Origin: a virus
Strand: one strand, 5' to 3'
IMG/VR virus record: IMGVR_UViG_3300033145_001546
Coordinates: 1 to 64,000 of that record
Length of the DNA stretch: 64,000 nt
Position numbers and translations under genes: made by a program. Under the pieces are notes generated by a model. That model made no database searches, was not told the DNA's origin, and saw only the letters and a program-made list of their open reading frames with translations. Every line of letters starts with the position of its first letter. The first letter of the stretch is position 1. Shown here one piece after another: positions 1 through 64,000 of the stretch.

Positions 1-2063
1 CGTTCTCGCAGGAGAGACACTTGATTTTCGCTCTGTTTTAATATCTGATTCAAAATGTCATTGGTACTTTGCATGCTTCGGGGGTCTACTAAAGATGCTC
101 TGAAAGCCAAGGTTGCTCCCGTTTTGAAGTTTTCCATGATGCCGCCCGCTTCAGGAATTTGGGTCGGTTTGCCCTCCATATCTTTTGGGGCCTTTGGAAG
201 TTTGGGGGGTTTGAGGTCCTTATAGAACCCATCCAATTTGCCACGAATAAATTTCATAATGGCATCTGCATCCTTACCAAATTGTATTGTCACGTCCTCC
301 ACTATCCCTTTCCAAAAGAAGTCAAGGGTGTCCCCAAATTCCGTTAAATCAGACTTCACATCTGACCAAAGACTCTTAAACTTCGTCTTTGTACTCTTCA
401 CAATACCATCCACTACTTTATCGAATTCATCCAAACCCAATAAATATGCCTGGGACCATATTTCCCCAAACTTTCTGGGGTCGCCCCCCATATCTAATTT
501 GATTGCTATCATAGTGGCCACTATCCCAGCAGCTATGGATTGAAAAAGAGTGTACGCATTTTTTCCTATATTCTTAAATGCATCGCCCCACCACCCTATA
601 AAATCGCTTAAAAATCCCTGTGTCATCCTATCCAAATCTTGATACAAGGTCACAAACCAATCTTGCATCGCTGCTACTACCCCTCTGATAGTTTCTCCGC
701 TTTGCAACCATGCCGCCCGTATTACATAAACCGCCGCAGCTACGGCTAAAATCCCTCCTATTATTAAAAGCACCTCTAAATTGGCGAGGGTAAATGCACT
801 CACCACCACCTTTAATATCCACACCAATCCTCCCAATGCCAAAATCAATGGGCCAACAGCCGCCGCCGCCACCGCAACTCCCACTACCCATTGTTGGGTT
901 TTCTTATTAAGTTTTATCCATCCTTGCATTCCCTTCTTAATAAAGGCATTTACCCTCAAAAGAGAAGGGGCCAAAATTTCACCTATGGAAATACCGACAT
1001 TAACAATATTATTCCAAAGTATTTTCATCTGTGAAGCAAAGGACTTCAACTGCTTATCCCGAACCTCTTGAGTAATGCCTGCCATATTCCTCAACTCTTC
1101 CGTATATTTAGCCACCCCCTTTCCCAAACCCAACAAAGGCAAAATCGTCTGTTGGCTTCGTGCTTGAAATCCTAACATTTCTAATACTGCCCCCTTTTGT
1201 TTGACACTCATATTTTTCAATACCATAGAAAGATTGCTTACTATTTTCGCCATAGAAAGCAATTCCCCCTTAGTGTCATAAACGCTTATCCCAAATCTCG
1301 CCCAAGCCCTTCTATTATCCCGAATCCCCTTTGTCATCAAACGCAACATGCGACTAAACATAGTGCCTGCTCTTTGTCCTTTAATGCCCTGATCAGCATA
1401 AGCAGCCAATATGGCCACACCTTCCTCCAAAGGAATATTAAAAGCTTCAGCTTTCATAGATGCCCCCGCCTGCGTAGTCAGCGCCAATGAAAATTGCCTC
1501 GTAGTTGCATTAGCCAAAGTATTCGCCCCCGTCAATACATCTGAAACTTTAACCATATTTTGCATATTCTTAATAGCATCTGGCACTGTCAGCCCTAAAG
1601 CACTTTGAGCATCAGTAAGCAGGTCTGTAGCTTCAGCCATATCGAAAGCCCCAGCCGTAGCAAACGCCTCCACAGTAGACAAAGCTGCCATAGACTGTTC
1701 CGCTGATAATCCTGCTGAAGCTAAGTAGAAATAGGATTTAGCTAAGTCCGTTGCAGAAACAACCCCTTCCGTAGACAACGACCGTGCCAAATCCCGCATC
1801 TCTTTTTTCATTCCATCCGACACATCGCCCATAATAGCCAAAGATTTAGTCATGGCATCATCGAACTTGCCAAAAGCAATTACAGACAACGCCCCAATAA
1901 CAGTCAAAGGGAGAGTAACCTTGAACATCAAACTTCTGCCCAAGGCTATCAACTTAGCACTCATGGCTTGCATTCTGGCAACTACAGCCATCATCGCTTT
2001 ATCGTATTGAAGGGTGTCAGCCCGTAAATGAACTACCAAATTCCCAAGGTCAAGATGAACCAT
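1..2063 (-). CDS. Tail tape measure protein (TP901-like), 3' end outside window
   Basis: The reading frame is open from an ATG at 2063 to the window edge, about 687 codons, and continues beyond it. The N-terminal part carries the TP901-type tape measure core: a hydrophobic stretch, then repeated Ala-rich helices with the pattern FDDAM...MRDLARSLS and YFYLASAGLSAEQ. Further on lie several membrane-like segments (around + positions 480-540 and 720-890), as is usual for these proteins. The tape measure sets tail length and is thought to be ejected into the host envelope. It follows the tail chaperone genes and overlaps the end of the second chaperone frame by 14 bases, the standard siphovirus order. 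Confidence 0.93.
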   Translation of the reverse strand, partial: MVHLDLGNLVVHLRADTLQYDKAMMAVVARMQAMSAKLIALGRSLMFKVTLPLTVIGALSVIAFGKFDDAMTKSLAIMGDVSDGMKKEMRDLARSLSTEGVVSATDLAKSYFYLASAGLSAEQSMAALSTVEAFATAGAFDMAEATDLLTDAQSALGLTVPDAIKNMQNMVKVSDVLTGANTLANATTRQFSLALTTQAGASMKAEAFNIPLEEGVAILAAYADQGIKGQRAGTMFSRMLRLMTKGIRDNRRAWARFGISVYDTKGELLSMAKIVSNLSMVLKNMSVKQKGAVLEMLGFQARSQQTILPLLGLGKGVAKYTEELRNMAGITQEVRDKQLKSFASQMKILWNNIVNVGISIGEILAPSLLRVNAFIKKGMQGWIKLNKKTQQWVVGVAVAAAAVGPLILALGGLVWILKVVVSAFTLANLEVLLIIGGILAVAAAVYVIRAAWLQSGETIRGVVAAMQDWFVTLYQDLDRMTQGFLSDFIGWWGDAFKNIGKNAYTLFQSIAAGIVATMIAIKLDMGGDPRKFGEIWSQAYLLGLDEFDKVVDGIVKSTKTKFKSLWSDVKSDLTEFGDTLDFFWKGIVEDVTIQFGKDADAIMKFIRGKLDGFYKDLKPPKLPKAPKDMEGKPTQIPEAGGIMENFKTGATLAFRASLVDPRSMQSTNDILNQILKQSENQVSLLRE

Positions 2064-2400
2064 CGCTTTTCAATCCTAATGAAGTAAGCCAAAACCGCTT
2101 ATGAGATTCTACCAGGGTCTCAACATCCACTTCCTTTTCCTGATTCACAATCTGCTCCTTAAACTCAAGCAAAAAGTCCTCCACCCGGACCCTCCGGGGA
2201 TTCTTAGCATTGCCCCTTCGTACTTCCGCTGCAATTTGGGCAAGATAATACTCCTGTTTTGAATGATTCTTTTCTTCCTTATTCAAAAACTCTATCCACA
2301 TCACAAATTCCGTTGATGTGGTTTTTCGTTGAAGTTCCTGAACAGGAATCTTCAAATGGGAAGCTAACTTGAACCAGGCAAGCTGCTCTCCCTTTAATCG
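2050..2400 (-). CDS. Tail assembly chaperone, T-domain made by -1 frameshift (G-T fusion)
   Basis: This frame has no good start of its own. It continues the upstream chaperone (2394-2753) in the -1 frame from the slippery site at 2400-2406. After the slip it reads KKRLKGEQLAWFKLASHLK and then IPVQELQRKTTSTEFVMWI, which resembles lambda gpT-like domains (leucine-rich start, then Trp-rich helix). The result would be an extended G-T protein that binds the tape measure during tail assembly. A TTG at 2355 could be called as a start, but the residues before it are in frame and look conserved in type, so the fusion is the better model. Confidence 0.82.
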   Translation of the reverse strand, partial: RLKGEQLAWFKLASHLKIPVQELQRKTTSTEFVMWIEFLNKEEKNHSKQEYYLAQIAAEVRRGNAKNPRRVRVEDFLLEFKEQIVNQEKEVDVETLVESHKRFWLTSLGLKSDGSS

Positions 2401-2753
2401 TTTTTTGCCTCTTGCTCACCTTCCACGTCCAAGGCACTTAAAGTCTGAGCAGCTTTGAATAATTCGGAAATGACATGGGCAGGATATTTCGCCAACACTT
2501 CCTTTGTAATTTTTTCGCCGTTTTCATCCCGCATACAGAGAGTCAAAAGATTCTCTTGGAGATACTTGTAGTTGGACATACCTTGCATGGCCCCCCGACT
2601 CGTGAACTTCGCCCTTTTCCCAATATCATTGAGGAATGTACTACGCTGGTCGCTGGTCAATTCCCATAGTACATAGGTTTTGATGTCTCCTTCTCCATCC
2701 TTCATTTCCACGGGGACCTGCTGTAATTTTAGGTCAAATACTAACTTTTCCAT
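2394..2753 (-). CDS. Tail assembly chaperone (G-type)
   Basis: 119 residues, acidic and mostly helical, ending EGEQEAKND. It sits directly between the tail tube gene and the tape measure gene, where lambda gpG-like chaperones lie. A strong frameshift heptamer lies two codons before its stop and joins it to the T-domain. The free G form is expected to be the abundant product and to coat the tape measure during tail assembly. The sequence is not itself diagnostic; the call rests on position and on the frameshift architecture. Confidence 0.8.
   Translation of the reverse strand: MEKLVFDLKLQQVPVEMKDGEGDIKTYVLWELTSDQRSTFLNDIGKRAKFTSRGAMQGMSNYKYLQENLLTLCMRDENGEKITKEVLAKYPAHVISELFKAAQTLSALDVEGEQEAKND
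2400..2406 (-). promoter_or_regulatory. Programmed -1 ribosomal frameshift site A AAA AAC
   Basis: On the minus strand the last codons of the upstream chaperone are GCA AAA AAC GAT TAA. This places the classical heptamer A AAA AAC in the correct phase (X XXY YYZ), two codons before the stop. A -1 slip opens the T-domain frame that runs to 2050. Frameshifting between tail chaperones just before the tape measure gene is a well-known conserved feature of siphoviruses. Confidence 0.85.
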
Positions 2754-2830
2754 TTTTACGCCCTTTCCTATTGCTTTTGCCTTTAATTAAGCCACCTACA
2801 TCCAAATCTAAGGTGATGAAAAGGGACCCA

Positions 2831-2846
2831 GTGGCAATCGGGCCAC
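2831..2846 (-). terminator. Weak hairpin after tail tube gene
   Basis: GTGGC and GCCAC arms separated by six bases lie in the 132-base gap between the tail tube and chaperone genes. No T-run follows immediately on the minus strand; the nearest is CCCTTTTC a few bases on. It may attenuate transcription or mark a processing site, but it is weak evidence for a terminator. Confidence 0.3.
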
Positions 2847-2885
2847 CTTTTCTTAGAAAACACCTTAAAATCCATCTCTGAGACA

Positions 2886-3323
2886 TTACGCCCCGGTATA
2901 TACAGGTGCTGTTTCAACCTGGGACCCATTTTGGTTTGACGGAATAATGGTAACATCAGCAGTAGGCTGCTCCCCTTCTACAATATTACCAAATGTGAAT
3001 TCGTCAATCCATCCCCAAAAGGCCAATGTAGAGTCGTCTGGGAAGGTAATGGTGATCAATTGGTTGGTCCCCGACAGGTCAGCCATTTCATCATAAATTT
3101 CGGGGTCGAAAGCAACAGACACTGTACAAGGTGTCAAAGTTTTAAGTTGCTTCGGGGCCTTGGTTCTCCACGTTGTGTTTCTCATCGTCGTAGTGTCATT
3201 CTCACCACCCATAGACATTCCCGGAGGTGTCACTTCTTTCTCCGACATATATAACTCAATGCCACTGGCACTTGCCGAAAAAGCAATAGTGGTCGAATGT
3301 CCGTCATCAATTCTTGCAGTCAT
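2886..3323 (-). CDS. Major tail tube protein
   Basis: 145 residues, beta-rich, starting MTARIDDGHSTTIAF. The run of alternating hydrophobic and polar residues with FDPEIYDEMADL in the middle and a closing beta section (TFGNIVEGEQPTADVTI) is typical of siphovirus tail tube subunits. The leader AGAAAGGAATTACC gives the ribosome site for the ATG at 3323. It lies between the tail terminator and chaperone genes, which is the expected position. The family assignment is by order and overall character rather than by a catalytic motif. Confidence 0.75.
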   Translation of the reverse strand: MTARIDDGHSTTIAFSASASGIELYMSEKEVTPPGMSMGGENDTTTMRNTTWRTKAPKQLKTLTPCTVSVAFDPEIYDEMADLSGTNQLITITFPDDSTLAFWGWIDEFTFGNIVEGEQPTADVTIIPSNQNGSQVETAPVYTGA

Positions 3324-3344
3324 GGTAATTCCTTTCTACTTAAA

Positions 3345-3878
3345 CTATACTTTTCTCATGGACACTAAAAAGTTTATAGTGAACAAATACCTTCTTTTCG
3401 TTCCCCCTTCTATTCCCAAAGGAATAACCGAGGAGGTTCTACTAACATTTTGGATTATATAATCTTCACCATCCAAAGTGAATTCTACGCTTCTAACTCC
3501 ATCCATCGCCGCAGCCAAATCTTCAATCTTTACATAACCAGCTTGATTCCCCAAGGACCTTATTCTCAACTGAATGCCGAAATGTTGAGGCACAACCCCA
3601 GACATCAACCGACCATCTTTTGTTCCAGTAGTGTCATATAAAGTGCCACAATTGTCTATAGCATCCTTACCATCCGGCATATGATTAACATACAAAGGCC
3701 AATCACTCCCATCCGAAGGCGTTGTCATTGTTGCTAATTCTTCTATGATATACTGAGACAAAATATAGGCAGGGGAAGCAAGCAATTGGTTACTCCCCGT
3801 GCCTATCATCTTACTGATAAGCACGCCGCCCGTAGCTGCGGACACCATATTAGTGCTGCCTATTATTGATATAGTCAT
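3345..3878 (-). CDS. Tail terminator / tail completion protein
   Basis: 177 residues. The C-terminal part, DGEDYIIQNVSRTSSVIPLG followed by RRYLFTINFLVSMRKV, matches the closing strand pattern of phage tail terminator and 'minor capsid' proteins that cap the tail tube. The central section describes percent-like positions (WPLYVNHMPDG, GTLYDTTGT). It sits just upstream of the tail tube gene and overlaps the preceding gene by four bases (ATGA). Exact family is uncertain, the role in ending tail polymerisation is likely. Confidence 0.65.
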   Translation of the reverse strand: MTISIIGSTNMVSAATGGVLISKMIGTGSNQLLASPAYILSQYIIEELATMTTPSDGSDWPLYVNHMPDGKDAIDNCGTLYDTTGTKDGRLMSGVVPQHFGIQLRIRSLGNQAGYVKIEDLAAAMDGVRSVEFTLDGEDYIIQNVSRTSSVIPLGIEGGTKRRYLFTINFLVSMRKV

Positions 3879-4513
3879 TGTACTGCACTCTCTCTATAAG
3901 GAGTGGATGATGCCAAAGTTTGTTCAACTACTACTGAATCGTCGTCAGCATCCAAAAGTTCTTTAATAGTCGTAGACCCACTTTTGTCCCTCCAAGTGCC
4001 TGCTACCCAAGCCGCCAATAGTTTTTGCAGCGTTTCAAAAGTCATCGTACCACCAGCAGTAAATCCTGTATGGGCCATCAATGCTGTTACAATAGCAGCA
4101 GCAACGCTAACTGAAGAAGGGGAAACATCACAAATCCAAACCTTGCCTCCTACAGAAGTGTCATTGGCATTAGTGCCCTTTGCAAAGACCTTAATTGTAT
4201 CACCAAGTTTGGCCCAAAATGGGGGAATGGAAATTCGAGCCATTGTATCGCCGGCAGTAACATTCATCTGCACTTGAGGCAAAAACAGCTCATCTCCAGT
4301 ATCTACAGAAAGCACCTTTACCGTTATTGCCAAGATGCCCCCACTGGCATGTAGAAGATTACCAGCATTACCTAACTGGACTTCTATCTTTATCAATCTG
4401 TTTGCAGTAAGAACAAAAGAATCGTTAGAAGAATCAATCTCTAATTGCTCACCCGGATGGGCTGCCCTTAGATTCCAATTATTCTGCTCTGTGCCTGTAC
4501 ATATATTATCCAT
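3875..4513 (-). CDS. Virion protein of unknown function
   Basis: 212 residues with a beta-rich N-terminal part (VLTANRLIKIEVQLGNAGN, LAITVKVLSVDTG) and a helical Ala-rich C-terminal part. No family is recognised. It is tightly packed: it shares one base with the large SGNH protein upstream and four bases with the tail terminator gene downstream. This suggests it is co-translated with structural proteins and may be a tail-tip, decoration or adhesin-like component partnered with the 1121-residue protein. Confidence 0.6.
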   Translation of the reverse strand: MDNICTGTEQNNWNLRAAHPGEQLEIDSSNDSFVLTANRLIKIEVQLGNAGNLLHASGGILAITVKVLSVDTGDELFLPQVQMNVTAGDTMARISIPPFWAKLGDTIKVFAKGTNANDTSVGGKVWICDVSPSSVSVAAAIVTALMAHTGFTAGGTMTFETLQKLLAAWVAGTWRDKSGSTTIKELLDADDDSVVVEQTLASSTPYRESAVQ

Positions 4514-7500
4514 TAGATGTTTCCTGGTAAGGCATGAATATTCCCACTTGTAGACTTGACGGTTGTACCGTCCAAATTCTTCAAATCAACTTCTAAAAAA
4601 CCACCTGTAATAGTCAAACTGTCCCAATATGCTTTAATTGCATCAATCAAACCATCCATCGTATCAATTTTATCATTCATTGCCTCAATCGAATGTACGG
4701 ACCTATCATAATTACTTAAATCAGAGACACTTAATATATGACCAATTACTGAATCATTATTAAGCACATCAGATAAGTCCTCCCCATCAATCGCACCAGT
4801 TAGTAATTCATCAAGTCCTATAGTCTGCATTGCATGGTCTACAGTATTATCTATTCTGGTAATAAGAGTCGTAGAAACAGCATCTGTTACATTAAGCATC
4901 GCATCAAGATTTGAATTGTAAGTTCGATTATTTATATCTGTGCCTACTGCATCTAATGCTCCCCCAAAAGTATTAGCAGAAACATTGCCGGCAACTGGTT
5001 CGTCCCAAATCGCTGCCGCACGCTCAGCATTACTATCATATGCACTCGTATCATCCAAAATATCATCTATATCCCCCGACATGTCATTTGCTGTCTGGGC
5101 TGTTCCACCAACATGAGTAGCATTTACATCGCCATAACCACCTATATGAATATGATCACCATCAGTTGGTAGAAACGAAAAATCTCTATCAACAGTAACA
5201 ACCAATCCGCTCGTCCAATCAACAATACGCCTTCTTTCTATTTCCCTATTTGTTGCCGACTCGTCTCTAACCCATATCCATGCACCATTATAAGCATCAT
5301 TCGTAGCTATGCCATCGCTAAGAGTAAATGACTTATTGCTATCTTCTCCAGAAACAGCAATTTCTGTCCCTAAATCCACAAGACTCTTAATTACATGACC
5401 AGCAACCAAATTGTGTTTCGTGTTAGGCCTTATATCTATCAATGGCTTAGCCCAAACAGCATCAGCATAAATCGCTGGAGATACTGCGCCACTTGATGTT
5501 GCCGTTATGCCAATATAGTCAAGATATAATATATCGTCATCCGCAGTTGTGCCCCGCTCCGATACGAATTTGACTTGAACATCACCGACAGCATCCCCAC
5601 CATTGGCAGCGGCACAAGTATGGTGGGCAGCAAGTGAGAAAATATATGTCTTATCACTTACCCTGTTTCGCATCTCTGTATCAGCAGTGCCGGCAGACAG
5701 TTTATCCCAATCGTCATTGCCAGCAGTAGTATAGTCTCTGGCGTAAATCTCTACAACCGGGGTGCCTGAACCGTTCTCATCGAATTGTCCGTTGATTGTA
5801 ACACCTGTCGCAATTCTATTTGCACCCATTGAAGTAGTTGCAATTACATCAATAGTATTTGTACCATCCTCATCGCCAATAGTCCAATCAGTAGCATCGT
5901 CAGTGGCTGTAGATACATAAGTACCTGCATCCTGATTGCCCGTAGTAATTGTTCCTGTCGTCGGAGCATAGACAATACTACCTCCTGCGATAATCTGGTC
6001 GGCAAGTTTCTCCAACGAATCCGTAGTGCGGTCATAGCTTGATGTTGCTGAACTTGCTGTCATATAACCAATTACGCTATCAGCATGAACCGTTGTTTGA
6101 TAATTTGTATCGACAGCCGTTTTCATTAAGTGATCAAGGTTAATATCGGATAGGGCTTTTTCGACCACACCCGAAGCAACATTGTCACCGGTATTCGCCA
6201 TAGCCAGCAATATAGCCGATGCCAACGCTTTGTATGCATCCGATGTGGGATGAACACTCGCATTTGTCCCAAACAATGTAGCGTTCCTATTTGTACTATC
6301 AGACGCATCAGCCACAATATTATACCCGTCGATCAACTTAATCCCAAACTGGGAACACAATGTCGTAAGATTCTCATTATACTCGATAATATCTGCCTGT
6401 TGCTGACCCGTGCCATTTGGCCACTGCAATATCTTAATCATTATCGGCGTGATTTGATTTGCCAAAAGATTCTGGAAGATGTTTATATAATTCGCCCTTG
6501 CCGTTGACCACGCAACCGCACCCGACACATCATTTATGCCGAGTTCTATAATAGCATACTTCGGTGCAAAGTTTATGCAGTGCGTTGTTATGTAGTCGTT
6601 TCCAGTCGATGCCCAGTCATCCGTATCAGTACTGCCGATACCATGATTCATCCCACCAAACAATTCCTCGTTATACCCTGACAACGAATGTATTATGTTG
6701 TCGGTAAGATTCACCGACGTCCAGGTGTTGTCCGCTGAGACTTCACCTAAAAACCCACGGGCATTGTCGCCCCCGCTTGTCGCCCCAAGCATAAGAGAAT
6801 CGCCCACTCCTATCACTTTTGGCGGAAGCATTTTTGCGTACAGGTTAAAGTTCCATTCACTCTCTGACGTTGTTCCGGGTTGCCAATCCTGCGTCGCCGT
6901 CTCATCGGAAGTGTCATATTGGACCTGCCAATTATCTACGTCGCCTGTCGAACCTGTCCCGAATAGCGCACCCTGCCAATCGACGCCGTCACCCTTCGCA
7001 TAGACACCGAGAACATCCCCCCTGTTTACTACTGTCGATGTGAATGTTGTTCCCAAATCTGCCGAACCAAGACTATTCCATGCCGGGGCAGCTAATGATG
7101 CGTTGGGTATTTTATCGCTAACCACAATCGAATCCCACCCTGAATTTCCACTATCCCATCTATACACTACAAACTGAAGCGTCTCGTCCAGCAGGTTAGT
7201 CAATGTGCTTATCTCAAACTCGATTGTATCTATAAGACCCGTTTTTCTTATTCGAGCCATGTGTCCGCCATTTATGTATGTTCTTCCGGTGGTATGATTC
7301 GACACAAGGCCCGTACTCACACCATCAATATATCCATTCACCGGAACAGTCGTTGTGGACGACGATGAAACCATGCCAGCAAGAGATGTACGTTCAAAGT
7401 ATATTTTCGCATCCGTACCATCTACCTGAGTTATATTGCTCGGTGGACTCAATATAACATCTATTATTTCAGTAAACGCCCCTGCATCTCCGTCTATAAC

Positions 7501-7878
7501 GACCAGCCGAACCTGCTTGCCGACTCCACCATCGAAAGCAGCATCCGGCCAATCTACCCGATATACACCATGCCCAACATGAAAGCAAGTTTTGTTCGTA
7601 TTAACCGTGGCCTCCCACGCCACCACAGCGGAGTCTAATGCAGTAACGGAAGTATCCCATGTCGTTTCCGCGGCCCCTTCTTCGGTATAGTACAAGTCGA
7701 TGTTGGTTATCGTAACGCCAGTGTCAAGCGTACTTGCCGCCCGGTCTCGCATAGTAACGTAAGTGCTTACTCGCTCCGAACCGTTCTCGATTAAAAGCCG
7801 CTGATTGCCAGCATGGGCAGAGCCTGTGAGCAAGAAAAATATCCCACACAACAGAAAAATTATAAACATTCGTTTCAT
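4513..7878 (-). CDS. Large exported-type protein with SGNH/GDSL hydrolase domain
   Basis: 1121 residues. Residues 1-23 form a clear signal peptide (positive start, hydrophobic core, GSAHA cleavage site), unusual for a gene inside a virion operon. Residues 25-350 look like beta-sandwich modules. Residues about 351-560 are an SGNH hydrolase: G359-D360-S361-L362 (block I nucleophile Ser), Gly413-containing block II, E445-LGI-N449-D (block III) and H543-P (block V). The Asp usually three residues before the His is replaced (Ala540), so the triad may be incomplete or rebuilt. Residues 600-1121 are repetitive, Asp/Thr/Ser-rich, with several similar segments of the VDTNYQTTVHADSVIGYMT type. It may deacetylate or de-esterify host surface glycans as a tail-associated enzyme. 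Confidence 0.75.
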   Translation of the reverse strand: MKRMFIIFLLCGIFFLLTGSAHAGNQRLLIENGSERVSTYVTMRDRAASTLDTGVTITNIDLYYTEEGAAETTWDTSVTALDSAVVAWEATVNTNKTCFHVGHGVYRVDWPDAAFDGGVGKQVRLVVIDGDAGAFTEIIDVILSPPSNITQVDGTDAKIYFERTSLAGMVSSSSTTTVPVNGYIDGVSTGLVSNHTTGRTYINGGHMARIRKTGLIDTIEFEISTLTNLLDETLQFVVYRWDSGNSGWDSIVVSDKIPNASLAAPAWNSLGSADLGTTFTSTVVNRGDVLGVYAKGDGVDWQGALFGTGSTGDVDNWQVQYDTSDETATQDWQPGTTSESEWNFNLYAKMLPPKVIGVGDSLMLGATSGGDNARGFLGEVSADNTWTSVNLTDNIIHSLSGYNEELFGGMNHGIGSTDTDDWASTGNDYITTHCINFAPKYAIIELGINDVSGAVAWSTARANYINIFQNLLANQITPIMIKILQWPNGTGQQQADIIEYNENLTTLCSQFGIKLIDGYNIVADASDSTNRNATLFGTNASVHPTSDAYKALASAILLAMANTGDNVASGVVEKALSDINLDHLMKTAVDTNYQTTVHADSVIGYMTASSATSSYDRTTDSLEKLADQIIAGGSIVYAPTTGTITTGNQDAGTYVSTATDDATDWTIGDEDGTNTIDVIATTSMGANRIATGVTINGQFDENGSGTPVVEIYARDYTTAGNDDWDKLSAGTADTEMRNRVSDKTYIFSLAAHHTCAAANGGDAVGDVQVKFVSERGTTADDDILYLDYIGITATSSGAVSPAIYADAVWAKPLIDIRPNTKHNLVAGHVIKSLVDLGTEIAVSGEDSNKSFTLSDGIATNDAYNGAWIWVRDESATNREIERRRIVDWTSGLVVTVDRDFSFLPTDGDHIHIGGYGDVNATHVGGTAQTANDMSGDIDDILDDTSAYDSNAERAAAIWDEPVAGNVSANTFGGALDAVGTDINNRTYNSNLDAMLNVTDAVSTTLITRIDNTVDHAMQTIGLDELLTGAIDGEDLSDVLNNDSVIGHILSVSDLSNYDRSVHSIEAMNDKIDTMDGLIDAIKAYWDSLTITGGFLEVDLKNLDGTTVKSTSGNIHALPGNI

Positions 7879-8381
7879 TTCGATGCATCCTTATAAATAA
7901 GGGCTAACAATAAAGGCCTATATATCCGAGCAGGCTTTTCCAAAAACTTTGCCTGTTGATTTTCTCCACGGTTAAAATAATAAGCTTTTTGCTCTGGAGT
8001 GTTGGCACTACGAATCTCTTGTGTATATCTCCTATTAAAAGCTGCTCCATGAACCTTAGTCAAATCCTCATGAACCACAGGGGCATAACCAGCCCCCGCA
8101 CCATAAGCTACCACTACATCTGCCGAATACCCTTTACCCCCTATATTCATAGTACGTCCAGAGGCTTTCAAGGGACCTCTCCAAACCGGCACAATTTCTT
8201 GACTCTTTCTCAGCAAAAATAAACCGGCCTTTTTCAGCCCCACCTCAAAACCAGGTGCCAACCTTATTTTCTTAGCACCTTTGAGTCGGCCCAAAACGGT
8301 TCCCAAGCCCGTCATCCGGGATAACCCCACACTCCCAGTGGCTACTCTTTTGGCACCATAAATAGAAAGCAATCTGGACAT
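7875..8381 (-). CDS. Head-tail joining protein (HK97 gp10-like)
   Basis: 168 residues. The pattern GLKKAGLFLLRKSQEIVPV, then GPLKASGRT, then VVAYGAGAGYAPVVHED, is the signature layout of HK97 gp10-like / minor capsid neck proteins: a helix leading into VPVxxGxLRxS and YAxxVHE. These proteins form the ring that connects the head completion complex to the tail. It lies among the other connector genes and overlaps the SGNH gene by four bases. Confidence 0.8.
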   Translation of the reverse strand: MSRLLSIYGAKRVATGSVGLSRMTGLGTVLGRLKGAKKIRLAPGFEVGLKKAGLFLLRKSQEIVPVWRGPLKASGRTMNIGGKGYSADVVVAYGAGAGYAPVVHEDLTKVHGAAFNRRYTQEIRSANTPEQKAYYFNRGENQQAKFLEKPARIYRPLLLALIYKDASK

Positions 8382-8759
8382 TTACATGTACACCGTTCTT
8401 AAAAATTCTGTAGTTTTAAGGTTTGGTAATTTCTCAAACCTTCTTATTTCATACGTCTCATCGTTTTGCTTAGGCACCGTCAACGAAGAGTCAATGTCTG
8501 TCAATTCTCCTAACATCAGCACACCACCTACTTCTACGTCCTGTCCTACACCCACCCTCGCATTAGAAAGTTCCTGCGTTCCCTGCGGTCCTAAAAACTC
8601 AACTGTTACCACTTCCCAGCGACAATCTATCTCTATCGGGTCCTCATATTGAGGCTGACCAAATTCATCGAAAGCATCAGCACCACTGTTCATCGCCCAA
8701 TACACAGCAGTCTGCTTTAACCTACGAGTAATAATACTCATTGATTCAACTTCTTCCAT
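8382..8759 (-). CDS. Putative head closure / head-tail connector protein
   Basis: 125 residues. It begins MEEVESMSIITRRLKQTAVYWAM and contains a beta-rich core with IDCRWEVVTVEFLG and YEIRRFEKLPNLKTTEFLR, the shape of phage head closure ('minor capsid protein 1'-like) proteins. It is directly next to the gp10-like gene on one side and overlaps the small membrane protein gene by 22 bases on the other. An alternative start is the ATG at 8741 (MSIITRR), which would remove most of the overlap. Confidence 0.6.
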   Translation of the reverse strand: MEEVESMSIITRRLKQTAVYWAMNSGADAFDEFGQPQYEDPIEIDCRWEVVTVEFLGPQGTQELSNARVGVGQDVEVGGVLMLGELTDIDSSLTVPKQNDETYEIRRFEKLPNLKTTEFLRTVYM

Positions 8760-9016
8760 ACACAGTCAAGGGTTTTCTTAATATCTGTCTGCCCTGAAGC
8801 AAGAGTGTCAAAATGAAGTTCATTTCTTTTTTGAACCTCTGCGCAAACTGCAGCTATCACTACAGGATGCTCACCATCAATATGAACAGTTGTATCTTTC
8901 ACATGCTCATCGATCTTCTTGTTTACATCCCTCATTATCTTGAATCCTAAAGCATAGACACCTAACAATCCACCAAACAGGATGCTAAACAGCGTTATAA
9001 AAATTCCAAGTTCCAT
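8738..9016 (-). CDS. Small single-span membrane protein
   Basis: 92 residues. Residues 4-28 form one transmembrane helix (FITLFSILFGGLLGVYALGF), followed by a charged soluble part with VNKKIDEHVKDTTVHIDGEH and a closing amphipathic helix. Small proteins of this form occur in phage structural operons and are sometimes annotated as holin-like or envelope-associated. No lysis role can be shown. It overlaps the 3' neighbour by 22 bases. Confidence 0.6.
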   Translation of the reverse strand: MELGIFITLFSILFGGLLGVYALGFKIMRDVNKKIDEHVKDTTVHIDGEHPVVIAAVCAEVQKRNELHFDTLASGQTDIKKTLDCVWKKLNQ

Positions 9017-9026
9017 AAGTTAATCC

Positions 9027-9437
9027 TTAATCATCGTCTTCCACTGTAGGTTTTTCTGTACCAAGCCACGCTGCAATCAGGCCCTTCACAGCACCCTTTT
9101 TAATCTCTGCATTCAGCTTCGCCAACCCACCTTGATAATCCAACCGCATAGCCATCTGCCCATAATGAGAAGTATCAAATCCCAAATCGACTTTGCTTTG
9201 GAATTTTTCACTAACAGAACCAGCCCTTTCATACTCTGCCCGCATGTCCCGGATAGTAAAGATGTGGGCAGCCATCCATGTTTCTATCTTTTCTAATTGG
9301 TCAGCTGTATAATCATCAGTCAAATCTGTACAACATTGCGTAACCAATATATTAGCCGCATCTATAAAAGGGGTGAGGGTAATACTTTGGCTATTCTCAA
9401 TTATCCCTTCTACCAAAGCTGAAGTTGTTCTGGCCAT
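9027..9437 (-). CDS. Head-tail adaptor (DUF4054-like)
   Basis: 136 residues, helical. The arrangement FIDAANILVTQCC, then QLEKIETWMAAHIFTIRDM, then FDTSHYGQMAMRLD follows the phage head-tail adaptor pattern (N-terminal helix pair, W/L-AAH motif, late YG motif) that docks on the portal ring. Its place between the capsid genes and the other connector genes agrees. A strongly acidic tail (VEDDD) ends the protein. Confidence 0.7.
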   Translation of the reverse strand: MARTTSALVEGIIENSQSITLTPFIDAANILVTQCCTDLTDDYTADQLEKIETWMAAHIFTIRDMRAEYERAGSVSEKFQSKVDLGFDTSHYGQMAMRLDYQGGLAKLNAEIKKGAVKGLIAAWLGTEKPTVEDDD

Positions 9438-9438
9438 G

Positions 9439-10107
9439 TTATGCTCCTATAGCCAATGCCGGGAGACCATTATAATTGCTCCAAAATTCCTTTACCCCTA
9501 TTTTTGGAAACAAATCCAGGCTGCTATCATCTGTGATGTTAATTATTTTACAGCCCGGAAATTTAATTGGAAGGTCCTTTGCCAATCGTTCAAACCCTTT
9601 AAGAAACCTTGGGTAAACTGCTGCATTAGGCTTATCCAAATTATTATCGTGCCAATTAGACCTGCCTCCTATCAGATGCATATCGAATCCAAGAAGCAAA
9701 ACCCTTTTAGCACCTAACAACAACGCAAGGTTCACCGCACCAGCCCCTGTATTCTTATTCCAAGCTAAAGCATCTAAATGAAGGCCACGGGATTCTCGAT
9801 TCATCTTCCACAACCACGGCGTATGGTCTTTGCCACTTTGAAGTTGAGGACAATGAGTAAATACTGAACCTTTGCCAGACTCACGATAGGTCTCTAAGCC
9901 TCGTTGATGGGCCTTCCACCATTTAATATCCCCAAAGAAGCAGATATTACAAATGTCCGGTCCCCGGAGATAAGCGTCATTGCAACCTATCGTAAAAACC
10001 CTATCAGGTCTCAGTAATTCCCAGTCGAACTTTTCCAAGGAAAGACCACCACCGATAATGAATACGTCTTGGTCCTTCCATATAGGATTAGGTGTCCAAA
10101 AAGGCAT
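9439..10107 (-). CDS. DUF115/MptE-like Rossmann protein (glycosyltransferase-like)
   Basis: 222 residues. The opening DVFIIGGGLSLEKFDWELL and FTIGCNDAYL, and the later GAGAVNLALLLGAKRVLLLG followed by FDMH, fit the DUF115/6-hydroxymethylpterin-diphosphokinase-like and sialyltransferase-like Rossmann fold seen in many phages. It is not a structural protein by sequence. Lying between capsid and connector genes, it looks like an accessory gene carried in the late operon. It could modify a glycan or a virion protein; the substrate is unknown. Confidence 0.65.
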   Translation of the reverse strand: MPFWTPNPIWKDQDVFIIGGGLSLEKFDWELLRPDRVFTIGCNDAYLRGPDICNICFFGDIKWWKAHQRGLETYRESGKGSVFTHCPQLQSGKDHTPWLWKMNRESRGLHLDALAWNKNTGAGAVNLALLLGAKRVLLLGFDMHLIGGRSNWHDNNLDKPNAAVYPRFLKGFERLAKDLPIKFPGCKIINITDDSSLDLFPKIGVKEFWSNYNGLPALAIGA

Positions 10108-10605
10108 CTATTCGTCCTCGTCATCCTCATCATCCTCGTCATCCTCATCGTTGGACTCCACAAAGCCTTCTAAAAAGCCATCGACTTGGCTTGACCGTAG
10201 TTTCTTTTCAGACACCACTTCAGGCTTTCCGGATTCCGTATTTCTATCGACGACTTGGAACCAGCTGTCCTTCTCATAAACATTGAGTTCAGCAGCCGTA
10301 GCCATGGGATAAGAAAGGGTGACATTCTTACCAAACTTATTGGAGTTCTTATACTTAGGTGGAGAGGGGTTTTTATCCTCTCCACCCTTGTCCTTGCCTA
10401 CATTCCGGGGCGACCGGATATTTGGCTTTGCTTCTGCAAACTCGGAGTCATCTTCTGGATGAACTCTTTCAAACTTATTTCTGAAAAGCTTTTCCAGATT
10501 CCGAGTTGACTTAACCACGTTACCAGCAACGTAAGTAACACCTTCCTCTACATGGTCGCCACATTTCTTCTTCAGTCTGAACGCAACTTTCTTCTTCTCA
10601 CGCAT
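10108..10605 (-). CDS. Hypothetical virion-operon protein with acidic repeat tail
   Basis: 165 residues with a very basic N-terminus (MREKKKVAFRLKKKCGDH), a Lys/Pro/Asn-rich middle and a C-terminal run of DEDDEDD repeats. The first 60 residues (EEGVTYVAGNVVKSTRNLEKLF, positions about 20-41) resemble the small proteins that often follow phage capsid genes. No function is recognised. Its leader GGAAAGGAAGGACCA before the ATG at 10605 matches the strong AAAGGA ribosome sites of the capsid genes, so it is probably well expressed. Confidence 0.6.
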   Translation of the reverse strand: MREKKKVAFRLKKKCGDHVEEGVTYVAGNVVKSTRNLEKLFRNKFERVHPEDDSEFAEAKPNIRSPRNVGKDKGGEDKNPSPPKYKNSNKFGKNVTLSYPMATAAELNVYEKDSWFQVVDRNTESGKPEVVSEKKLRSSQVDGFLEGFVESNDEDDEDDEDDEDE

Positions 10606-10673
10606 TGGTCCTTCCTTTCCAAAATACCATTAACAAAGTATCTTTACTATCGCTTTTGCCATAACCAATAGAA

Positions 10674-11741
10674 TTATACACTGCCGTGAACAATGCCGGT
10701 TCGGCTGTTTTGATCCGCACGCAATTGCGGGACCAGAATGGCCATCACCTTAAAGTTCAACTGCATCCCACCCTTGGTTTCCCACTGGACGGTCGTAATG
10801 TCCATACCAATAACTTCCCGAACCACATCAGAGGTCATCTGAACCATAATCATGTCGTAGTTGGTCAGGTAGTCCAAAGTCCTGATACCGGAGATGCCAT
10901 CAACCTCACCCAATCTCTGACGAATGCTCTTATCAGAGGCCGCTTTGAAGTCATCGTCCAAGAACTGATCCCATGTCGGGGAAACATACAGGACATAAGG
11001 GCCATAATGATAAGCACCCTGCAACTGAGTCCGCATGGCCAAAACATCGGTCAAAGCATTGGCACCATCAGTACTCGCACCTGTCGGGGTGGTAAGCGTT
11101 CTGGTCATCCGACTTGGAAAGTCAGTGTACCCGTAAATAGTCCCACCACCATAAGCATACTGATCCGCTGTGGCATGAATACCAAGCAAAAGCTGCTCGG
11201 CACTTTCCGCAACCTTACGGCCACACATCTCAGCCATGGTTGTATCCAACGGCGACCCACCATTTCGACTTGCCATTACCTGCCGCAGAGGAAAACTGAA
11301 ATCCTTGTGAATGATCGGCAACGGCAAACTGCCAAGCTCAAACACCGGACGGTCATTCGGAGATTCCCGCATCCCATCCATACTGACGATTGCCGGGTCA
11401 ACATCACTCCGGGTTTCTGTTTCCAAAACTGTCTTTCCCATACCGTTAGCAATGGTAAAGGTAAGCCCTGCCGCTCGAAGGTCAGCAACCGCCTTGAGTC
11501 TGGGCTGTGCCGCTTTGACAATGGCATCATCCAGAATCTTCCAGTCATCTTTTCGGAGGGTAGTAGTAACATTGGACACCTGACGGGCCTCCAAAACGCC
11601 ACTTTTATTGAAAACGGAAATATAAGACTTTCCATTCTCACCCATCCACGGTCTCAGACAAGCAGGGTTGCAGTTGTTGTCCATCAACCTACTGGCAACA
11701 TCTCCACTCGGCTGTCCATTGAGGATATAATCTAAATCCAT
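10674..11741 (-). CDS. Major capsid protein (encapsulin/linocin-like HK97 fold)
   Basis: 355 residues. The N-terminal pattern CLRPWMGENGKSYISVF, then VTTTLRKDDWKILDDAIVKA and RLKAVADLRAAGL is characteristic of the phage major capsid family related to encapsulins (formerly 'bacteriocin/linocin M18' family). The late section RLGEVDGISGIRTLDYL and VQWETKGGMQLNFKVMAIL fits the A-domain of that fold. The leader TAGTCTAAAAGAAAGGAC before its ATG is nearly identical to that of the decoration gene, consistent with matched high expression. No N-terminal scaffold domain is fused; scaffold comes from the DUF2213 gene. Confidence 0.88.
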   Translation of the reverse strand: MDLDYILNGQPSGDVASRLMDNNCNPACLRPWMGENGKSYISVFNKSGVLEARQVSNVTTTLRKDDWKILDDAIVKAAQPRLKAVADLRAAGLTFTIANGMGKTVLETETRSDVDPAIVSMDGMRESPNDRPVFELGSLPLPIIHKDFSFPLRQVMASRNGGSPLDTTMAEMCGRKVAESAEQLLLGIHATADQYAYGGGTIYGYTDFPSRMTRTLTTPTGASTDGANALTDVLAMRTQLQGAYHYGPYVLYVSPTWDQFLDDDFKAASDKSIRQRLGEVDGISGIRTLDYLTNYDMIMVQMTSDVVREVIGMDITTVQWETKGGMQLNFKVMAILVPQLRADQNSRTGIVHGSV

Positions 11742-11815
11742 CTTACAGTCCTTTCTTTTAGACTACGTTTCAGTTCAAATGCTTCTTTTATTTCGATCAA
11801 AGGCATTTACTCTGC

Positions 11816-12271
11816 CTACACAACACGAACACGACCCAGCGTGCCGATTGCTGGGGTACTACTGGCTTGGGCATCAATGTTCTCTGCCGCGTAAGCAATG
11901 ATCTCATCTGCATCCGCACCACTCGCGTCGGCTACAGCGATGAGTGTGCCATCCCCGCCACTCATCAGCGGGTCCCCTTCTGAAATATCCTGCGCATCTT
12001 GGATTCGGGCGTAAACTTCACAGCCCTGACCAGGAATAATACAACCCACGATGCTGGCAGCTGCGTAAAGATACGCCACATTTCTGCCTTGAAGGGCATC
12101 CTCCATAGCAAACATCGCTTCGCCCTTCCCACCTGATATACCATGAGGGATAACCTTCCCGCTACTGTTTACCTGAATCAAATGCCCAGGATAAATCTCC
12201 GCAGCGTTGGCTTTGTATTCCTCATAGGTATAAGGTCCCTTTGAATGAATACGTCTACTTGTATTCGCCAT
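11816..12271 (-). CDS. Capsid decoration / head-fibre-like protein
   Basis: 151 residues. The segment IYPGHLIQVNSSGKVIPHG and AMFAMEDALQGRN is typical of short phage capsid-associated proteins (PG-L-x-x-x-x-SG-x-V-x-x-H, then AFAxEDAxxG) found between protease/scaffold and capsid genes. These usually form trimers on the capsid surface and stabilise it. It shares a 24-base leader copy (TAGTCTAAAAGAAAGGAC and neighbours) with the capsid gene, suggesting a duplicated expression signal. Confidence 0.75.
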   Translation of the reverse strand: MANTSRRIHSKGPYTYEEYKANAAEIYPGHLIQVNSSGKVIPHGISGGKGEAMFAMEDALQGRNVAYLYAAASIVGCIIPGQGCEVYARIQDAQDISEGDPLMSGGDGTLIAVADASGADADEIIAYAAENIDAQASSTPAIGTLGRVRVV

Positions 12272-12363
12272 TTTACAGTCCTTTCTTTTAGACTACATTT
12301 CCAAAAATTTTGTTTCCACTTTTCTTTTCAAACACTCTCCAACCGTCCGTATTGCCCTTAGCC

Positions 12364-12969
12364 TTAGTCGGTACCAACGGCAACGGGCTTATTGAAATTC
12401 ATCGTGGGCAAACCCAGAGGCTCTTCCGTGTTTTCCCTCAGCGGAATAGTATCACCTTGACCACCGTAGTTGTTAGCATGGGTTGGCTCAGGGTCACCAG
12501 CATTTCTTGCCAACTGGGCAATCTTCTGCAGTTCTTCCAGGGTTTTGCCTTCCAATATCTCATCGGTGAATGAATTGGCATCATTCGCCGTGATGATGTT
12601 GATAAGGCGTTTCTTATCAGCCTTGTGGGAGGCCATGCCGTTGCGAAGCATGTCCTGAATTGCCTTCGGTGCCTGGTCAATGTACTCATCCACCGTTACT
12701 TCTTTGTTTGCAGTGGTCTCTGGGGCTGCCTCTCCTGCACCGCCAGCCGCCTGACTTTCGGCTGATGCCTCTGCCTTTTTTGCCTTTTCGGCTGCAGCAG
12801 CTGATGCTGACTGCGAATCCGAGTTTGCATCATCATCATCGTCGTTCTCAACAGGGACCATATTCGCCAGAATATCCTTATCCTGGGTCAACAGCCACTC
12901 CCGATTGTCCTCACTCCAAAGGGTCTTCTCATTAGAGATAAGGGCATCAATGGTTTTCTTCTTGTTCAT
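12364..12969 (-). CDS. Nested in-frame scaffold protein (internal start)
   Basis: An in-frame ATG at 12969 starts MNKKKTIDALI. It is preceded by AAATAGAAAGGACGTGAAG, the same AGAAAGGAC ribosome site used by the capsid, decoration and tail tube genes. Translation from here gives 201 residues containing only the acidic and Ala-rich scaffold part of the protease/scaffold gene. Nested scaffolds of this kind are established for lambda (Nu3 within C). The evidence is the ribosome site and phase; the product itself is inferred. Confidence 0.65.
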   Translation of the reverse strand: MNKKKTIDALISNEKTLWSEDNREWLLTQDKDILANMVPVENDDDDDANSDSQSASAAAAEKAKKAEASAESQAAGGAGEAAPETTANKEVTVDEYIDQAPKAIQDMLRNGMASHKADKKRLINIITANDANSFTDEILEGKTLEELQKIAQLARNAGDPEPTHANNYGGQGDTIPLRENTEEPLGLPTMNFNKPVAVGTD

Positions 12970-13920
12970 CTTCACGTCCTTTCTATTTAAGATGGGTTCA
13001 AAATTCACAATTTTTTTCACTGCCTCAGGAATGCCTTTGAACGAAACCTCCCCATCGTCCTCTTCAAATTCCTGCTTAAACAATTTGCCATCATTCTCGT
13101 AAATGAAGAAATCGTCATCCGAGAAAATGTCATCTATCCACAGACCAAAATCTTCATCTGGGAATTTATCGTTCAATAAGGATTGCAATAGTTGCCGCCT
13201 ATCACTATCACTCATTTCGTTTTTGAGAAATTCACGTATGTGCTTATTTATAACCCGATGTACCAAATCCTTATTTTCCTTCAACCACATGCGGTCTTTG
13301 AGGGTTGAATCCTTTAATACGAAAGTTAATTTATCCCCCGCCTTATTCAACCGCAAAAACCCCGCACCGTCCTCTATAGAACACGCCCCAATCTCGTCCG
13401 GAAGGATTGCCAAATGATCAGGCCGATAATTCCGGGCTACGGCATCATAATGCTTTCCATTGAACTCCCCACTGGTGTCTTCGTCGTCCGTAAACAATCC
13501 CGTGGACAATTCCATTACATCCCCATTTTCCACCGCTGTTAAAACATCTTCATCAATCTCCTTTACCCTCTCCATATCTAACCACACTTCTGTTTTAAGC
13601 GATGATAATTTATCATCATCAACTACCACATCCTCTATTCGAGTGTTCATCAATACCCCCAACCCTCTATTAGTAATAATATCCGGGTCACAAGCACTTA
13701 CCCCTTGCCCATCCTTTTGGGGATGGTAAAGCACTGCGGGTTTGGAATTCCAAAGCGGAACAGATTTTTTCAGCTCATCTGCAGGATATAACAAAGGTCC
13801 ATGGTTCCCATTCAATACCCCCTCTACTATCATAATCGCCGGGGCGACCAGATAATCTTTACCCGCCATTGTGTCATGGCGAGTAACCCCTGAGAGGTTG
13901 ACCTTCACATTTTGTAGCAT
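12364..13920 (-). CDS. Prohead protease (DUF2213) fused to scaffold
   Basis: 518 residues. Residues 1-200 carry the DUF2213 pattern: VAPAIMIVEGVLNGNHGPLL, VPLWNSKPAVLYHP, and NYRPDHLAILPDEIGACSIE. This domain is the capsid maturation protease associated with such capsid proteins. The remainder is acidic and then Ala/Lys-rich and coiled-coil, as in scaffolds, with DDDDDANSDSQSASAAAAE in the middle. An internal start (see 12364-12969) would release the scaffold part alone. The gene lies immediately upstream of the decoration and capsid genes, the usual order. Confidence 0.8.
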   Translation of the reverse strand: MLQNVKVNLSGVTRHDTMAGKDYLVAPAIMIVEGVLNGNHGPLLYPADELKKSVPLWNSKPAVLYHPQKDGQGVSACDPDIITNRGLGVLMNTRIEDVVVDDDKLSSLKTEVWLDMERVKEIDEDVLTAVENGDVMELSTGLFTDDEDTSGEFNGKHYDAVARNYRPDHLAILPDEIGACSIEDGAGFLRLNKAGDKLTFVLKDSTLKDRMWLKENKDLVHRVINKHIREFLKNEMSDSDRRQLLQSLLNDKFPDEDFGLWIDDIFSDDDFFIYENDGKLFKQEFEEDDGEVSFKGIPEAVKKIVNFEPILNRKDVKMNKKKTIDALISNEKTLWSEDNREWLLTQDKDILANMVPVENDDDDDANSDSQSASAAAAEKAKKAEASAESQAAGGAGEAAPETTANKEVTVDEYIDQAPKAIQDMLRNGMASHKADKKRLINIITANDANSFTDEILEGKTLEELQKIAQLARNAGDPEPTHANNYGGQGDTIPLRENTEEPLGLPTMNFNKPVAVGTD

Positions 13921-14062
13921 GATATCACCTCATTTCAAATTCCCCGAAACGATAATCAAACCTATACTCTACACCCTAAAATATACGTTTGAATCCAGAG
14001 AAGTAAAGAACTTTTTTTGAGGTGGGGAAAAAGATGTTGGGAAATACAAGAAAATATATATA

Positions 14063-14137
14063 AAATGTAGATATATACAACCGAATGTTAAATGTGGTAC
14101 TACAAGGACTTAACACTCAGCTGGTATATCTACATTT
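14063..14137. repeat. 13-bp perfect inverted repeat with 49-base loop
   Basis: AAATGTAGATATA (14063-14075) and TATATCTACATTT (14125-14137) are exact inverted repeats in the 251-base gap between the protease gene and the papain-like hydrolase gene. The loop contains a second, shorter pair (GTTAA and TTAAC). In RNA this would fold as a long hairpin; in DNA it could be an operator. No T-run follows, so it is not a standard terminator. The rest of the gap is AT-rich with no gene. Confidence 0.55.
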
Positions 14138-14171
14138 GGAGAACGAAAAAAATTTAAGAAAAATCGAAAAT

Positions 14172-14762
14172 TTAAGCAGTTACTACAATCTCCCGGACAG
14201 GTTCCCAAATAGACTCATATTTACCAGGACCTATGAAATCACCGGGAATATACTCATTGCTCGGATGATCATCATCTATCAAGGACATTCTGATACAAGG
14301 CTCTGCAAAGTTTTCAGAACAAAACAGACTGGTTAAGTCCTGAGTGTTTTCTCCAAATGGCCCATCATACACAGCCTTGACCAATTCTATAAAATCATTT
14401 TCATAAGGCCTGTCCTTCACCTCATGTCGATAGGCTCTTAGAATAGCCAACTGTTCTAACGTCAAAGGTTTTCTAATAGTCCTGATACCAACCTTGCCTT
14501 GATAAGTTGCAATACGGGCCTGCAATGGTACCAACATCACGCCCTTCTTGACAAATCCAGAACTGATGTCAGCTACCTTACAAAGTAAAGTCGTCTCATG
14601 GCATAGGACCATATCCCACTCCGGACAAACAATCGTCATGCCTATGTGAGACCACTCACTTCCTGAGGCAACCTTAATACCTACAGATGCCAAACCAGTT
14701 CCAGAAAAAGCCACCATGTCCCCCGTCTGTGCTTTTAGTCTGTACTTATCGTATGTCAACAT
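14172..14762 (-). CDS. Permuted papain-like hydrolase (YiiX/C92-like)
   Basis: 196 residues. The start KAQTGDMVAFSGTGLASVGI leads to SEWSHIGMTIVCPEW, with the GDxVxFSG and SHIG pattern of permuted NlpC/P60 (YaeF/YiiX, LRAT-like) proteins in which the His comes before the Cys. The Cys is in LTSLFCSENFAEP. Such enzymes hydrolyse amide or ester bonds in lipids or peptidoglycan peptides. Next to a lipoprotein gene in a late phage operon, a role in lysis or envelope passage is plausible but unproven. Confidence 0.72.
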   Translation of the reverse strand: MLTYDKYRLKAQTGDMVAFSGTGLASVGIKVASGSEWSHIGMTIVCPEWDMVLCHETTLLCKVADISSGFVKKGVMLVPLQARIATYQGKVGIRTIRKPLTLEQLAILRAYRHEVKDRPYENDFIELVKAVYDGPFGENTQDLTSLFCSENFAEPCIRMSLIDDDHPSNEYIPGDFIGPGKYESIWEPVREIVVTA

Positions 14763-14777
14763 CTTCTACTCCTTTCC

Positions 14778-15152
14778 TTACGGTATCGGTACTCCTATCG
14801 TTGCTGCCCCTGCCTTCAAACCCATATCAAATAATGCTGCCGCCTTATCCCACTCAGTCGCAGATTTGCTTTGGTCAAAATAGATTTGGTATCCCTCTTG
14901 GTCTTTGGTTATCTGCACCCCAGATAATTCACTATCCCCTGTGCGCACCCAAACTCCCTTACCACTATTTGGATCCACACTACCACGGGCTGTCCCTTGG
15001 AGGATTGACATCACAACATAATCCCCTGTCTTGTCATTACCCATGGCAGTGGTGCATCCAGCTAATCCCACCAAAGTGGCGATAAGGGAGAATACAGCTA
15101 ATGCCAACAATAATAACAATCCTACTATTTTTAATCCTTCCTTGATCCTCAT
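14778..15152 (-). CDS. Small phage lipoprotein
   Basis: 124 residues from the ATG at 15152, chosen because GGGAGATATAGAA precedes it and because it places a signal peptide at the N-terminus (MRIKEGLKIVGLLLLLALAV). A lipobox L-A-G-C lies about 30 residues in, followed by TTAMGNDKTGDYV. The mature part has no known domain. A longer frame upstream to 15218 exists but would bury the signal. It could act with the adjacent hydrolase in lysis, like a spanin outer subunit, but this is inference. Confidence 0.65.
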   Translation of the reverse strand: MRIKEGLKIVGLLLLLALAVFSLIATLVGLAGCTTAMGNDKTGDYVVMSILQGTARGSVDPNSGKGVWVRTGDSELSGVQITKDQEGYQIYFDQSKSATEWDKAAALFDMGLKAGAATIGVPIP

Positions 15153-15154
15153 TT

Positions 15155-15320
15155 CTATATCTCCCAAACAACTAAAGGAACAACACCATCCATTTCTGGT
15201 ATTTGGTCTTTCGGCCACGGTGGGGTCTGGGCATTAGTACAGCCACAAATGAATATGACAACACCTATAAGTAAGAAAGATTAAGATGCATACGATTCTA
15301 TAGATAAACCCTTTGTCCAT
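15155..15320 (-). pseudogene. Frameshifted small lipoprotein
   Basis: GGAAAGGGATTAAAATG at about 15320 starts MDKGFIYRIVCILIFL. After this, the +1 frame continues as LLIGVVIFICGCTNAQTPPW and ends at the TAG at 15155. Joined, these make a natural 55-residue lipoprotein with a lipobox-like I-C-G-C, but the span is 166 bases, so a single base change breaks the frame. In the start frame the product ends in a short unrelated tail. Either the gene is decayed, a base is wrong, or the frame shifts; nothing here proves which. Confidence 0.4.
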
Positions 15321-15334
15321 TTTAATCCCTTTCC

Positions 15335-15382
15335 AAAATAAAAACGTGCCCCGCCTTGCCGTGGCAGGAAGGACAGGGCACG
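15335..15382 (-). terminator. Intrinsic terminator
   Basis: On the minus strand CGTGCCC and GGGCACG form a stem, with an inner pairing TGCC-ACG-GCA and CCTT/AAGG, followed by TTTTTATTTTGG. This is a good rho-independent terminator upstream of the small lipoprotein genes and would separate the terminase-to-MuF transcript from the lysis/capsid transcript. Confidence 0.75.
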
Positions 15383-15897
15383 ATTAAAGCGAATACCACC
15401 ATTTGCCTTGCGTGGCTTTCTTTTTTCCAATCATCTCAGTATTCTATTTTATTTAGCATCCCACCCACCCATCCTCTATCTAAACAAATCCAGAAAGCCT
15501 TCTCAATGGTTTCGGTTTTCTATTTATATAGCAGGGCCGGATTCTCTTGCGCCGACCCAATCTCAAATAACAGATCAATAATAATATACAATTAAAGACA
15601 TCATCCCATATCACATTGTACATAGGCACTAAGATAAATGAGTGCCTGATTCTATCCGAGATGAAAGAATCAAAAATCATACCACTTCCAAAATAAAAAG
15701 GGAAAGGGTTTTGTTATCTAATGAGCTATACTTCGCTTTTTACGGCCCCTTCCCATTATTCACTTTTCAAAAGAACAGGGCAGGGCCCAAGGGGATGCGA
15801 AACCCTATTAACAACAACCCCCGCCCTATTCCGGAGGGGAGAAAAACTTTGCTCCTACTATATTATCGGAAAAAACACCCATATAGACACAATTATT
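15383..15897. other. Non-coding gap (515 bases)
   Basis: No convincing gene lies here. The minus-strand terminator at 15690-15754 is in it, and a further hairpin (GGGCCGG/CCGACCC with an 11-base loop) at about 15533-15557 has no T-run. Reading frames up to 97 codons occur on both strands but lack ribosome sites and have poor composition. Confidence 0.6.
15690..15754 (-). terminator. Second intrinsic terminator with long loop
   Basis: On the minus strand GGGAAGGGG pairs with CCCTTTCCC (nine pairs, one G-T) across a loop of about 37 bases, and is followed by TTTTTATTTTGGAAG. The tail TTTTTATTTTGGAA is identical to that of the terminator at 15335-15382, so the two are tandem relatives. It follows the MuF gene. 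Confidence 0.6.
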
Positions 15898-16890
15898 TTA
15901 TAATTCTTTTCCCGCCCACACGGACCGCCTTCTAACCGCCTTTTTTGTTCTCGCTATGGTCTTAGGGGCTTCTGCTTGTATAGACTTCTCAACAGCTTGT
16001 TTTTTAGCTTTACCCCACAATTGCCCCCTCCTCTTTTCAAACTTGCTGGCGGGAATCCATATACACCGACAATTAGGGTGCCGAGGAATTAAACCTCTGG
16101 CTTCTTTTACAGTCATCACAACCCCCTCTAATTCTCCACATAACGGACACACCCTATCATCCCCAGCCGTACTCCATTCAGCCAATACCCCAATTTCCTC
16201 TACCCCCAATCTCTCAAACGAATCCAATTGTCCTTCTGCGTGTGATGCTATGATCTCTGTCCGAGCAATTGCCATAGCCCGCCCTCTGGTCAGGCCTCCA
16301 ATAGATTCAGTCATATTTCGAGCTATCTGAGAAACGCTATAACCATGGACCAATCCATTAGCCAAATGCCTACTCAGCTGCTGACTCATAGTTGCTGTAA
16401 CCCCTTGCAATTCCGTAAAAGTCCTGGTACTCAATAATTCTATTTGAGATAAAGTTATGGGTTGGTTGAAAGCATCACGGAGAAACTGGGCCTTGCCTCC
16501 CGCATAGAATTCCGGAGTAGATGCCAACTCCTCTGCAAATATATCCGTATAGGCCTGGATATATCCTTTTTGATAAGCACTCTCTACATACTCTGCAGTC
16601 CAAGGTTTATCACTGATACCACCTATGGGAGTAAGAATGTTAGCGTCGATTTGCCCTTGCAACCATTTTTTATATGCCTTCAATTTTTGAGGGTTGGTCA
16701 GGAATCGCCAAGCTTGTCTTTCCACATTAAAAGAAATAGGTTCAGAAGTGGTCAAGCCCAACACATCATTCTCTACAAGTAATTTGGTATTGGCCTTCTC
16801 TACACTTCTGAACCTACGCTTCATATCAGCCATGAACCGCTTTCGCAATGTCGTGGTTCGGCTGGGGTCAATTCTCATTTGGTTCGGCAT
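15898..16890 (-). CDS. MuF-like head morphogenesis protein
   Basis: 330 residues. The C-terminal half has the SPP1 gp7 / Mu F signature: RAMAIARTEIIASHAEGQLD, then LAEWSTAGDDRVCPLCGELE, then GLIPRHPNCRCIWIP. The CxxC and HPNCRC residues form the zinc-knuckle-like region of this family. The N-terminal 150 residues are helical. MuF proteins bind the portal and are packaged in small number. It lies directly behind the portal gene with one small gene between. The last 45 residues are Lys/Ala-rich. Confidence 0.9.
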   Translation of the reverse strand: MPNQMRIDPSRTTTLRKRFMADMKRRFRSVEKANTKLLVENDVLGLTTSEPISFNVERQAWRFLTNPQKLKAYKKWLQGQIDANILTPIGGISDKPWTAEYVESAYQKGYIQAYTDIFAEELASTPEFYAGGKAQFLRDAFNQPITLSQIELLSTRTFTELQGVTATMSQQLSRHLANGLVHGYSVSQIARNMTESIGGLTRGRAMAIARTEIIASHAEGQLDSFERLGVEEIGVLAEWSTAGDDRVCPLCGELEGVVMTVKEARGLIPRHPNCRCIWIPASKFEKRRGQLWGKAKKQAVEKSIQAEAPKTIARTKKAVRRRSVWAGKEL

Positions 16891-17129
16891 TACTCCACCT
16901 CTTTAACTTTACCATCAACCCATAAATTCACAGGTTGGAATCCATTGTTAAAGGTACTCTGGCACATGCATACCATAGCACCATCCGCAATCTGTTCCCG
17001 TTCCACATCTGTCAATTTCCAAACACTTGTCACTTTCCCATCCTTTTCATGGTGAGCAGGCAAATCTTGCACTTGCGGTTGTCCTTTACCTAATACCACA
17101 TTTACTGCCTTAAATTGTATTGGTCCCAT
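16890..17129 (-). CDS. Small conserved-position phage protein
   Basis: 79 residues, MGPIQFKAVNVVLGKGQPQV, with a closing VNLWVDGKVKEVE. It contains DLPAHHEKDGKVTSVWKLTD and a Cys pair (MVCMCQ). Function is not recognised. It sits between portal and MuF and shares one base with the MuF start, so it is very probably translated with them. Confidence 0.6.
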   Translation of the reverse strand: MGPIQFKAVNVVLGKGQPQVQDLPAHHEKDGKVTSVWKLTDVEREQIADGAMVCMCQSTFNNGFQPVNLWVDGKVKEVE

Positions 17130-17149
17130 TACTATACCCTTTCCAAATG

Positions 17150-18562
17150 CTATTTCGTGGTCTTTTCCGTAACCTCAGTCTCTTTCACTCTCTTTATGGA
17201 GGCCTCTGCTATGATAAGGGCTTGCTTTTCATTAAATCCCCAAACCTCCATCATATACTCCTTGGGTGGGATAAGAAGGTCCACTTCTCCCACCACGTAC
17301 TTAACAAAAGCTTCTGTCTTGGATAAGGCCACTTTCGCTTTATCCAAATCGCTGGGGGCCTCTAAGTCTGGCCAAGTAGCGTCATACCTTTCAGGTGGGG
17401 GCAAAATCCCAAAAATAATCATCCGGTCTATAAACACCCGGATAATCATAGGCATCACATACTCCACCCTGCGCTTAGCCACCCGCTTGTACCATGCTTT
17501 AGCATCTTGTCCCGAAGCCAACTTGCCCTCCTCTGAACCCATAAACACCCGCATAGGCACTCCCAAGGCCAAAGCAATTTGACCCACCTGAACATCCACG
17601 TGTCCTTTGGGGTCTGCTATTTGTGGGGCCATGGATTTGGCCTTAACACCAGCCAAAGCTATATACCGTTGCATACCATCCGCATAGTCTTTAATCTCCT
17701 CTTGGAAAGATTCTTTGGCAGCTGTATCCCATTGTGATGCCACTTCCGGGTCTATTTCATAATTCATTCCCGGATAACCTCCCCTCCAAAACATCTCCCC
17801 GGACCCAGACGTAATTTTCCGCACGTCCAATAATCGGTTGTAAACATTTTTCATTCTGGGCGTGCCTAAAGTATCACTACTCAACCGCCCATCAGCTAAG
17901 TGCAAAACCCTGGTCCAATGTACCTTTACATCACGGGAGGCGTTGGTTTTAGAAGGGTTCTCAAACTTTATATTATACAATACAGGCAGGCCATATCGGG
18001 GGGATGCTAAATCATCTTCCTTCTTATCTATCGTGATGGCACTTTGGTCGAAAGGCTTCAAATACAACAATTTATATTTGGGCTTTCCTACCTGCTTCCC
18101 CTTATTATTCAAACCCACAACTGGTTTGCTCAAAGCTTTCCCATCATCTATGCCTAACAACAATAGCCCAAACTCCCCAATGCCACTGAGAATGTCAGCC
18201 CGTTGGAGATAATGATACACATTCCTCTCCCTTTGCAAATCCCTCCAGGCCTTCTCAAAGGCCGTCTCTTCCGTTTTCTCGTCCTCAAAAATAGTTGGGG
18301 GCAAACTCCAACATTCCTCCGGGTAGATACTCACCACTCTGGCCGCCACACCCTCACGGGTGAACATTCTTTTGTAATCCGAAATGGTAATATCAGTTGG
18401 ATAACGACATTCATAATCTATATCCAACCCCGGATTCAAAAGGGTTGCTATGGTTCGACGACGCAATGTAGTGGCATTTTGTACTACCATAGAAGTAATA
18501 GCCATCTTTTCATTTCGAGACAGTCCTTCCTTCTTTTTGCCCGATTTTCTTGTTTTTGCCAT
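17150..18562 (-). CDS. Portal protein (DUF1073-like)
   Basis: 470 residues. It has the DUF1073 portal pattern: an N-terminal TDITISDYKRMFTREGVAAR and VVSIYPEECWS, a middle LSGIGEFGLLLLGIDDG, and MFWRGGYPGMNYEIDPE. The late helical part LALGVPMRVFMGSEEGKLAS followed by DAKAWYKRV is the portal stem/wing region. Portal forms the dodecameric DNA channel at one capsid vertex and docks the terminase. The gene order TerS, TerL, small protein, portal, MuF is standard. The N-terminus is very basic (KTRKSGKKKEG). Confidence 0.88.
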   Translation of the reverse strand: MAKTRKSGKKKEGLSRNEKMAITSMVVQNATTLRRRTIATLLNPGLDIDYECRYPTDITISDYKRMFTREGVAARVVSIYPEECWSLPPTIFEDEKTEETAFEKAWRDLQRERNVYHYLQRADILSGIGEFGLLLLGIDDGKALSKPVVGLNNKGKQVGKPKYKLLYLKPFDQSAITIDKKEDDLASPRYGLPVLYNIKFENPSKTNASRDVKVHWTRVLHLADGRLSSDTLGTPRMKNVYNRLLDVRKITSGSGEMFWRGGYPGMNYEIDPEVASQWDTAAKESFQEEIKDYADGMQRYIALAGVKAKSMAPQIADPKGHVDVQVGQIALALGVPMRVFMGSEEGKLASGQDAKAWYKRVAKRRVEYVMPMIIRVFIDRMIIFGILPPPERYDATWPDLEAPSDLDKAKVALSKTEAFVKYVVGEVDLLIPPKEYMMEVWGFNEKQALIIAEASIKRVKETEVTEKTTK

Positions 18563-18566
18563 TAGT

Positions 18567-18860
18567 CTAATCCTTTACTTTATCACTTTTGTTATATTCA
18601 TCTTCGCTCATGCGTACCACTTTGCGAACAACCATTTTCCCATTGCCTTGAGACCAATTGCGAACCAAGGCCCTTTGCTTCATGGGTGACAAACTTGCGA
18701 ACCTGGCTTTCATAACGCTACGAACACGAGTCAGGGCCTGCAATGAATTGGGCCTATCCAATCGGGCCATATACTTACTGCCATCCCAATACGTCAACTT
18801 CACCACTTTGATCATTTCTGGCTCAAAGGACGATATTACTGTTTCAACTTTTTCTTTCAT
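18567..18860 (-). CDS. Hypothetical protein between terminase and portal
   Basis: 97 residues, basic: MKEKVETVISSFEPEMIKVV, then SKYMARLDRPNSLQALTRV. It overlaps the terminase large subunit by four bases and ends five bases before the portal start. Function not recognised. The tight packing supports that it is a real gene of the packaging operon. Confidence 0.6.
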   Translation of the reverse strand: MKEKVETVISSFEPEMIKVVKLTYWDGSKYMARLDRPNSLQALTRVRSVMKARFASLSPMKQRALVRNWSQGNGKMVVRKVVRMSEDEYNKSDKVKD

Positions 18861-20335
18861 CGTCTAAACACTGCTCCTAATATTAAATTGCCCGAAGTTA
18901 ATTGATTGAACGCACCACTTGATGCATCCACCTGGTCTTTATATCGGCTATTGGGAAAGAACTTCAACTCCTCCAAATAGGCCGTATTCCAATCGCCCTC
19001 TACCATAACCACATTCCCATTATTTACTTGCACTGAGAACGGGTCTGCCCTCAACTCTTTAGAGGCCTCACTGCCACTGGGCTTGTCTATTCTCACCCGG
19101 AAACCCGCCAACATTCTCACAGTCCTCTCCGCACTCTCTTTACCACCGCTGCCCGGTTCCTGCTCTACTCCTATATCTACGGCTGTAGTATCTATGCGGG
19201 CCGTGCGCAAAATGAGTTTCTCACGGGCAGCACTATCCAGTCTTAATCTCTCTAATCCATAAATCCAAAATCTCCCAGCCCTATCCTCCCCCATCTTCAA
19301 TCCCACAGTAAAAGCCCCCCGGCCTCCCAATGTAGCCGCCTTGTCCCAAAATCTAACTATCCGCTTCATTTTCTCCGGGGCAGACACAGCCAATTGTATT
19401 TTATCAGTTTGGAACATGCCCCCACCCGCAGGTATCGGAGTTTGCAAAAACTGGGAAGCGTAGTGGTAACCACCCTTGGCCTGCTGTTCCGTCAAAAACT
19501 TTCGGGTAATACGAACTGGATCCATCAAGCCATCTTTATACTTTTTCCTCAATTTCTTGGGCCTAATATCTTCCGTCACCTCTGCAGGCAGGCGAATGTG
19601 CTTAATACCCAGCTTGGTATTCTTGCTGCCCATCTCCCGTTCCATTCTCCGGACCTCTTGGGCCTCCTCTATCATATTGGTAGTACAATCATTTTGATGA
19701 AGCCGCTGCATTATGAGAATAGTAGGGGTAATGCTTTTATCTTTTTTCCGAGTGCTTAAAGTTGCACCCATCCACTCATTGGCAGTTTTCAATGTGACAT
19801 CACTGGCTGCCAGCTTGGGGTCCAATGGATCATCAATAACTATGAAATCAGCATGCTTGCCTGTAATAGAACCACCCACCCCCACTGCAATCCGTGTTCC
19901 ACGTTTCGTATTGTAAAACTGGCTTTTGGCCTTGGCGTCCGGTCTGATGACAACTTCTGGAAATATCCGCATATACTTATCACTCATTATGATATCACGG
20001 CTTTTGAGTGCTAAATCCATTGCTAATTCTGCACTATAGCTGCCTCCAATGAATCCTGCTGTAGGCATCCGGGTCCATATCCAAGGCGGCAAAAATACTG
20101 ACCCCACTGTAGACTTGGTAGAACCAGGAGATACATTTATAATAAGGTCATGAAGTTTATGCTTGCCAGCAAACACTCTTTCACAAACCTTTTGTATTGC
20201 ATCGCACATATACTCTACGTGCCAGTTCCATACAGGAGTTTTGGTTTCTATGGTATCCCAAAACTCTTTCACGAATTCATAGTAGCTTTCCCGGCATATA
20301 GATGCAACCAAGTTGTCTTCACTAACTTTTACCAT
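18857..20335 (-). CDS. terL: Terminase large subunit
   Basis: 492 residues. The ATPase has a deviant Walker A (NVSPGSTKST, residues 68-76) and Walker B IVIDDP (165-170). The C-terminal nuclease shows its acidic residues in RFWDKAA (D331), VEQEPGSGGK (E391, E393) and YKDQVDASSGAFNQL (D467, D470). This is the motor that cuts concatemers and pumps DNA through the portal. The relationship to P22/T4-like headful enzymes or others cannot be fixed without alignment. It overlaps the small subunit by 14 bases. Confidence 0.93.
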   Translation of the reverse strand: MVKVSEDNLVASICRESYYEFVKEFWDTIETKTPVWNWHVEYMCDAIQKVCERVFAGKHKLHDLIINVSPGSTKSTVGSVFLPPWIWTRMPTAGFIGGSYSAELAMDLALKSRDIIMSDKYMRIFPEVVIRPDAKAKSQFYNTKRGTRIAVGVGGSITGKHADFIVIDDPLDPKLAASDVTLKTANEWMGATLSTRKKDKSITPTILIMQRLHQNDCTTNMIEEAQEVRRMEREMGSKNTKLGIKHIRLPAEVTEDIRPKKLRKKYKDGLMDPVRITRKFLTEQQAKGGYHYASQFLQTPIPAGGGMFQTDKIQLAVSAPEKMKRIVRFWDKAATLGGRGAFTVGLKMGEDRAGRFWIYGLERLRLDSAAREKLILRTARIDTTAVDIGVEQEPGSGGKESAERTVRMLAGFRVRIDKPSGSEASKELRADPFSVQVNNGNVVMVEGDWNTAYLEELKFFPNSRYKDQVDASSGAFNQLTSGNLILGAVFRR

Positions 20336-21053
20336 CTTTTTTCTCGTCCCGTTTCCGGATAGCCTCTAATATAGCCTTACGCACCTCTATCGACAAATCT
20401 AAGGTGTCTATGTCCAGCGTATTGACCTCTACTGCTCCCCGCACATCTAACTCCACCTTCTCGTTATATCCCCTGTCTCGATTGATCGTCCTGTTCGCAA
20501 AGATAGTAGCACTACTATCACCACCTGCTATTAACTTAGCCAAATGATCCTCAAAGAAATTCTTTTTGTGCCAATGGATCTCATCCACCAGATTCGAGAA
20601 ATCACTATCATGCTCTTTCCACCGATTAAAGGTAGACCGGGATATATTCACTTTCCTCAATGCAGAACTAATCGAAAAGTTATTCACAGTCCAAGCATAG
20701 AAAAACAGATGTTGTCGCATGGTCTTGCCCCCAGCCACCAATATCCGCTCAATTTTCTCTACCCCTGCACCTGCTTTGTCCAATGCATTGATACGATCCC
20801 ATGCTTTCCTCACTTTCTTGCTTAACCGCTTATAAACATAGTCCGAAAAGACTGCAACTTTGCCATCCTCATTCTTATAAGCCTTTCGACCCATCCGTAA
20901 GGCCATTCTAAACATCTTTTTCTTTTTTTCCCAGGATACCAATGTGGCATGGGAAATCCCCAGAATTCCTGCAATCTTAGTTTCATTCAAACCACTGGAA
21001 GCTAACTCATAAGCTCGGAATATAAAAATGTCTTTCCATTTGGTAGTTGCCAT
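20322..21053 (-). CDS. Terminase small subunit
   Basis: 243 residues from the ATG at 21053, preceded by AGGAGATATAGGATT; a GTG 24 bases upstream is possible but lies before the ribosome site. Two helix-turn-helix segments are visible: SGLNETKIAGILGISHATLV (residues about 20-40) and FSISSALRKVNISRSTFNRW (about 125-145). The C-terminus (DTLDLSIEVRKAILEAIRKR) resembles the end of other phage small terminases that binds the large subunit. It is the first gene of the leftward operon, next to the divergent control region. Confidence 0.8.
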   Translation of the reverse strand: MATTKWKDIFIFRAYELASSGLNETKIAGILGISHATLVSWEKKKKMFRMALRMGRKAYKNEDGKVAVFSDYVYKRLSKKVRKAWDRINALDKAGAGVEKIERILVAGGKTMRQHLFFYAWTVNNFSISSALRKVNISRSTFNRWKEHDSDFSNLVDEIHWHKKNFFEDHLAKLIAGGDSSATIFANRTINRDRGYNEKVELDVRGAVEVNTLDIDTLDLSIEVRKAILEAIRKRDEKKDGKS

Positions 21054-22368
21054 AATCCTATATCTCCTATATAACACCTAAAAACCAATAAACCTTATGC
21101 AAATGCAAACACCCGAAAAATTATTTTTTTTAATAAACCACCAAGTCTTTTCCCAAAATTTTCTCTATATATAACGAGTGGCCATAGATGCATATTAAAA
21201 ACTTTATATTCTGCATAAGTACCTAAGTCTTTTTTCGACTTCTCTATTCGATTCTATTATAGTACATGCACGTCCGAATTATTCGTTTTTCGGACCGTAT
21301 ATCGACTTTCCCCGAATTTCCGACCCTTCATCATCCTTTCTACCCCTATAGTCTCTTTTCCCTATTCTTACCTATCTTAAGTCCGATATACTCCGATTCC
21401 TTTTTTCCTTTTCCTTTTTCTTCTCTACCCGATTTTCTACTTACCTATCCCCCGGTTTTTTTTCCTACTTCTTCTATCCTATAAGTTTGCATGTCTTTCG
21501 GGTATCCTTACCTAAAATAAACTCATGCATGCCTTACTCTTATATCCTTTTATCGACTTTCGATTCTTACCGTCTCCCTTCGATTCTAATAGACTTTTTC
21601 GTTTATCCATGGTATAGTATCGGTCGGGCTCCGTTCGTCGATTCTCGTCGAAATCGCCTTTTCTCGGACGGTATAATCTACCCGGTCTTTTCGTCTTCGT
21701 CCGGGAATTCTCGTACTATAGCTTTATAAGCTTTCGGGTCGTATAGAAAAAAGCTATTTTCTTAAAGATTTTTCGGCCTTTTCGATACCGTAAAGGACGA
21801 TTTTCGTTTTTTATCATTTTTCTTAAAGATTTTACTTTACTCGGACGATTAAAGTAGTATAATCTATATAGTCCGGGGGGTTTCCCGGACGGCTCTTTAA
21901 TACGCGAATATCGGCTTTAAGGTTTTTCGGGTTTCCCGGACGGTAGGATTTTCGGTCCGGTCCGGGAATTCGGAAAATCTAAAAGGGTCTTTTTACCGTA
22001 TCCGGGAAACCGATTTTTTCTTTCCGTTTACGACCGATAAGCTTTTATAACTAACCTCCGTTTTTCTTTTTAGGATTCTCGAAAAGGGTCCGGGACGTTT
22101 TCCGGACGGTCTATCCGAAAAGCGGAAAATAAGAAAAGGCGAATAACGGATAGTCGAAAGACGTCCGGAATTCCGAAAACGAAACGCCGATTTTATATCG
22201 GGGAAAAAACGGAATTCCGAACTATCGCGAAGACGAAGTAAGTCGCCGAAGAATATTCGACCGGCCCGGAAAGATATACGGTCCGGGGAAGGTTTTCGAT
22301 AACCTCCGGTCGATTCTTATTAGTAATAGAAAATCGAAAACTTTACTTTAAGCGAAAGGGAAAGAAAA
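21054..22368. other. Divergent non-coding control region (1.3 kb)
   Basis: The region separates the leftward virion operon from the rightward early operon, so both sets of promoters should lie here. The first 200 bases are AT-rich and ordinary. From about 21,260 on, TG and CA almost disappear. Between 21,817 and 22,368 there is no TG or CA at all, so no ATG, GTG, TTG or CTG exists on either strand. Several CCGGAC/GTCCGG hairpins occur (21,871-21,890 and 22,089-22,112). Short frames at 21,266-21,729 have no ribosome sites and are not called. An origin of replication could be here but no standard iteron set is seen. Confidence 0.7.
21835..21863 (+). promoter_or_regulatory. Possible early promoter
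   Basis: CTTTAC, 17 bases, then TATAAT (21858-21863) followed by CTATATAG. The -35 is poor, but a consensus TTGACA cannot exist here because it contains both TG and CA. TATAATCTA also occurs at 21672 and in the promoter at 29068-29096. Confidence 0.3.
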
Positions 22369-22375
22369 ATGAAAA
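22327..22375 (+). repeat. Leader duplicated in front of the first two early genes
   Basis: The block beginning AGAAAATCGAAAACTTTACT and running through GCGAAAGGGAAAGAAAAATG into the first codons occurs at 22327-22375 and again, identical, at 22685-22733. It carries the ribosome site and probably other expression signals of both genes. Confidence 0.85.
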
Positions 22376-22632
22376 CGAAAACGAAAATCGAAAACTATTT
22401 AGACGCTCTAAATTCTCTCGGTTTCGGAACGCCGTCTTCCGACGACGATTCCGGGACGATAATATTAGACTCCGGCGATATTATCGAATTATCGAAATTC
22501 GAGCGGGGCGGGAAGGTTTCGACCGAAGACCGAAAAGTCTCTTTTTATTTTTCCGGCGTCTCGGATCTTATCGAAATTCTCTCCGGCGGAAAAGTCGTAT
22601 ATACGACCGCCGGAGAGACCGACGAGTTTTAA
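22369..22632 (+). CDS. Early hypothetical protein 1
   Basis: 87 residues starting at the ATG behind AAGCGAAAGGGAAAGAAAA. No family is recognised. It contains no Cys, His, Gln or Trp and no Met except the first, because its DNA has no TG or CA after the start codon. Synonymous choices follow the same rule (no NCA, no GTG, TTG or CTG codons). The middle has DSGDIIELSKFERGGKVS and a strand-rich KVSFYFSGVSDLIEIL. It is the first gene of the rightward operon and could be an anti-host early protein. Confidence 0.7.
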   Translation: MKTKTKIENYLDALNSLGFGTPSSDDDSGTIILDSGDIIELSKFERGGKVSTEDRKVSFYFSGVSDLIEILSGGKVVYTTAGETDEF

Positions 22633-22647
22633 GAGTCTATAAAATAC

Positions 22648-22667
22648 GGTCCGAGAGAATCCGGACC
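22648..22667 (+). terminator. Intergenic hairpin 1 (GGTCCG/CGGACC)
   Basis: Stem GGTCCG and CGGACC with loop AGAGAATC, followed by GGTTTTTATACG, lies 15 bases after the first early gene. It is terminator-like. The same loop and arms return at 26317-26338, and GGTCCGG hairpins close most early genes. Confidence 0.5.
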
Positions 22668-22726
22668 GGTTTTTATACGCTTTTAAGAAAATCGAAAACT
22701 TTACTTTAAGCGAAAGGGAAAGAAAA

Positions 22727-22963
22727 ATGAAAACCGAAAAAACGGAAAAACGAGTAGAGTCGATTCTCGGAAAGGAAGCTTCGATTCTTTTCGATTCGGA
22801 ATTCGAGAGGATGGGGATTTTCCAGGTAGAGAATTCCGATTCGGAAAACGAAAAGTTACTTTCGGAATTTCTCTCGGCGGTCGGAAAAACGGTTTCGGAA
22901 ATCGACCGGGAAATTCTAAAAGGAATTATAAAAGAAGAATTAACCTATATAAACTCCTTCTAA
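22727..22963 (+). CDS. Early hypothetical protein 2
   Basis: 78 residues, charged and helical, starting MKTEKTEKRVESILGKEASI. It has one internal Met and one Gln and no Cys, His or Trp; these two codons hold nearly the only TG and CA steps in the neighbourhood. The end KGIIKEELTYINSF is a helix. Its leader is an exact copy of that of the preceding gene. No family is recognised. Confidence 0.7.
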   Translation: MKTEKTEKRVESILGKEASILFDSEFERMGIFQVENSDSENEKLLSEFLSAVGKTVSEIDREILKGIIKEELTYINSF

Positions 22964-22995
22964 TTCTCCTTTTCGAGTAAAAAGCCTATAGACTA

Positions 22996-23016
22996 CCGGA
23001 CCCGAAAAGGGTCCGG
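22996..23016 (+). terminator. Intergenic hairpin 2 (CCGGACCC/GGGTCCGG)
   Basis: An eight-pair stem with a GAAAA loop, followed by GTCTCTATACGCTTTT. It follows the second early gene and precedes the tandem repeats. Confidence 0.5.
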
Positions 23017-23018
23017 GT

Positions 23019-23102
23019 CTCTATACGCTTTTAGAGTAACTCTATACGCTTTTCGAGTAACTCTATACGCTTTTCGAGTAACTCTATACGCTTTTCGAGT
23101 AA
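23019..23102. repeat. Four tandem 21-bp repeats
   Basis: CTCTATACGCTTTTCGAGTAA is repeated four times head to tail; the first copy has AG in place of CG before AGTAA. The 21-bp period is two turns of the DNA helix, so identical faces would be presented to a binding protein. The repeat contains no TG or CA. Confidence 0.9.
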
Positions 23103-23105
23103 AAA

Positions 23106-23271
23106 GACGAATCGATTAAAGACGAATCGATTAAAGACGAATCGATTAAAGACGAATCGATTAAAGACGAATCGATTAAAGACGAATCGATTAAAGACGA
23201 ATCGATTAAAGACGAAAGACGAATCGATTAAAGACGAATCGATTAAAGACGAATCGATTAAAGACGAATCG
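23106..23271. repeat. Tandem 15-bp repeats (11 copies)
   Basis: GACGAATCGATTAAA is repeated with seven copies starting at 23106, a 7-base truncated copy at 23211, and four more from 23218. The last copy runs into the leader of the next gene. The arrays have no unique spacers. The element could be an iteron set, a protein-binding array or a variable-length spacer. Confidence 0.9.
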
Positions 23272-23293
23272 TATATTTTAGAAAGGGAAAGAA

Positions 23294-23542
23294 ATGAGTA
23301 AAAGAAAAAGCGTAGACGAGAAAATCGGGAATTTACTTCTTTCGGAAATATCGAAAGTCGATTTACTTTTTTCGATGTATACCGAATATTCCGAAAAACC
23401 GGAGATGGAAAAGCGAATAATCGAAGCGATAGTAATATATAATTCGCTTCGGGAAAGAAATCTTATCCCGGAAAATTCGGACGTAGAAGACTATAAATCG
23501 GCTTTCCCGAATATAAAAATGATTCCCCTAATGGAGGTATAA
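23294..23542 (+). CDS. Early hypothetical protein 3
   Basis: 82 residues starting MSKRKSVDEKIGNLLLSEIS. It is helical and has no Cys, His, Gln or Trp, though several Met. It starts behind TTTTAGAAAGGGAAAGAA, directly after the long 15-bp repeat array. No family is recognised. Confidence 0.65.
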   Translation: MSKRKSVDEKIGNLLLSEISKVDLLFSMYTEYSEKPEMEKRIIEAIVIYNSLRERNLIPENSDVEDYKSAFPNIKMIPLMEV

Positions 23543-23557
23543 AAAGCCTATAGACTA

Positions 23558-23578
23558 CCGGACCTTCTCCGGGTCCGG
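23558..23578 (+). terminator. Intergenic hairpin 3
   Basis: CCGGACC and GGTCCGG arms with loop TTCTCCG, inside the recurring block AAAAAGCCTATAGACTACCG. It is followed by GTCTCTATACGCTTTT and then two 15-bp repeat units at 23597-23630. Confidence 0.5.
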
Positions 23579-23661
23579 GTCTCTATACGCTTTTAAGACG
23601 AACCGAATTAAAGACGAACCGATTAAAGAATAATTGAAACTATTTTAGAAAGGGAAAGAAG

Positions 23662-23862
23662 ATGGAAAACGAAAAAGCGAAAAAATTTGGAGTAAAATGC
23701 TATCGACATGCTTCCTCAATTTTCGGAGAGGCGACCCGCTGGGCGAAAAAAGCCGATGGAAACCGTATCGAATTCGATACGGTAGAAGAAGCGGAAAGAT
23801 ACGCCGAAAAAAGAAATAACAAAGGAATCTTAAATTGCGAGTATTTCTTTAGCCGAATCTAA
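23662..23862 (+). CDS. Early hypothetical protein 4
   Basis: 66 residues, MENEKAKKFGVKCYRHASSI, with a basic, aromatic C-terminus (EYFFSRI). Composition is nearer normal than in the genes before it: Cys, His and Trp are present, each bringing a TG or CA. The central FDTVEEAERYAEKRN resembles a short alpha/beta motif seen in small DUF-type phage proteins, but no assignment is made. Confidence 0.65.
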   Translation: MENEKAKKFGVKCYRHASSIFGEATRWAKKADGNRIEFDTVEEAERYAEKRNNKGILNCEYFFSRI

Positions 23863-23892
23863 GCCACCGAAGTATAAAAAGCCTATAGACTA

Positions 23893-23913
23893 CCGGACCT
23901 TCTCCGGGTCCGG
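23893..23913 (+). terminator. Intergenic hairpin 4
   Basis: CCGGACC and GGTCCGG arms with loop TTCTCCG, in the same GCCTATAGACTACCG block as hairpin 3, followed by the second 21-bp repeat array. Confidence 0.5.
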
Positions 23914-23915
23914 GT

Positions 23916-24020
23916 CTCTATACGCTTTTCGAGTAACTCTATACGCTTTTCGAGTAACTCTATACGCTTTTCGAGTAACTCTATACGCTTTTCGAGTAAC
24001 TCTATACGCTTTTCGAGTAA
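23916..24020. repeat. Five tandem 21-bp repeats
   Basis: Five exact copies of CTCTATACGCTTTTCGAGTAA, the same unit as at 23019-23102. Copy number differs between the two arrays (four and five), as expected for slippage or unequal recombination. Confidence 0.9.
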
Positions 24021-24023
24021 GAA

Positions 24024-24107
24024 GACGAACCGATTAAAGACGAACCGATTAAAGACGAACCGATTAAAGACGAACCGATTAAAGACGAACCGATTAAAGA
24101 CGAACCG
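24024..24107. repeat. Six tandem 15-bp repeats, variant unit
   Basis: GACGAACCGATTAAA occurs six times; it differs from the 23,106 array by one base (AACCG for AATCG). Two-copy versions of the variant stand at 23597-23630 and 24510-24540, also between a hairpin and a ribosome site. Confidence 0.9.
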
Positions 24108-24130
24108 TATATTTTAGAAAGGGAAAGAAG

Positions 24131-24451
24131 ATGAAAACGAAAGAGTTTATGAAATTAGTCGAAAAGGCGATGAAGAAAATCGAATCGGAAAACGTCGAAG
24201 AACTAATCGAAAAAGCCGAAGATTATTGGGAATCCGGTATAGCTATTCGATTTTCGCCGATGGATGAAGAAAATGAGACGGAAATCGACGGAGTATATTC
24301 CGAAGAGAAAATTGAATTCGAGCGGCTCCGATGGTTGGCTGCTGCTTGGGCTTCCGTACTTAAAACCCGAAAACTCTTAGAAGGTCATCCATCGGCGAAA
24401 TTAGACGAAATCGAAAACGACTTAAAAGGAGACTTAATAGACGTTCTTTAG
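24131..24451 (+). CDS. Early hypothetical protein 5
   Basis: 106 residues, acidic and helical: MKTKEFMKLVEKAMKKIESE, then a middle IRFSPMDEENETEIDG and a Trp-rich RLRWLAAAWASVLKTRKLL. No Gln or Cys; several Met and Trp. TG steps are more frequent here than in genes 1-3, marking the fading edge of the depleted island. No family is recognised. Confidence 0.65.
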   Translation: MKTKEFMKLVEKAMKKIESENVEELIEKAEDYWESGIAIRFSPMDEENETEIDGVYSEEKIEFERLRWLAAAWASVLKTRKLLEGHPSAKLDEIENDLKGDLIDVL

Positions 24452-24470
24452 AATAAGAGCCTATAGACTA

Positions 24471-24491
24471 CCGGACCCGAAAAAGGTCCGG
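24471..24491 (+). terminator. Intergenic hairpin 5
   Basis: CCGGACC and GGTCCGG arms with loop CGAAAAA, following the same CCTATAGACTA block, then GTCTCTATACGCTTTT and two 15-bp repeat units (24510-24540). Confidence 0.5.
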
Positions 24492-24573
24492 GTCTCTATA
24501 CGCTTTTAAGACGAACCGATTAAAGACGAACCGATTAAAGAATAATTGAAACTATTTTAGAAAGGGAAAGAAG

Positions 24574-24798
24574 ATGAAAGCACCGAAAAGTAGAATCATC
24601 AAAGAGGCAGCCGAAAAAGCCGGCATCCCGGTCGTGGTCGCAAAATTATCAGAGCACGTTCACCGAGTATTTCGCCCCAAAAGAGAATTGGGTCGATGCA
24701 CCTTTTGCGGGTCTACAGTTGTGATAATAAATGAAGAGTGGACTTGCCTGATGTGCCGCACTTCAGGGGATAAACCGAAAAGAGCACGCCGAATATAA
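24574..24798 (+). CDS. Small zinc-ribbon protein
   Basis: 74 residues. A zinc ribbon is visible as RCTFCGS and EWTCLMCRT (two CxxC pairs 16 residues apart). The N-terminus is basic (KAPKSRIIKEAAEKAG). This gene has ordinary base composition, in sharp contrast to the preceding ones, although its leader (TTTTAGAAAGGGAAAGAAG) is of the same type. It could bind nucleic acid or a host protein. Confidence 0.65.
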   Translation: MKAPKSRIIKEAAEKAGIPVVVAKLSEHVHRVFRPKRELGRCTFCGSTVVIINEEWTCLMCRTSGDKPKRARRI

Positions 24799-24875
24799 GA
24801 GTGTGCCGGATAGGGTCTGAACTTTCGCAGGCCTGTTCCGATATACTTTTGAGACTTATTTTGAAAGGGAAAGAA

Positions 24876-25058
24876 ATGAGCATGTGGGCCGATATAAAAG
24901 GAAAGACACGCCCTGTAGAATCGGCAGAGCAAATCACCCGTGGGAAGAGAAAAGGATGGTATAGAATTGTGCTGCCTGACGGAAAGAAAGCCGTGGTAGA
25001 GCACGTCCGAATATTCACACCTGGAGCAAACGTGCCGTGTAGTAGAGCAAGAAAATAA
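24876..25058 (+). CDS. Small basic early protein
   Basis: 60 residues from the ATG behind TTGAAAGGGAAAGAA: MSMWADIKGKTRPVESAEQI, then KGWYRIVLPDGKKAVVEHVR. The strand-rich centre looks like a small beta-barrel but no family is recognised. A longer in-frame reading from 24801 is rejected because it ignores the conserved leader. Confidence 0.55.
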   Translation: MSMWADIKGKTRPVESAEQITRGKRKGWYRIVLPDGKKAVVEHVRIFTPGANVPCSRARK

Positions 25059-25092
25059 GAGCAATCGAAACCTATTTTGAAAGGGAAAGACG

Positions 25093-25347
25093 ATGAGTAA
25101 AAAGCACGAAGGGTCCGCAAAAGAGCATCAAGAAGAGCACGCCACAAAAATCAAAAGAAGAATCGTGGACATGTACAGGAAAGAATTGAACGCCATTTGC
25201 ATCTTTCCTTATCGCAATTTCATACTTTCAGCAGCAGTAGAAAGCCTTGTGGTAGTCTATAGAATAGACCCTGAGCGGTCGCTAAAGTATATGTGTGAAG
25301 TCGATACAATAGAAGAGGCAATTGACTTCATCCATAAGCAGCCGTAA
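25093..25347 (+). CDS. Hypothetical early protein
   Basis: 84 residues, MSKKHEGSAKEHQEEHATKI, then an alpha/beta section NFILSAAVESLVVVYRID. It starts behind TTGAAAGGGAAAGACG. No family is recognised. Ends KYMCEVDTIEEAIDFIHKQP. Confidence 0.6.
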   Translation: MSKKHEGSAKEHQEEHATKIKRRIVDMYRKELNAICIFPYRNFILSAAVESLVVVYRIDPERSLKYMCEVDTIEEAIDFIHKQP

Positions 25348-25363
25348 AGAGCATGCTGAGTAA

Positions 25364-25393
25364 GGTCCGGACCTATTAGAGATAGGCCGGACC
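25364..25393 (+). terminator. Intergenic hairpin 6
   Basis: GGTCCGG-A-CCTAT and ATAGG-CCGGACC with loop TAGAG make a 12-pair stem with one bulge, the strongest of the series. No clear T-run follows within a few bases (TGTCTCACTGTG). Confidence 0.5.
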
Positions 25394-25451
25394 TGTCTCA
25401 CTGTGTTCCATAAATTGTAGAGTATAAACTATATTTTTGAAAGGGAAAGAA

Positions 25452-26300
25452 ATGGACAATCTGAACACAAGAGCAATGTTAGTCGGGATCAAATTCTCGC
25501 AGTGGACCGGACGCACCATGGATAAGAAGGTGAGTCAAGAGGTCAGGAGTGCCAAACACGCAGAAGCCGACACAGGGTCATGGTGGACGTATTTGGCACC
25601 GAAAAAGGCACTTCAGAAAATCAACACGGCATATTGCCGGTGCGATGTGATTCACCGCCGATTGACCCTGCCGTGGACCGATGGAGGCATGAGAATTCTG
25701 CCCTCAGCAATGTTCATGGAGTATCGGTCAGAGATGAGCAAGAGCATTGAGGAATTTCACGAGAGTGTAGAAGAATTCCTCAAAGAATATCCAACAATCC
25801 GGAAAAGAGCAGCCGAAAGACTGGGACAGCTGGCTGATGGAAAGAATTTGCCCACCACGTCCGATATACGGAGCAAATTCGGTGTAGTGCAATCGCTGAT
25901 TCCTTTGCCAACCACGGCAGACTTTCGGGTTGACCTGAGTGCAAATGACCTCAAAGATGCCAAAGAGCAAGTCACCCGGACTCTCACAGAGGCAACCGGA
26001 CGTGCGATGGGGTCTCTGTGGGAAAAGCTTGGTGAAATGGTTGCGCATATGGAGGCAGTGCTCAAAGACGCCGATAAGAAGTTCACCAAGGCAACTATCA
26101 AGTCTTTGGAGGCCTTTTGCACGCAGATTCCAAAGATGAATATTACTGATGACAAAAAGCTTGAGGCAGTCCGCAAAGAGGTTTTGGAGCATCTGAAGAA
26201 GATGGACGCTGGTGCGATAAGAGAAGACGCCGGCAAACGCACTTCAGCAACCAAGACAGCTACCAAACTCAGTAAGAAAATCGGCGCATTCAAATTATAG
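25452..26300 (+). CDS. DUF3150-like protein of the MoxR/VWA cassette
   Basis: 282 residues from the ATG behind TTTTTGAAAGGGAAAGAA. The layout (WTGRTMDKKVSQEVRSAKHA near the start, LQKINTAYCRCDVIHRRLTL, and a long helical C-terminal half) matches the DUF3150 family that commonly precedes a MoxR-type ATPase and a metallopeptidase/VWA gene in phages. It is probably a partner or substrate of those two gene products. Biochemical function is unknown. The frame could begin 15 bases upstream, but the ribosome site favours 25452. Confidence 0.7.
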   Translation: MDNLNTRAMLVGIKFSQWTGRTMDKKVSQEVRSAKHAEADTGSWWTYLAPKKALQKINTAYCRCDVIHRRLTLPWTDGGMRILPSAMFMEYRSEMSKSIEEFHESVEEFLKEYPTIRKRAAERLGQLADGKNLPTTSDIRSKFGVVQSLIPLPTTADFRVDLSANDLKDAKEQVTRTLTEATGRAMGSLWEKLGEMVAHMEAVLKDADKKFTKATIKSLEAFCTQIPKMNITDDKKLEAVRKEVLEHLKKMDAGAIREDAGKRTSATKTATKLSKKIGAFKL

Positions 26301-26316
26301 AAGAGTGCACTGGGTA

Positions 26317-26338
26317 CGGTCCGAGAGAATCCGGACCG
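26317..26338 (+). terminator. Intergenic hairpin 7
   Basis: CGGTCCG and CGGACCG arms with loop AGAGAATC, the same loop as hairpin 1 (22648), between the DUF3150-like gene and the MoxR gene. Confidence 0.45.
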
Positions 26339-26384
26339 ATCCCACTGTATTGTTTTGATAATCTATTTTTGAAAGGGAAAGAAG

Positions 26385-27380
26385 ATGACACCGAAAGAAT
26401 TGAAGAGTGCCTTGCTCAAAGCCATGCCCGCCAAGTTGCCTATACTAATCAAAGGTGCACCCGGCATTGGCAAGAGTGACATCGTGGAGCAAGTGGCGAA
26501 AGAACTGAAGATGGACTTGATTATATCGCATCCAGTTGTATCAGACCCCACAGACGCAAAAGGCCTGCCCGCAATCGTGGACGGCAAAGCCGAATTCCTA
26601 CCGTATGGAGATTTGAGACAGATGATGGAGGCGAAAAAGCCCACAATCGTCTTTTTGGATGATTTGGGGCAGGCTCCAGCTGTAGTTCAGGCAGCATTCA
26701 TGCAGCTGATTCTTGCCAGACGGGTGAATGGGCACAAGGTTTCCAAACACATCGTTTTTGTCGCAGCAACAAATCGACGTCAAGACAGAGCAGGTGTAAC
26801 AGGTATTTTGGAGCCAGTCAAGAGTCGGTTTGCTTCCATCGTGGAATTGGAAGCAGATGCTCAAGAGTGGATCGAGTGGGCACTGGATAATGACGTGCCG
26901 ATGGAGGTCATTGGCCTGATTCACTATCAACCGAGCATGCTGACTGCGGGACAGCCCACCGCCGATATAGTCAACCACCCATGCCCACGCACAATCGCAT
27001 ATGCCGGCAAACTCATCAAAGCAGGTATGGACTCATTTGAGGAATTAAGTGGAGCACTGGGACAGACGGGTGCAGCAAGTCTGAAAGGTTTCATGGACGT
27101 GTATCGCAGTTTGCCGGACTTGGATGAGATTATAGACCATCCAGACACGACCGATGTGCCTACAGAGCCCAGTGCGCTATACGCCACAGCAATGGCATTA
27201 GTGGAAAAGGCTACACCCGAAAATGTGGCCTCAATTTTCACCTATGTCAAGAGATTTTCCCGGCAGACGGCAGATGTGGGTGTCTTTCTCGTGAAAGACC
27301 TCATTAAGAAAAACCCGAAAATCCAAAACACAACAGCATTCATCCAGTGGGCATCTGACCACGCTGACATGCTATTGTAG
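26385..27380 (+). CDS. MoxR-type AAA+ ATPase
   Basis: 331 residues. Walker A is GAPGIGKSD (residues 24-32), Walker B VFLDDLGQA (89-97), and an arginine-finger/sensor region follows VFVAATNRRQDRAGV. The overall architecture is the short MoxR/RavA-like AAA+ without a fused domain. MoxR proteins work with VWA-domain partners as remodelling chaperones; here the partner is the following gene. The third member, DUF3150-like, lies upstream, and all three share the GAAAGGGAAAGA leader. Confidence 0.85.
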   Translation: MTPKELKSALLKAMPAKLPILIKGAPGIGKSDIVEQVAKELKMDLIISHPVVSDPTDAKGLPAIVDGKAEFLPYGDLRQMMEAKKPTIVFLDDLGQAPAVVQAAFMQLILARRVNGHKVSKHIVFVAATNRRQDRAGVTGILEPVKSRFASIVELEADAQEWIEWALDNDVPMEVIGLIHYQPSMLTAGQPTADIVNHPCPRTIAYAGKLIKAGMDSFEELSGALGQTGAASLKGFMDVYRSLPDLDEIIDHPDTTDVPTEPSALYATAMALVEKATPENVASIFTYVKRFSRQTADVGVFLVKDLIKKNPKIQNTTAFIQWASDHADMLL

Positions 27381-27395
27381 AAAAGGGGAAAGACA

Positions 27396-28592
27396 ATGTG
27401 TATCGACACAATTTTGAAAGCACGGACAAAGCTTGTGCTGGACCATCCCTTTTTTGGAAGTCTGGCAATCCGATTGAAGCTTGAAGAGTCCGCAAAAATT
27501 CCCACAGCAGCTACAGACGGCAAGACCTGTTTTTACAACCGAGATTTTATCACCCATCTTTCTTTCTCAGAAGTGGTGGGTGTATCGGCCCATGAAGTAT
27601 TACACGTGGCATTGCGCCATCATTGTCGCATGGGCAACCGAGATGCAGAGAGATGGAATGTGGCTTGCGATTATGCTATCAATCCGACTCTGATATCATC
27701 CGGATTCAAATTGCCGAGTGGGGCATTATTTGACGACAGATTTGTCGGAATGGCAGCAGAAGAGATATATGCCCAGTTGCCAGCAAATTCGGATGCGGAG
27801 GATGAGCAGGGACAGCCGAAAGACGGTTCAGCTGGACAAGGGGATGGGCAAACTGGACAGGGCAGCAGCGCAGGCAAGGACAGCGCAGACGGGCAAGATG
27901 CCGATGGCGGACAAGACCCTGGCGGTTGCGGCAGTGTCATCCCAATTGAGGATAAAAAGGAAGCCAAAGAGCAAGAACAAAAATGGGCAGCAGCCGTGGC
28001 ACAGGCAGCGTCCATGACTGCTGGCAGCATGGGTGCAGGATTGTCCCGTCAAATCAAGAAGAGTCTGGACAGACCCTTGCCGTGGTACGTGTTGCTCAGA
28101 GACCTTGTGGAAAAGACGGCACGTAATGATTATGACTGGACCAGACCATCACGCCGATATATTAACAGAGACCTCATCTTGCCAAGCCTGATATCAGAAG
28201 AACTGCCTGAGGTCATAATTGCGGTGGACACGTCAGGGAGTATAGATGAGAAGGCACTGGCCAGATTTGCTGAAGAGGCATCAGCCGTGTTGGGTGCGTA
28301 TGACACGACTGTGCGAGTGATTTATTGTGATACAGAAGTTGGGGGTGAGCAGGTCTTCACCAAAACCGACATGCCCATGGAATTGAAACCTGTTGGTGGA
28401 GGTGGCACGGCATTCGAGCCTGTGTTTGAGTGGGTGGAAAAGCAAGGACACTCTCCAGCGTGCCTGATATATTTCACGGACCTATATGGCTCATTTCCAG
28501 AAGCAGAGCCCACATATCCGGTTATGTGGGTGACAGAGACAAAGGACAGGAAAGCACCTTGGGGTCAGACGGTGCTGTTTCCAATCAATTGA
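27396..28592 (+). CDS. Metallopeptidase-like protein with VWA domain (DUF2201-like)
   Basis: 398 residues. The N-terminal part has a zinc-peptidase HEVLH motif (residues 66-70) with further His and WNVACDYAIN (Asp92 a likely third ligand). A Gly/Asp/Gln-rich low-complexity linker spans 131-185. The C-terminal VWA domain shows a MIDAS-like D278-T-S-G-S282. This is the DUF2201 pattern. Together with the AAA+ and DUF3150-like genes it forms a three-gene cassette whose job in phage infection is not known. A short leader AAAAGGGGAAAGACA stands before the start. Confidence 0.8.
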   Translation: MCIDTILKARTKLVLDHPFFGSLAIRLKLEESAKIPTAATDGKTCFYNRDFITHLSFSEVVGVSAHEVLHVALRHHCRMGNRDAERWNVACDYAINPTLISSGFKLPSGALFDDRFVGMAAEEIYAQLPANSDAEDEQGQPKDGSAGQGDGQTGQGSSAGKDSADGQDADGGQDPGGCGSVIPIEDKKEAKEQEQKWAAAVAQAASMTAGSMGAGLSRQIKKSLDRPLPWYVLLRDLVEKTARNDYDWTRPSRRYINRDLILPSLISEELPEVIIAVDTSGSIDEKALARFAEEASAVLGAYDTTVRVIYCDTEVGGEQVFTKTDMPMELKPVGGGGTAFEPVFEWVEKQGHSPACLIYFTDLYGSFPEAEPTYPVMWVTETKDRKAPWGQTVLFPIN

Positions 28593-28615
28593 AATCTTAT
28601 TTGAAAGGGAAAGTT

Positions 28616-28765
28616 ATGAAGAAAAAGGAAATGACCTTGGCAGACCACGCCAAAGCATGGTGGAAAGAGCAGGGTCATACTATACCCGAAAAAGAGACGG
28701 AAGAGTGGGATGAGATGTATGGGAAGTGGGTCAATTATGCTTTTGCTATAACAAACCTGAAATAA
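28616..28765 (+). CDS. Small hypothetical protein (49 aa)
   Basis: 49 residues, MKKKEMTLADHAKAWWKEQG, acidic later, Trp-rich. The ATG lies behind TTTGAAAGGGAAAGTT. It follows the VWA gene and has the same leader type, so it belongs to the same set of early genes. No family. Confidence 0.55.
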   Translation: MKKKEMTLADHAKAWWKEQGHTIPEKETEEWDEMYGKWVNYAFAITNLK

Positions 28766-28802
28766 TGACTAAATTCTATTATTTATTTGAAAGGGAAAGA
28801 GC

Positions 28803-29048
28803 ATGACAAAAATGGAAAGACTGAGAAAAGAGGCTCTGGAATCTTGCAATTCCAGAGGCCACACCATGAAACCTTTTTCTCGCAAGTATCGAAACGTATG
28901 GACTTCCGAGTGCAAACTGTGCGACAAAGGTGTATATGTTTGTGGCAATCCTGCTCCAAATGAAATTGACATTTCTGGAGAGGCAGTTGCGTTGCACTGT
29001 GAAGACAGCAGCGGCACGGCAGAGAGACCGATAGTATATTGCGTGTAA
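28803..29048 (+). CDS. Small Cys-containing protein
   Basis: 81 residues with CKLCDKGVYVCG (a C-x2-C and a further Cys) and a C-terminal ERPIVYCV. It may bind zinc, though only part of a ribbon is seen. The leader TTTGAAAGGGAAAGAGC is conserved. No family. Confidence 0.55.
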   Translation: MTKMERLRKEALESCNSRGHTMKPFSRKYRNVWTSECKLCDKGVYVCGNPAPNEIDISGEAVALHCEDSSGTAERPIVYCV

Positions 29049-29067
29049 ATTGGAGGGAAAATTAAAG

Positions 29068-29096
29068 TAGACTTCCCGGACAGGACCGAGTATAAT
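29068..29096 (+). promoter_or_regulatory. Sigma-70-like promoter
   Basis: TAGACT, a 17-base spacer containing CCCGGACAGGACC, and TATAAT. It lies about 50 bases before the HTH gene, in a spacer without a copy of the repeats. It could start the regulator/replication operon. Confidence 0.5.
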
Positions 29097-29147
29097 CTAT
29101 AACAACGAGAAACAGCCCTTTTTGAAAGGAAAAGAGAAGGGATTGCC

Positions 29148-29354
29148 ATGGTAAACTTTAGAGAGATTGTCAGAGAACTAATTACCAAAAAGGATATTAG
29201 TATTGCCAAACTTGCCCGAAAAGCAGATTTGAACCATACCACTGTCTACAATTACCTAAATGAACACTCAGAGATGACTTCTGCCAATTTGGAAAAACTA
29301 TTGAACACTTTAGAATCTCTGCCTACCCGCAGAAAGAAAGGAGTCAAAGAATGA
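29148..29354 (+). CDS. Cro/CI-type HTH regulator
   Basis: 68 residues. The helix-turn-helix is ISIAKLARKADLNHTTVYNY (residues about 17-36), typical of XRE family repressors, with a short C-terminal helix and basic tail. Its stop overlaps the ATG of the following sigma-like gene. It probably controls the promoter just upstream or the divergent region. The leader is a variant, GAAAGGAAAAGAGAAGG. Confidence 0.75.
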   Translation: MVNFREIVRELITKKDISIAKLARKADLNHTTVYNYLNEHSEMTSANLEKLLNTLESLPTRRKKGVKE

Positions 29355-29884
29355 CCCCCACATCGAGCCTTATAATGAAAGATGCTCTCACAGAAACGTA
29401 CCAAGACATTCAAAATCTTATCTATGATACTGTCTGGAAGTTCAAGAGAGCAAACGGAGGTGATTTTGATGATATGATATCCACAGCAAACGTGATATAT
29501 ATGGAGGCCTTTTTTTCCTACGACGCAAGCCGGGCATCCTTTTCCACATGGCTTCATACTAAGGTGTGGAAAGGCCTGCTGGAATACCAACGGCAAACTC
29601 TGATGCGCAGCTGGCAGCAAACGGGGATTGATTTGAAAGACATGCCCACACCGTCTGTCATTCCCTTTTGTGAACTATTATCAGAACTGAGCAGAGACGC
29701 CCGGACCATTGTCGAATTGATATTGGAATTACCAGACAATGTAGAGCAAGAGGCTTTGAGCAAAGGGACCCATCCCTGCCATATCCGGGCGGCGTTGCGT
29801 TTATATCTTCAAACCTTTTTGGGCTGGTCTGAAGCCCACGTTGTCCAAACTTTTCAAGAGATTGCTGAGGTGATAAATGACTAA
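29351..29884 (+). CDS. Sigma-factor-like protein (region 2-like)
   Basis: 177 residues. The segment VWKFKRANGGDFDDMISTAN, then IYMEAFFSYDASRASFSTWL followed by a Trp/Lys-rich helix and LLEYQRQ, has the spacing of sigma-70 region 2 (DNA melting and -10 contact): DLxxxAxxxxxxAxxxYDxxxxxFxTxL. A helix-turn-helix-like end (RAALRLYLQTFLGWSEAHVV) may serve as region 4. If functional, it could direct RNA polymerase to the CTTTTTCCGATAATA sites. It overlaps its neighbours at both ends by four and eight bases. Confidence 0.65.
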   Translation: MTPTSSLIMKDALTETYQDIQNLIYDTVWKFKRANGGDFDDMISTANVIYMEAFFSYDASRASFSTWLHTKVWKGLLEYQRQTLMRSWQQTGIDLKDMPTPSVIPFCELLSELSRDARTIVELILELPDNVEQEALSKGTHPCHIRAALRLYLQTFLGWSEAHVVQTFQEIAEVIND

Positions 29885-31244
29885 GCCCAGACTATATGGG
29901 TATCAAAAAAGAGCCGTCAGGACGATAATAAAACACAACGGATTAGCTTTATTAGCCGATGATATGGGGCTGGGAAAAACCTGGGAGGCTTTGGGGTATT
30001 GCAAAAAATGTCCAGAGAAAAGGCCTATCATTGTTGTTTGTCCTGCCAACGTCAAATGGATATGGGAAGTGGAAGCAAGACACCTTCTCAGAATCCGGGG
30101 CGTGGTTTTAAGTGGGCAAATTCCCCCCAAAGAAAAACTAATATCCATTCAGGAACTTTACATTATCAACTACGAGATATTGCAATTCTGGGTGCCATAT
30201 CTGAAAAAACTTCAACCCCAAATTCTCATAATAGACGAATGCCATTACATCAAGAGCCGGGGAGCAAAGAGAACAAGAGCCGTGGGGAGATTGCGAAAAA
30301 ACATCGCCCACTTCCTTCCCATTAGCGGAACACCCATGCTCAGTCGTCCTGCTGAATTGTATTCGGTTCTTCACATGCTCTGGCCCCAAGAATTTCCCAG
30401 TTTCCAAGCATTTGGGCATCGTTATTGTAAAGCACAATGGAGGCCATGGGGATGGGAATATAAGGGAGCATCCAACGTAAAGGAATTGCACCGCAAACTC
30501 AAGCGTTTGGGAATGATACGAAACTTGAAAAAAGACGTTCTCAAAGACCTACCCGACAAAACCCGCAGCGTGATTCCTGTGGAAATTGAAAACAGAGGGG
30601 AATACCGAGAGGCAGAAACAAATTTCATCACGTGGCTCACTAAGAAGTCATCAGCCAAAGCCAAACGTGCTGCCAGAGCCCAACAACTTGTTCAATTAGG
30701 ATATTTGAAACGACTGGCGGCAGACTTGAAAATGAAGATGGTAATGAAATGGATAGAAGACTTCCTGGAACAATCATCAGGCAAACTTGTGTTGTACGCC
30801 ATTCATAAGAAAATCATCAAGCAGATTCACGAGAAGTACCCCAAAATTTCAGTAGTGATAGACGGCAGCACCAGTCATAAGAACCGAAAAAGGGCGGTCA
30901 AGACTTTCCAACACCATAGTAAAATCCGATTGTTCATCGGGAATATAAGAGCAGCAGGAGTAGGGATAACGCTGACCGCTGCGCACACTCTGGCCTTTGT
31001 GGAGTTAGACTGGGTGCCGGGAAATCATACGCAGGCTGAGGACCGTATACACCGTATCGGGCAAAAGAATGCTGCTATGATATACTATCTGGTGGCCAAA
31101 GATACCATTGAAGAAAAACTGTGTAAAATTATTCAGAAGAAGCAACGCATTCTTTCGAGAGTATTAGACGGGAGCATTAAGAAAAACAAGCTGGACGTGT
31201 TTAAGTCCTTGAACAAAGCATTATTGAAAGGGAAAGTGAGATGA
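29877..31244 (+). CDS. SNF2-family helicase / translocase
   Basis: 455 residues. Motif I is LADDMGLGKTWEALG (residues 26-40), motif II IIDECHYIKSRGAKRTRA, motif III PISGTPMLSRP, motif V ending in RAAGVGITLTAA, and motif VI QAEDRIHRIGQ. This is the compact SNF2 core, without the usual extra domains. Such phage proteins may remodel replication forks or help late transcription. It overlaps the sigma-like gene by eight bases. Confidence 0.9.
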   Translation: MTKPRLYGYQKRAVRTIIKHNGLALLADDMGLGKTWEALGYCKKCPEKRPIIVVCPANVKWIWEVEARHLLRIRGVVLSGQIPPKEKLISIQELYIINYEILQFWVPYLKKLQPQILIIDECHYIKSRGAKRTRAVGRLRKNIAHFLPISGTPMLSRPAELYSVLHMLWPQEFPSFQAFGHRYCKAQWRPWGWEYKGASNVKELHRKLKRLGMIRNLKKDVLKDLPDKTRSVIPVEIENRGEYREAETNFITWLTKKSSAKAKRAARAQQLVQLGYLKRLAADLKMKMVMKWIEDFLEQSSGKLVLYAIHKKIIKQIHEKYPKISVVIDGSTSHKNRKRAVKTFQHHSKIRLFIGNIRAAGVGITLTAAHTLAFVELDWVPGNHTQAEDRIHRIGQKNAAMIYYLVAKDTIEEKLCKIIQKKQRILSRVLDGSIKKNKLDVFKSLNKALLKGKVR

Positions 31245-31543
31245 CTGAAAAAACAGAAGCACAAAAGTTCTTTGAATCAGATGTGGGCAAGATTGTCTTG
31301 CGCAATAGGCTGGCATCTTTGAAACTCAACATGCCATTCTGTAAAGTTTTCGGAAGACGACTGGTAACCTTTTGGCAGGGGAATATCTTGGGCTTGGATA
31401 TTATTGCCTTTGATAAATTCATAGAACCGGGGGACAACGAGAGTCTTAATCATGCCGTCCTCAGACGTTTTGGGCAAGAGGGTCTGGATATAATCAATGG
31501 ATTGTTAGGAATAGAAAATGAAAAAGAAAAGGAAAAAGAATAA
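31241..31543 (+). CDS. Hypothetical protein
   Basis: 100 residues, MTEKTEAQKFFESDVGKIVL, with an acidic tail EKEKEKE. It overlaps the helicase stop (ATGA) and the RHH gene. No family is recognised. The leader TTGAAAGGGAAAGTGAG is of the early type. Confidence 0.6.
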   Translation: MTEKTEAQKFFESDVGKIVLRNRLASLKLNMPFCKVFGRRLVTFWQGNILGLDIIAFDKFIEPGDNESLNHAVLRRFGQEGLDIINGLLGIENEKEKEKE

Positions 31544-31718
31544 GCCGACCAAACACCAAATGACTACCATGCTGCTTCGTGTACCACTGAACGTCAAATG
31601 TCAATTCAAAGCTCATTGTAGCAGACGGGGCAGAACCATGACCGAAGTGGTCATAGAGGCAATGAGACTGGCGTACAGAGTTGACAAGAGAATCCGCAGA
31701 AAAAAGGGGAAAGACTAA
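31518..31718 (+). CDS. Ribbon-helix-helix-like DNA-binding protein
   Basis: 66 residues, very basic. The core TMLLRVPLNVKCQFKAHC followed by GRTMTEVVIEAMRLAYRVD follows the Arc/MetJ pattern (beta strand, two helices, with the turn G-R-T-M). It overlaps the neighbours by 26 bases and one base. Likely a small operator-binding protein; its target is unknown. Confidence 0.6.
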   Translation: MKKKRKKNKPTKHQMTTMLLRVPLNVKCQFKAHCSRRGRTMTEVVIEAMRLAYRVDKRIRRKKGKD

Positions 31719-32584
31719 TGAACTTCTCTGACATCTTATCTCAACACAACATTGAAATTGCACCGGAGAGCAACGAGCATGCCCGTCCGGGCTGGCTGCA
31801 AGTGGACTGTCCCTTTTGCGAAAAAGAGGCCAAGCAATTCCACATGGGCTATTCTTTAGAGGGGAACTACGTCAATTGCTACCGATGTGGATATCATTCT
31901 TTAATTTCAACCCTGATGGAAATGACTGAAAAATCCTACCGGAATTGCAACAAGATGTTGGAGGAATTAGAGACAGAAACCTTTGACACCCCATCCATCA
32001 AAGGCAAACTTGTTATCCCAGACGGAGTGGGGGAACTTAAAAGAGTTCACAAAAAGTATTTGAGGGGTAGGAACTTTGACGTCAAAGATATTCAAAAGAC
32101 ATGGCAAATAAAAGGTATCGGAATGCACGCAAGTTTGGCGTGGCGTATCTTTATCCCTATAATTTACAGGGGGGATATAGTCAGCTGGACTACACGTTCC
32201 GTGTCCTCTGACAATCCTAAGAGATATATATCTGCATCGAAAGAGCATGAAGCCCTGCCCGCCAAATCTCTGTTGTACGGAGAGGACCTTACCAATGATG
32301 CTATAATCATTTGCGAGGGACCATTAGATGTGTGGAGAATAGGACCGGGGGCAGTGGCAACGATGGGCGTGGGTTACTCTCAAGGGCAAGTTGAAAAAAT
32401 CATTAAGCATCATAAGAGAATAATTTGCTTTGACAATGAGCCAGAGGCCCAAAAGAGGGCGAAACGATTATGCAATGACATATCCTCTTTCCCCGGAGAG
32501 ACTTTCAATGCGGTATTAAACGGAAAAGATGCTGCCGAATCGAGTGACAAGGACATTTGGAAATTAAGGAGGGCCTTATTATGA
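31718..32584 (+). CDS. DNA primase (DnaG-like, zinc-finger and Toprim)
   Basis: 288 residues. An N-terminal CHC2-like zinc finger is seen at C31-x2-C34 and C54-x2-C57. The Toprim core has E200 in CEGPLDVW and D239-x-E241 in CFDNEPEAQ. The middle (ISWTTRS-like) matches the primase catalytic basic region. The gene lacks a C-terminal helicase part, which is in the DnaB-like gene at 33,879. The next gene starts in its stop (ATGA). Confidence 0.85.
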   Translation: MNFSDILSQHNIEIAPESNEHARPGWLQVDCPFCEKEAKQFHMGYSLEGNYVNCYRCGYHSLISTLMEMTEKSYRNCNKMLEELETETFDTPSIKGKLVIPDGVGELKRVHKKYLRGRNFDVKDIQKTWQIKGIGMHASLAWRIFIPIIYRGDIVSWTTRSVSSDNPKRYISASKEHEALPAKSLLYGEDLTNDAIIICEGPLDVWRIGPGAVATMGVGYSQGQVEKIIKHHKRIICFDNEPEAQKRAKRLCNDISSFPGETFNAVLNGKDAAESSDKDIWKLRRALL

Positions 32585-32952
32585 ACGAGGAAAAGAAATG
32601 TGCAAATTGTCTACACAGATTGGATTTCTTACACAAGGAATCCCCACATCAAAAATGTAAAGGATGCATCAACCACTGTAATTGGGAGCCTTTGCTCAAC
32701 ATACCAGAACCAACTATCACCCCTTCCATAGACCCTTCCACAACAATTTTTATCTATCCGTATATCCTGATGAGGTTGATAGCATTATACGACCGATATA
32801 TCGAATTGAGTCTATCATTGCCTCTAATAAAGGGGTCCGAAGACGAGATATCAACTATGGAAGAATTTCTCAATCATATCGTAACAAGGGGAATAAACCA
32901 GTATTCTCAGGACATGGACATCTTTGAAAAAAGACTCGGAATAAAAAAATAA
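32581..32952 (+). CDS. Small Cys-rich protein downstream of primase
   Basis: 123 residues from the ATG overlapping the primase stop (ATGA). The start KKCANCLHRLDFL and HQKCKGCINHCNW make a zinc-binding cluster. The rest is hydrophobic and helical (TIFIYPYILMRLIALYDRYI). No family is recognised. The frame is sound through to a TAA at 32952. Confidence 0.6.
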   Translation: MNEEKKCANCLHRLDFLHKESPHQKCKGCINHCNWEPLLNIPEPTITPSIDPSTTIFIYPYILMRLIALYDRYIELSLSLPLIKGSEDEISTMEEFLNHIVTRGINQYSQDMDIFEKRLGIKK

Positions 32953-32975
32953 AAATTATTCCGGGAATGTCCCCC

Positions 32976-32990
32976 CTTTTTCCGATAATA
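32976..32990 (+). promoter_or_regulatory. Phage promoter motif copy A (CTTTTTCCGATAATA)
   Basis: CTTTTTCCGATAATA in the 186-base gap before the replication-initiator-like gene. The same 15-mer stands before the genes at 35,779 and 51,166. GATAAT would be a -10-like hexamer. No standard -35 is present. Confidence 0.55.
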
Positions 32991-33019
32991 AGTATAGGAC
33001 CAGGATTTTTGAAAGGATG

Positions 33020-33116
33020 CTGATATTGAATTCGCCATCGTATATCAGTAAAAAAGGCATTATAGGGTGCAGGCCACTTGTCATGGGCTTTCGGGCGAAT
33101 TCACCGTGACAGGTGG
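33020..33116 (+). ncRNA. Predicted kissing-loop leader RNA
   Basis: Two hairpins face each other. Hairpin 1 pairs CTGATAT (33020-33026) with ATATCAG (33042-33048). Hairpin 2 pairs CCACTTGTCATGG (33074-33086) with CCGTGACAGGTGG (33104-33116), 13 pairs with two G-U. The loop of the first holds TGAATTCGCC (33027-33036), exactly complementary to GGCGAATTCA (33094-33103) in the loop of the second, giving ten loop-loop pairs. The start codon of the next gene is only 22 bases after the second hairpin, so it could control its translation. The DNA could alternatively be an operator or origin. Confidence 0.55.
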
Positions 33117-33138
33117 TTTCTATATATAGAGGTGTGAT

Positions 33139-33882
33139 ATGAAATCCAAAGAACCTGTAGAAAGGGACTTCAAAGGTGTTTGGATTCCCAAGCATATATA
33201 TGAGAACAAACACCTTAGCTGGACGGAGAAGATACTATTGGTGGAAATAGGAAACTTAGACCACGGAGAAGGCTGCTTTGCCTCCAATCAGTATCTTGCA
33301 GACTTCCTACACAAATCTGAAAGCCAGGTGGCCAACCTCATTAGTAAATTAAGGAAAGAGGGTTTCTTAAAAAATAGGAAATTTGATGGTCGAAAAAGAC
33401 ACATCAGCCTTACTAAAAACCGTAAACCAGCTTTACGGAAAACCGGAGCTATAGTAAAAGAGTATAGTAAAACAGTCGCGGGTAAAACCCACGACAAATT
33501 GATACCTTCCAAAAAACCATCCAATAAGTCTTTTAGTAAGTCATGTGCCCAGAGGTTAGAAAAAACCATCCGAGAGAAAAGGAAAATCTTCAGGAAGGTA
33601 GACCAGAAAAAATGGGCCCAGCATTTTTGTAAACTAAGAATGGAGTATCATCTTAAAAAAAGTCGTGTCACTTCTGTGTTGAAATGGTACATTGCTCATT
33701 TCGGAGAAGAATTTGTGCCTGTAGCTTATTCGGCCAAGACTTTTTGTGATAAGTTCTTTCAAATAGAAGATGCCAGAAACCGTTATAATAAAGACGTTGA
33801 TGAGGGCCGAACAGCCCCTAAAGTTGTAGGCAAAAGGACTCGAATGAAACCTATCACTTCTGCACATCAAGGATATGAATGA
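33139..33882 (+). CDS. Replication initiator-like protein (winged HTH)
   Basis: 247 residues. The N-terminal part is the HTH_36/DnaD-like wing: IPKHIYENKHLSWTEKILLV, then NQYLADFLHKSESQVANLI, SKLRKEGFLKNRKFD. The middle is Lys/Ser-rich and the C-terminal helices are basic, like phage replisome organisers. It directly precedes the DnaB-like helicase (ATGA overlap), suggesting a helicase loader or origin-binding role. The predicted RNA structure in its leader may regulate it. Confidence 0.7.
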   Translation: MKSKEPVERDFKGVWIPKHIYENKHLSWTEKILLVEIGNLDHGEGCFASNQYLADFLHKSESQVANLISKLRKEGFLKNRKFDGRKRHISLTKNRKPALRKTGAIVKEYSKTVAGKTHDKLIPSKKPSNKSFSKSCAQRLEKTIREKRKIFRKVDQKKWAQHFCKLRMEYHLKKSRVTSVLKWYIAHFGEEFVPVAYSAKTFCDKFFQIEDARNRYNKDVDEGRTAPKVVGKRTRMKPITSAHQGYE

Positions 33883-35273
33883 GAATAGAAAAGAAAACGA
33901 ATAATGATGAGAGACGAGTATTGACCGGCATGATTGTAGATAAGATTGTGCTGGGTAGGATATACGCCAAATACGAACCGGGGATGTTTCAATCCAAATG
34001 GGCCAACCTTATAGCCCGATGGTGCGTGAAGTATTATAAAAAGTATGAGAAAGCACCGCTGAATCAAATCGAGGAATTGTACGAAAGATGGTCCACTAAG
34101 TCTAAAGACAAACACACCATCAATCTTATGGAAAGGTTTTTGGGTGGACTGTCGGATGAGTACGAGCAGGCCGAAAAAGAATCCAACAGTGATTATCTTA
34201 TAGACTTGGCAGGACGTCATTTCAATCAGGTCAAGATTAAAAGATTGATGGAGGAGATGGAAAGCAGTCTGGATGACGGGACGCCTGAAAAAGCAGCTGA
34301 AATGGTTGCCTCTTATAATCAAATTGAGATGGGTGTAGGGGAGGGGATAGACATATTACAAGACAAGGAGGCCATACGTGAGGCCTTTTTGGATAAGCAA
34401 GAACCGTTGATAACATATCCGGGGGCGTTGGGAAGGTTCTTCAAGCCTGCATTAGAACGGGATGCCTTTGTAGCTTTCGTAGGTCCCGACAAGGTAGGCA
34501 AGTCTTTTTGGCTGATAGACATATCCTATCGAGCCATGACACAGCGCAAGAGAGTAGCTTATTTTGAGGCTGGGGACCAGAGTAAAAATCAAGTTATGAG
34601 ACGACTGATGACCCGAATTAGCAAACGTCCGATATATCCGTGTACGGTGGACATTCCTACATCTATAGAATTCGATAAGGAAACCAGACAGGCTCTGGTG
34701 GATTGGAACTCACAACCCTTTAAGAAAAAGATGTCTTGGCAGCATGCTTATAAAAAATGTAAAAAACTTATGAGGATAAAAGTTAAAAGCAAGGAATCCT
34801 ATTTCAAATTATCGTGCCATCCCAATTCCACTTTGTCCATAAGAATTATTCAAAGCATTCTTCAAAACTGGGCCAGAGATGGATGGGTGCCAGATGTTAT
34901 CGTGATAGACTACGCTGATATATTAGATATGAGTCATCCAAAGTTAGAGGGCCGGGACCTAATTGACGAGACGTGGAAGAGATTGCGTTCTATGTCACAA
35001 ATATATCACTGCCTGGTAGTTACAGCCACGCAGAGTGATGCAGCAGCCTATGGCACACGAGTCATCACTAAAGAGAATTTCTCAGGTGACAAGCGAAAGA
35101 ATGCACATGTGACAGGAATGATAGGTTTGAATCAGACAGATGCAGAAAAAAAGGACGGTGTAACCCGATTGAATTGGGTAGTACTCCGGGAGGGAAAATT
35201 TAGGGAAACCAAATGTGTACATGTGGCTGGGTGTCTGGGTGTAGCCAACCCTGCAATTAGAAGTTGTTGGTAA
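33879..35273 (+). CDS. Replicative DNA helicase (DnaB-like)
   Basis: 464 residues. The N-terminal domain is helical. Walker A is GPDKVGKSF (residues 202-210) after FVAFV, Walker B VIVIDYADIL, and there is a C-terminal arginine region with VVTATQSDAAAYGT and WVVLREGKFRE. This is the DnaB/RecA-like core. The link between Walker A and B is long and Cys/Lys-rich (HAYKKCKKLM, YFKLSCHPN). The primase, initiator and helicase genes stand together as a replication operon. Confidence 0.85.
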   Translation: MRIEKKTNNDERRVLTGMIVDKIVLGRIYAKYEPGMFQSKWANLIARWCVKYYKKYEKAPLNQIEELYERWSTKSKDKHTINLMERFLGGLSDEYEQAEKESNSDYLIDLAGRHFNQVKIKRLMEEMESSLDDGTPEKAAEMVASYNQIEMGVGEGIDILQDKEAIREAFLDKQEPLITYPGALGRFFKPALERDAFVAFVGPDKVGKSFWLIDISYRAMTQRKRVAYFEAGDQSKNQVMRRLMTRISKRPIYPCTVDIPTSIEFDKETRQALVDWNSQPFKKKMSWQHAYKKCKKLMRIKVKSKESYFKLSCHPNSTLSIRIIQSILQNWARDGWVPDVIVIDYADILDMSHPKLEGRDLIDETWKRLRSMSQIYHCLVVTATQSDAAAYGTRVITKENFSGDKRKNAHVTGMIGLNQTDAEKKDGVTRLNWVVLREGKFRETKCVHVAGCLGVANPAIRSCW

Positions 35274-35290
35274 ATTGAAAGGAAAAGAAA

Positions 35291-35677
35291 ATGTACCGAC
35301 TTAAAGCAATAAGATATGGTGTTGAGGATTTTGCCCGGAATTTTGAGAACAAAGCTGCTGCCAAAGAAGCAGCCCAAGATGATTATGGGGAAGATGGAAT
35401 CCGGTGGAAAGTCAAACGAAATCAAAAGGGAAAAAAGGTAGGGGCCACATCAAGGGATTTGGGCCCTGTGATGTATGACATTACCAAGGTAGAGACCTTC
35501 CCAATAATGAAGATGGTCCCCTTTGTGCCCTACGAGCGCACTGTGAGAGATTTTGTTGAGGACATGATTTCCAAAGGCTGGAGGCCAAAGGAAGTCTATG
35601 CAATAGCTTTGGGCTGTCGTTGGAGGCACCATTTAGAGGCCGTAAAAGGGGTTCTTGAAGAATTTTCGGAAAATTAA
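35291..35677 (+). CDS. Hypothetical protein
   Basis: 128 residues starting MYRLKAIRYGVEDFARNFEN. The middle has RDLGPVMYDITKVETFPIM and the end a helix WRHHLEAVKGVLEEFSEN. It has the GAAAGGAAAAGAAA leader. No family is recognised. Confidence 0.6.
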   Translation: MYRLKAIRYGVEDFARNFENKAAAKEAAQDDYGEDGIRWKVKRNQKGKKVGATSRDLGPVMYDITKVETFPIMKMVPFVPYERTVRDFVEDMISKGWRPKEVYAIALGCRWRHHLEAVKGVLEEFSEN

Positions 35678-35702
35678 AAGATTTATCCACAACAAGTACA
35701 GA

Positions 35703-35717
35703 CTTTTTCCGATAATA
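35703..35717 (+). promoter_or_regulatory. Phage promoter motif copy B
   Basis: CTTTTTCCGATAATA preceded by GA, in the 101-base gap before the gene at 35,779. The surrounding GACTTTTTCCGATAATA (17 bases) is identical to copy C. Confidence 0.55.
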
Positions 35718-35778
35718 GATAACATAGATAGGACGAAAGAAAGAAGACAATTAAATTTAATTTGGAAAGGGCAAGACA

Positions 35779-36327
35779 GTGGCAAAAAAGACGAACAAAA
35801 TGAAAATCTCGCAGGAAAAGGCCGTGAGGGTGTTTGAGTACTTCGGCTTCAAAACAGCCGCCAAATGGACCCCAGAGAGGATGACGGAGAAGCTGATTAC
35901 CCTCATCGAGTCTCTGGATCCCAAAACCAAGTTCAAGAGTAAGAAGGTCAAGGCTCTCTGCCTGGAACTTGCTGCCGCCGACAAGATTGTGGTGTCGGCC
36001 AAGAAAAAGGATGCCGACGAGGACGAGAAGGATACCAGCAAGGAGGGTAAGGACAAGAAGGGCAAGGGCAAGGACAAAAAGAAAGCCCCCGCCAAGAAGA
36101 GGGGTATCACCCGTCTGGATGCTTCGGTGAAGGTGCTGAGAAGCATGAAGAAAAAAGGCCTGACAGTGGAAGAGGCCGTGGGTGAAGCCGATGCCCTTTA
36201 CGTGGAGAAGGGCGGTACGGCAAACATGAATGAGTCTGCGTACTCTTTCAAGTTGGCAGCACGGGTCCTTGAGGTGGCAGACATCGTCGTCTTTTCGGAA
36301 GACCGGAAGACGGTCAAGCCTGCCTAA
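35779..36327 (+). CDS. Hypothetical Lys-rich protein
   Basis: 182 residues from a GTG behind TTTGGAAAGGGCAAGACA. An N-terminal helical section (KISQEKAVRVFEYFGFKTAA) leads to a Lys/Asp low-complexity stretch (KKKDADEDEKDTSKEGKDK) and a second helical section. Base composition is richer in GC than its neighbours. No family is recognised. It is a single-gene unit, with a promoter motif before it and a terminator after it, which suggests it is strongly and independently expressed. Confidence 0.7.
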   Translation: MAKKTNKMKISQEKAVRVFEYFGFKTAAKWTPERMTEKLITLIESLDPKTKFKSKKVKALCLELAAADKIVVSAKKKDADEDEKDTSKEGKDKKGKGKDKKKAPAKKRGITRLDASVKVLRSMKKKGLTVEEAVGEADALYVEKGGTANMNESAYSFKLAARVLEVADIVVFSEDRKTVKPA

Positions 36328-36344
36328 AGGCCCCCACAATAGGG

Positions 36345-36398
36345 ATTGGTTTGGGTTGCTGTTGCTTTCCCTTCGGCAACCCAAACCCAATTTTTTTG
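36345..36398 (+). terminator. Strong intrinsic terminator
   Basis: TTGG-TTTGGGTTGC and GGCAACCCAAA-C-CCAA pair in a 14-base stem with one bulged C around the loop TGTTGCTTTCCCTTC, followed by TTTTTTTG. It ends the transcript of the preceding gene. Confidence 0.85.
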
Positions 36399-36432
36399 TT
36401 TGCTAATTTTGTGGCGTGGTTGGGACCCAAAC

Positions 36433-37506
36433 GTGAAAAATAAATCTACAACACGGACGTATGGTGCTGCAGTAAGTGTGCGAGGGGACTGTTTGTACTG
36501 TCCTCTTCCTTTAAGTATTGACTCATATTTCAATTGCCTAACCGATTGTCACCATTGTTATTCACGCCGATTAAACCGCACGTGGGGCACAGACCTTAGA
36601 CCTGCCGACCCGGAACAAGTGCGAAAGAAACTTGAAAATGGATTGAAAAATAAAAATCCCCGGTCATCATTGGCTTGGGCTTTGAGACATAAGAAAACCT
36701 TGCGATTAGGCAACCGCACTGATCCATACCAAGATGCAGAAATGGAACATGAAGTTACTCGTAGGATTCTCAGACATTTGATTGATTTGGAGTGGACCTT
36801 TGTTATTCAAACTAAATTCTTAAACAACATGACACGGGATTGGGAACTGTTACAAGAGGCGGCAAAGAAGGAACTGCTAATTGTCATGCCTATCATAACG
36901 CCGGGGGGCTCATACGATTGGAAGGTGTTGGAAAGAAAGAGGACTTCATCCATTGCTACCAGATTAAACATTATCCGCCAAATGATAGATGCTGGTTGGC
37001 ACGTGGGGGTGAATGGAGAGCCTTTCATTCCCGGACTTCATACCATACATCAATTCCAAAAGATAATAAGACGATTGAAAGAGGTCGGGGTGTGTAGTTA
37101 TAATACCTATAATCTCCACCTCAATGACTACGTGGCCAAGCAGTTGCATTCTATCGGATTAGACATCGAGAAAATATGGACGATGAATCAGGATAAGAAC
37201 TGGGCCCCAATTCAAAAGGAACTCTGTTGCATAGCCCAACAGGAAGGAATGATTTTAGGATGCCCTGATTTCGTCAATACTGGACCGGATTGGAGGGAAC
37301 GAACTAACACGTGTTGTGGCATCCGGGTCCCAAATCCGTCCAAGTTCAATACCCATACTTGGAAACGACGATTGCAACGGGGGAAACCTGCCAACAGAGT
37401 TTTGAGAGGGACGTGGGAGGGGATAGGAGATAAGGAATTAGGCAAAAAGATAGTCAAGGGTGTGCCTTGCGATAATTATACGATGAAAGACGCAGGAATG
37501 ATTTGA
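36433..37506 (+). CDS. Radical SAM protein (SPL-like) 1
   Basis: 357 residues from a GTG at 36433; an upstream in-frame start would lie in the terminator. The cluster motif is C35-x3-C39-x2-C42 (NCLTDCHHCYS) with an SPL-type RRLNRTWG after it. Later segments (LGNRTDPYQDAE, FVIQTKFLNN, VMPIITPGGSYD) match the SPL/radical SAM barrel. No B12 or SPASM domain is visible; the end is KGVPCDNYTMKDAGMI. It is followed, with a four-base overlap, by the PLP enzyme, suggesting a shared pathway. The start and ribosome site are uncertain. Confidence 0.75.
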   Translation: MKNKSTTRTYGAAVSVRGDCLYCPLPLSIDSYFNCLTDCHHCYSRRLNRTWGTDLRPADPEQVRKKLENGLKNKNPRSSLAWALRHKKTLRLGNRTDPYQDAEMEHEVTRRILRHLIDLEWTFVIQTKFLNNMTRDWELLQEAAKKELLIVMPIITPGGSYDWKVLERKRTSSIATRLNIIRQMIDAGWHVGVNGEPFIPGLHTIHQFQKIIRRLKEVGVCSYNTYNLHLNDYVAKQLHSIGLDIEKIWTMNQDKNWAPIQKELCCIAQQEGMILGCPDFVNTGPDWRERTNTCCGIRVPNPSKFNTHTWKRRLQRGKPANRVLRGTWEGIGDKELGKKIVKGVPCDNYTMKDAGMI

Positions 37507-38366
37507 TAAGAAAAAATACTCCAATTGAAACTTACGATGTCCGGGGAAGGACGGTGTATGTTAAAAGGGAGGACCTGTGCACTGAGCCTCCAGGTCCCCC
37601 TTTTAGCAAATGCCGGGGGCTGTATGCCAAATTGAAAAAGATGCGGGACGAGGGCGTGGAAGTAGTTGGTTATGTAGAGACCCCAATTTCGATGGCGGGC
37701 TGGGGTGTGGCGTGGATAGCAAAAAAATTAGGTTTGAAAGCTGTAATCTTTGATCCACAATACCTCCACACACCCCCCGCCACCATTTTGATACATAGAG
37801 AAAAGTGGAAACAATACAACCCTGATATTATCCCCATTACAGCTGGAATGACCTGTGTGAATCAGCACATTGCAAAGAAGATGCTGAAAAAAGAGTATGG
37901 ACGGAAAGCTGTGATGCTTCCTATCGGCATCCCTTTTCAAGAGACAATAGAGGAAACGAGCAAAGAATTTCTGCGACTCGTAGGAAAAAAACCATGGTTA
38001 TTTCTTAAGCATATTGTGGTTTGTGTGGGGTCCGGAACGATTTGTTCCGGGCTGTTGAAAGCCCTGCAAGGAATAGGAGGAGATATAGAATTGATAGGGG
38101 TGATGGCCTACGATAAAAATATGAGGAAGAAAAGGAAGTCTATTTTCATCAAAGCTGGGGCGAAGGACCAAGGCACCCTTTTCCCCTCCAAAGTAGATTT
38201 CAGATTAGTAAATGAGAAATGGGAATACACCGAATCGTCAACTGTTGACTGCCCTTTCCCTTGTCATGCTTACTACGACTTGAAAGCATGGGAATGGCTG
38301 GTGAAGAATATTCACACTTTGAAAGGGACAGTACTGTTTTGGAATATAGGGAGTGAAGCAGTGTGA
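37503..38366 (+). CDS. PLP-dependent enzyme (fold type II, ACC deaminase-like)
   Basis: 287 residues. The opening VYVKREDLC then FSKCRGLYAKLKKM places Lys36 where D-cysteine desulfhydrase/ACC deaminase relatives hold the catalytic Lys (NKxRKL). The Ser-rich contact SMAGWGVAWIAKKLGLKAVI and the phosphate-binding GSGTICSGL follow. Such enzymes act on small amino acids. It overlaps the radical SAM gene before and the split radical SAM gene after by four bases each, so the three are translated together. Function in the phage is unknown; a role in base or nucleotide modification is possible. Confidence 0.72.
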   Translation: MIRKNTPIETYDVRGRTVYVKREDLCTEPPGPPFSKCRGLYAKLKKMRDEGVEVVGYVETPISMAGWGVAWIAKKLGLKAVIFDPQYLHTPPATILIHREKWKQYNPDIIPITAGMTCVNQHIAKKMLKKEYGRKAVMLPIGIPFQETIEETSKEFLRLVGKKPWLFLKHIVVCVGSGTICSGLLKALQGIGGDIELIGVMAYDKNMRKKRKSIFIKAGAKDQGTLFPSKVDFRLVNEKWEYTESSTVDCPFPCHAYYDLKAWEWLVKNIHTLKGTVLFWNIGSEAV

Positions 38367-39601
38367 GTTATTATGACCTGAGAGCCGAAGTTGCTAAAAT
38401 CATACCCCGTGTGCAATCTCTACGCACTAAGAAGCAGGCCCCCAAGCCTGTAAAGGAAAAGGGACGCAAAAGTGGGTACTCCGAATTCAAGCTCAATGTT
38501 GGAAATTGGGTAAAGCAAGAGCGATTGTTGAACACACAAGAGGTTAATTCCTTTGTCGAGGTAAGTTGTAGGGCCGCAGCCTGTCCCATGCCATTGAATT
38601 TGGATGTATGGGATGGGCTGCTTTGTGTTGCAAAGGGACAAATGATAACTACTCAGAGAGGTGAAAAAAGAATCGAGGACGTAAAAGTCGGAGACATGGT
38701 ATTATCCTTTAATGAGTCTTCTAAAATTTTGGAATGGAAGGAAGTCATCCAAACAAATTCGACAATCAAAAGAAATATGATAGACATCGAAACGGAAAAA
38801 GGAATTCTGACAGTAACAGCGGACCACCCTGTTTATACTCAAAGGGGATGGATTGGGGCGGGGGACTTAAAAGAAACTGATTATATTTACGAGCAAGCCA
38901 AAAAAATACCTTGGAACAAAGGAATCCCCAGAACTCTAAAGGAAAAAAAGAACATCAGTAGTGGTATATCTAAAGAATCCCGAATGAAAAGCTCCAAGCG
39001 AATGAAACATCTTTGGAAAAAGGGAAAATACAAAGATCATGTGGGGAAAACTAATCCATCTAAAAGGCCCGAAGTTGCTCGTAAAATAGGGGAAGCTAAC
39101 CACAGAAGAAAAGTGACCGAAGTTACGAGAGAAAAGATAAGACAAAGTAAATTGGGAAAACCTGGTCCTGCTGTTTCGGAAAAGACTAAAAAATTATATT
39201 CCGAAAGAATGAAACGGGACAATCCTATGCATAGAAAGGAAGTATTAGAAAATCATCCCGTATTAAAGACGGGCAGATATTACATATCTCAGGGAGAGAA
39301 AACTTTATCAATCTTATTTCAAAAAATGAAATTGAAATATAAGCACCAAAAACAAATGGCGAAAGAGATTGGTTATTACACAGTTGATTTTTTCTTTCCT
39401 AAATATAATAAGATCATAGAATTCGACGGACATCAAAGTCATAGAGAGCATCCCGAAAAGGACGAAAAAAGGGATGCTTATATAAAAAAACGCTATGGAT
39501 ACACTACTTTGAGGATAGTTCCAATGGAATTAAATAATACGAATCGACCTAAATTGCTCTCCAAAATAAGGAATTTTCTGGATGGAGTTGAAGAGGCTTA
39601 A
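38363..39601 (+). CDS. Radical SAM protein 2, N-extein plus split intein N-half and Vsr-like endonuclease
   Basis: 412 residues in three parts. Residues 1-87 are the N-extein of a radical SAM enzyme, ending LNLDVWDGLL. Residue C88 begins an intein: CVAKGQMITTQRGEKRIEDV is block A, and TVTADHPVYTQRGW (H155) block B. Residues about 180-300 are Lys/Arg-rich NUMOD-like repeats. Residues about 305-410 resemble a DUF559/Vsr endonuclease: VDFFFPKYNKIIEFDGHQSH, then a RD..., TTLRIVPMEL pattern. The frame stops at 39601. The intein C-half is supplied by the overlapping gene at 39582. Confidence 0.88.
   Translation: MSYYDLRAEVAKIIPRVQSLRTKKQAPKPVKEKGRKSGYSEFKLNVGNWVKQERLLNTQEVNSFVEVSCRAAACPMPLNLDVWDGLLCVAKGQMITTQRGEKRIEDVKVGDMVLSFNESSKILEWKEVIQTNSTIKRNMIDIETEKGILTVTADHPVYTQRGWIGAGDLKETDYIYEQAKKIPWNKGIPRTLKEKKNISSGISKESRMKSSKRMKHLWKKGKYKDHVGKTNPSKRPEVARKIGEANHRRKVTEVTREKIRQSKLGKPGPAVSEKTKKLYSERMKRDNPMHRKEVLENHPVLKTGRYYISQGEKTLSILFQKMKLKYKHQKQMAKEIGYYTVDFFFPKYNKIIEFDGHQSHREHPEKDEKRDAYIKKRYGYTTLRIVPMELNNTNRPKLLSKIRNFLDGVEEA
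38624..39601 (+). other. Intein N-half with homing endonuclease
   Basis: From C88 (codon 38624-38626) to the stop: the HINT N-segment, NUMOD-like basic repeats and a Vsr/DUF559-like nuclease domain. The nuclease is fused to the N-half rather than lying as a separate gene between the two halves. Confidence 0.85.
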
Positions 39602-39701
39602 AATCAAAAGTCTTCGTAAATATCGTAAGAAAACGACAGTTTATGATATTACGGTGAAAGATAATTCCAACTTTTTTGCCGGGGGAGTTTTGGTTCATAA
39701 T
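39582..39701 (+). other. Intein C-half (IntC, 40 residues)
   Basis: Length and composition match natural split IntC peptides: a short charged start, a DIxV strand, and a terminal VHN followed by Cys. The overlap of 20 bases with the IntN gene is in a different frame, so translation must reinitiate here. Confidence 0.85.
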
Positions 39702-40841
39702 TGCCCCTTCGGTTGTAAATATTGTTATGCAAATGCTTTCCGGGCCTCCCTATATACGGCATTCTTTGATAACGCCAAGACGATGGGCATGCGGCATTGC
39801 AATCCTAAGAAGTACAAAAAGGAAATGGACATCCTGCTAAAAGTCCGGGGCAAGGACCCACACGATATCAAAGGGGATGTAGCCAAGGCCATAGCAATGG
39901 AAATTCCTATCCGGTTTGGAATACGATTTGAGGACTTCTTGGCAGAGGAGGCCGAAGCAGGAATCAGCTTAGAGATGCTGGAGTATTTGGCTGATAATGA
40001 ATACCCACTAATGATAAACACCAAGGCCGATTTAGTAGGCAAGAAACGGTATGTCCGGGCCTTGTCCCGAAATAAAGGCAAGACAGCAGTTCATATTACT
40101 TTGATAAGTAGCAACGAGAAACTGTTGGCCGAATTAGAACCAGGGGCACCGACTTACGAAAGACGGATATGGGCAATGAAGAGACTATCTGATGCAGGGG
40201 TGAGAGTGGTAGCTCGGATAGAACCATACTTGCCTTTCTTGACAGATGATCCCTCAGAAGTGTCTATGTATATGGAAGACTTGAAAGCAATTGGTGTGAA
40301 ACACATCACTTTCGATGCTTATTCATACACAGCTAAAAATCCGGGCATCAAGCAATCTTTTGTCAACGCCGGGATAGATTACGAGAGGATGGTTTTGGTA
40401 GGTTGTGATTCTCAGGCATTGGGAAGTTTGATGCTGGGAGAATTCATGAAGATATTTCGGAAAAACGGGTTCAGCTGCTCCACCTTTGATATGGGGAATG
40501 CACCGGACAACGACGACTCTATATGTTGCGAGGTAGGGAACTGGTTTAAGGGTGGATATAACTATGGGTGTACTGTATACGCAGCCAGATTCATCAAGCA
40601 GCGTGGCAGTAAGAGCACTTCGTGGGGCGACTTTGAGGGTTGGGTGAATGAAAAAGGTGGATTCTTGTCCGAGACCTTAAAAAGAGAGGTGCACGAACTT
40701 TGGAACTGTCAGGGGAACAGTGCCTATTCGCATTCGTGGGCCAGAGGCATGGTAGCTGTAGGGAGCGACCGGAATGGGTTGGTTTGGAAATTCGATGATA
40801 GTGATTTTAGGCAGGACATTTTGGAGAATTTGAAAGGATAA
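39582..40841 (+). CDS. Radical SAM protein 2, split intein C-half plus C-extein
   Basis: 419 residues. Residues 1-40 form a typical IntC: MELKRLKIKSLRKYRKK then VYDITVKDNSNFFAGGVLVHN, ending in H39-N40. Residue 41 is the first C-extein residue, Cys, and is also the first Cys of the radical SAM cluster: C41-x3-C45-x2-C48 (CPFGCKYCYA). The rest is an SPL-like barrel (KADLVGKKRYVRALSRNKG, ITLISSNEKLL). AAGGAATTTTCTGG precedes the ATG, so it has its own ribosome site. Protein splicing in trans would join 87 and 379 residues into a 466-residue enzyme. The fractured enzyme is needed in one piece, since the cluster lies at the splice junction. Confidence 0.88.
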   Translation: MELKRLKIKSLRKYRKKTTVYDITVKDNSNFFAGGVLVHNCPFGCKYCYANAFRASLYTAFFDNAKTMGMRHCNPKKYKKEMDILLKVRGKDPHDIKGDVAKAIAMEIPIRFGIRFEDFLAEEAEAGISLEMLEYLADNEYPLMINTKADLVGKKRYVRALSRNKGKTAVHITLISSNEKLLAELEPGAPTYERRIWAMKRLSDAGVRVVARIEPYLPFLTDDPSEVSMYMEDLKAIGVKHITFDAYSYTAKNPGIKQSFVNAGIDYERMVLVGCDSQALGSLMLGEFMKIFRKNGFSCSTFDMGNAPDNDDSICCEVGNWFKGGYNYGCTVYAARFIKQRGSKSTSWGDFEGWVNEKGGFLSETLKREVHELWNCQGNSAYSHSWARGMVAVGSDRNGLVWKFDDSDFRQDILENLKG

Positions 40842-40845
40842 GAAG

Positions 40846-41232
40846 ATGAATAAGGAAAAAGACAAAAAATCGAATGCCGGTAAAGATTATGGAAAGGACG
40901 AATATAATTTCATATTTTTCTGTATGATTAGGAGTATCTTGCCTATAAACATTTGTAGAGCGTTGGGCAGAAAAAACGAGCAAGTCATCATTTCCGCTTT
41001 TCGTCGTATTTGCCTTGATGCCTCTGCTTATCAAAACAAGAAAATATATGAGTTGAAGCCCTGCACTGACAGACCCTATCTACACTTAAATGGGCCAGCT
41101 AAGTTCTTCATATATCAACAATGCATAGTCCGAATGAAAAGCATCCGATTAGTTTCCCAACAAACCAGCATTCCCATGAGTCTCATAAATAGACACATTG
41201 AAGAAGGTGAATATGTAAAGGAATTCAAATGA
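40846..41232 (+). CDS. Hypothetical protein
   Basis: 128 residues, basic, MNKEKDKKSNAGKDYGKDEY, then FCMIRSILPINICRALGRKN. Late section has RLVSQQTSIPMSLINRHIEE, which could be a helix-turn-helix. No family is recognised. It overlaps the next gene by four bases. Confidence 0.55.
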   Translation: MNKEKDKKSNAGKDYGKDEYNFIFFCMIRSILPINICRALGRKNEQVIISAFRRICLDASAYQNKKIYELKPCTDRPYLHLNGPAKFFIYQQCIVRMKSIRLVSQQTSIPMSLINRHIEEGEYVKEFK

Positions 41233-41945
41233 AAAAAGATAATTTCCGAATTGAGAATATTTTTGCTCACGCTGCGGCTTTGCAACAGAGTGGTCGGCTG
41301 CGCAATACTATATACGGTTTGAAAAAATTTGTATATATTATGAATCAGGACTTCACCGTGCTCTTGCGATTTCCTTTGAGAGCACAGGAAAACCCTTTTG
41401 ATTCTCCTATATCCTTTGCAGCAAACGATTATGACAGTCCCATATTTGAAGAGCGAGACGGCAAGATATGTTTCATTCAAAAGCATGGGGACTTCGTGCG
41501 AGAGAAAAGCTGCCGCATTCCCGGACAGTCCGCAACCGATGTCCAAAAGACGTTTAAGAGTTTTGCAACTTCTGTCAAAAATAAAAACAAAGTTACTCTC
41601 AACCGAGACTTTGTGAAGTGTCTGGACGAAAGTTTGAGCCACGTGGAGTTTAGCGTGCGTAAAGGACGCTTGAAAATTAAGCAGCGAAACATCTATGATG
41701 GAAGTGTCATCACCGTTACCAAAAAGAAAAAGGCAGGATTAGGCGTGACCTCCGATGCCAAATTAAAATCCTTCAAGCCAATAGGTATAAGGACTAATGA
41801 TTTGTTAGCCCTGTTTGCCTTTGCAGGAAGCGTCTCTTTTTACTTTTCCAAAAAAGGAATCACATGGATAGAGAGTGAGGACCGGAAAATGCTTTTCACA
41901 GGCATTATAAGTCAATGTATATATGACGAGTTAGGAGTTACCTAA
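41229..41945 (+). CDS. Hypothetical protein, weakly clamp-like
   Basis: 238 residues. The N-terminal half is helical, and the C-terminal (RTNDLLALFAFAGSVSFYFS, then ITWIESEDRKMLFTGIISQ) has a strand pattern like the last domain of a sliding clamp or similar phage DNA-associated proteins. The likeness is weak and no motif is decisive. It could also be a transcription accessory factor. Confidence 0.5.
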   Translation: MKKDNFRIENIFAHAAALQQSGRLRNTIYGLKKFVYIMNQDFTVLLRFPLRAQENPFDSPISFAANDYDSPIFEERDGKICFIQKHGDFVREKSCRIPGQSATDVQKTFKSFATSVKNKNKVTLNRDFVKCLDESLSHVEFSVRKGRLKIKQRNIYDGSVITVTKKKKAGLGVTSDAKLKSFKPIGIRTNDLLALFAFAGSVSFYFSKKGITWIESEDRKMLFTGIISQCIYDELGVT

Positions 41946-41949
41946 AAAG

Positions 41950-42087
41950 ATGAAGGACTTAATGGAAGAAGCGAAAGATGCAATTTCGGCTCTATACAGC
42001 GATATGGACGTAGACCAAAGTGTTACAAAGGAACGCATGGAAGAATTGAAGGGTTTTATCAACGACATGGTCGATGCGTTAGGTTAG
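41950..42087 (+). CDS. Small acidic helical protein (45 aa)
   Basis: 45 residues, MKDLMEEAKDAISALYSDMD, from an ATG five bases after the previous stop. It is strongly acidic and helical. No AAAGG-type ribosome site precedes it, so it may be translated by reinitiation. No family. Confidence 0.5.
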   Translation: MKDLMEEAKDAISALYSDMDVDQSVTKERMEELKGFINDMVDALG

Positions 42088-42099
42088 AAGGGTAATAAT

Positions 42100-42261
42100 A
42101 TGGCTGGTGGTAAGAGTAGAAAAAGTGGTGGTGTGAGTAAGGCCTTAATAAATAGATTAGTTGGAAAGAAAACCGGAAATGGAAGATCCAAGACTGACAA
42201 AAGAGGACTATTGGGAAGCAGTAAAAAATCAAAATCTGATGCCAAACTTCTGGATGACTGA
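42100..42261 (+). CDS. Small basic Gly/Lys/Ser-rich protein (53 aa)
   Basis: 53 residues, MAGGKSRKSGGVSKALINRL. AGAAGGGTAATAAT gives a fair ribosome site. It overlaps the following acyltransferase-like gene by 83 bases in another frame, which is unusual and lowers confidence. If real it may bind nucleic acid. Confidence 0.4.
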   Translation: MAGGKSRKSGGVSKALINRLVGKKTGNGRSKTDKRGLLGSSKKSKSDAKLLDD

Positions 42262-42994
42262 CGAGTATATCGAAAAGGCCGGTTTGATTTGGCATGAAGA
42301 TGAAGAGACCAAATACTGTGGGTGGTTGCATCCTGAATACAATACTGAGATATGCCCAAAACATTCGGAGTGGATGTTCCCGCCTATGACTTATAAAAGA
42401 CATTTTGTCCTAATGGGGAATGTCTACTCCGGCTTTCCCAAAAATCCATGTATGAATTATGAAAGCAATGAAGAATTCTTAGACTATCAATATATTTACA
42501 ACCCTGTAGATTTTATGTTTTTGGCGGGGCATAAATGGAAAGCATTTAGAAAAATCCTCCGACAATATCGTGAGAGAGTAGATGGAAAGCAGAAATACAT
42601 GAAAATAGCTTCAGATACTTTCCAAGATGCTATTGCTAAATTGCTTCTGAAGTGGGCAGGGGAAAAGGAATTTTTCGATAATGAGGTGATGATAAAGTAT
42701 GCCTTAGAGGGAGAGAACAGGTGGGGGATGTTCACAGATGAAAAATTGGTAGGATTGAATATCTGGGACGAGAATTTCATGTTTGTCAACTATCGATACT
42801 GTATAGATGATGGCACCCCCGGTCTCAATAGATATTTGCGGTACCATTTTTATACTCAAGGGGCAATTCCGAGCAAACAAAAACTTATCAATGACGGCGG
42901 TTCGCTGGGGGACGAAGGATTAAGAGAATTTAAGTTGAGACTAAATCCTCATGTCGTATACACAGTAACATCTTATAAACAAGAGAAACCATGA
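42179..42994 (+). CDS. Acyltransferase-like protein (GNAT/DUF2156-like)
   Basis: 271 residues from the ATG at 42179. The pattern GHKWKAFRKILRQYRERV, LVGLNIWDENFMFVNYRYC and GTPGLNRYLRYHFYTQGA, then NDGGSLGDEGLREFKLRLNP matches the duplicated-GNAT fold of DUF2156/phosphatidylglycerol lysyltransferase-like proteins. It would transfer an acyl or aminoacyl group to an unknown acceptor. It overlaps the PAPS-reductase-like gene by four bases. A copy of its last 30 bases lies downstream of that gene, hinting that the latter was inserted. Confidence 0.65.
   Translation: MEDPRLTKEDYWEAVKNQNLMPNFWMTDEYIEKAGLIWHEDEETKYCGWLHPEYNTEICPKHSEWMFPPMTYKRHFVLMGNVYSGFPKNPCMNYESNEEFLDYQYIYNPVDFMFLAGHKWKAFRKILRQYRERVDGKQKYMKIASDTFQDAIAKLLLKWAGEKEFFDNEVMIKYALEGENRWGMFTDEKLVGLNIWDENFMFVNYRYCIDDGTPGLNRYLRYHFYTQGAIPSKQKLINDGGSLGDEGLREFKLRLNPHVVYTVTSYKQEKP
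42961..42990 (+). repeat. Duplicated 3' end of acyltransferase gene, copy 1
   Basis: The bases encoding TVTSYKQEKP at the end of the acyltransferase gene recur at 43871-43900 with three differences in 30 bases, all at synonymous third positions. The pair flanks the PAPS-reductase-like gene. Confidence 0.85.
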
Positions 42995-43869
42995 AAAATC
43001 AAATGAAAATTGGGGTGACATTAGAAATTTTTAAGGAGCATAGCGCAATAAGGAGGGCCTATGCTTTGCCGTTGTCATCTAAGATAGATAAAGCAATTGC
43101 TTTGTTGATTGAATACGAAACGGAGGCAAAAAATATATCTAAAGACGGATATAGTTTGGCGTTTTCGGGCGGCAAGGATTCTGGCGTTATCGCAAAATTG
43201 GCCGAAATGGCAAGTATTCAACACACGATGGATTATTCAGTAACAACGCTCGACCCGCCTGAGTTAGTACATCATATCAAGGATAATTATAATGCGACTT
43301 TTCACCACCAACCAAGGGCATTACTTACAGAAATGGTAGAAAATCCAGGAGGTAAAGGGCCGCCGACAAGACACGGTCGATGGTGCTGCGAAAAATACAA
43401 AGAAAACACAAGCAACAGCCAGTGGAAAATACTGGGTATTCGCGCAGAAGAAAGCCCCCGCAGAAAAAAAAGATGGAAGCAAGTTATAATCAATAATAAG
43501 GTTTGCATCGTAAACCCAATCCTATACTGGACTATAAAAGATGTCTGGGCTTTTCATCTCGATCAAAATATCCCCAAATGCTACCTCTATAATGAAGGTT
43601 TTAAGCGTTTAGGATGCATTGGATGCCCAGTGGCGAATGTCCAACAACAGAAAATCGAGTTTGAAAGGTGGCCGAAATATAAATTTTTGTGGCGGCGGGC
43701 CTTTGATAGATTTTGGGATAAATGGCATGGTGTGCCCACTAAAAAGGGGGAACAGAGATATTTTGAAAAGTTTGGATCAGCACAAGGATTTTGGGATTGG
43801 TGGGTAAATAATGGAGCACGAAAAAAAGAAGATGCTACATGTTTAGGGATAACAGAATTATGGGGATAG
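42991..43869 (+). CDS. PAPS-reductase-like / PP-loop ATPase
   Basis: 292 residues. The PP-loop is SLAFSGGKDSGV (S59-S64). The RWCCEKYKE, ILGIRAEESPRR and CIGCPVANVQ motifs mark the phosphoadenosine phosphosulfate reductase / DndC-like family. These enzymes activate with ATP, usually in sulfur or adenylation chemistry. Base composition differs a little from its neighbours. It is bracketed by a direct repeat of the acyltransferase 3' end, so it may be a recent acquisition. Confidence 0.75.
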   Translation: MKNQMKIGVTLEIFKEHSAIRRAYALPLSSKIDKAIALLIEYETEAKNISKDGYSLAFSGGKDSGVIAKLAEMASIQHTMDYSVTTLDPPELVHHIKDNYNATFHHQPRALLTEMVENPGGKGPPTRHGRWCCEKYKENTSNSQWKILGIRAEESPRRKKRWKQVIINNKVCIVNPILYWTIKDVWAFHLDQNIPKCYLYNEGFKRLGCIGCPVANVQQQKIEFERWPKYKFLWRRAFDRFWDKWHGVPTKKGEQRYFEKFGSAQGFWDWWVNNGARKKEDATCLGITELWG

Positions 43870-43870
43870 T

Positions 43871-43900
43871 CACAGTAACCTCTTACAAACAGGAGAAACC
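43871..43900 (+). repeat. Duplicated 3' end of acyltransferase gene, copy 2 (remnant)
   Basis: CACAGTAACCTCTTACAAAC and the following ten bases keep the reading frame of TVTSYKQEKP and then run into the clamp gene leader. Synonymous-only differences suggest it was coding until recently, the residue of another allele of the acyltransferase gene. Confidence 0.8.
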
Positions 43901-43902
43901 TA

Positions 43903-44901
43903 ATGAAGATCAGTCGTGAAAAATTGTTGGACCAGTTAATTTCTGTCAGGCCGGGACTTTCTCAACAGGAAGTCATTGAACAATCATCTTGTATAGTATT
44001 CCAAGATGGGAAAATCATAACCTTTAATGACGAGGTGGCCTGTTCCCGAAAATCTTGCCTAAAGATAGAGGGGGCAGTAGTGGCCACGCCCTTCATTGAT
44101 GTCCTATCCAAATTGAAAGAGGATAACATTGAAGTGGAAGTGAAAGGGGAAGGGATTGTTATCAAGTCTGGAAAGAAAATGGCGGGGATTCGGATGGAGG
44201 TCGAAATCTTATTGCCAACAGACTCTTTGGAAAAACCTAAGAAGTGGCAAAAGCTACCAGACGACTTTGGGGATGCTGTCCATTTAGTTTCCCGGTGTAC
44301 AGGAGACGATGCTTCTGAGTTCGTAATGACCTGTGTCCATCTTCATCCTAAATGGATGGAAGGCTCTGATAATTATCAGGCTGGGAGATATAAGATTGCT
44401 ATTGGGATTGAGAAGTCTTTTTTGATACGGGCCAAATCAATATCAATGGTGGAATCACTGAACATGACCAAATTCAGCCAAACTAAAAATTGGGTACACT
44501 TTAAGAATCCTGATGGACTAACTCTCAGTTTCCGGAAGTACCTGGATAAATACCCAAAAATGTCGAGAGTTGTGAAGATTACAGGGGAGTCTCTAACATT
44601 ACCCAAAGGGATTAGAGACTCCGTAGAATTAGGCCAAATTTTCTCTGCTGACAATACTGAAAGTAAGAAAATCCATCTCCAATTAAAGGGCAAAATTCTC
44701 AGGCTTAAAGCAGAGGGGGCATCGGGGTGGTATGAAGAGCCTTTGCCAATTAGTTATAAGGGCAATAAGATGTCTTGCTGGATAGACCCAGAGTTGTTAG
44801 TATCACTGGCTGAAAGGAGTAGCAAGTGTATTGTAGATAATCATCGCATGATGGCCCAAACTGGGAAATTCAAATATATTACTGTCTTGGCTGCAGAATG
44901 A
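43903..44901 (+). CDS. Sliding-clamp-like protein (DnaN-like)
   Basis: 332 residues. The start MKISREKLLDQLISVRPGLS, then VFQDGKIITFNDEVACSRKS, and the middle helix-strand pattern resemble phage beta-clamp-like proteins. The C-terminal end MAQTGKFKYITVLAAE also fits. A clamp is expected near the family A polymerase and clamp loader in this window. The likeness is by pattern only. Confidence 0.6.
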   Translation: MKISREKLLDQLISVRPGLSQQEVIEQSSCIVFQDGKIITFNDEVACSRKSCLKIEGAVVATPFIDVLSKLKEDNIEVEVKGEGIVIKSGKKMAGIRMEVEILLPTDSLEKPKKWQKLPDDFGDAVHLVSRCTGDDASEFVMTCVHLHPKWMEGSDNYQAGRYKIAIGIEKSFLIRAKSISMVESLNMTKFSQTKNWVHFKNPDGLTLSFRKYLDKYPKMSRVVKITGESLTLPKGIRDSVELGQIFSADNTESKKIHLQLKGKILRLKAEGASGWYEEPLPISYKGNKMSCWIDPELLVSLAERSSKCIVDNHRMMAQTGKFKYITVLAAE

Positions 44902-45044
44902 AAAAAGAATTCATATTTCCAATCTTGTTAATTATTATGGACCTCTGTGCTGCTATTGTTTACGGTGTGGACTTCTCTGAGAACTGGCGGAAAGTTTTGT
45001 ATTGGTTAGGAGCAGCACTCTTAACTTTTGTGGTGACATTTTGA
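44898..45044 (+). CDS. Small membrane protein (48 aa)
   Basis: 48 residues with two hydrophobic helices (IFPILLIIMDLCAAIVYG and LYWLGAALLTFVVTF). It overlaps the clamp stop (ATGA) and its own stop overlaps the TTG start of the methyltransferase. Probably real because of this coupling. Role unknown. Confidence 0.5.
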   Translation: MKKEFIFPILLIIMDLCAAIVYGVDFSENWRKVLYWLGAALLTFVVTF

Positions 45045-46321
45045 AAAATAAGGTAATATATGGAAACTGCTTAAAAGTAATGAAAGATATGCCCAAAAAC
45101 TTCTATGATACGGTCATTACTGACCCTCCCTATGGATTAAACTTCATGGGTAAGAATTGGGACCACGGCGTACCGGGACCTCGTTATTGGAAACGATGTT
45201 TGCGTGCTGCTAAGCCGGGGGCCATTCTAATGGCTTTTGGGGGCACACGTACTTATCACCGACTAACCTGTGCCATAGAGGATGCAGGGTGGGAAATTCG
45301 GGATTGCATACAGTGGCTTTATGGATCGGGCTTTCCTAAGTCGCTGGACATCTCGAAAGCGATAGACAAAGAAGCCGGGGCAAAACGAGAAGTAGTGGGA
45401 AAAGGCACAGCAGGCAAGGGCTTTAATAAAGTAAAGGGATTTGGGGAGAACACAACAATGGGTGGAGAGCCCACAATGGAATGGAATGTCACCATTCCAG
45501 CCACACCATTAGCCAAAATATGGGCAGGGTGGGGCACGGCTTTGAAGCCCTCATGGGAGCCCATTGTGGTTGCCATGAAACCTTTAGATGGGACGTTTGC
45601 TCATAATGCTGAAAAGTGGGGTGTGGCTGGATTGAATATTGATGGGGGGCGAATAACCACACAAGACGAAACCAGAAGAAGTGTGGGGGGATTTACTTCC
45701 AAATCTGAGATATATAACAATGATGAAAAATACCAAGTCAATGGATTTGATAAAGACAAACCCACAGGCCGTTTCCCCGCCAATACAATTTTGGATGAAG
45801 AGGCTGCAGCAATGTTAGACAAGCAAAGTGGAATGAGTGTGTCTATGGGTGGTGGGGGCAAAAAATCTGCGGTATGGACTCCCAGTACAGAGACCAAAAA
45901 GAAAAAGGATTATGGTGAGAGCGTTGGGATGGGAGATAGGGGCGGGGCCTCCCGATTCTTCTATACAGCCAAAGCCTCCAAATCCGAACGCAATGCTGGG
46001 TGTGAGGGGATGGGGGTGAAACATTGGTCCGATGGTAGGAAAACGGAACAAGAATGCCCCCACCAAAGATATGATACAGATAGAAAGAACTTTCATCCCA
46101 CAGTCAAACCCCTTGCCCTGATGGAATATCTTTGCCGACTCACTCGTACACCCACCGGGGGCATTGTATTAGACCCCTTTGCCGGTTCAGGTACTACAGC
46201 ACTGGCTTGCTTAAACACTCGTAGAAAATACGTCATGATTGAAAAGAAAAAGAAATATTATAAGCTAATGCAGGCCCGAATTAAAGGCCGAAAAAAGAAT
46301 AGAAGGTTGTTGGATGAATAA
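45041..46321 (+). CDS. DNA methyltransferase (N6-A/N4-C, beta class)
   Basis: 426 residues from a TTG at 45041 that overlaps the previous stop; longer in-frame readings upstream lack a ribosome site. Motif IV TDPPYGLNFMGKNWD is near the start, and the SAM-binding motif I, DPFAGSGTTALACLN, is at the end, the beta-class order. A target-recognition segment lies between, Gly-rich with SVSMGGGGKKSAVWTPS. It could protect phage DNA from restriction or mark it for recognition. The target sequence is not known. Confidence 0.85.
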   Translation: MKNKVIYGNCLKVMKDMPKNFYDTVITDPPYGLNFMGKNWDHGVPGPRYWKRCLRAAKPGAILMAFGGTRTYHRLTCAIEDAGWEIRDCIQWLYGSGFPKSLDISKAIDKEAGAKREVVGKGTAGKGFNKVKGFGENTTMGGEPTMEWNVTIPATPLAKIWAGWGTALKPSWEPIVVAMKPLDGTFAHNAEKWGVAGLNIDGGRITTQDETRRSVGGFTSKSEIYNNDEKYQVNGFDKDKPTGRFPANTILDEEAAAMLDKQSGMSVSMGGGGKKSAVWTPSTETKKKKDYGESVGMGDRGGASRFFYTAKASKSERNAGCEGMGVKHWSDGRKTEQECPHQRYDTDRKNFHPTVKPLALMEYLCRLTRTPTGGIVLDPFAGSGTTALACLNTRRKYVMIEKKKKYYKLMQARIKGRKKNRRLLDE

Positions 46322-47513
46322 AGGATTTTTCTCTAAGGCCGAAATTGCTACACAACACATTCCCCGCACACCCAGATGCGGACTATGTGGGTTATATAAA
46401 ACCTGTATATCTCCAAAAATGAAACCATACGGCGAAGGCAAGAAAAAGATATTGATAGTACCAGAGGCACCGGGACGGAATGAAGATGAAACAAACATAC
46501 CCTTAGTGGGTAAAGCAGGTAGGCGATTGAATCGAACTTTGAGAAAATTAGGGGTGAAGATGGATCGGGATTGTTGGAGGACCAATGCCGTCATTTGCCG
46601 TCCTCCCAATAATGAAACGCCCAACAGTGAAAAGATAGCGGCTTGCCGTCCTAATTTATTACAGACCATAAAAACCTTAGACCCCAATCTCATCATCCTT
46701 TTTGGGGGAGTGGCTGTAGAGTCTCTCATTTCCACTATTTGGGAAGAGAAAACATCCTCCATCGGCAAATGGAAAGGATTTGTCATCCCTTGCCACAAAC
46801 CAAATGCTTGGATTGCATCTACTTACCATCCATCTTACTTACTCCGAAAACCCAACCCCGTATTAGACAGGTTGTTCGAGAAGCATTTGAAAGCAGCTTT
46901 GAGGCATAAGAATAAACCATGGTCAGCTCCGCCCTCTTTCAAAGAGCAAATTGAAGTAATTTCCCAACCACGACAAGCTGCTCTCATCTTACAAGAGATG
47001 TACGAAAAGGGTGGGGCTGTTTCTTTTGATTACGAAGGTAATTGTCTCAAGCCCGATGGTGATGGCCCAGAAATAGTATCTTGTTCGGTATGCTGGCGGG
47101 GGAAGAGGACAATTGCCTATCCATGGGCAGGAGAGGCTATAGAGGCCACCGACAAAATTCTTCGGTCCTCTATGCCCAAAATAGCCAGTAACATAAAATT
47201 TGAAGAGCGGTGGACAAAAGCGATTTTGGGGCATCGAGTGAAGAACTGGTGGTGGGACACAATGCTGGCTGCTCATATATTAGATAACCGTCCAGGTATT
47301 ACCAGCATTAAATTCCAAGCCTTTGTTCGTTTGGGGGTGGCCCATTACGATAAGCACGTTAAACCTTATTTCAAACGTAAGGGCAAAGGTCGATTCAATC
47401 GAATAAAAGAATTGGACTTAAAAGAATTGTTAGTGTATAATGGGTTGGATAGTTTGTTAGAGTATAAAGTTGCTATGTTGCAAATGAAGGAATTTAAGAA
47501 AAGGAGAAAATAA
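46314..47513 (+). CDS. Uracil-DNA glycosylase fused to 3'-5' exonuclease
   Basis: 399 residues. The N-terminal half is a family 4/5-like UDG: iron-sulfur Cys at C22, C25, C31 and C95, motif A VPEAPGRNEDETN (residues 49-61), motif B STYHPSYLLR. The C-terminal half is a DnaQ/Pol I-type exonuclease: AVSFDYEGN, IASNIKFEERW, DTMLAAHILD and NGLDSLLEYKV. The separate polymerase domain is at 48,043-49,425. A UDG domain is known fused to DNA polymerase in SPO1-like phages; here the polymerase is split off. Confidence 0.82.
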   Translation: MNKGFFSKAEIATQHIPRTPRCGLCGLYKTCISPKMKPYGEGKKKILIVPEAPGRNEDETNIPLVGKAGRRLNRTLRKLGVKMDRDCWRTNAVICRPPNNETPNSEKIAACRPNLLQTIKTLDPNLIILFGGVAVESLISTIWEEKTSSIGKWKGFVIPCHKPNAWIASTYHPSYLLRKPNPVLDRLFEKHLKAALRHKNKPWSAPPSFKEQIEVISQPRQAALILQEMYEKGGAVSFDYEGNCLKPDGDGPEIVSCSVCWRGKRTIAYPWAGEAIEATDKILRSSMPKIASNIKFEERWTKAILGHRVKNWWWDTMLAAHILDNRPGITSIKFQAFVRLGVAHYDKHVKPYFKRKGKGRFNRIKELDLKELLVYNGLDSLLEYKVAMLQMKEFKKRRK

Positions 47514-48046
47514 TGGACATTATCGTTTTGTGCGAAGCATGTGGAACAGAATTAAAAACTCCAGATGTAACTTGTGATCCCCTTTTAAGAGTTGTTATCA
47601 AAGCCACGCCCTGTCATAAATGCAGTCGTCCTCCTGATTGCCATTTAACTTGTGAAGATGTTTTGAAACTAAAAAAAGAAAGGCGGGAAATAATAACACA
47701 AATACTCCCACCAATACTCCCACCAAATATTAGGGAGTGCTTCGGGACTTCCAAAAATACCGATGAGTGTAAAAGCTGTGTTTATCTTAAAGTTTGTGCA
47801 GCAGTAGAAGAAGAGGGAATATCAATTAGACCCAATTGCTTTGGTAATTACGATGATGATGAATATGACGATGGATATGAATACGATTGTACAGGCAGTT
47901 GTATATGGCGTGTCGCTTGTATGAATTTTAAGCCCAAAAAGATAGCGGGCACGTCACAACAAGTAGTGTGTCCCCAAGGTCTTACCTCTCAAAATAACGA
48001 TTGTTTGAATTGTAGCTTACAATTAAAGTGTAAAGTACACAAATGA
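47513..48046 (+). CDS. Cys-rich zinc-binding protein between exonuclease and polymerase
   Basis: 177 residues with Cys pairs throughout: CEACGTELK, CHKCSRPPDCH, CKSCVYLKVC, CTGSCIWRVAC, CLNCSLQLKC. It may be a scaffold for zinc clusters. An acidic DDDEYDDGYEYD section lies in the middle. It overlaps the exonuclease gene by one base and the polymerase by four, so it may be part of the replisome. No family is recognised. Confidence 0.65.
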   Translation: MDIIVLCEACGTELKTPDVTCDPLLRVVIKATPCHKCSRPPDCHLTCEDVLKLKKERREIITQILPPILPPNIRECFGTSKNTDECKSCVYLKVCAAVEEEGISIRPNCFGNYDDDEYDDGYEYDCTGSCIWRVACMNFKPKKIAGTSQQVVCPQGLTSQNNDCLNCSLQLKCKVHK

Positions 48047-49425
48047 GACCAGTAACGGATGAAGCATATAAACTCTTTCACAATGGCACTCTTGCCTTGG
48101 CTCAGGTAGAGGCTAATGGCATAAGGATAGACGTAGACTATCTTAACAAAGCCATTACCCAAACTACTACCAAGATTGACAATTTATCAGACAAAATGAA
48201 ACGGCATAAGGTCTTCAAGACATGGAAAAAACATTATGGAGCCCGAACTAATATGGGGAGTAGGCAACAATTAGGCAAGATTATATTCGATGTGATGGGC
48301 TATGATTGTCCCTCCCTCACAAGAACAGAACGATACCAAACCAATGAAGTAGTCTTGACAACTTTGAATTTGGATTTTACTAACCAATTGCTCAAAGTGG
48401 AGAAACTAAAGAAAGCCCGCAGCACTTACCTCCAGGGGATTCTAAAGCATGTGGTAGATGGATACTTACACCCATCCTTCGGTCTTAATATAGCCCAAAC
48501 CTACAGAGGCAATTGTACTGATCCTAATTTTCAAAACATACCAATTCGAGACCCAAAAATAGCCAAGTTGGTAAGACAAGCATTCATAGCCCGCCACAAC
48601 CATCATATTATAGAAACAGACTATGGGGGCGTAGAGATTTGTGGGGCTGCTTGTTATCACCACGATCCCCGAATGATCTCTTACATCGAAAATAAAAAGA
48701 AAGATTTGCATCGAGACATGGCGATGCAAATTTACATGCTCCAGAAAAAGTTGATGACCAAAGACATTCGATATTGTGGAAAGAATATGTTTGTCTTTCC
48801 TCAATTCTATGGGGATTACTATGTACATTGTTCTCAACGTCTTTGGGAAGCCATGAGTGCCATGCACTTAAAAACCACGGATGGGGTAAAACTAAGAAAA
48901 CATTTGAAAAGCAAAGGCATAAAAAAACTGGGTCGGTGTAATCCCAAAATGCCTCCTGCATCCGGGACTTTCGAGGGACATGTGAAAGAAGTAGAGAATG
49001 ATTTTTGGAACAGACGATTCAAAGTTTACAATCAGTGGAAAAAAGATTGGTGGGAAAGTTATCAAAAGAAAGGATATTTTGACACTCTAACCGGATTTAG
49101 AATTGAGGGCCTATTAAACCGAAAGGAATGCATCAACTATCCCATTCAAGGTTCGGCTTTTCATTGGTTGTTATGGTCTCTGATACAAATTCAAAAGCAG
49201 CTGAACAAATATAAAATGAAAAGTTTAATCATCGGTCAAATCCACGATAGTATAGTAGGGGACGTGCACCGGAAAGAAAAGAGAAACTATCTGGAAATTT
49301 GTCAGCAAGTTATGACGGTTGATGTGATGAAGCATTGGCCTTGGATTATTGTCCCGCTAACTATTGAGGCAGAGGTTGCCCCAGTGGGAGGCAGTTGGTA
49401 CGAAAAGAAGGGGGTAAAGATATGA
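48043..49425 (+). CDS. DNA polymerase I-like family A polymerase domain
   Basis: 460 residues. Motif A is ETDYGGVEICGAACYHHD (D193), the finger region is DIRYCGKNMFVFPQFYG, and motif C IGQIHDSIVG. There is no 3'-5' exonuclease; this function is in the UDG-exonuclease gene upstream. Polymerase start follows an ATGA overlap. The usual family A O-helix Arg/Lys/Tyr positions are kept in R243, K247 and Y256. It likely replicates the phage genome. Confidence 0.88.
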   Translation: MRPVTDEAYKLFHNGTLALAQVEANGIRIDVDYLNKAITQTTTKIDNLSDKMKRHKVFKTWKKHYGARTNMGSRQQLGKIIFDVMGYDCPSLTRTERYQTNEVVLTTLNLDFTNQLLKVEKLKKARSTYLQGILKHVVDGYLHPSFGLNIAQTYRGNCTDPNFQNIPIRDPKIAKLVRQAFIARHNHHIIETDYGGVEICGAACYHHDPRMISYIENKKKDLHRDMAMQIYMLQKKLMTKDIRYCGKNMFVFPQFYGDYYVHCSQRLWEAMSAMHLKTTDGVKLRKHLKSKGIKKLGRCNPKMPPASGTFEGHVKEVENDFWNRRFKVYNQWKKDWWESYQKKGYFDTLTGFRIEGLLNRKECINYPIQGSAFHWLLWSLIQIQKQLNKYKMKSLIIGQIHDSIVGDVHRKEKRNYLEICQQVMTVDVMKHWPWIIVPLTIEAEVAPVGGSWYEKKGVKI

Positions 49426-49616
49426 ATGTGATAGTAGTTGAGTCTATATTAGATTGCCCATTCCGAAAGAAAAGTTTGTATAGATATGAAATCGCCAAAT
49501 GTCTTATTTGTAAAAAACGATGCAATCAGAAGAAACCACCCTCATACTGCCCCTTACCTATCACGGTTCAATTGTTTGCAGAAAAGAAGGGGGTTGCAAA
49601 AGGAGTAGACGGATGA
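49422..49616 (+). CDS. Small Cys-containing protein
   Basis: 64 residues from the ATG overlapping the polymerase stop. CLICKKRCNQKKPPSYCPL is a likely zinc-binding loop. No family. Its stop overlaps the next start (ATGA). Confidence 0.55.
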   Translation: MNVIVVESILDCPFRKKSLYRYEIAKCLICKKRCNQKKPPSYCPLPITVQLFAEKKGVAKGVDG

Positions 49617-49930
49617 GTGGAATAAATACAAAAACCAATGAAATTATGGAAAGGCTGAGGCAGCATATTAAAGAAGGCCGAGAACACCGGGACCCCATCT
49701 ACAAAGAACTCTTGGGGTTGTTAAAAGACTTGGATTTGTTAGATAAGATGTTGAAGCAGGTGGCCCTTGCCTATGGGTGGATGTATAAGAGTATAAAACA
49801 TAATGAGGACCAACTCAATGAAGGCAATTACTCCGATGATATGAAGCATGCCATAATTGTAAAAGACATTTTAGACATATGGAGGGAGCATGGTTTACGT
49901 GGACCGAATGCGACCGAGCATCCCAAATAG
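49613..49930 (+). CDS. Hypothetical helical protein
   Basis: 105 residues, MSGINTKTNEIMERLRQHIK, with helices LLGLLKDLDLLDKMLKQVAL and AIIVKDILDIWREHG. No family. It overlaps the DUF4031-like gene by 41 bases in a different frame. Confidence 0.55.
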   Translation: MSGINTKTNEIMERLRQHIKEGREHRDPIYKELLGLLKDLDLLDKMLKQVALAYGWMYKSIKHNEDQLNEGNYSDDMKHAIIVKDILDIWREHGLRGPNATEHPK

Positions 49931-50213
49931 ACATTGGCCTTACAAACAATCTTGCCACCTCATAGCAGACACAGAGGAGGAATTACATGCCTTTGCCAAA
50001 CGGATAGGACTTCATAGGTCTTGGTATCAGCATAAAGCCTTCCACCTTTCCCATTATGACCTTACAAAATATATGAAATGTAAAGCCCTTAAATATGGGG
50101 CTCACCCTATAACACAACATGAATTTGTAGTAAAAATAAGAGAATCAAGAGAAAAAGAAATTGCAAGGAGAAGAAATGGAACTGTACAAAAAGAATCGAC
50201 CGGGAAAACTTAA
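49890..50213 (+). CDS. DUF4031-like protein
   Basis: 107 residues. MVYVDRMRPSIPNRHWPYKQ, then ADTEEELHAFAKRIGLHRSW and HYDLTKYMKCKALKYGA follow the DUF4031 pattern (MVYVD, W-S-H, adtxeELhxFAxxigl, HyDlT). These are small phage proteins of unknown function. It overlaps the preceding gene by 41 bases and the clamp loader by 38 bases; the latter uses an ATG with GAGAAGAA. Confidence 0.72.
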   Translation: MVYVDRMRPSIPNRHWPYKQSCHLIADTEEELHAFAKRIGLHRSWYQHKAFHLSHYDLTKYMKCKALKYGAHPITQHEFVVKIRESREKEIARRRNGTVQKESTGKT

Positions 50214-51102
50214 ACAGTTAGTAGGGCAAGACCATGTAGTAGAAGTGCTGGAACGAAAATTGAAAAAGAAGAATGTTCCACACACTGTTCTACTCACAGG
50301 ACCGTCTGGGTGCGGAAAGACCACGGTTGCCCGCATTTTGAAATGCCGATTAAAATGTGGCAGGAGTGATTTTAATGAAATGAATGCCTCTAAGGATAGG
50401 GGCATAGAGGCTGTGCGTACTATAGACAAGCGGATGAGACAGGCCCCAATCAACGGCAAGTGTCGTATATGGTTTGTAGATGAAGCACACAAGCTGTCCA
50501 ATGATGCTCAAAATGCCTTTCTCAAAATATTAGAAGACACCCCCAAACACGTCTATTTTATATTGGCAACTCCCTATCCTCAAAAATTGATCAAGGAGAT
50601 TCATACCAGAAGTATGGAATTCAAGTTGAAGGGACTGTCTGATGCAAATATAGGGAAAATCCTCAAGTCTGTTGCCAAAAAGGAAAAATTCGACCTGCCC
50701 AAAAAAGTCCGGACAAAAATCGTTGAGAACTGCGAGGGTTCGGCCCGGAAATCTTTGGTAATGCTGGACCAAATAATAGACTTGGAAGACGAAAAGGATA
50801 TGATAAAGGCCATATCCGAGGCTATGCACGAGGCAGCAACCTACGATTTATGTAAGCTTTTAATGAATCCAAAAGCCTCTTGGAAATCCGTTGCTAAAAT
50901 TTTACTGCCCCTACAACAGCAAAAGACTGAGCCTGAAACCATACGTTATTCCGTAATGGGGTATGCACAAAGTGCTCTACTAAAAGGTTGGGGCAATCCG
51001 GGCCGTGCTTATATGATAATAGATGCGTTTCGGGACCACTTTTATGACTCAAAATTCCCTGGAGTAGTGGCTGCTTGCTACGAAATCGTGTCCATTAAAT
51101 AA
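50176..51102 (+). CDS. Clamp loader AAA+ subunit (RFC/DnaX-like)
   Basis: 308 residues from the ATG behind AAGGAGAAGAA. Walker A is TGPSGCGKTTVA (residues 41-52), Walker B IWFVDEAHKLS, sensor 1 ILATPYP. The C-terminal half is helical, like the collar domain. Only one loader subunit gene is seen in the window, so it may form a homomer as in T4 or combine with others outside the window. Confidence 0.85.
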   Translation: MELYKKNRPGKLKQLVGQDHVVEVLERKLKKKNVPHTVLLTGPSGCGKTTVARILKCRLKCGRSDFNEMNASKDRGIEAVRTIDKRMRQAPINGKCRIWFVDEAHKLSNDAQNAFLKILEDTPKHVYFILATPYPQKLIKEIHTRSMEFKLKGLSDANIGKILKSVAKKEKFDLPKKVRTKIVENCEGSARKSLVMLDQIIDLEDEKDMIKAISEAMHEAATYDLCKLLMNPKASWKSVAKILLPLQQQKTEPETIRYSVMGYAQSALLKGWGNPGRAYMIIDAFRDHFYDSKFPGVVAACYEIVSIK

Positions 51103-51132
51103 AAAATAATTTTTTGTCGGTAGAGGACACGA

Positions 51133-51147
51133 CTTTTTCCGATAATA
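51133..51147 (+). promoter_or_regulatory. Phage promoter motif copy C
   Basis: CTTTTTCCGATAATA with GA before it, 19 bases before the start of the following gene, in a 63-base gap. Copies A and B lie at 32976 and 35703. Confidence 0.55.
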
Positions 51148-51165
51148 TAGTAGAAGGAACTGTAA

Positions 51166-51711
51166 ATGGCAGAGAAAAAGAAAAAAGGACGAATGAAGGA
51201 AGTCCAAGACTTCTGTATGACTGAGGTGGACATTCTCAACTTGGAAAAGGAATGTGCCATACAGCCCCGCATGATGTTTAAGTATGTCAAAATGCTTAAC
51301 AATACCAACACTGCTATAGCAAAAGCCAAAACTGCCATGGCCATAGTAGATGCCAAAATTAAAGAGAAGGTTCGCAAGAAACCATCTAAATATAGGTTGG
51401 AGAAAGTTACGGTGGATGCATTAGAGACCATTGTCCTCCTACAACCTGAACACAAACAAGCCCACACCAAACTTTTAGTCCTTCAAAAAAGATGGGACAT
51501 AGTGAACGCAGCAGTTCAGGCCCTAAACCATAAAAAATCAATGTTAGAACAGGAGGTGAAACTGCACGGACAAAACTATTTTGCTACTCCTAATCCGAAA
51601 TTAGTGGGGGAACAACACGCAGAGTTTCAAAGGAGACTCGATGAAGCCAAGGACGAATCTGTAAGAGCAAGGAACAACAAAAGAAAAAAGAAAAAGGACG
51701 GCACAACATGA
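51166..51711 (+). CDS. Coiled-coil recombination accessory-like protein
   Basis: 181 residues, helical and Lys-rich: MAEKKKKGRMKEVQDFCMTE, then a long coiled coil, and a closing HGQNYFATPNPKLVGE. It is followed by an SSB and a recombinase, so a UvsY-like mediator role fits the position, but no clear homology can be seen. Basic at both ends. Confidence 0.55.
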   Translation: MAEKKKKGRMKEVQDFCMTEVDILNLEKECAIQPRMMFKYVKMLNNTNTAIAKAKTAMAIVDAKIKEKVRKKPSKYRLEKVTVDALETIVLLQPEHKQAHTKLLVLQKRWDIVNAAVQALNHKKSMLEQEVKLHGQNYFATPNPKLVGEQHAEFQRRLDEAKDESVRARNNKRKKKKDGTT

Positions 51712-51866
51712 TAGATGACATTAAAATTATAACATTCATTTGTGGACTTCCTTTTTTGGTTTACTTTTGTGTGAAGTTTGGCACTGTGGCCTTTTTCAAG
51801 GCAAAACAATTTATAGAAAAACAAAAAACAGGAGACACAAGCAATGAGCAAAAGAAAGAAGCGTAA
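51708..51866 (+). CDS. Small membrane protein (52 aa)
   Basis: 52 residues, MIDDIKIITFICGLPFLVYF, with one transmembrane helix and an acidic/Lys tail. Its ATG overlaps the previous stop, and it overlaps the SSB start by 23 bases. Role unknown. Confidence 0.45.
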   Translation: MIDDIKIITFICGLPFLVYFCVKFGTVAFFKAKQFIEKQKTGDTSNEQKKEA

Positions 51867-53100
51867 GGAACGGAGGAGCACAGCGGGTGCTACCAAGAAA
51901 AGACGAGAGGCAGCAGCAATGGGAGATGGGCCTTCCTATATAAAGCTGCCGGAAGGGACGGGGAACTTTGCCCTGAAGTCTACCAAAACAGCCCGAATTG
52001 ACGTCATTCCCTATGACGTGGGCAAAGGCAATCCCAGAGCAGACAAAGGTGCATTCTACTGGGAAAGGACCTTTTACATTCATCGCAATGTCGGCCCCAA
52101 TAATGATTGGGTGATTTGCCCAGCCCGGACTGCCAAGAAGAAGTGTCCCATCTGTGAGCTACTCACCAAACTCAGACAGGACGAGGAAGGCAACGAATCT
52201 CTCATCAAGGCATTGGCCATTAGTCGTCGTATGGTCATGAATATGAGGGACATGAGTGAAGACAAAAAGGAACGCATCGGCAGAGTGTTCGAGACCTCCC
52301 ATCATTACTTCGGCAAGGCCATGGATGAAGCATTGACTTCGGCCTATGAGGATGACGAGGATAACATGGACGGTTTCTGCGACCCGGAAGACGGCAACTA
52401 TCTGAAGATGGTCGTCGAAAAAGGTTGGGAAGGCAAGGGCTATTCGGTAGAGAGAATTGATTTTAAGTCTCGCAAAGATGACCTGGATGATGAAGTCCTT
52501 GATGCCGCCGTTTGCTTGGACGACATCCTCATCATCCGAGACTACGATGACTTGAAGGAACTCTTGCTCCAAGATGACGACGATGATGACGAGCCTAAAA
52601 AGGGTAAGAAAGGCAAGAAGGACAAAGCCCCAGATGACGACGACGACGATGACGATGCTGACGACGACGACGATGATGACGACGACGATGATGCTGACGA
52701 TGACGACGATGATGACGACGACGATGATGCTGACGATGACGACGACGATGATGCTGACGATGACGACGACGATGACGACGACGATGATGACGACGATGAC
52801 GATGATGCTGATGACGACGACGATGCTGATGACGACGACGATGACGATGATGCTGATGACGATGACGATGACGATGATGCTGATGACGATGACGACGACG
52901 ATGACGATGACGATGACGATGACGACGATGACGATGACGATGATGCTGAAGAAAGGGCCGCAGCTAAGAAGAAAGCCGCTGCCGCTAAGAAGAAGAAAGA
53001 TGCTGCCGCAGCTAAGAAGAAGAAAGATGCCACCGCCAAAGCCAAGAAAGCCGCAGCCGGCAAGAAAGGCAAAGGCAAGAAGGGCAAAGGTAAGAAGTAG
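51844..53100 (+). CDS. Single-strand DNA-binding protein with huge charged tail
   Basis: 418 residues. Residues 1-240 resemble T4 gp32-like binding proteins: FYWERTFYIHRNVG, a zinc pattern WVICPARTAKKKCPICELL, and a basic start. Residues 264-367 (104 in a row) consist only of Asp and Ala, mostly Asp. The last 50 residues are Lys/Ala-rich. SSBs normally have a short acidic tail; here it is followed by an equally extreme basic tail. The DNA is a GAC/GAT/GCT triplet tract likely to vary in length. A terminator follows at 53125. Confidence 0.8.
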   Translation: MSKRKKRKERRSTAGATKKRREAAAMGDGPSYIKLPEGTGNFALKSTKTARIDVIPYDVGKGNPRADKGAFYWERTFYIHRNVGPNNDWVICPARTAKKKCPICELLTKLRQDEEGNESLIKALAISRRMVMNMRDMSEDKKERIGRVFETSHHYFGKAMDEALTSAYEDDEDNMDGFCDPEDGNYLKMVVEKGWEGKGYSVERIDFKSRKDDLDDEVLDAAVCLDDILIIRDYDDLKELLLQDDDDDDEPKKGKKGKKDKAPDDDDDDDDADDDDDDDDDDDADDDDDDDDDDDADDDDDDDADDDDDDDDDDDDDDDDDADDDDDADDDDDDDDADDDDDDDDADDDDDDDDDDDDDDDDDDDDDAEERAAAKKKAAAAKKKKDAAAAKKKKDATAKAKKAAAGKKGKGKKGKGKK

Positions 53101-53124
53101 TATGCTGGCATGGATGCCCAATTT

Positions 53125-53160
53125 GGAAGGTGGGCGATACTATGCCCACCTTCCATTTTA
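53125..53160 (+). terminator. Intrinsic terminator after SSB
   Basis: GGAAGGTGGGC (53125-53135) and GCCCACCTTCC (53144-53154) are perfect arms with an 8-base loop, followed by ATTTTACGTTT. Transcripts from the SSB gene may stop here; the next gene's leader lies immediately downstream. Confidence 0.7.
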
Positions 53161-53179
53161 CGTTTGAAAGGAAAAGACC

Positions 53180-53434
53180 ATGAAAAGAAAGAGATCCAAA
53201 CCCCGCAAGGTGAATATAGAACGTGCGACTTTGGGTGGTAAAGGCGCACGTGCTGGCCTCAAAGTTCACATGGGGGATTCTCTTCAAACAGTCCCGTGCC
53301 CAAATTGCATTAGCAAAGGTATGAGGCAAGGACTTCGACGACAAACAGCTGAGTTCACTTCTCCCTACCGACAAAAGGGGGCATTGGCTGTAATGGCAGA
53401 GTGCGGAATTTCCAAACGCAGAAAGCGGAAATGA
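53180..53434 (+). CDS. Small basic protein
   Basis: 84 residues, MKRKRSKPRKVNIERATLGG, very basic, with a PCPNCISKG pair. Leader TTTGAAAGGAAAAGACC is typical. Stop overlaps the recombinase start (ATGA). It may bind DNA with the SSB and recombinase. No family. Confidence 0.6.
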   Translation: MKRKRSKPRKVNIERATLGGKGARAGLKVHMGDSLQTVPCPNCISKGMRQGLRRQTAEFTSPYRQKGALAVMAECGISKRRKRK

Positions 53435-54519
53435 AAACCAAAGACATCAAAAAGAAACTCCAACAAAGGAAGAAAAAGAGAAAACTGACCCCTGACGATT
53501 TTCTAAGTACGGGCAGCACTCTTTTGAATCTTGCTCTCACAGGCAAACCCAATTGCGGTTTTGTTAAAGGCAAGTATCATTTCATCGTAGGTGATAGTAC
53601 GTCCGGCAAGACATTTCTATCCCTTACCTGCTTAGCCGAAGCAGCCAATAATCCCCAGTTCAAAAAATATCGTTTTATCTACGACGATGCAGAGGGTGGG
53701 GCGTTGATGGATATTGAAAGATTCTTTGGATCCAAAGTTGCCAGACGAATAAGACCCCCCAAAAAAACCAAAGAGGGGGAGGCTATTTATTCTCACTCCA
53801 TTGAAGAATTTTATTACCACGTTGATGATGCCCTACGAAAAGGCAAACCCTTCATCTATATATTAGACTCAATGGATTCTTTATCCTCCAAAGAGGAAGA
53901 GGACAAATTCAAACAGCATAAAGATGCCCATAAAAAAGGTAAGAAAGCACCGGGGTCTTATGGGGACGGCAAAGCTAAAAAGAACGCTGCGGGAGTGCGT
54001 CAATTGCTTACACCATTAGGGGCATCCAATTCTATCCTTATCATTATCAATCAGACCAGAGATAATATCGGATTTGGAAGTAAGTTTGAGCCTAAGACAC
54101 GCAGTGGTGGGCATGCCCTACGTTTCTATGCCACATGGGAGATATGGTCAAAGGTCAAGGGGCAGATGAAAAAAACTTTCCGGGGAAAAGAGCGTCAGTT
54201 AGGAATAAAATGCCAAGTCAGAATAAAAAAGAATCGTATCATGGGCAGGTCCCGAACCGTAGAAATTCCCATCTACCATTCTTTTGGTATAGACGACATA
54301 GGGTCCTGTGTGGATTATTTGGTTGAAGAAAAGCACTGGTCCAAAACAAAGAGTGGGATAATAAATGCTGAGGACTTCGATTTTGAAGGCCCAAAAGAAA
54401 AACTCATTCCGCATATCGAGGAGGAGGAGATGGAAATGGACTTGCAGGATTTGGTAGGGGAGGTTTGGAACAATATAGAAAAGGCCTGTGCTGTGAAAAG
54501 GAAAAAGAGGTATGAATAA
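53431..54519 (+). CDS. RecA/UvsX-like recombinase
   Basis: 362 residues from the ATG overlapping the previous stop. Walker A is GDSTSGKTF (residues 54-62), Walker B-like IYILDSMDSLS, and the L2-like stretch NQTRDNIGFGSKFEPKTRSG. This is the phage RecA core; the C-terminal 70 residues are acidic, ending CAVKRKKRYE. It stands beside the SSB gene. Confidence 0.82.
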   Translation: MKTKDIKKKLQQRKKKRKLTPDDFLSTGSTLLNLALTGKPNCGFVKGKYHFIVGDSTSGKTFLSLTCLAEAANNPQFKKYRFIYDDAEGGALMDIERFFGSKVARRIRPPKKTKEGEAIYSHSIEEFYYHVDDALRKGKPFIYILDSMDSLSSKEEEDKFKQHKDAHKKGKKAPGSYGDGKAKKNAAGVRQLLTPLGASNSILIIINQTRDNIGFGSKFEPKTRSGGHALRFYATWEIWSKVKGQMKKTFRGKERQLGIKCQVRIKKNRIMGRSRTVEIPIYHSFGIDDIGSCVDYLVEEKHWSKTKSGIINAEDFDFEGPKEKLIPHIEEEEMEMDLQDLVGEVWNNIEKACAVKRKKRYE

Positions 54520-55390
54520 GAAATGGCTTATCTTGGATTGTAACTTTCTTTGCCATCGGCTCAAACATTCGATGGGGGGATTGAGCCATGAGAACACTCC
54601 CACTGGGGTCATTTATGGGTTCTTAAAATACATCCCCCTATATCAAGAAAAGTTCGACACCCCCCACATCGTCTTTTGTTGGGATTCTAAGAGCAGTAAA
54701 CGGAAAGAGATTTTTCCGGGCTACAAAGCTAACCGGGGGGATCGATTAAAGGAAATGAGTACTGAAGAGGTTATATTTGAAACTGATTTTCGTTACCAGA
54801 TGAAAATGTTGCGTAGGAAGTATTTGAAAATCATCGGTTTCCGAAACGTCTTTTGTCAAAAAGGATATGAAGCCGATGATTTGATTGCTTCAATTTGCGA
54901 CCACCTACCTTTACTTGATGAGGCTATTATCTTAACCTCTGACCAAGACCTCTATCAATGTCTTAATCCACAAGTATCTATTTACGACCCCAACAAACGA
55001 AAAAGAATGACAGCCCAAAAGTTCCAAAAGACGTATGGAATTAAGCCACCAAGATGGGGAATGATAAAATGTATAGCAGGGTGCTCTACTGATAATGTCC
55101 CCGGCATAAAAGGGGTAGGAGAAAAGACCGCCATTAAGTATTTGAATGGGGACCTAAAAGCATCCTTAAAATCCCATCTGTCTATTATATCCCCAAAGGG
55201 TATGAAACTTATATGCCGAAACAGAAGATTGGTGGTGTTACCTTTCGTGGGCACCAGAGTTTTCAAACTTAAAAAAGACGAACTGTCTGCGGACGGTTGG
55301 CGGTCAGTAGTAAGGTCTTTAGGCTTAAAGTCTATCAGGGATAAGGTGCCGATGGGTATTCGACGACAAAAGAAGAGGAAAAAGAAATGA
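54512..55390 (+). CDS. 5'-3' exonuclease / flap nuclease
   Basis: 292 residues. The acidic motifs LILDCNFLCHR, KGYEADDLIASICD, LTSDQDLYQCL and the helix-hairpin-helix VPGIKGVGEKTAIKYL are those of the T5 exonuclease/Pol I N-terminal FEN family. It would remove RNA primers and flaps, as the Pol I homologue here lacks this domain. It overlaps both neighbours by a few bases. Confidence 0.88.
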   Translation: MNKKWLILDCNFLCHRLKHSMGGLSHENTPTGVIYGFLKYIPLYQEKFDTPHIVFCWDSKSSKRKEIFPGYKANRGDRLKEMSTEEVIFETDFRYQMKMLRRKYLKIIGFRNVFCQKGYEADDLIASICDHLPLLDEAIILTSDQDLYQCLNPQVSIYDPNKRKRMTAQKFQKTYGIKPPRWGMIKCIAGCSTDNVPGIKGVGEKTAIKYLNGDLKASLKSHLSIISPKGMKLICRNRRLVVLPFVGTRVFKLKKDELSADGWRSVVRSLGLKSIRDKVPMGIRRQKKRKKK

Positions 55391-55605
55391 GAATCTTTCT
55401 GATAGTGATTATAGTTTGGGTAAACATAGGAGCAATAGGATGGATTATTGGTTCTATAGCCGATACATTCTTCTATCCGACCCAAAAAAACAACTGGCGA
55501 TATATCTTTTTAAGCATGGCTGTGGGACCAGGAACTTTCGTATTGGTTTTACGGTCGATTTATGAGTATTGGAAAGACAGGAGAAGACAAGATGCCCAAA
55601 GGTAG
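55387..55605 (+). CDS. Small membrane protein (72 aa)
   Basis: 72 residues with two hydrophobic helices (LIVIIVWVNIGAIGWIIGSI and YIFLSMAVGPGTFVLVL) and a basic end. It overlaps the flap nuclease stop (ATGA) and the following nuclease start by 14 bases. A holin-like topology is possible but not shown. Confidence 0.6.
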   Translation: MRIFLIVIIVWVNIGAIGWIIGSIADTFFYPTQKNNWRYIFLSMAVGPGTFVLVLRSIYEYWKDRRRQDAQR

Positions 55606-56206
55606 TCAATTTGAAAGGGATATTTGTAAACTGCTTAGCAAGTGGTGGACAGGCGGCAAGAGGGACGATGTGTTTTGGAGAACAGCCGGAAGCGGCGCAC
55701 GTGCTACAATGCGAAGTAAGAAGAACCAAAATACGTTTGGTCAATATGGGGACGTACAAGCCACTGACCCTATCGGCCAGCCTCTTATCGACCTGTGTAC
55801 TATCGAATTGAAGCGTGGGTACTCACAAGATACTTTCGCAAACTTACTTGAGGACTCTACAACTCACAACGCTGTGCCGTGTATGTATGCTAAATTTATA
55901 GCGCAAGCAAAAGGGGACTCCCGAAAAGCATTCACTCCTTGGTGGTTGCTAATTGTAAAACGAGACCGACGAAAGCCAATCGTGATTTTTCCCCGGACTC
56001 TATTTGGCATGACTCTAAAAGGGTTGGATAAAGTAAGGATTTATCGGGCAGGAATGGTACACGTTGTTGTTGCTTTACTTGGCGATTTCTTGGAGCACTA
56101 TCTTCCAGAAGACATAATCGAATGTGCCAAAGATGAAGAAGAACATCCAGACTGTAAAAGTTGCACAAAGCCCACATGTGTTGGTTGTTTCAGGAATAAT
56201 AAATGA
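55592..56206 (+). CDS. PD-(D/E)xK nuclease-like protein (resolvase-like)
   Basis: 204 residues from the ATG behind AGGAGAAGACAAG. The KGSQFERDICKLLSKWWTGG start, FGQYGDVQAT and CTIELKRGYS give the E...D...ExK arrangement of small phage nucleases, e.g. Holliday junction resolvases. The C-terminus has HPDCKSCTKPTCVGC (a zinc-like cluster). It stands among recombination genes. Confidence 0.68.
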   Translation: MPKGSQFERDICKLLSKWWTGGKRDDVFWRTAGSGARATMRSKKNQNTFGQYGDVQATDPIGQPLIDLCTIELKRGYSQDTFANLLEDSTTHNAVPCMYAKFIAQAKGDSRKAFTPWWLLIVKRDRRKPIVIFPRTLFGMTLKGLDKVRIYRAGMVHVVVALLGDFLEHYLPEDIIECAKDEEEHPDCKSCTKPTCVGCFRNNK

Positions 56207-56583
56207 TCGACCCAAAAAACATTAAAAAATCCCAGGCCCGTGAAATCATCCGGTTGTATGAAGAGCACACTCGTGCTATTGTCGCAGCAAGAATAGGACC
56301 TTTGGGGTTTCCTGCTTGTGGGGATTTCTTTCTATTAGCCCAACAAAAGGAAGATGAATTACAAGAATTCATATTTGGAACTTCCAATCTTGTCCAGCTG
56401 GGGGAGATGTGGGGGATAGTAAAAGACACCGGAATTAAAAAGACAAAACATTATTGTGGTAAGTGCGGACGGGCTCAATACAGAACCCGTAGTGGGCTGA
56501 CTTGCAAAAAGATGCACAATGGTGCTGAATCTGTAAGCAAGAAAAAAGGTAAGAAAATCAGAGACCGAAGGAAACGAAAATGA
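56203..56583 (+). CDS. Zinc-containing hypothetical protein
   Basis: 126 residues. YCGKCGRAQYRTRSGLTCKK is a zinc-ribbon-like section near the C-terminus, and the end is highly basic. The N-terminal half is helical. No family. It overlaps neighbours by four bases on each side. Confidence 0.55.
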   Translation: MIDPKNIKKSQAREIIRLYEEHTRAIVAARIGPLGFPACGDFFLLAQQKEDELQEFIFGTSNLVQLGEMWGIVKDTGIKKTKHYCGKCGRAQYRTRSGLTCKKMHNGAESVSKKKGKKIRDRRKRK

Positions 56584-57137
56584 AAGTGGAAAATTATCCA
56601 GTGGTAATTCTAATAATGATAGTATGCTTTTCATTAGGAGTATTCGTAACTGAAATATCACATCAAGCTTTTCCTCTCAAAGGGACGGAAGTGGAGACGG
56701 ACTCGGAATCTGTTGGAACTTCTGAAAAAACGCAAGGGGTGGGTTCCTCTAAGATTCTCCTTTCCCCACCCCTTGCCTCCTTTTTGAAAAAAGAATTTGG
56801 CGATGAATATGAAACTATAATGGCTGCTGCCTTACGAAATCGGTGTCAAGGAGAGAATCTACACATTCTTTTTGCTATCCGGAAAGCAGAGAATGGTGGA
56901 CCTGGAATAGAGTTCGGGGTTGAAGCCAAACGCGGGACGGACCTTGACACGCAGGCTGGCTGGGCAGCAGCCACCATTATGAAAAATCGAAGTCGTTGGT
57001 ATGCCACTAATACCAGAGGAGATTTTATTGAGTTTCTCGGCAAGAGGTACTGCCCCAATAATAGTGAAGTGTGGATTAAGAACGTGAAATATTGGTTTGA
57101 CAAATTTAAGGAGAATGCCCATGGCAAAGGAGCCTGA
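56580..57137 (+). CDS. Membrane-anchored glucosaminidase/transglycosylase-like murein hydrolase
   Basis: 185 residues. Residues 8-28 are a signal anchor (VVILIMIVCFSLGVFVTEIS). After a Ser/Glu-rich linker, the FAIRKAENGGPGIEFGV, TQAGWAAATIMKNRSRW and DFIEFLGKRYCPN sections fit the lysozyme-like glucosaminidase fold, with the Glu in RKAENG. It may be the lysin or a host-envelope enzyme. It lies in the replication operon rather than with the late genes. Confidence 0.62.
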   Translation: MKVENYPVVILIMIVCFSLGVFVTEISHQAFPLKGTEVETDSESVGTSEKTQGVGSSKILLSPPLASFLKKEFGDEYETIMAAALRNRCQGENLHILFAIRKAENGGPGIEFGVEAKRGTDLDTQAGWAAATIMKNRSRWYATNTRGDFIEFLGKRYCPNNSEVWIKNVKYWFDKFKENAHGKGA

Positions 57138-57525
57138 ACATTTCTGCTTGGACAGGGAGGATGCACTAAGAGTCATTGAAAAGCTACTGCCCTCAAAAGA
57201 CGATTGCTTTTTGTCGGACCTGTACGAAGACATCCAACGTCCACCTGCAAAGACTATAGGAGAGAGGAGAGACATTGTAGTAACTATCCGTCCCGGTTTA
57301 GATGCCAATGATATAGAACTTATTCAAGCTGTAGAAAAGGCGATGGATGAGGCCCTTCTCGCCTTTGGACATACTCGTAGCAAGTCTGTCAAGTGGGGCC
57401 ACAAAGTTGAATTTGTGTATTACCAATTCGCCAGCTGTGGCGTATCGGAATTGGATGAGGTGGATGACGATATAGATGCCAACGAGGATTGCGATGACGA
57501 TGAAACAGAAGAACAAACGACTTAA
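57121..57525 (+). CDS. Hypothetical acidic protein
   Basis: 134 residues from the ATG behind AAGGAGAATGCCC, overlapping the previous gene by 17 bases. ELIQAVEKAMDEALLAFGHT and a C-terminal run DEVDDDIDANEDCDDDE. No family is recognised; the strongly acidic tail recalls the SSB. Confidence 0.6.
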   Translation: MAKEPEHFCLDREDALRVIEKLLPSKDDCFLSDLYEDIQRPPAKTIGERRDIVVTIRPGLDANDIELIQAVEKAMDEALLAFGHTRSKSVKWGHKVEFVYYQFASCGVSELDEVDDDIDANEDCDDDETEEQTT

Positions 57526-57655
57526 AAAGATATTGCATTCTTATCATACCTATTTTGAGGCAGCGATGAGAGCAACCAGTCTTGGATTATGTAAACGGGC
57601 AATTAAACATGCTTTGGAAGATGAACAAAAAATCAAAGAAGAAAAAGCAAGTTAA
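57500..57655 (+). CDS. Small basic helical protein (51 aa)
   Basis: 51 residues, MKQKNKRLKKILHSYHTYFE, with helices and KALEDEQKIKEEKAS-type end. It overlaps the preceding stop by 26 bases and the next start by about 47. No family; a weak ribosome site. Confidence 0.4.
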   Translation: MKQKNKRLKKILHSYHTYFEAAMRATSLGLCKRAIKHALEDEQKIKEEKAS

Positions 57656-57782
57656 AGTAGAGTGCCGAATATGTGCTCATAATTGTGTGCGCCATGGAGA
57701 ATATGGATGTCTCAGGGCGTGGGTGAAAGGTGGCCCACAAAATTGTGAGAGTTTTGTAAAGAGCAAATATGCTAATAAATGA
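57609..57782 (+). CDS. Small zinc-ribbon-like protein
   Basis: 57 residues from an ATG at 57609 (57621 is an alternative). VECRICAHNCVRHGEYGCLR and QNCESF carry the Cys set of a small zinc-binding domain, similar to DUF-type ribbon proteins in phages. The N-terminus is Lys-rich. Confidence 0.5.
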   Translation: MLWKMNKKSKKKKQVKVECRICAHNCVRHGEYGCLRAWVKGGPQNCESFVKSKYANK

Positions 57783-58168
57783 AAGTGCCAATGCCTTACT
57801 CTAAAACATGCATGCCATATAATATAATATGGCGATTCTTTCGTAAGCATGCCTCAGCTAAGGATATAGCAAGAATCACCGCCTGTAGACTGAAAGGGTT
57901 TCAGTTTGATAAGATAATGTTGTGGGGAGACAATCACAGACTCTCTTTGGAAGTTAGTTTCTTTTGTGATGGGTGTAGAAAGAGTTGTACTTCAAATATA
58001 TCAATGAGGGAAGTAGTGGCATCTAAAATTTTGGAGACGGTGCAGCAAGGGATGGTATATAAACGAGACATTTTGAACTCCGATATAAAAGGCCGAAGTG
58101 CTGACTTCGTAGTGCTTGACGAGTTCGCTCATATGGAACGAGGTTTGAGTGGAGAGATTACATCTTGA
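57779..58168 (+). CDS. Hypothetical protein
   Basis: 129 residues, with a Cys cluster SFFCDGCRKSCTS and a helical C-terminus. LDEFAHMERGLSG at the end. No family. It overlaps the Rad50-like N-half by four bases (ATGA or similar), so is translated with it. Confidence 0.55.
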   Translation: MKVPMPYSKTCMPYNIIWRFFRKHASAKDIARITACRLKGFQFDKIMLWGDNHRLSLEVSFFCDGCRKSCTSNISMREVVASKILETVQQGMVYKRDILNSDIKGRSADFVVLDEFAHMERGLSGEITS

Positions 58169-59184
58169 TAAGTAAAATCAAAATCCGAAACTTCAGTATC
58201 CAAAAGAAATGTGAGATAGAATTTGGACCCAATGTCACTACCATCGTGGGTTCTTGTGCTCACGGTAAAAGTGCAGTCCTCCGTGCTATCAAATTCATTT
58301 GTATGAATAAACCATCCGGGGATAAGTTTATCAACTGGGATGCAGAAAAGACATCTGTTCGATTAACTGTAGATGGGAAAACAATACTCAGACGAAAAGG
58401 CAAAAACATCAACATCTACAGATTAGGCAAGGAAGAGTTTGAAGCCTTTGGGCACGATGTCCCTCAACCCATAGCTGATTTAGTAAATATGGACGACCTT
58501 AATTTTCAGGGGCAACACGATAAGCCTTTTTGGTTTTGCGAAACGGCGGGGGAAGTATCGCGGCAACTCAACTCCATCGTCAATTTAGAGATTATTGATA
58601 GAACACTATCCAGCATTGACGGTGGCATACGGGATGCCAATGCAGAAATTAAAATAATCACCAAACGATTAGAGCAGGCCCAAGAGCAAAGGAAAGAACT
58701 GGCATTTGCTGTTTCTTTAGATGCAGAACTCACCCACATAGAAAAACTGGAAAAATCAGCCCGTGAAAAGGCCGTAGGATTGTCTACGCTGCGAGATATT
58801 GTCGAAAACGGTAGGGAATACAGGAGGGAACGGAAAAACAACAGAGATTTGGCGTCCGGTGGCGATTCCGCATTGGAGAAGGGGCAGGAATGGCAAGAAT
58901 TGGCAATGTCAATTGTAATTTTGGAGAATTATGTAAAAACTGGGGCTCAAGCCTACAAATTATCGCAATCCCCTCCGGATATGGGTCCCCTGCATGATGC
59001 CAAAAAATCTTATGACATAATTAGCGGTCAAGCATTCCATTTGAACTTACTATTGGAAGACATAACTAAACATGATGTGCAATTATGCCTAAGAAAAAAA
59101 GAAGTGGAAACTACATCCAAAAGCCTAACTCAAGCAATCAAAGGAAGGTGCCCCCTATGTCTGAGACCAATGAAGAAGTCATAG
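58165..59184 (+). CDS. Rad50/SbcC-like ATPase, N-lobe and coiled coil
   Basis: 339 residues. Walker A is GSCAHGKSAVLR (residues 29-40), the Q-loop region LNFQGQHDKPF, then a coiled coil. It stops in the CPLCLRPM zinc-hook half (C329, C332), so it contains only the N-terminal half of a Rad50. The C-terminal lobe (signature, Walker B) is encoded separately at 60,614-61,189. Mre11-like and coiled-coil genes lie between. Two chains would have to assemble to make one ATPase. Confidence 0.82.
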   Translation: MISKIKIRNFSIQKKCEIEFGPNVTTIVGSCAHGKSAVLRAIKFICMNKPSGDKFINWDAEKTSVRLTVDGKTILRRKGKNINIYRLGKEEFEAFGHDVPQPIADLVNMDDLNFQGQHDKPFWFCETAGEVSRQLNSIVNLEIIDRTLSSIDGGIRDANAEIKIITKRLEQAQEQRKELAFAVSLDAELTHIEKLEKSAREKAVGLSTLRDIVENGREYRRERKNNRDLASGGDSALEKGQEWQELAMSIVILENYVKTGAQAYKLSQSPPDMGPLHDAKKSYDIISGQAFHLNLLLEDITKHDVQLCLRKKEVETTSKSLTQAIKGRCPLCLRPMKKS

Positions 59185-60164
59185 CCATATTGTGTGCGGA
59201 CATTCATTTGCAAGCGCAGCCTCCCATCTGGCGGTCAGCAGAACCGGATTGGTATGAAGCAATGCAAAGACCATTGGATGAAATAAAAGCCCTACAAAAA
59301 CAAACTGGCCGCAACTGCCCTGTCCTTTGTGCCGGAGATATATTTGATAAATGGTATGGGGCTGTAGGGAAACAAAGTTCTGAACTTATCAATTGGGCTT
59401 TGAAACACCTCCCCGACCATATGTATTGTATACCAGGACAACATGACTTGCCTGATCATAATTATGAACAGATTTGGAGAAGTGCATATTCAACTTTGGT
59501 TCGAGCAGGTAAGATTAAAGATATTCAATTTGGTCTGGAGGAGATTGTCGAATTAGGTGGTGGAAGGTACGGGCAAGGTCTTTTGGATAATGGAGAAGTA
59601 TGTACTGATGATATAAGAGTCTATGGATTCCCGTATGGCCTTCCACTCCGTCCTCTCGAAAATAGAAACAAAAGGCATTTTCATATAGCCCTTGCCCATG
59701 AATACATTTGGATGACGGGCCATTCTTATCCCGGTGCTCCGAAAGAGGGGCATCTAAAAACAAAAGTCTCTAAAATTAAAAACCAAATGTGGAATGGTTA
59801 TGATGTGGTTGTTTATGGAGATAACCATAAAGGATTTTTAGGGTACTTAGCAACAACCGCTATATTTAACTGCGGAACCTTAATGCGTAGAGCATCAGAC
59901 GAAATAGACTACAAACCAAGAGTGGGCCTGCTTTACGAAGACGGGACTATCAAACCCCACTATCTTGATACATCCAAAGACAAATATATTGAGAAGGTGG
60001 AGGATGCCCCCCTTGAAGAAATGGATATGAGTGAGTTCATAGAGGAATTGAAGAAGTTAGGAGAGACAGGGTTGGAGTTTACAAAGAGGGTTGAACGGTT
60101 CTTCAAGAAAAACAAAACCAGAAAAGTGGTGAGAAACATCATAAGGAAAGGAATGGAAGAGTGA
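59157..60164 (+). CDS. SbcD/Mre11-like nuclease
   Basis: 335 residues from the ATG behind AAGGAAGGTGCCCCCT. The metallophosphatase motifs are CADIHLQA, CAGDIFDKW, PGQHDLPDHN, with later HEYIWMTGH and VVYGDNHKGFL. These are the SbcD/Mre11 signature. It sits between the two halves of the Rad50 ATPase and probably forms a nuclease complex with them. It overlaps the Rad50 N-lobe stop by 28 bases. Confidence 0.85.
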   Translation: MSETNEEVIAILCADIHLQAQPPIWRSAEPDWYEAMQRPLDEIKALQKQTGRNCPVLCAGDIFDKWYGAVGKQSSELINWALKHLPDHMYCIPGQHDLPDHNYEQIWRSAYSTLVRAGKIKDIQFGLEEIVELGGGRYGQGLLDNGEVCTDDIRVYGFPYGLPLRPLENRNKRHFHIALAHEYIWMTGHSYPGAPKEGHLKTKVSKIKNQMWNGYDVVVYGDNHKGFLGYLATTAIFNCGTLMRRASDEIDYKPRVGLLYEDGTIKPHYLDTSKDKYIEKVEDAPLEEMDMSEFIEELKKLGETGLEFTKRVERFFKKNKTRKVVRNIIRKGMEE

Positions 60165-60427
60165 ATAAAGACGAAACCCTAAAAAAGTATATGCGGCTGA
60201 GGAAAGAGGTAGAGACTGCCCAACGACGAGCAGACCAAGCACAGGGGGCGTTGGACCAAACGATGGGCACCCTTAAAAAGGACTTCGGCTGTACCTCATT
60301 GAAGCAAGCCAAGAAGAAACTTAAATCTTTGCAAAAACAAGAGGAAGAAGCAAAAGAAGAATTTGAGGGAGCAGTGGCGGAATTTGAAGAGAAATGGGAT
60401 GAGCAATTAGCGGAGGTAGAAGAGTGA
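60161..60427 (+). CDS. Coiled-coil protein between Rad50 halves
   Basis: 88 residues from a GTG overlapping the Mre11-like stop. It is almost entirely a charged coiled coil (LKKYMRLRKEVETAQRRADQ, then KKKLKSLQKQEEEAKEEFEG). It could supply the missing coiled-coil part of the split Rad50, or be an accessory. Only its length and shape support this. Confidence 0.6.
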   Translation: MNKDETLKKYMRLRKEVETAQRRADQAQGALDQTMGTLKKDFGCTSLKQAKKKLKSLQKQEEEAKEEFEGAVAEFEEKWDEQLAEVEE

Positions 60428-60627
60428 AAGTGATATTAGATAAAAACATTCAATTGCTAATAGTGCCTGAAAGTAATTTAGAGGCACTGGCTCTCGAAAC
60501 GTGGTGTAACAAGCACCTTAAAGATGGATCGGGACGAATAGGATTTGTATTGCAAATGCTAAACGAAGATGGGAAGATCAATCTCAATGGCCCCATAAGA
60601 ATTGGAGAAGTCCGTGAATCTGATTGA
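60424..60627 (+). CDS. Small hypothetical protein (67 aa)
   Basis: 67 residues, MKVILDKNIQLLIVPESNLE, with strand-helix pattern. It overlaps the previous stop (GTGA) and the Rad50 C-lobe start by 14 bases. No family. Likely translated in the same unit. Confidence 0.55.
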   Translation: MKVILDKNIQLLIVPESNLEALALETWCNKHLKDGSGRIGFVLQMLNEDGKINLNGPIRIGEVRESD

Positions 60628-61189
60628 GACAAGAAAAAGGGTTGACCAATTAGTTACCAAATTGGAATACTGTGAAATAACCTACCGCCAAGAGAAATTC
60701 AATTTGGAGCAGGCCCAACAACTCCTAATTGATACAGAGGAGGCTCAATCCATCACTCAACAGATTGCTCAAGCCATACAACAACAGGCCCATAAGCGAA
60801 TAGCAGGAGTGGTGAGCAAATGCTTAGAGGCAGTATTTACCGGGGAGGACCGATATGGATTTAAGATTCATTTCGATAGAAAAAGAGGCCGCACTGAAGC
60901 ACGTTTGGTTTTGACTAAGAACAAGCATGAAATCGAGGACCCGTTAGACTTTGATAGTGGTGGGGTATGTGAAGTGGCAGCGTTTGCTTTGAGGCAATCA
61001 TGCTTAGTCTTATCTAAGCCACGATTGAGAAAAGCAATCTTATTTGACGAGCCGTTCAAATCTGTATCTATGGACTATTTAGACAACGTCCGGATTATGG
61101 TAGACACATTGTCAGAGGAGTTTGGAGTCCAATTCATTATTGTAACTCATTTGGAAGCTCTTACAACTGGAAAGGTAATAAGATTATGA
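60614..61189 (+). CDS. Rad50/SbcC-like ATPase, C-lobe
   Basis: 191 residues from a GTG at 60614 behind TTGGAGAAGTCC; a TTG at 60602 is an alternative. The N-terminal 70 residues are coiled coil. The ABC signature is DFDSGGVCEVAAFA (114-120 SGG), Walker B AILFDEPFKSVS (141-150), and the H-loop His is H179 in IVTHLEALTTG. It complements the N-lobe at 58,165. There is no Walker A, so it cannot act alone. Confidence 0.8.
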   Translation: MNLIETRKRVDQLVTKLEYCEITYRQEKFNLEQAQQLLIDTEEAQSITQQIAQAIQQQAHKRIAGVVSKCLEAVFTGEDRYGFKIHFDRKRGRTEARLVLTKNKHEIEDPLDFDSGGVCEVAAFALRQSCLVLSKPRLRKAILFDEPFKSVSMDYLDNVRIMVDTLSEEFGVQFIIVTHLEALTTGKVIRL

Positions 61190-61347
61190 ATGATAAAGAA
61201 ATACATAATATGGATGAGGCCATGGAAGATATTATTCGACACCTTGTCCCCAAACTTAAATCCTTTTATGACAGCTGCATAAAAGAAGGCTTTACAAATG
61301 AGCAATCATTAGAACTAACCAAAACATTTATGACCTACGGGAAATAA
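61186..61347 (+). CDS. Small acidic helical protein
   Basis: 53 residues, MNDKEIHNMDEAMEDIIRHL, ending LELTKTFMTYGK. It overlaps the Rad50 C-lobe stop. It is the last rightward gene before the convergent minus-strand genes. No family. Confidence 0.5.
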   Translation: MNDKEIHNMDEAMEDIIRHLVPKLKSFYDSCIKEGFTNEQSLELTKTFMTYGK

Positions 61348-61389
61348 ATGAAGGGTCTCTTTAGTTTAGCATGTCTGGACTAAGTATGT

Positions 61390-62061
61390 CTAATTAGGTG
61401 AGTCGGGACGGGTGCTGGAGTTTGGGCTGGCAAAAGCTTTTGGAAAGGACCCAGACACCACGTCTCGACTCATAACACACTTCTTCAAATTACCTCTGTT
61501 TTCCCGCACAACCCTACTGGCTTGATAATGTATTATCACCGGATTCTCCACATGCCGCATCAAATTGTATATCACACAATAAGCAGCAGGCAAATTATAA
61601 AAATCTTTGCCCAATACCTTTTCCAAACATCTTTGATCCCATATTCCCGGACGCCTTTGGCACTCTGCTTCCCATTTTTCTACTAAGGCCCTTACTGCCG
61701 GGACGTTCTTTAAGAAAATAGTCCCACTCAAGACCTCATAAGCCTCCACCGTAATTCTGGGGTGGTTCCTGCGGTCAAAATAATGCACTCCAATATCACA
61801 ATCCAAATCTTCAAACAATTTCGGATAGGCTAAAAACTCTGAATCCACATCGTTGTAGACTATATTACACTCCGGAAATTTATCCATCATCCTCTTTATA
61901 AAGGTAGGTTTATACCCACAATTAAGAACCCAACCACCCAAATCATTTATGCCCTCTAAATAATAGGGAATATCAAGTTTCTCTAAGGATCGAATGAGAA
62001 TGTTAGCGTGGTCCTCATAGAAAGTGTCCTTCGTATAATATCCTACTACTATAAATTTCAT
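61390..62061 (-). CDS. Glycosyltransferase (GT-A type, DxD)
   Basis: 223 residues. FIVVGYYTKDTFYEDHANIL start, and NIVYNDVDSEFLAYPKLFED carries the DVD metal site; GVHYFDRRNHPRITVEAYEV and WDQRCLEKVLG follow. This is the nucleotide-diphospho-sugar transferase fold (PF03407-like). It would add a sugar to a surface or virion glycan. It overlaps the cytidylyltransferase by four bases. Confidence 0.72.
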   Translation of the reverse strand: MKFIVVGYYTKDTFYEDHANILIRSLEKLDIPYYLEGINDLGGWVLNCGYKPTFIKRMMDKFPECNIVYNDVDSEFLAYPKLFEDLDCDIGVHYFDRRNHPRITVEAYEVLSGTIFLKNVPAVRALVEKWEAECQRRPGIWDQRCLEKVLGKDFYNLPAAYCVIYNLMRHVENPVIIHYQASRVVRENRGNLKKCVMSRDVVSGSFPKAFASPNSSTRPDSPN

Positions 62062-62486
62062 AGTATTGGCCTCCTGTTTAGTTCCTTTTTAATAGAGGTA
62101 GAACTAATGCCCTCAGTTCGAGGCAAAAATATCATTTCTAAATTCTCTTTTATCCAAGCATACCCTTCAGGGGGATTCCTTTTATCCTTCCAATCTTCCC
62201 CGGTCACGAACACGTCCACATCCCAATCCTCTAACAATCCCACATCTGCTAACACACTTTGAGAGACTACAAAATCCACACAAGCTAAACTTTTTAATAT
62301 TCTCATTCGTTGGGCTAAAGGAATGACAGGATAAATCCCTTTGTACCGAAGAACCAATTCATCTGTAGACACTCCCACGATGAGAATTGTCCCATATCTT
62401 TTAGCTTTTTCTAAGATGTTCAAATGCCCCACATGGAACAGGTCCCAAACACCACCAACAAAAACTACTTTTTGGGTCTTAGTCAT
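62058..62486 (-). CDS. Nucleotidyltransferase (glycerol-3-phosphate cytidylyltransferase-like)
   Basis: 142 residues. VVFVGGVWDLFHVGHLNIL with the HxGH motif, RYKGIYPVIPLAQRMRILKS, and TEGISSTSIKKELNR are the cytidylyltransferase (TagD/RfaE-like) signatures. It makes an activated CDP-alditol or nucleotide-sugar. Together with the glycosyltransferases and FkbM enzyme it suggests surface-polymer or virion glycan synthesis. Confidence 0.82.
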   Translation of the reverse strand: MTKTQKVVFVGGVWDLFHVGHLNILEKAKRYGTILIVGVSTDELVLRYKGIYPVIPLAQRMRILKSLACVDFVVSQSVLADVGLLEDWDVDVFVTGEDWKDKRNPPEGYAWIKENLEMIFLPRTEGISSTSIKKELNRRPIL

Positions 62487-63184
62487 AATTTTGCCAAATA
62501 ATTACAATGCCTATAATCCTCTTGTTCTGGATGGAATTGATTTTGGAATTTCATCTCCCCTGAAGACACCTTTGCTATGGAAAATCCATGCCCAAGTAAA
62601 AAACAGAACACCTCTTTCAAAGTAATTCCAGCGTCTGCAAAACACTCCCCATACTCAAATTGAATAAAGTCGATTGCCCTATGACATAACAATCTGGCAG
62701 CCCCCCGCATCACCGCTGCCTCATGCCCCTCTACATCTATCTTTAGAAAGCCAATCCTACCCACCTCTTGCTTTTGACAATAATCATCTAAAGTAGTCAT
62801 CGAAACTGAAATCATTTTGGGCTCTCCTATTCCGAAAGCCTTTGCTATTTCTGAATTCCTTTTGTGTATGGTAGATAGTGCCGGGACTCTTTCATATTCC
62901 CAAAAGGCACTCTCCCCCTCTTTATCAGATACTAACAAATTATTCAAGACAGTCTGAGTATAGAAAGCCTCTAAATTCCGTCTTAATATATCATAAGATG
63001 GCGGCAAAGGCTCAAAGCAGTATGTAACAGAATTCCCACCTTGAGTCAAAACCGCCAAAGACCATTCACCACGAAACGCCCCTACATCGAAAACTATGGA
63101 ATCATCTTCAATATATTTCTGAATGACTTCTAACTCACCACCTATTAAATCACTGCCCATAACTTTTTGTGTCTCCTTGACCAT
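62483..63184 (-). CDS. FkbM-family methyltransferase
   Basis: 233 residues. DSIVFDVGAFRGEWSLAVL (SAM-binding), then CFEPLPPSYDIL and FLKIDVEGHEAAVMRGAARL are the FkbM signatures. It likely methylates a sugar hydroxyl. It overlaps the preceding gene by 35 bases at its 5' end; an alternative start is MGSDLIGGEL near 63160. Confidence 0.82.
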   Translation of the reverse strand: MVKETQKVMGSDLIGGELEVIQKYIEDDSIVFDVGAFRGEWSLAVLTQGGNSVTYCFEPLPPSYDILRRNLEAFYTQTVLNNLLVSDKEGESAFWEYERVPALSTIHKRNSEIAKAFGIGEPKMISVSMTTLDDYCQKQEVGRIGFLKIDVEGHEAAVMRGAARLLCHRAIDFIQFEYGECFADAGITLKEVFCFLLGHGFSIAKVSSGEMKFQNQFHPEQEDYRHCNYLAKL

Positions 63185-63401
63185 ATGTTTTCATTGTTTT
63201 AGTACCATCCACTAAGCCCAAAACCAATTCATCAATCTCTTGAATGATGTCATTCCGTTGCTCATTCAAAACATTCGTCTTTCTCGTAGCGTTTGCAATC
63301 TCACTATCATCTTTGGATGTTCTTTTCACATCCTCCCACTTCCACATCTTCAAATTAACAATGGTCAATTTATCAACCAAATTTCCTACCGTTTCCATCA
63401 C
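63150..63401 (-). CDS. DUF4254-like small protein
   Basis: 83 residues. NLVDKLTIVNLKMWKWEDVK, then EIANATRKTNVLNEQRNDII and QEIDELVLGL match the small glycan-cassette DUF4254 pattern (K-x-W, tr-x-x-x-LN-x-RND). Function unknown. The last 20 residues vary (KTYGQGDTKSYGQ). It belongs to the surface cassette. Confidence 0.6.
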   Translation of the reverse strand: MMETVGNLVDKLTIVNLKMWKWEDVKRTSKDDSEIANATRKTNVLNEQRNDIIQEIDELVLGLVDGTKTMKTYGQGDTKSYGQ

Positions 63402-64000
63402 CCTATCCTCGTATAAGTATGAAGTTTAGAATGATGAAACATAGGTAGACCTCCAGGGACGTATAACACTGTCGTAGGTTTTCCCAACGCCGCAGAAAGG
63501 GTAGCACACCCAGAGGTGAAACAAAAGAAAGCCTTACAAGAATGGATCACATCACAAAAGTCTTCCAAAGGTCCCGCAGTAATAATCGGCAAATGAGGAA
63601 TAGGTGATTGCCTTTTGAAAGGTTTCATCTGATGAGTTCTTTTTACTGGATGATTCCTAAACCACTTTTCGGTTTGCCTTCTGGACGGCACCCCTATATT
63701 ATTCCCATGGTTGGACTCAAACACAATCGCATCTGTCAACTCTAATAATAACTTTGGCTTATAGTAAATCTCCGGTTCCCGAAAACGCTCACCATCATCC
63801 GGCAAACCCACGAAATCTACTACAGCATCTAATAGATTCTTACCCTTCTCTACTGTATCAAAGATTGGATAGGGTCTATCCTCATCACTGAACCCATCAA
63901 CATACGGGTTGTATTCCCACACCAATCTTTTCGTATTGGGATTTAGATAATCGGAATGATTGGAAATAAGCACTCTATCATACCCATGCAGTTCTTTAGC
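63398..64000 (-). CDS. Glycosyltransferase GT9-like, 5' end outside window
   Basis: The frame is open from the window edge (coding KELHGYDRVLISNHSDYLNP) to a TAG at 63398; 200 codons are visible and the start is not seen. IITAGPLEDFCDVIHSCKAF, then FTSGCATLSAALGKPTTVLY is the C-terminal donor-binding pattern of ADP-heptose-type transferases (GT9). It overlaps the DUF4254-like gene by four bases. The gene continues upstream. Confidence 0.6.
   Translation of the reverse strand, partial: AKELHGYDRVLISNHSDYLNPNTKRLVWEYNPYVDGFSDEDRPYPIFDTVEKGKNLLDAVVDFVGLPDDGERFREPEIYYKPKLLLELTDAIVFESNHGNNIGVPSRRQTEKWFRNHPVKRTHQMKPFKRQSPIPHLPIITAGPLEDFCDVIHSCKAFFCFTSGCATLSAALGKPTTVLYVPGGLPMFHHSKLHTYTRIG

What the first reader, a model, noticed from the sequence alone, without database searches (positions are those of the whole stretch)
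21260..24560. Island nearly free of TpG and CpA on both strands
Between 21,817 and 23,294 only four TG/CA steps occur before the next start codon (two are start ATGs, one an internal ATG, one CA), where about 185 would be expected if all dinucleotides were equally common. CG is raised (24 in 180 bases at 22,081-22,260). The rule holds in non-coding DNA, repeats and coding DNA, including wobble positions (no NCA, no NTG codons) and codon boundaries. All NTG start codons on either strand contain TG, so the island excludes stray translation starts; it also lacks any TTGACA. Alternatives are an A-to-G change at CpA (both strands), which would turn CA/TG into CG, or avoidance of a nuclease or modification acting on these steps. 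No known phage feature I can name explains it.
Basis: partly seen in the sequence, partly recalled or inferred. Interest (0 to 1): 0.93.

Follow-up and report, generated by a model that had tools for sequence, protein, structure and literature searches.

The report
Phage control region purged of TG
A few related uncultivated phages have removed almost every TG/CA base step, in genes and between them, from the stretch where their early and late genes diverge; this looks like selection against that two-letter step, perhaps because the phage's own unusual DNA-modifying enzymes act there.

Summary
Window 21,817-23,293 holds 4 TG/CA steps where the rest of this 77-kb phage contig predicts about 200. 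All four are unavoidable: two start ATGs, one Met, one Gln. Three consecutive ORFs carry exactly the minimum number their proteins allow (1, 3, 5; codon usage predicts 22-27 each). Flanks are normal. Avoidance of the step itself fits best.

I found the same kind of island in three other uncultivated phages: G017 (same gene order) and G058 (different terminase) clearly, G063 weakly. In the first three it lies where late and early genes diverge. All four carry a five-gene module absent as a block from three otherwise collinear phages: two SplB-like radical-SAM enzymes, a PLP enzyme orthologous to phage M6 gp52 (thymidine-hypermodification pathway), a PCNA-like clamp and a FemX/MprF-fold transferase. 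Hypermodified T in M6-type phages sits in TG/TC (published). Best explanation (0.4): base modification at TpG/CpA, with the control region kept modification-free. Against: most module carriers, including close relative G002, have no island, and no modification has been measured.

The parts
21817..23293 (.). Core of the TG/CA-free island (4 TG/CA, about 200 expected), coding and non-coding
21215..21816 (.). Left shoulder, non-coding: 15 TG/CA against about 81 expected; 12 are ATG/CAT, mostly in an ATGCA/TGCAT cluster that continues left to 21,097 (9 words in 450 nt, 0.8 expected), probably a regulatory-site array
23294..24573 (.). Right shoulder: non-coding parts almost TG/CA-free, coding parts increasingly relaxed
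21648..21677 (+). Promoter-like site with TATAAT (10 of 12 matches, no TG in the -35 box); consensus match only
21836..21863 (+). Promoter-like site with TATAAT (10 of 12 matches); consensus match only
22369..22632 (+). Small ORF, 87 aa, unknown; 1 TG/CA = theoretical minimum, 26.5 expected; no H, Q, W, C or internal M
   Evidence: no PHROG match
22727..22963 (+). Small ORF, 78 aa, unknown; 3 TG/CA = theoretical minimum, 21.6 expected
23294..23542 (+). Small ORF, 82 aa, unknown; 5 TG/CA = theoretical minimum (all Met codons), 24.7 expected
23662..23862 (+). Small ORF, 66 aa; 10 TG/CA (minimum 5, 20.7 expected)
24131..24451 (+). Small ORF, 106 aa; 15 TG/CA (minimum 8, 35.5 expected)
23019..23276 (+). 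TG-free tandem arrays (CTCTATACGCTTTTCGAGTAA and AAAGACGAATCGATT units); related arrays at 23,920-24,115
20322..21077 (-). Terminase small subunit, first leftward (late) gene; not depleted here (the syntenic TerS of G017 is)
18857..20335 (-). Terminase large subunit
26385..27380 (+). MoxR-type AAA ATPase, syntenic anchor right of the island
36346..37506 (+). Module gene 1: radical SAM enzyme, SplB-like; profile match to the M6 gp53 family (probability 96.5%)
37503..38366 (+). Module gene 2: PLP enzyme orthologous to Pseudomonas phage M6 gp52 (34% over 290 aa, E 5e-46)
38363..40841 (+). Module gene 3: second SplB-like radical SAM enzyme, interrupted by an intein with a DUF559 nuclease; two overlapping frames 38,363-39,601 and 39,582-40,841
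41229..41945 (+). Module gene 4: PCNA-like sliding-clamp fold (model pLDDT 84.9)
42161..42994 (+). Module gene 5: FemX/MprF aminoacyltransferase fold (model pLDDT 80.5)
45002..46321 (+). DNA methyltransferase, N4/N6 type; alternative candidate modifier

Best explanation
The island is the product of long-term selection against the double-stranded step TpG/CpA in the region where late and early transcription diverge, and in the first early genes. It is not a mutational scar. The most likely selecting agent is the phage's own DNA modification: a five-gene module (two radical-SAM enzymes, an M6-gp52-like PLP enzyme, a PCNA-like clamp and a FemX-fold transferase) is inferred to modify a base in TpG/CpA, and the control region plus the leader and first early genes are kept free of such sites so that they stay unmodified and readable by host RNA polymerase or another factor that needs unmodified DNA. 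Shown: the step-specific depletion on both strands down to the protein-imposed minimum; the failure of one-way mutation models; recurrence in other phages at the same functional place; presence of the module in all four. Inferred: that the module modifies DNA, that its target is TpG/CpA, and that lack of modification is what is selected.
For: Three ORFs sit exactly at the TG/CA minimum allowed by their proteins while non-coding DNA of the core is at zero. Forcing CA/TG to CG gives 57% GC at once and 71% in a simulated steady state, whereas pure avoidance with the flank's own sequence habits gives 39-41%; 41% is observed. Second island in G017, same synteny: 121 TG/CA against 368 expected over 2,551 nt including the TerS gene (44 against 92), with CG and TA both about doubled and all NTG contexts hit equally. 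Third island in G058, different terminase: 3 TG/CA in a 182-aa first early gene (minimum 2, 44 expected). Weaker fourth in G063, upstream of its early genes. All four encode all five module genes; no island in about 2.3 Mb of records without the module. The module is missing as a block between otherwise collinear genes in G026, G027 and G029. The PLP enzyme has GenBank phage homologues only in M6/YuA-type phages and a few Bordetella, Stenotrophomonas, Rhizobium and Pseudanabaena phages; those examined carry thymidylate synthase and hypermodification genes. PMC6449724 reports that hypermodified T in M6, ViI and phiW-14 sits in TG or TC and that the M6 5hmdU kinase acts on TG.
Against: Most module carriers show no island, including the near-collinear G002 whose rSAM enzymes are 66% identical. 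TC, the other hypermodified context in M6-type phages, is enriched, not avoided. The upstream enzymes of the known thymidine pathway (dUMP hydroxymethylase, 5hmdU kinase, aGPT-Pplases) were not found in the contig, so the chemistry would have to differ. In the window CG is favoured over TA beyond what pure avoidance predicts (0.103 against about 0.06). The module-island association is statistically modest, since two of the islands were found by searching for the module. No modification was measured.
Confidence: 0.4

Rival explanations
1. Avoidance of a nuclease or defence factor (host or phage) that cuts or recognises TpG/CpA. Only this region is exposed, for example because it lies at the genome end that enters the cell first, or is unprotected early in infection.
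For: The island lies directly upstream of the terminase small subunit, where cos/pac ends often lie (general knowledge), and fades on both sides. Step-specific avoidance on both strands fits a duplex cutter.
Against: A two-base cutter would be toxic or would need protection of the rest of the genome, which leads back to modification. Physical ends were not located. No candidate nuclease was identified.
Confidence: 0.2
2. A localised mutator (for example adenine deamination at CpA, giving CpG) acts on this region.
For: CG is strongly raised; leader elements in the core read TCGAAAAC where shoulder copies read TTGAAAC.
Against: One-way CA-to-CG predicts 57-71% GC, observed 41%. In G017 and G058 TA rises as much as CG. 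No strand asymmetry. Start and Met codons are kept perfectly.
Confidence: 0.1
3. RNA-level selection: early transcripts avoid UG and CA because an RNase or RNA-binding factor acts on them.
For: The strictest part spans promoter-like sites, the leader and the first genes, and relaxes downstream.
Against: In the window both UG and CA are lost from both the rightward and the leftward side of the divergence, and in G017 also from the oppositely transcribed TerS gene; one duplex-DNA step explains this more simply than two RNA dinucleotides.
Confidence: 0.1
4. Exclusion of stray translation starts and -35 boxes.
For: No stray NTG start and no TTGACA on either strand in the core.
Against: CTG/CAG is removed as completely as ATG, GTG and TTG. 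Tandem repeats and coding interiors are purged too. TATAAT boxes are kept.
Confidence: 0.06
5. Assembly artefact or foreign DNA.
For: Unusual composition; metagenomic contig.
Against: ORFs, ribosome-binding leaders (GAAAGGGAAAG) and hairpins are those of this phage, and islands recur in independent assemblies.
Confidence: 0.02

Closest known systems
Thymidine hypermodification of M6/YuA-type phages (5-NedU) and of ViI and phiW-14
   Same: Orthologous PLP enzyme (M6 gp52) and related SplB-like radical SAM enzyme; published modification context TG/TC
   Different: No dUMP hydroxymethylase, 5hmdU DNA kinase or aGPT-Pplase found here; extra PCNA-like clamp, FemX-fold protein and second rSAM; M6, MW2, Pam3, RHph_I72, Bhz59 and phiW-14 stretches read here have no comparable island
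Restriction-site avoidance in phage genomes
   Same: Selective loss of a short motif without protein change
   Different: A dinucleotide, removed to zero, and only in 0.7-3.4 kb of the genome
CpG islands and CpG/UpA suppression in vertebrates and RNA viruses
   Same: A single dinucleotide class dominates local composition
   Different: The missing step is TpG/CpA, in DNA phages, without a one-way mutational explanation

Membership tests
Known thymidine hypermodification pathway (5hmdU-derived) | PLP enzyme of the M6 gp52 family | tested here: met
   34% over 290 aa, E 5e-46; invariant residues shared along the whole length
Known thymidine hypermodification pathway (5hmdU-derived) | SplB-like radical SAM enzyme of the gp53 family | tested here: inconclusive
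   Distant: profile probabilities 96.5% (rSAM1) and 87% (rSAM2); direct tblastn E 0.026
Known thymidine hypermodification pathway (5hmdU-derived) | Thymidylate-synthase-like dUMP hydroxymethylase | tested here: not met
   No match by profile search of six-frame ORFs of the contig or relatives; the contig may be incomplete
Known thymidine hypermodification pathway (5hmdU-derived) | 5hmdU DNA kinase and aGPT-Pplase | tested here: not met
   No significant match; a weak hit to module gene 4 was disproved by hhalign and fold
Known thymidine hypermodification pathway (5hmdU-derived) | Modified nucleoside in virion DNA | not testable with these tools
   Needs DNA; uncultivated phage
One-way context mutation (CpA to CpG) | GC content rises and only CG accumulates | tested here: not met
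   GC 41% against at least 57% predicted; TA also rises in G017 and G058
Avoidance of the TpG/CpA step by selection | Loss on both strands, coding and non-coding, down to the protein-imposed minimum, with GC near the avoidance expectation | tested here: met
Avoidance of the TpG/CpA step by selection | Fitness cost of individual TG/CA sites | not testable with these tools
   Needs population data or variants of a laboratory phage

The most novel reading that the evidence does not exclude
These phages carry a new, clamp-coupled DNA hypermodification pathway acting at TpG/CpA that does not go through 5hmdU, and some of them have evolved a modification-free control zone by deleting every target dinucleotide, even at the cost of amino-acid choice.
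Probability: 0.33. Interest if true: 0.93.

Novelty: categorically new. Interest (0 to 1): 0.85.

Why it matters
I know of no described genome segment in which a common dinucleotide has been removed to the limit set by the encoded proteins, and paper searches found none. It reveals a strong, local and step-specific selective force in phages, gives a sequence signature that can be scanned for in any genome, and points to a phage-restricted five-gene module as a candidate new DNA base-modification system whose target context could be read from the sequence alone.

Tried and rejected
(1) blastn of the island against 50,697 phage records: no match; the hairpin and leader patterns found nothing in viral contigs. 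(2) PHROGs/Pfam on the island ORFs: nothing solid. (3) Idea that M6-type phages have mild TG dips in promoter regions: intergenic DNA of ordinary phages such as T7 dips as much, dropped. (4) T-to-A loss inferred from TTTTGAAAGGG against TTTTAGAAAGGG leaders: G002 has TTAGAAAGG, so the A form may be ancestral; not used. (5) Module gene 4 as a pyrophosphorylase: disproved. (6) Greater tolerance of ATG/CAT as enzyme context: seen in the window's left shoulder but not in G017 as a whole; more likely ATGCA regulatory sites. (7) A gene shared by island phages and missing from island-less carriers: none clear; the methyltransferase 45,002 matches G017 and G058 only over a part and weakly. (8) Rfam: no match. 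(9) Papers on TpG/CpA-depleted islands or localised hypermutation in phages: none found.
Full report
Observation. The window belongs to an uncultivated virus record of 77,255 nt. Between 21,817 and 23,293 there are four TG/CA steps against about 200 expected at the rate of the rest of the window. All four are imposed by the code: two ATG starts, one Met, one Gln. Outside 21,215-24,573 no TG/CA-free run in the window exceeds 49 nt and no 1-kb window of the contig has rho(TG) under 0.78.

How complete it is. Against random synonymous recoding with the phage's own codon usage, ORFs 22,369, 22,727 and 23,294 should hold 26.5, 21.6 and 24.7 TG/CA; they hold 1, 3 and 5, which is exactly the minimum possible for their proteins. 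The next two genes hold 10 (minimum 5) and 15 (minimum 8); the genes after 24,574 are normal. His, Gln, Trp, Cys and Met, whose codons force TG or CA, are nearly absent from the first two proteins. That the proteins stay open and start with ATG suggests that they are real genes under constraint.

Mutation or selection. If CpA simply became CpG, GC would be 57% at once and about 71% in a simulated steady state; the island has 41%. Forbidding TG/CA while keeping the flank's other habits predicts 39-41% GC and much of the rest of the profile. One residue remains: in the window CG is favoured over TA more than expected. The two strands are depleted alike. CTG/CAG is lost as completely as ATG, GTG and TTG, which argues against a start-codon explanation.

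Relatives. A scan with a MoxR alignment returned contig IMGVR_UViG_3300009171_000001 (G017, 73,759 nt), collinear with the window (TerL, TerS, small genes, MoxR, VWA). It has its own island at the same place: 2,551 nt with 121 TG/CA against 368 expected, covering the oppositely oriented TerS gene (44 against 92), the leader and the first early ORF (6 against 32). There CG and TA both about double, and all NTG contexts are hit equally, so the dinucleotide itself is the unit avoided. A scan with the radical-SAM gene led to G058 (92,221 nt, no detectable match to the window's TerL or MoxR), where 37,454-38,186 has 3 TG/CA and a 182-aa first rightward gene carries 3 (minimum 2, 44 expected), and to G063, a weaker case at the upstream end of its early genes. 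In the window, G017 and G058 the island lies at the late/early divergence.

The module. Between the DnaB-like helicase and the DnaN-like clamp the window has five genes that are missing as a block from three otherwise collinear phages (G026, G027, G029): two SplB-like radical SAM enzymes, a PLP enzyme, a protein with a PCNA fold and a protein with the FemX/MprF aminoacyltransferase fold. The second radical SAM gene is interrupted by an intein. The PLP enzyme is orthologous to gp52 of Pseudomonas phage M6 and in GenBank phages occurs only in M6/YuA-type and a few similar phages; those examined carry hypermodification genes. In M6, ViI and phiW-14 the hypermodified thymidine sits in TG or TC, and the M6 kinase acts on TG (PMC6449724). 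The role of M6 gp52 and gp53 in that pathway is from my own knowledge of the literature, not from a paper read here. The first radical SAM gene gave 46 viral loci and a single hit among 84,980 cellular genomes, in a 13-kb MAG contig, so the module is close to virus-restricted. A clamp plus amino-acid-type chemistry suggests modification of newly made DNA, but this is inference. The upstream enzymes of the known thymidine pathway were not found, so this is not filed as a member of that pathway.

Association. Every record with an island carries all five module genes (G000, G017, G058, G063). About 2.3 Mb of records without the module held none, except L189, which is a fragment of G017 whose module lies outside it. 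The association is not tight: about twenty other module-carrying contigs, including the close relative G002, show no island (some are fragments), and two islands were found through the module itself. The module may be necessary but is clearly not sufficient.

Reading. The best-supported statement is that a selective force removes TpG/CpA from the late/early divergence region of some phages; my confidence in avoidance over one-way mutation is about 0.85. The most likely agent is base modification at that step by the five-gene module, with the control region kept unmodified (0.4). A nuclease or defence factor acting at the same step on exposed DNA is the main rival (0.2). What would settle it is a measurement of modified bases and their context.

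Noticed in passing
window 36346-42994: Five-gene module (rSAM, PLP enzyme, rSAM, PCNA-like clamp, FemX-fold protein) shared by dozens of uncultivated phages and absent as a block from collinear relatives; candidate new DNA modification system.
   Followed up: partly
window 38363-40841: The second radical SAM gene is interrupted by an intein with a DUF559 nuclease and is read in two overlapping frames, possibly a split intein.
   Followed up: no
window 21097-21535: Cluster of nine ATGCA/TGCAT words (0.8 expected) across the left edge of the island, next to the terminase small subunit; possible operator or packaging/replication site.
   Followed up: partly
window 23019-23276 and 23920-24115: Tandem arrays of 15- and 21-nt TG-free units and a conserved hairpin (ACCGGACC...GGTCCGGGT) between the small early genes.
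   Followed up: no
window 52501-53000: Repeat-like stretch in the gene with an SSB match (51,844-53,100): CG raised (1.90), TA 0.17, AA and CC low, TG normal.
   Followed up: no
L256 487-1512: Only cellular-genome hit of the radical SAM gene: a 13-kb contig of a Thioalkalivibrio MAG, possibly a phage contig; a hint at a host group.
   Followed up: no
L009 72-7764 (contig 64072-71764): Long run of minus-strand genes that look like sugar/glycan enzymes (epimerase-, methyltransferase- and glycosyltransferase-like), between tail-type genes.
   Followed up: no
G029 2001-2650 (L211): Short TG-poor stretch (rho about 0.5) near the RecA/SSB genes of a phage without the module; four windows only.
   Followed up: no
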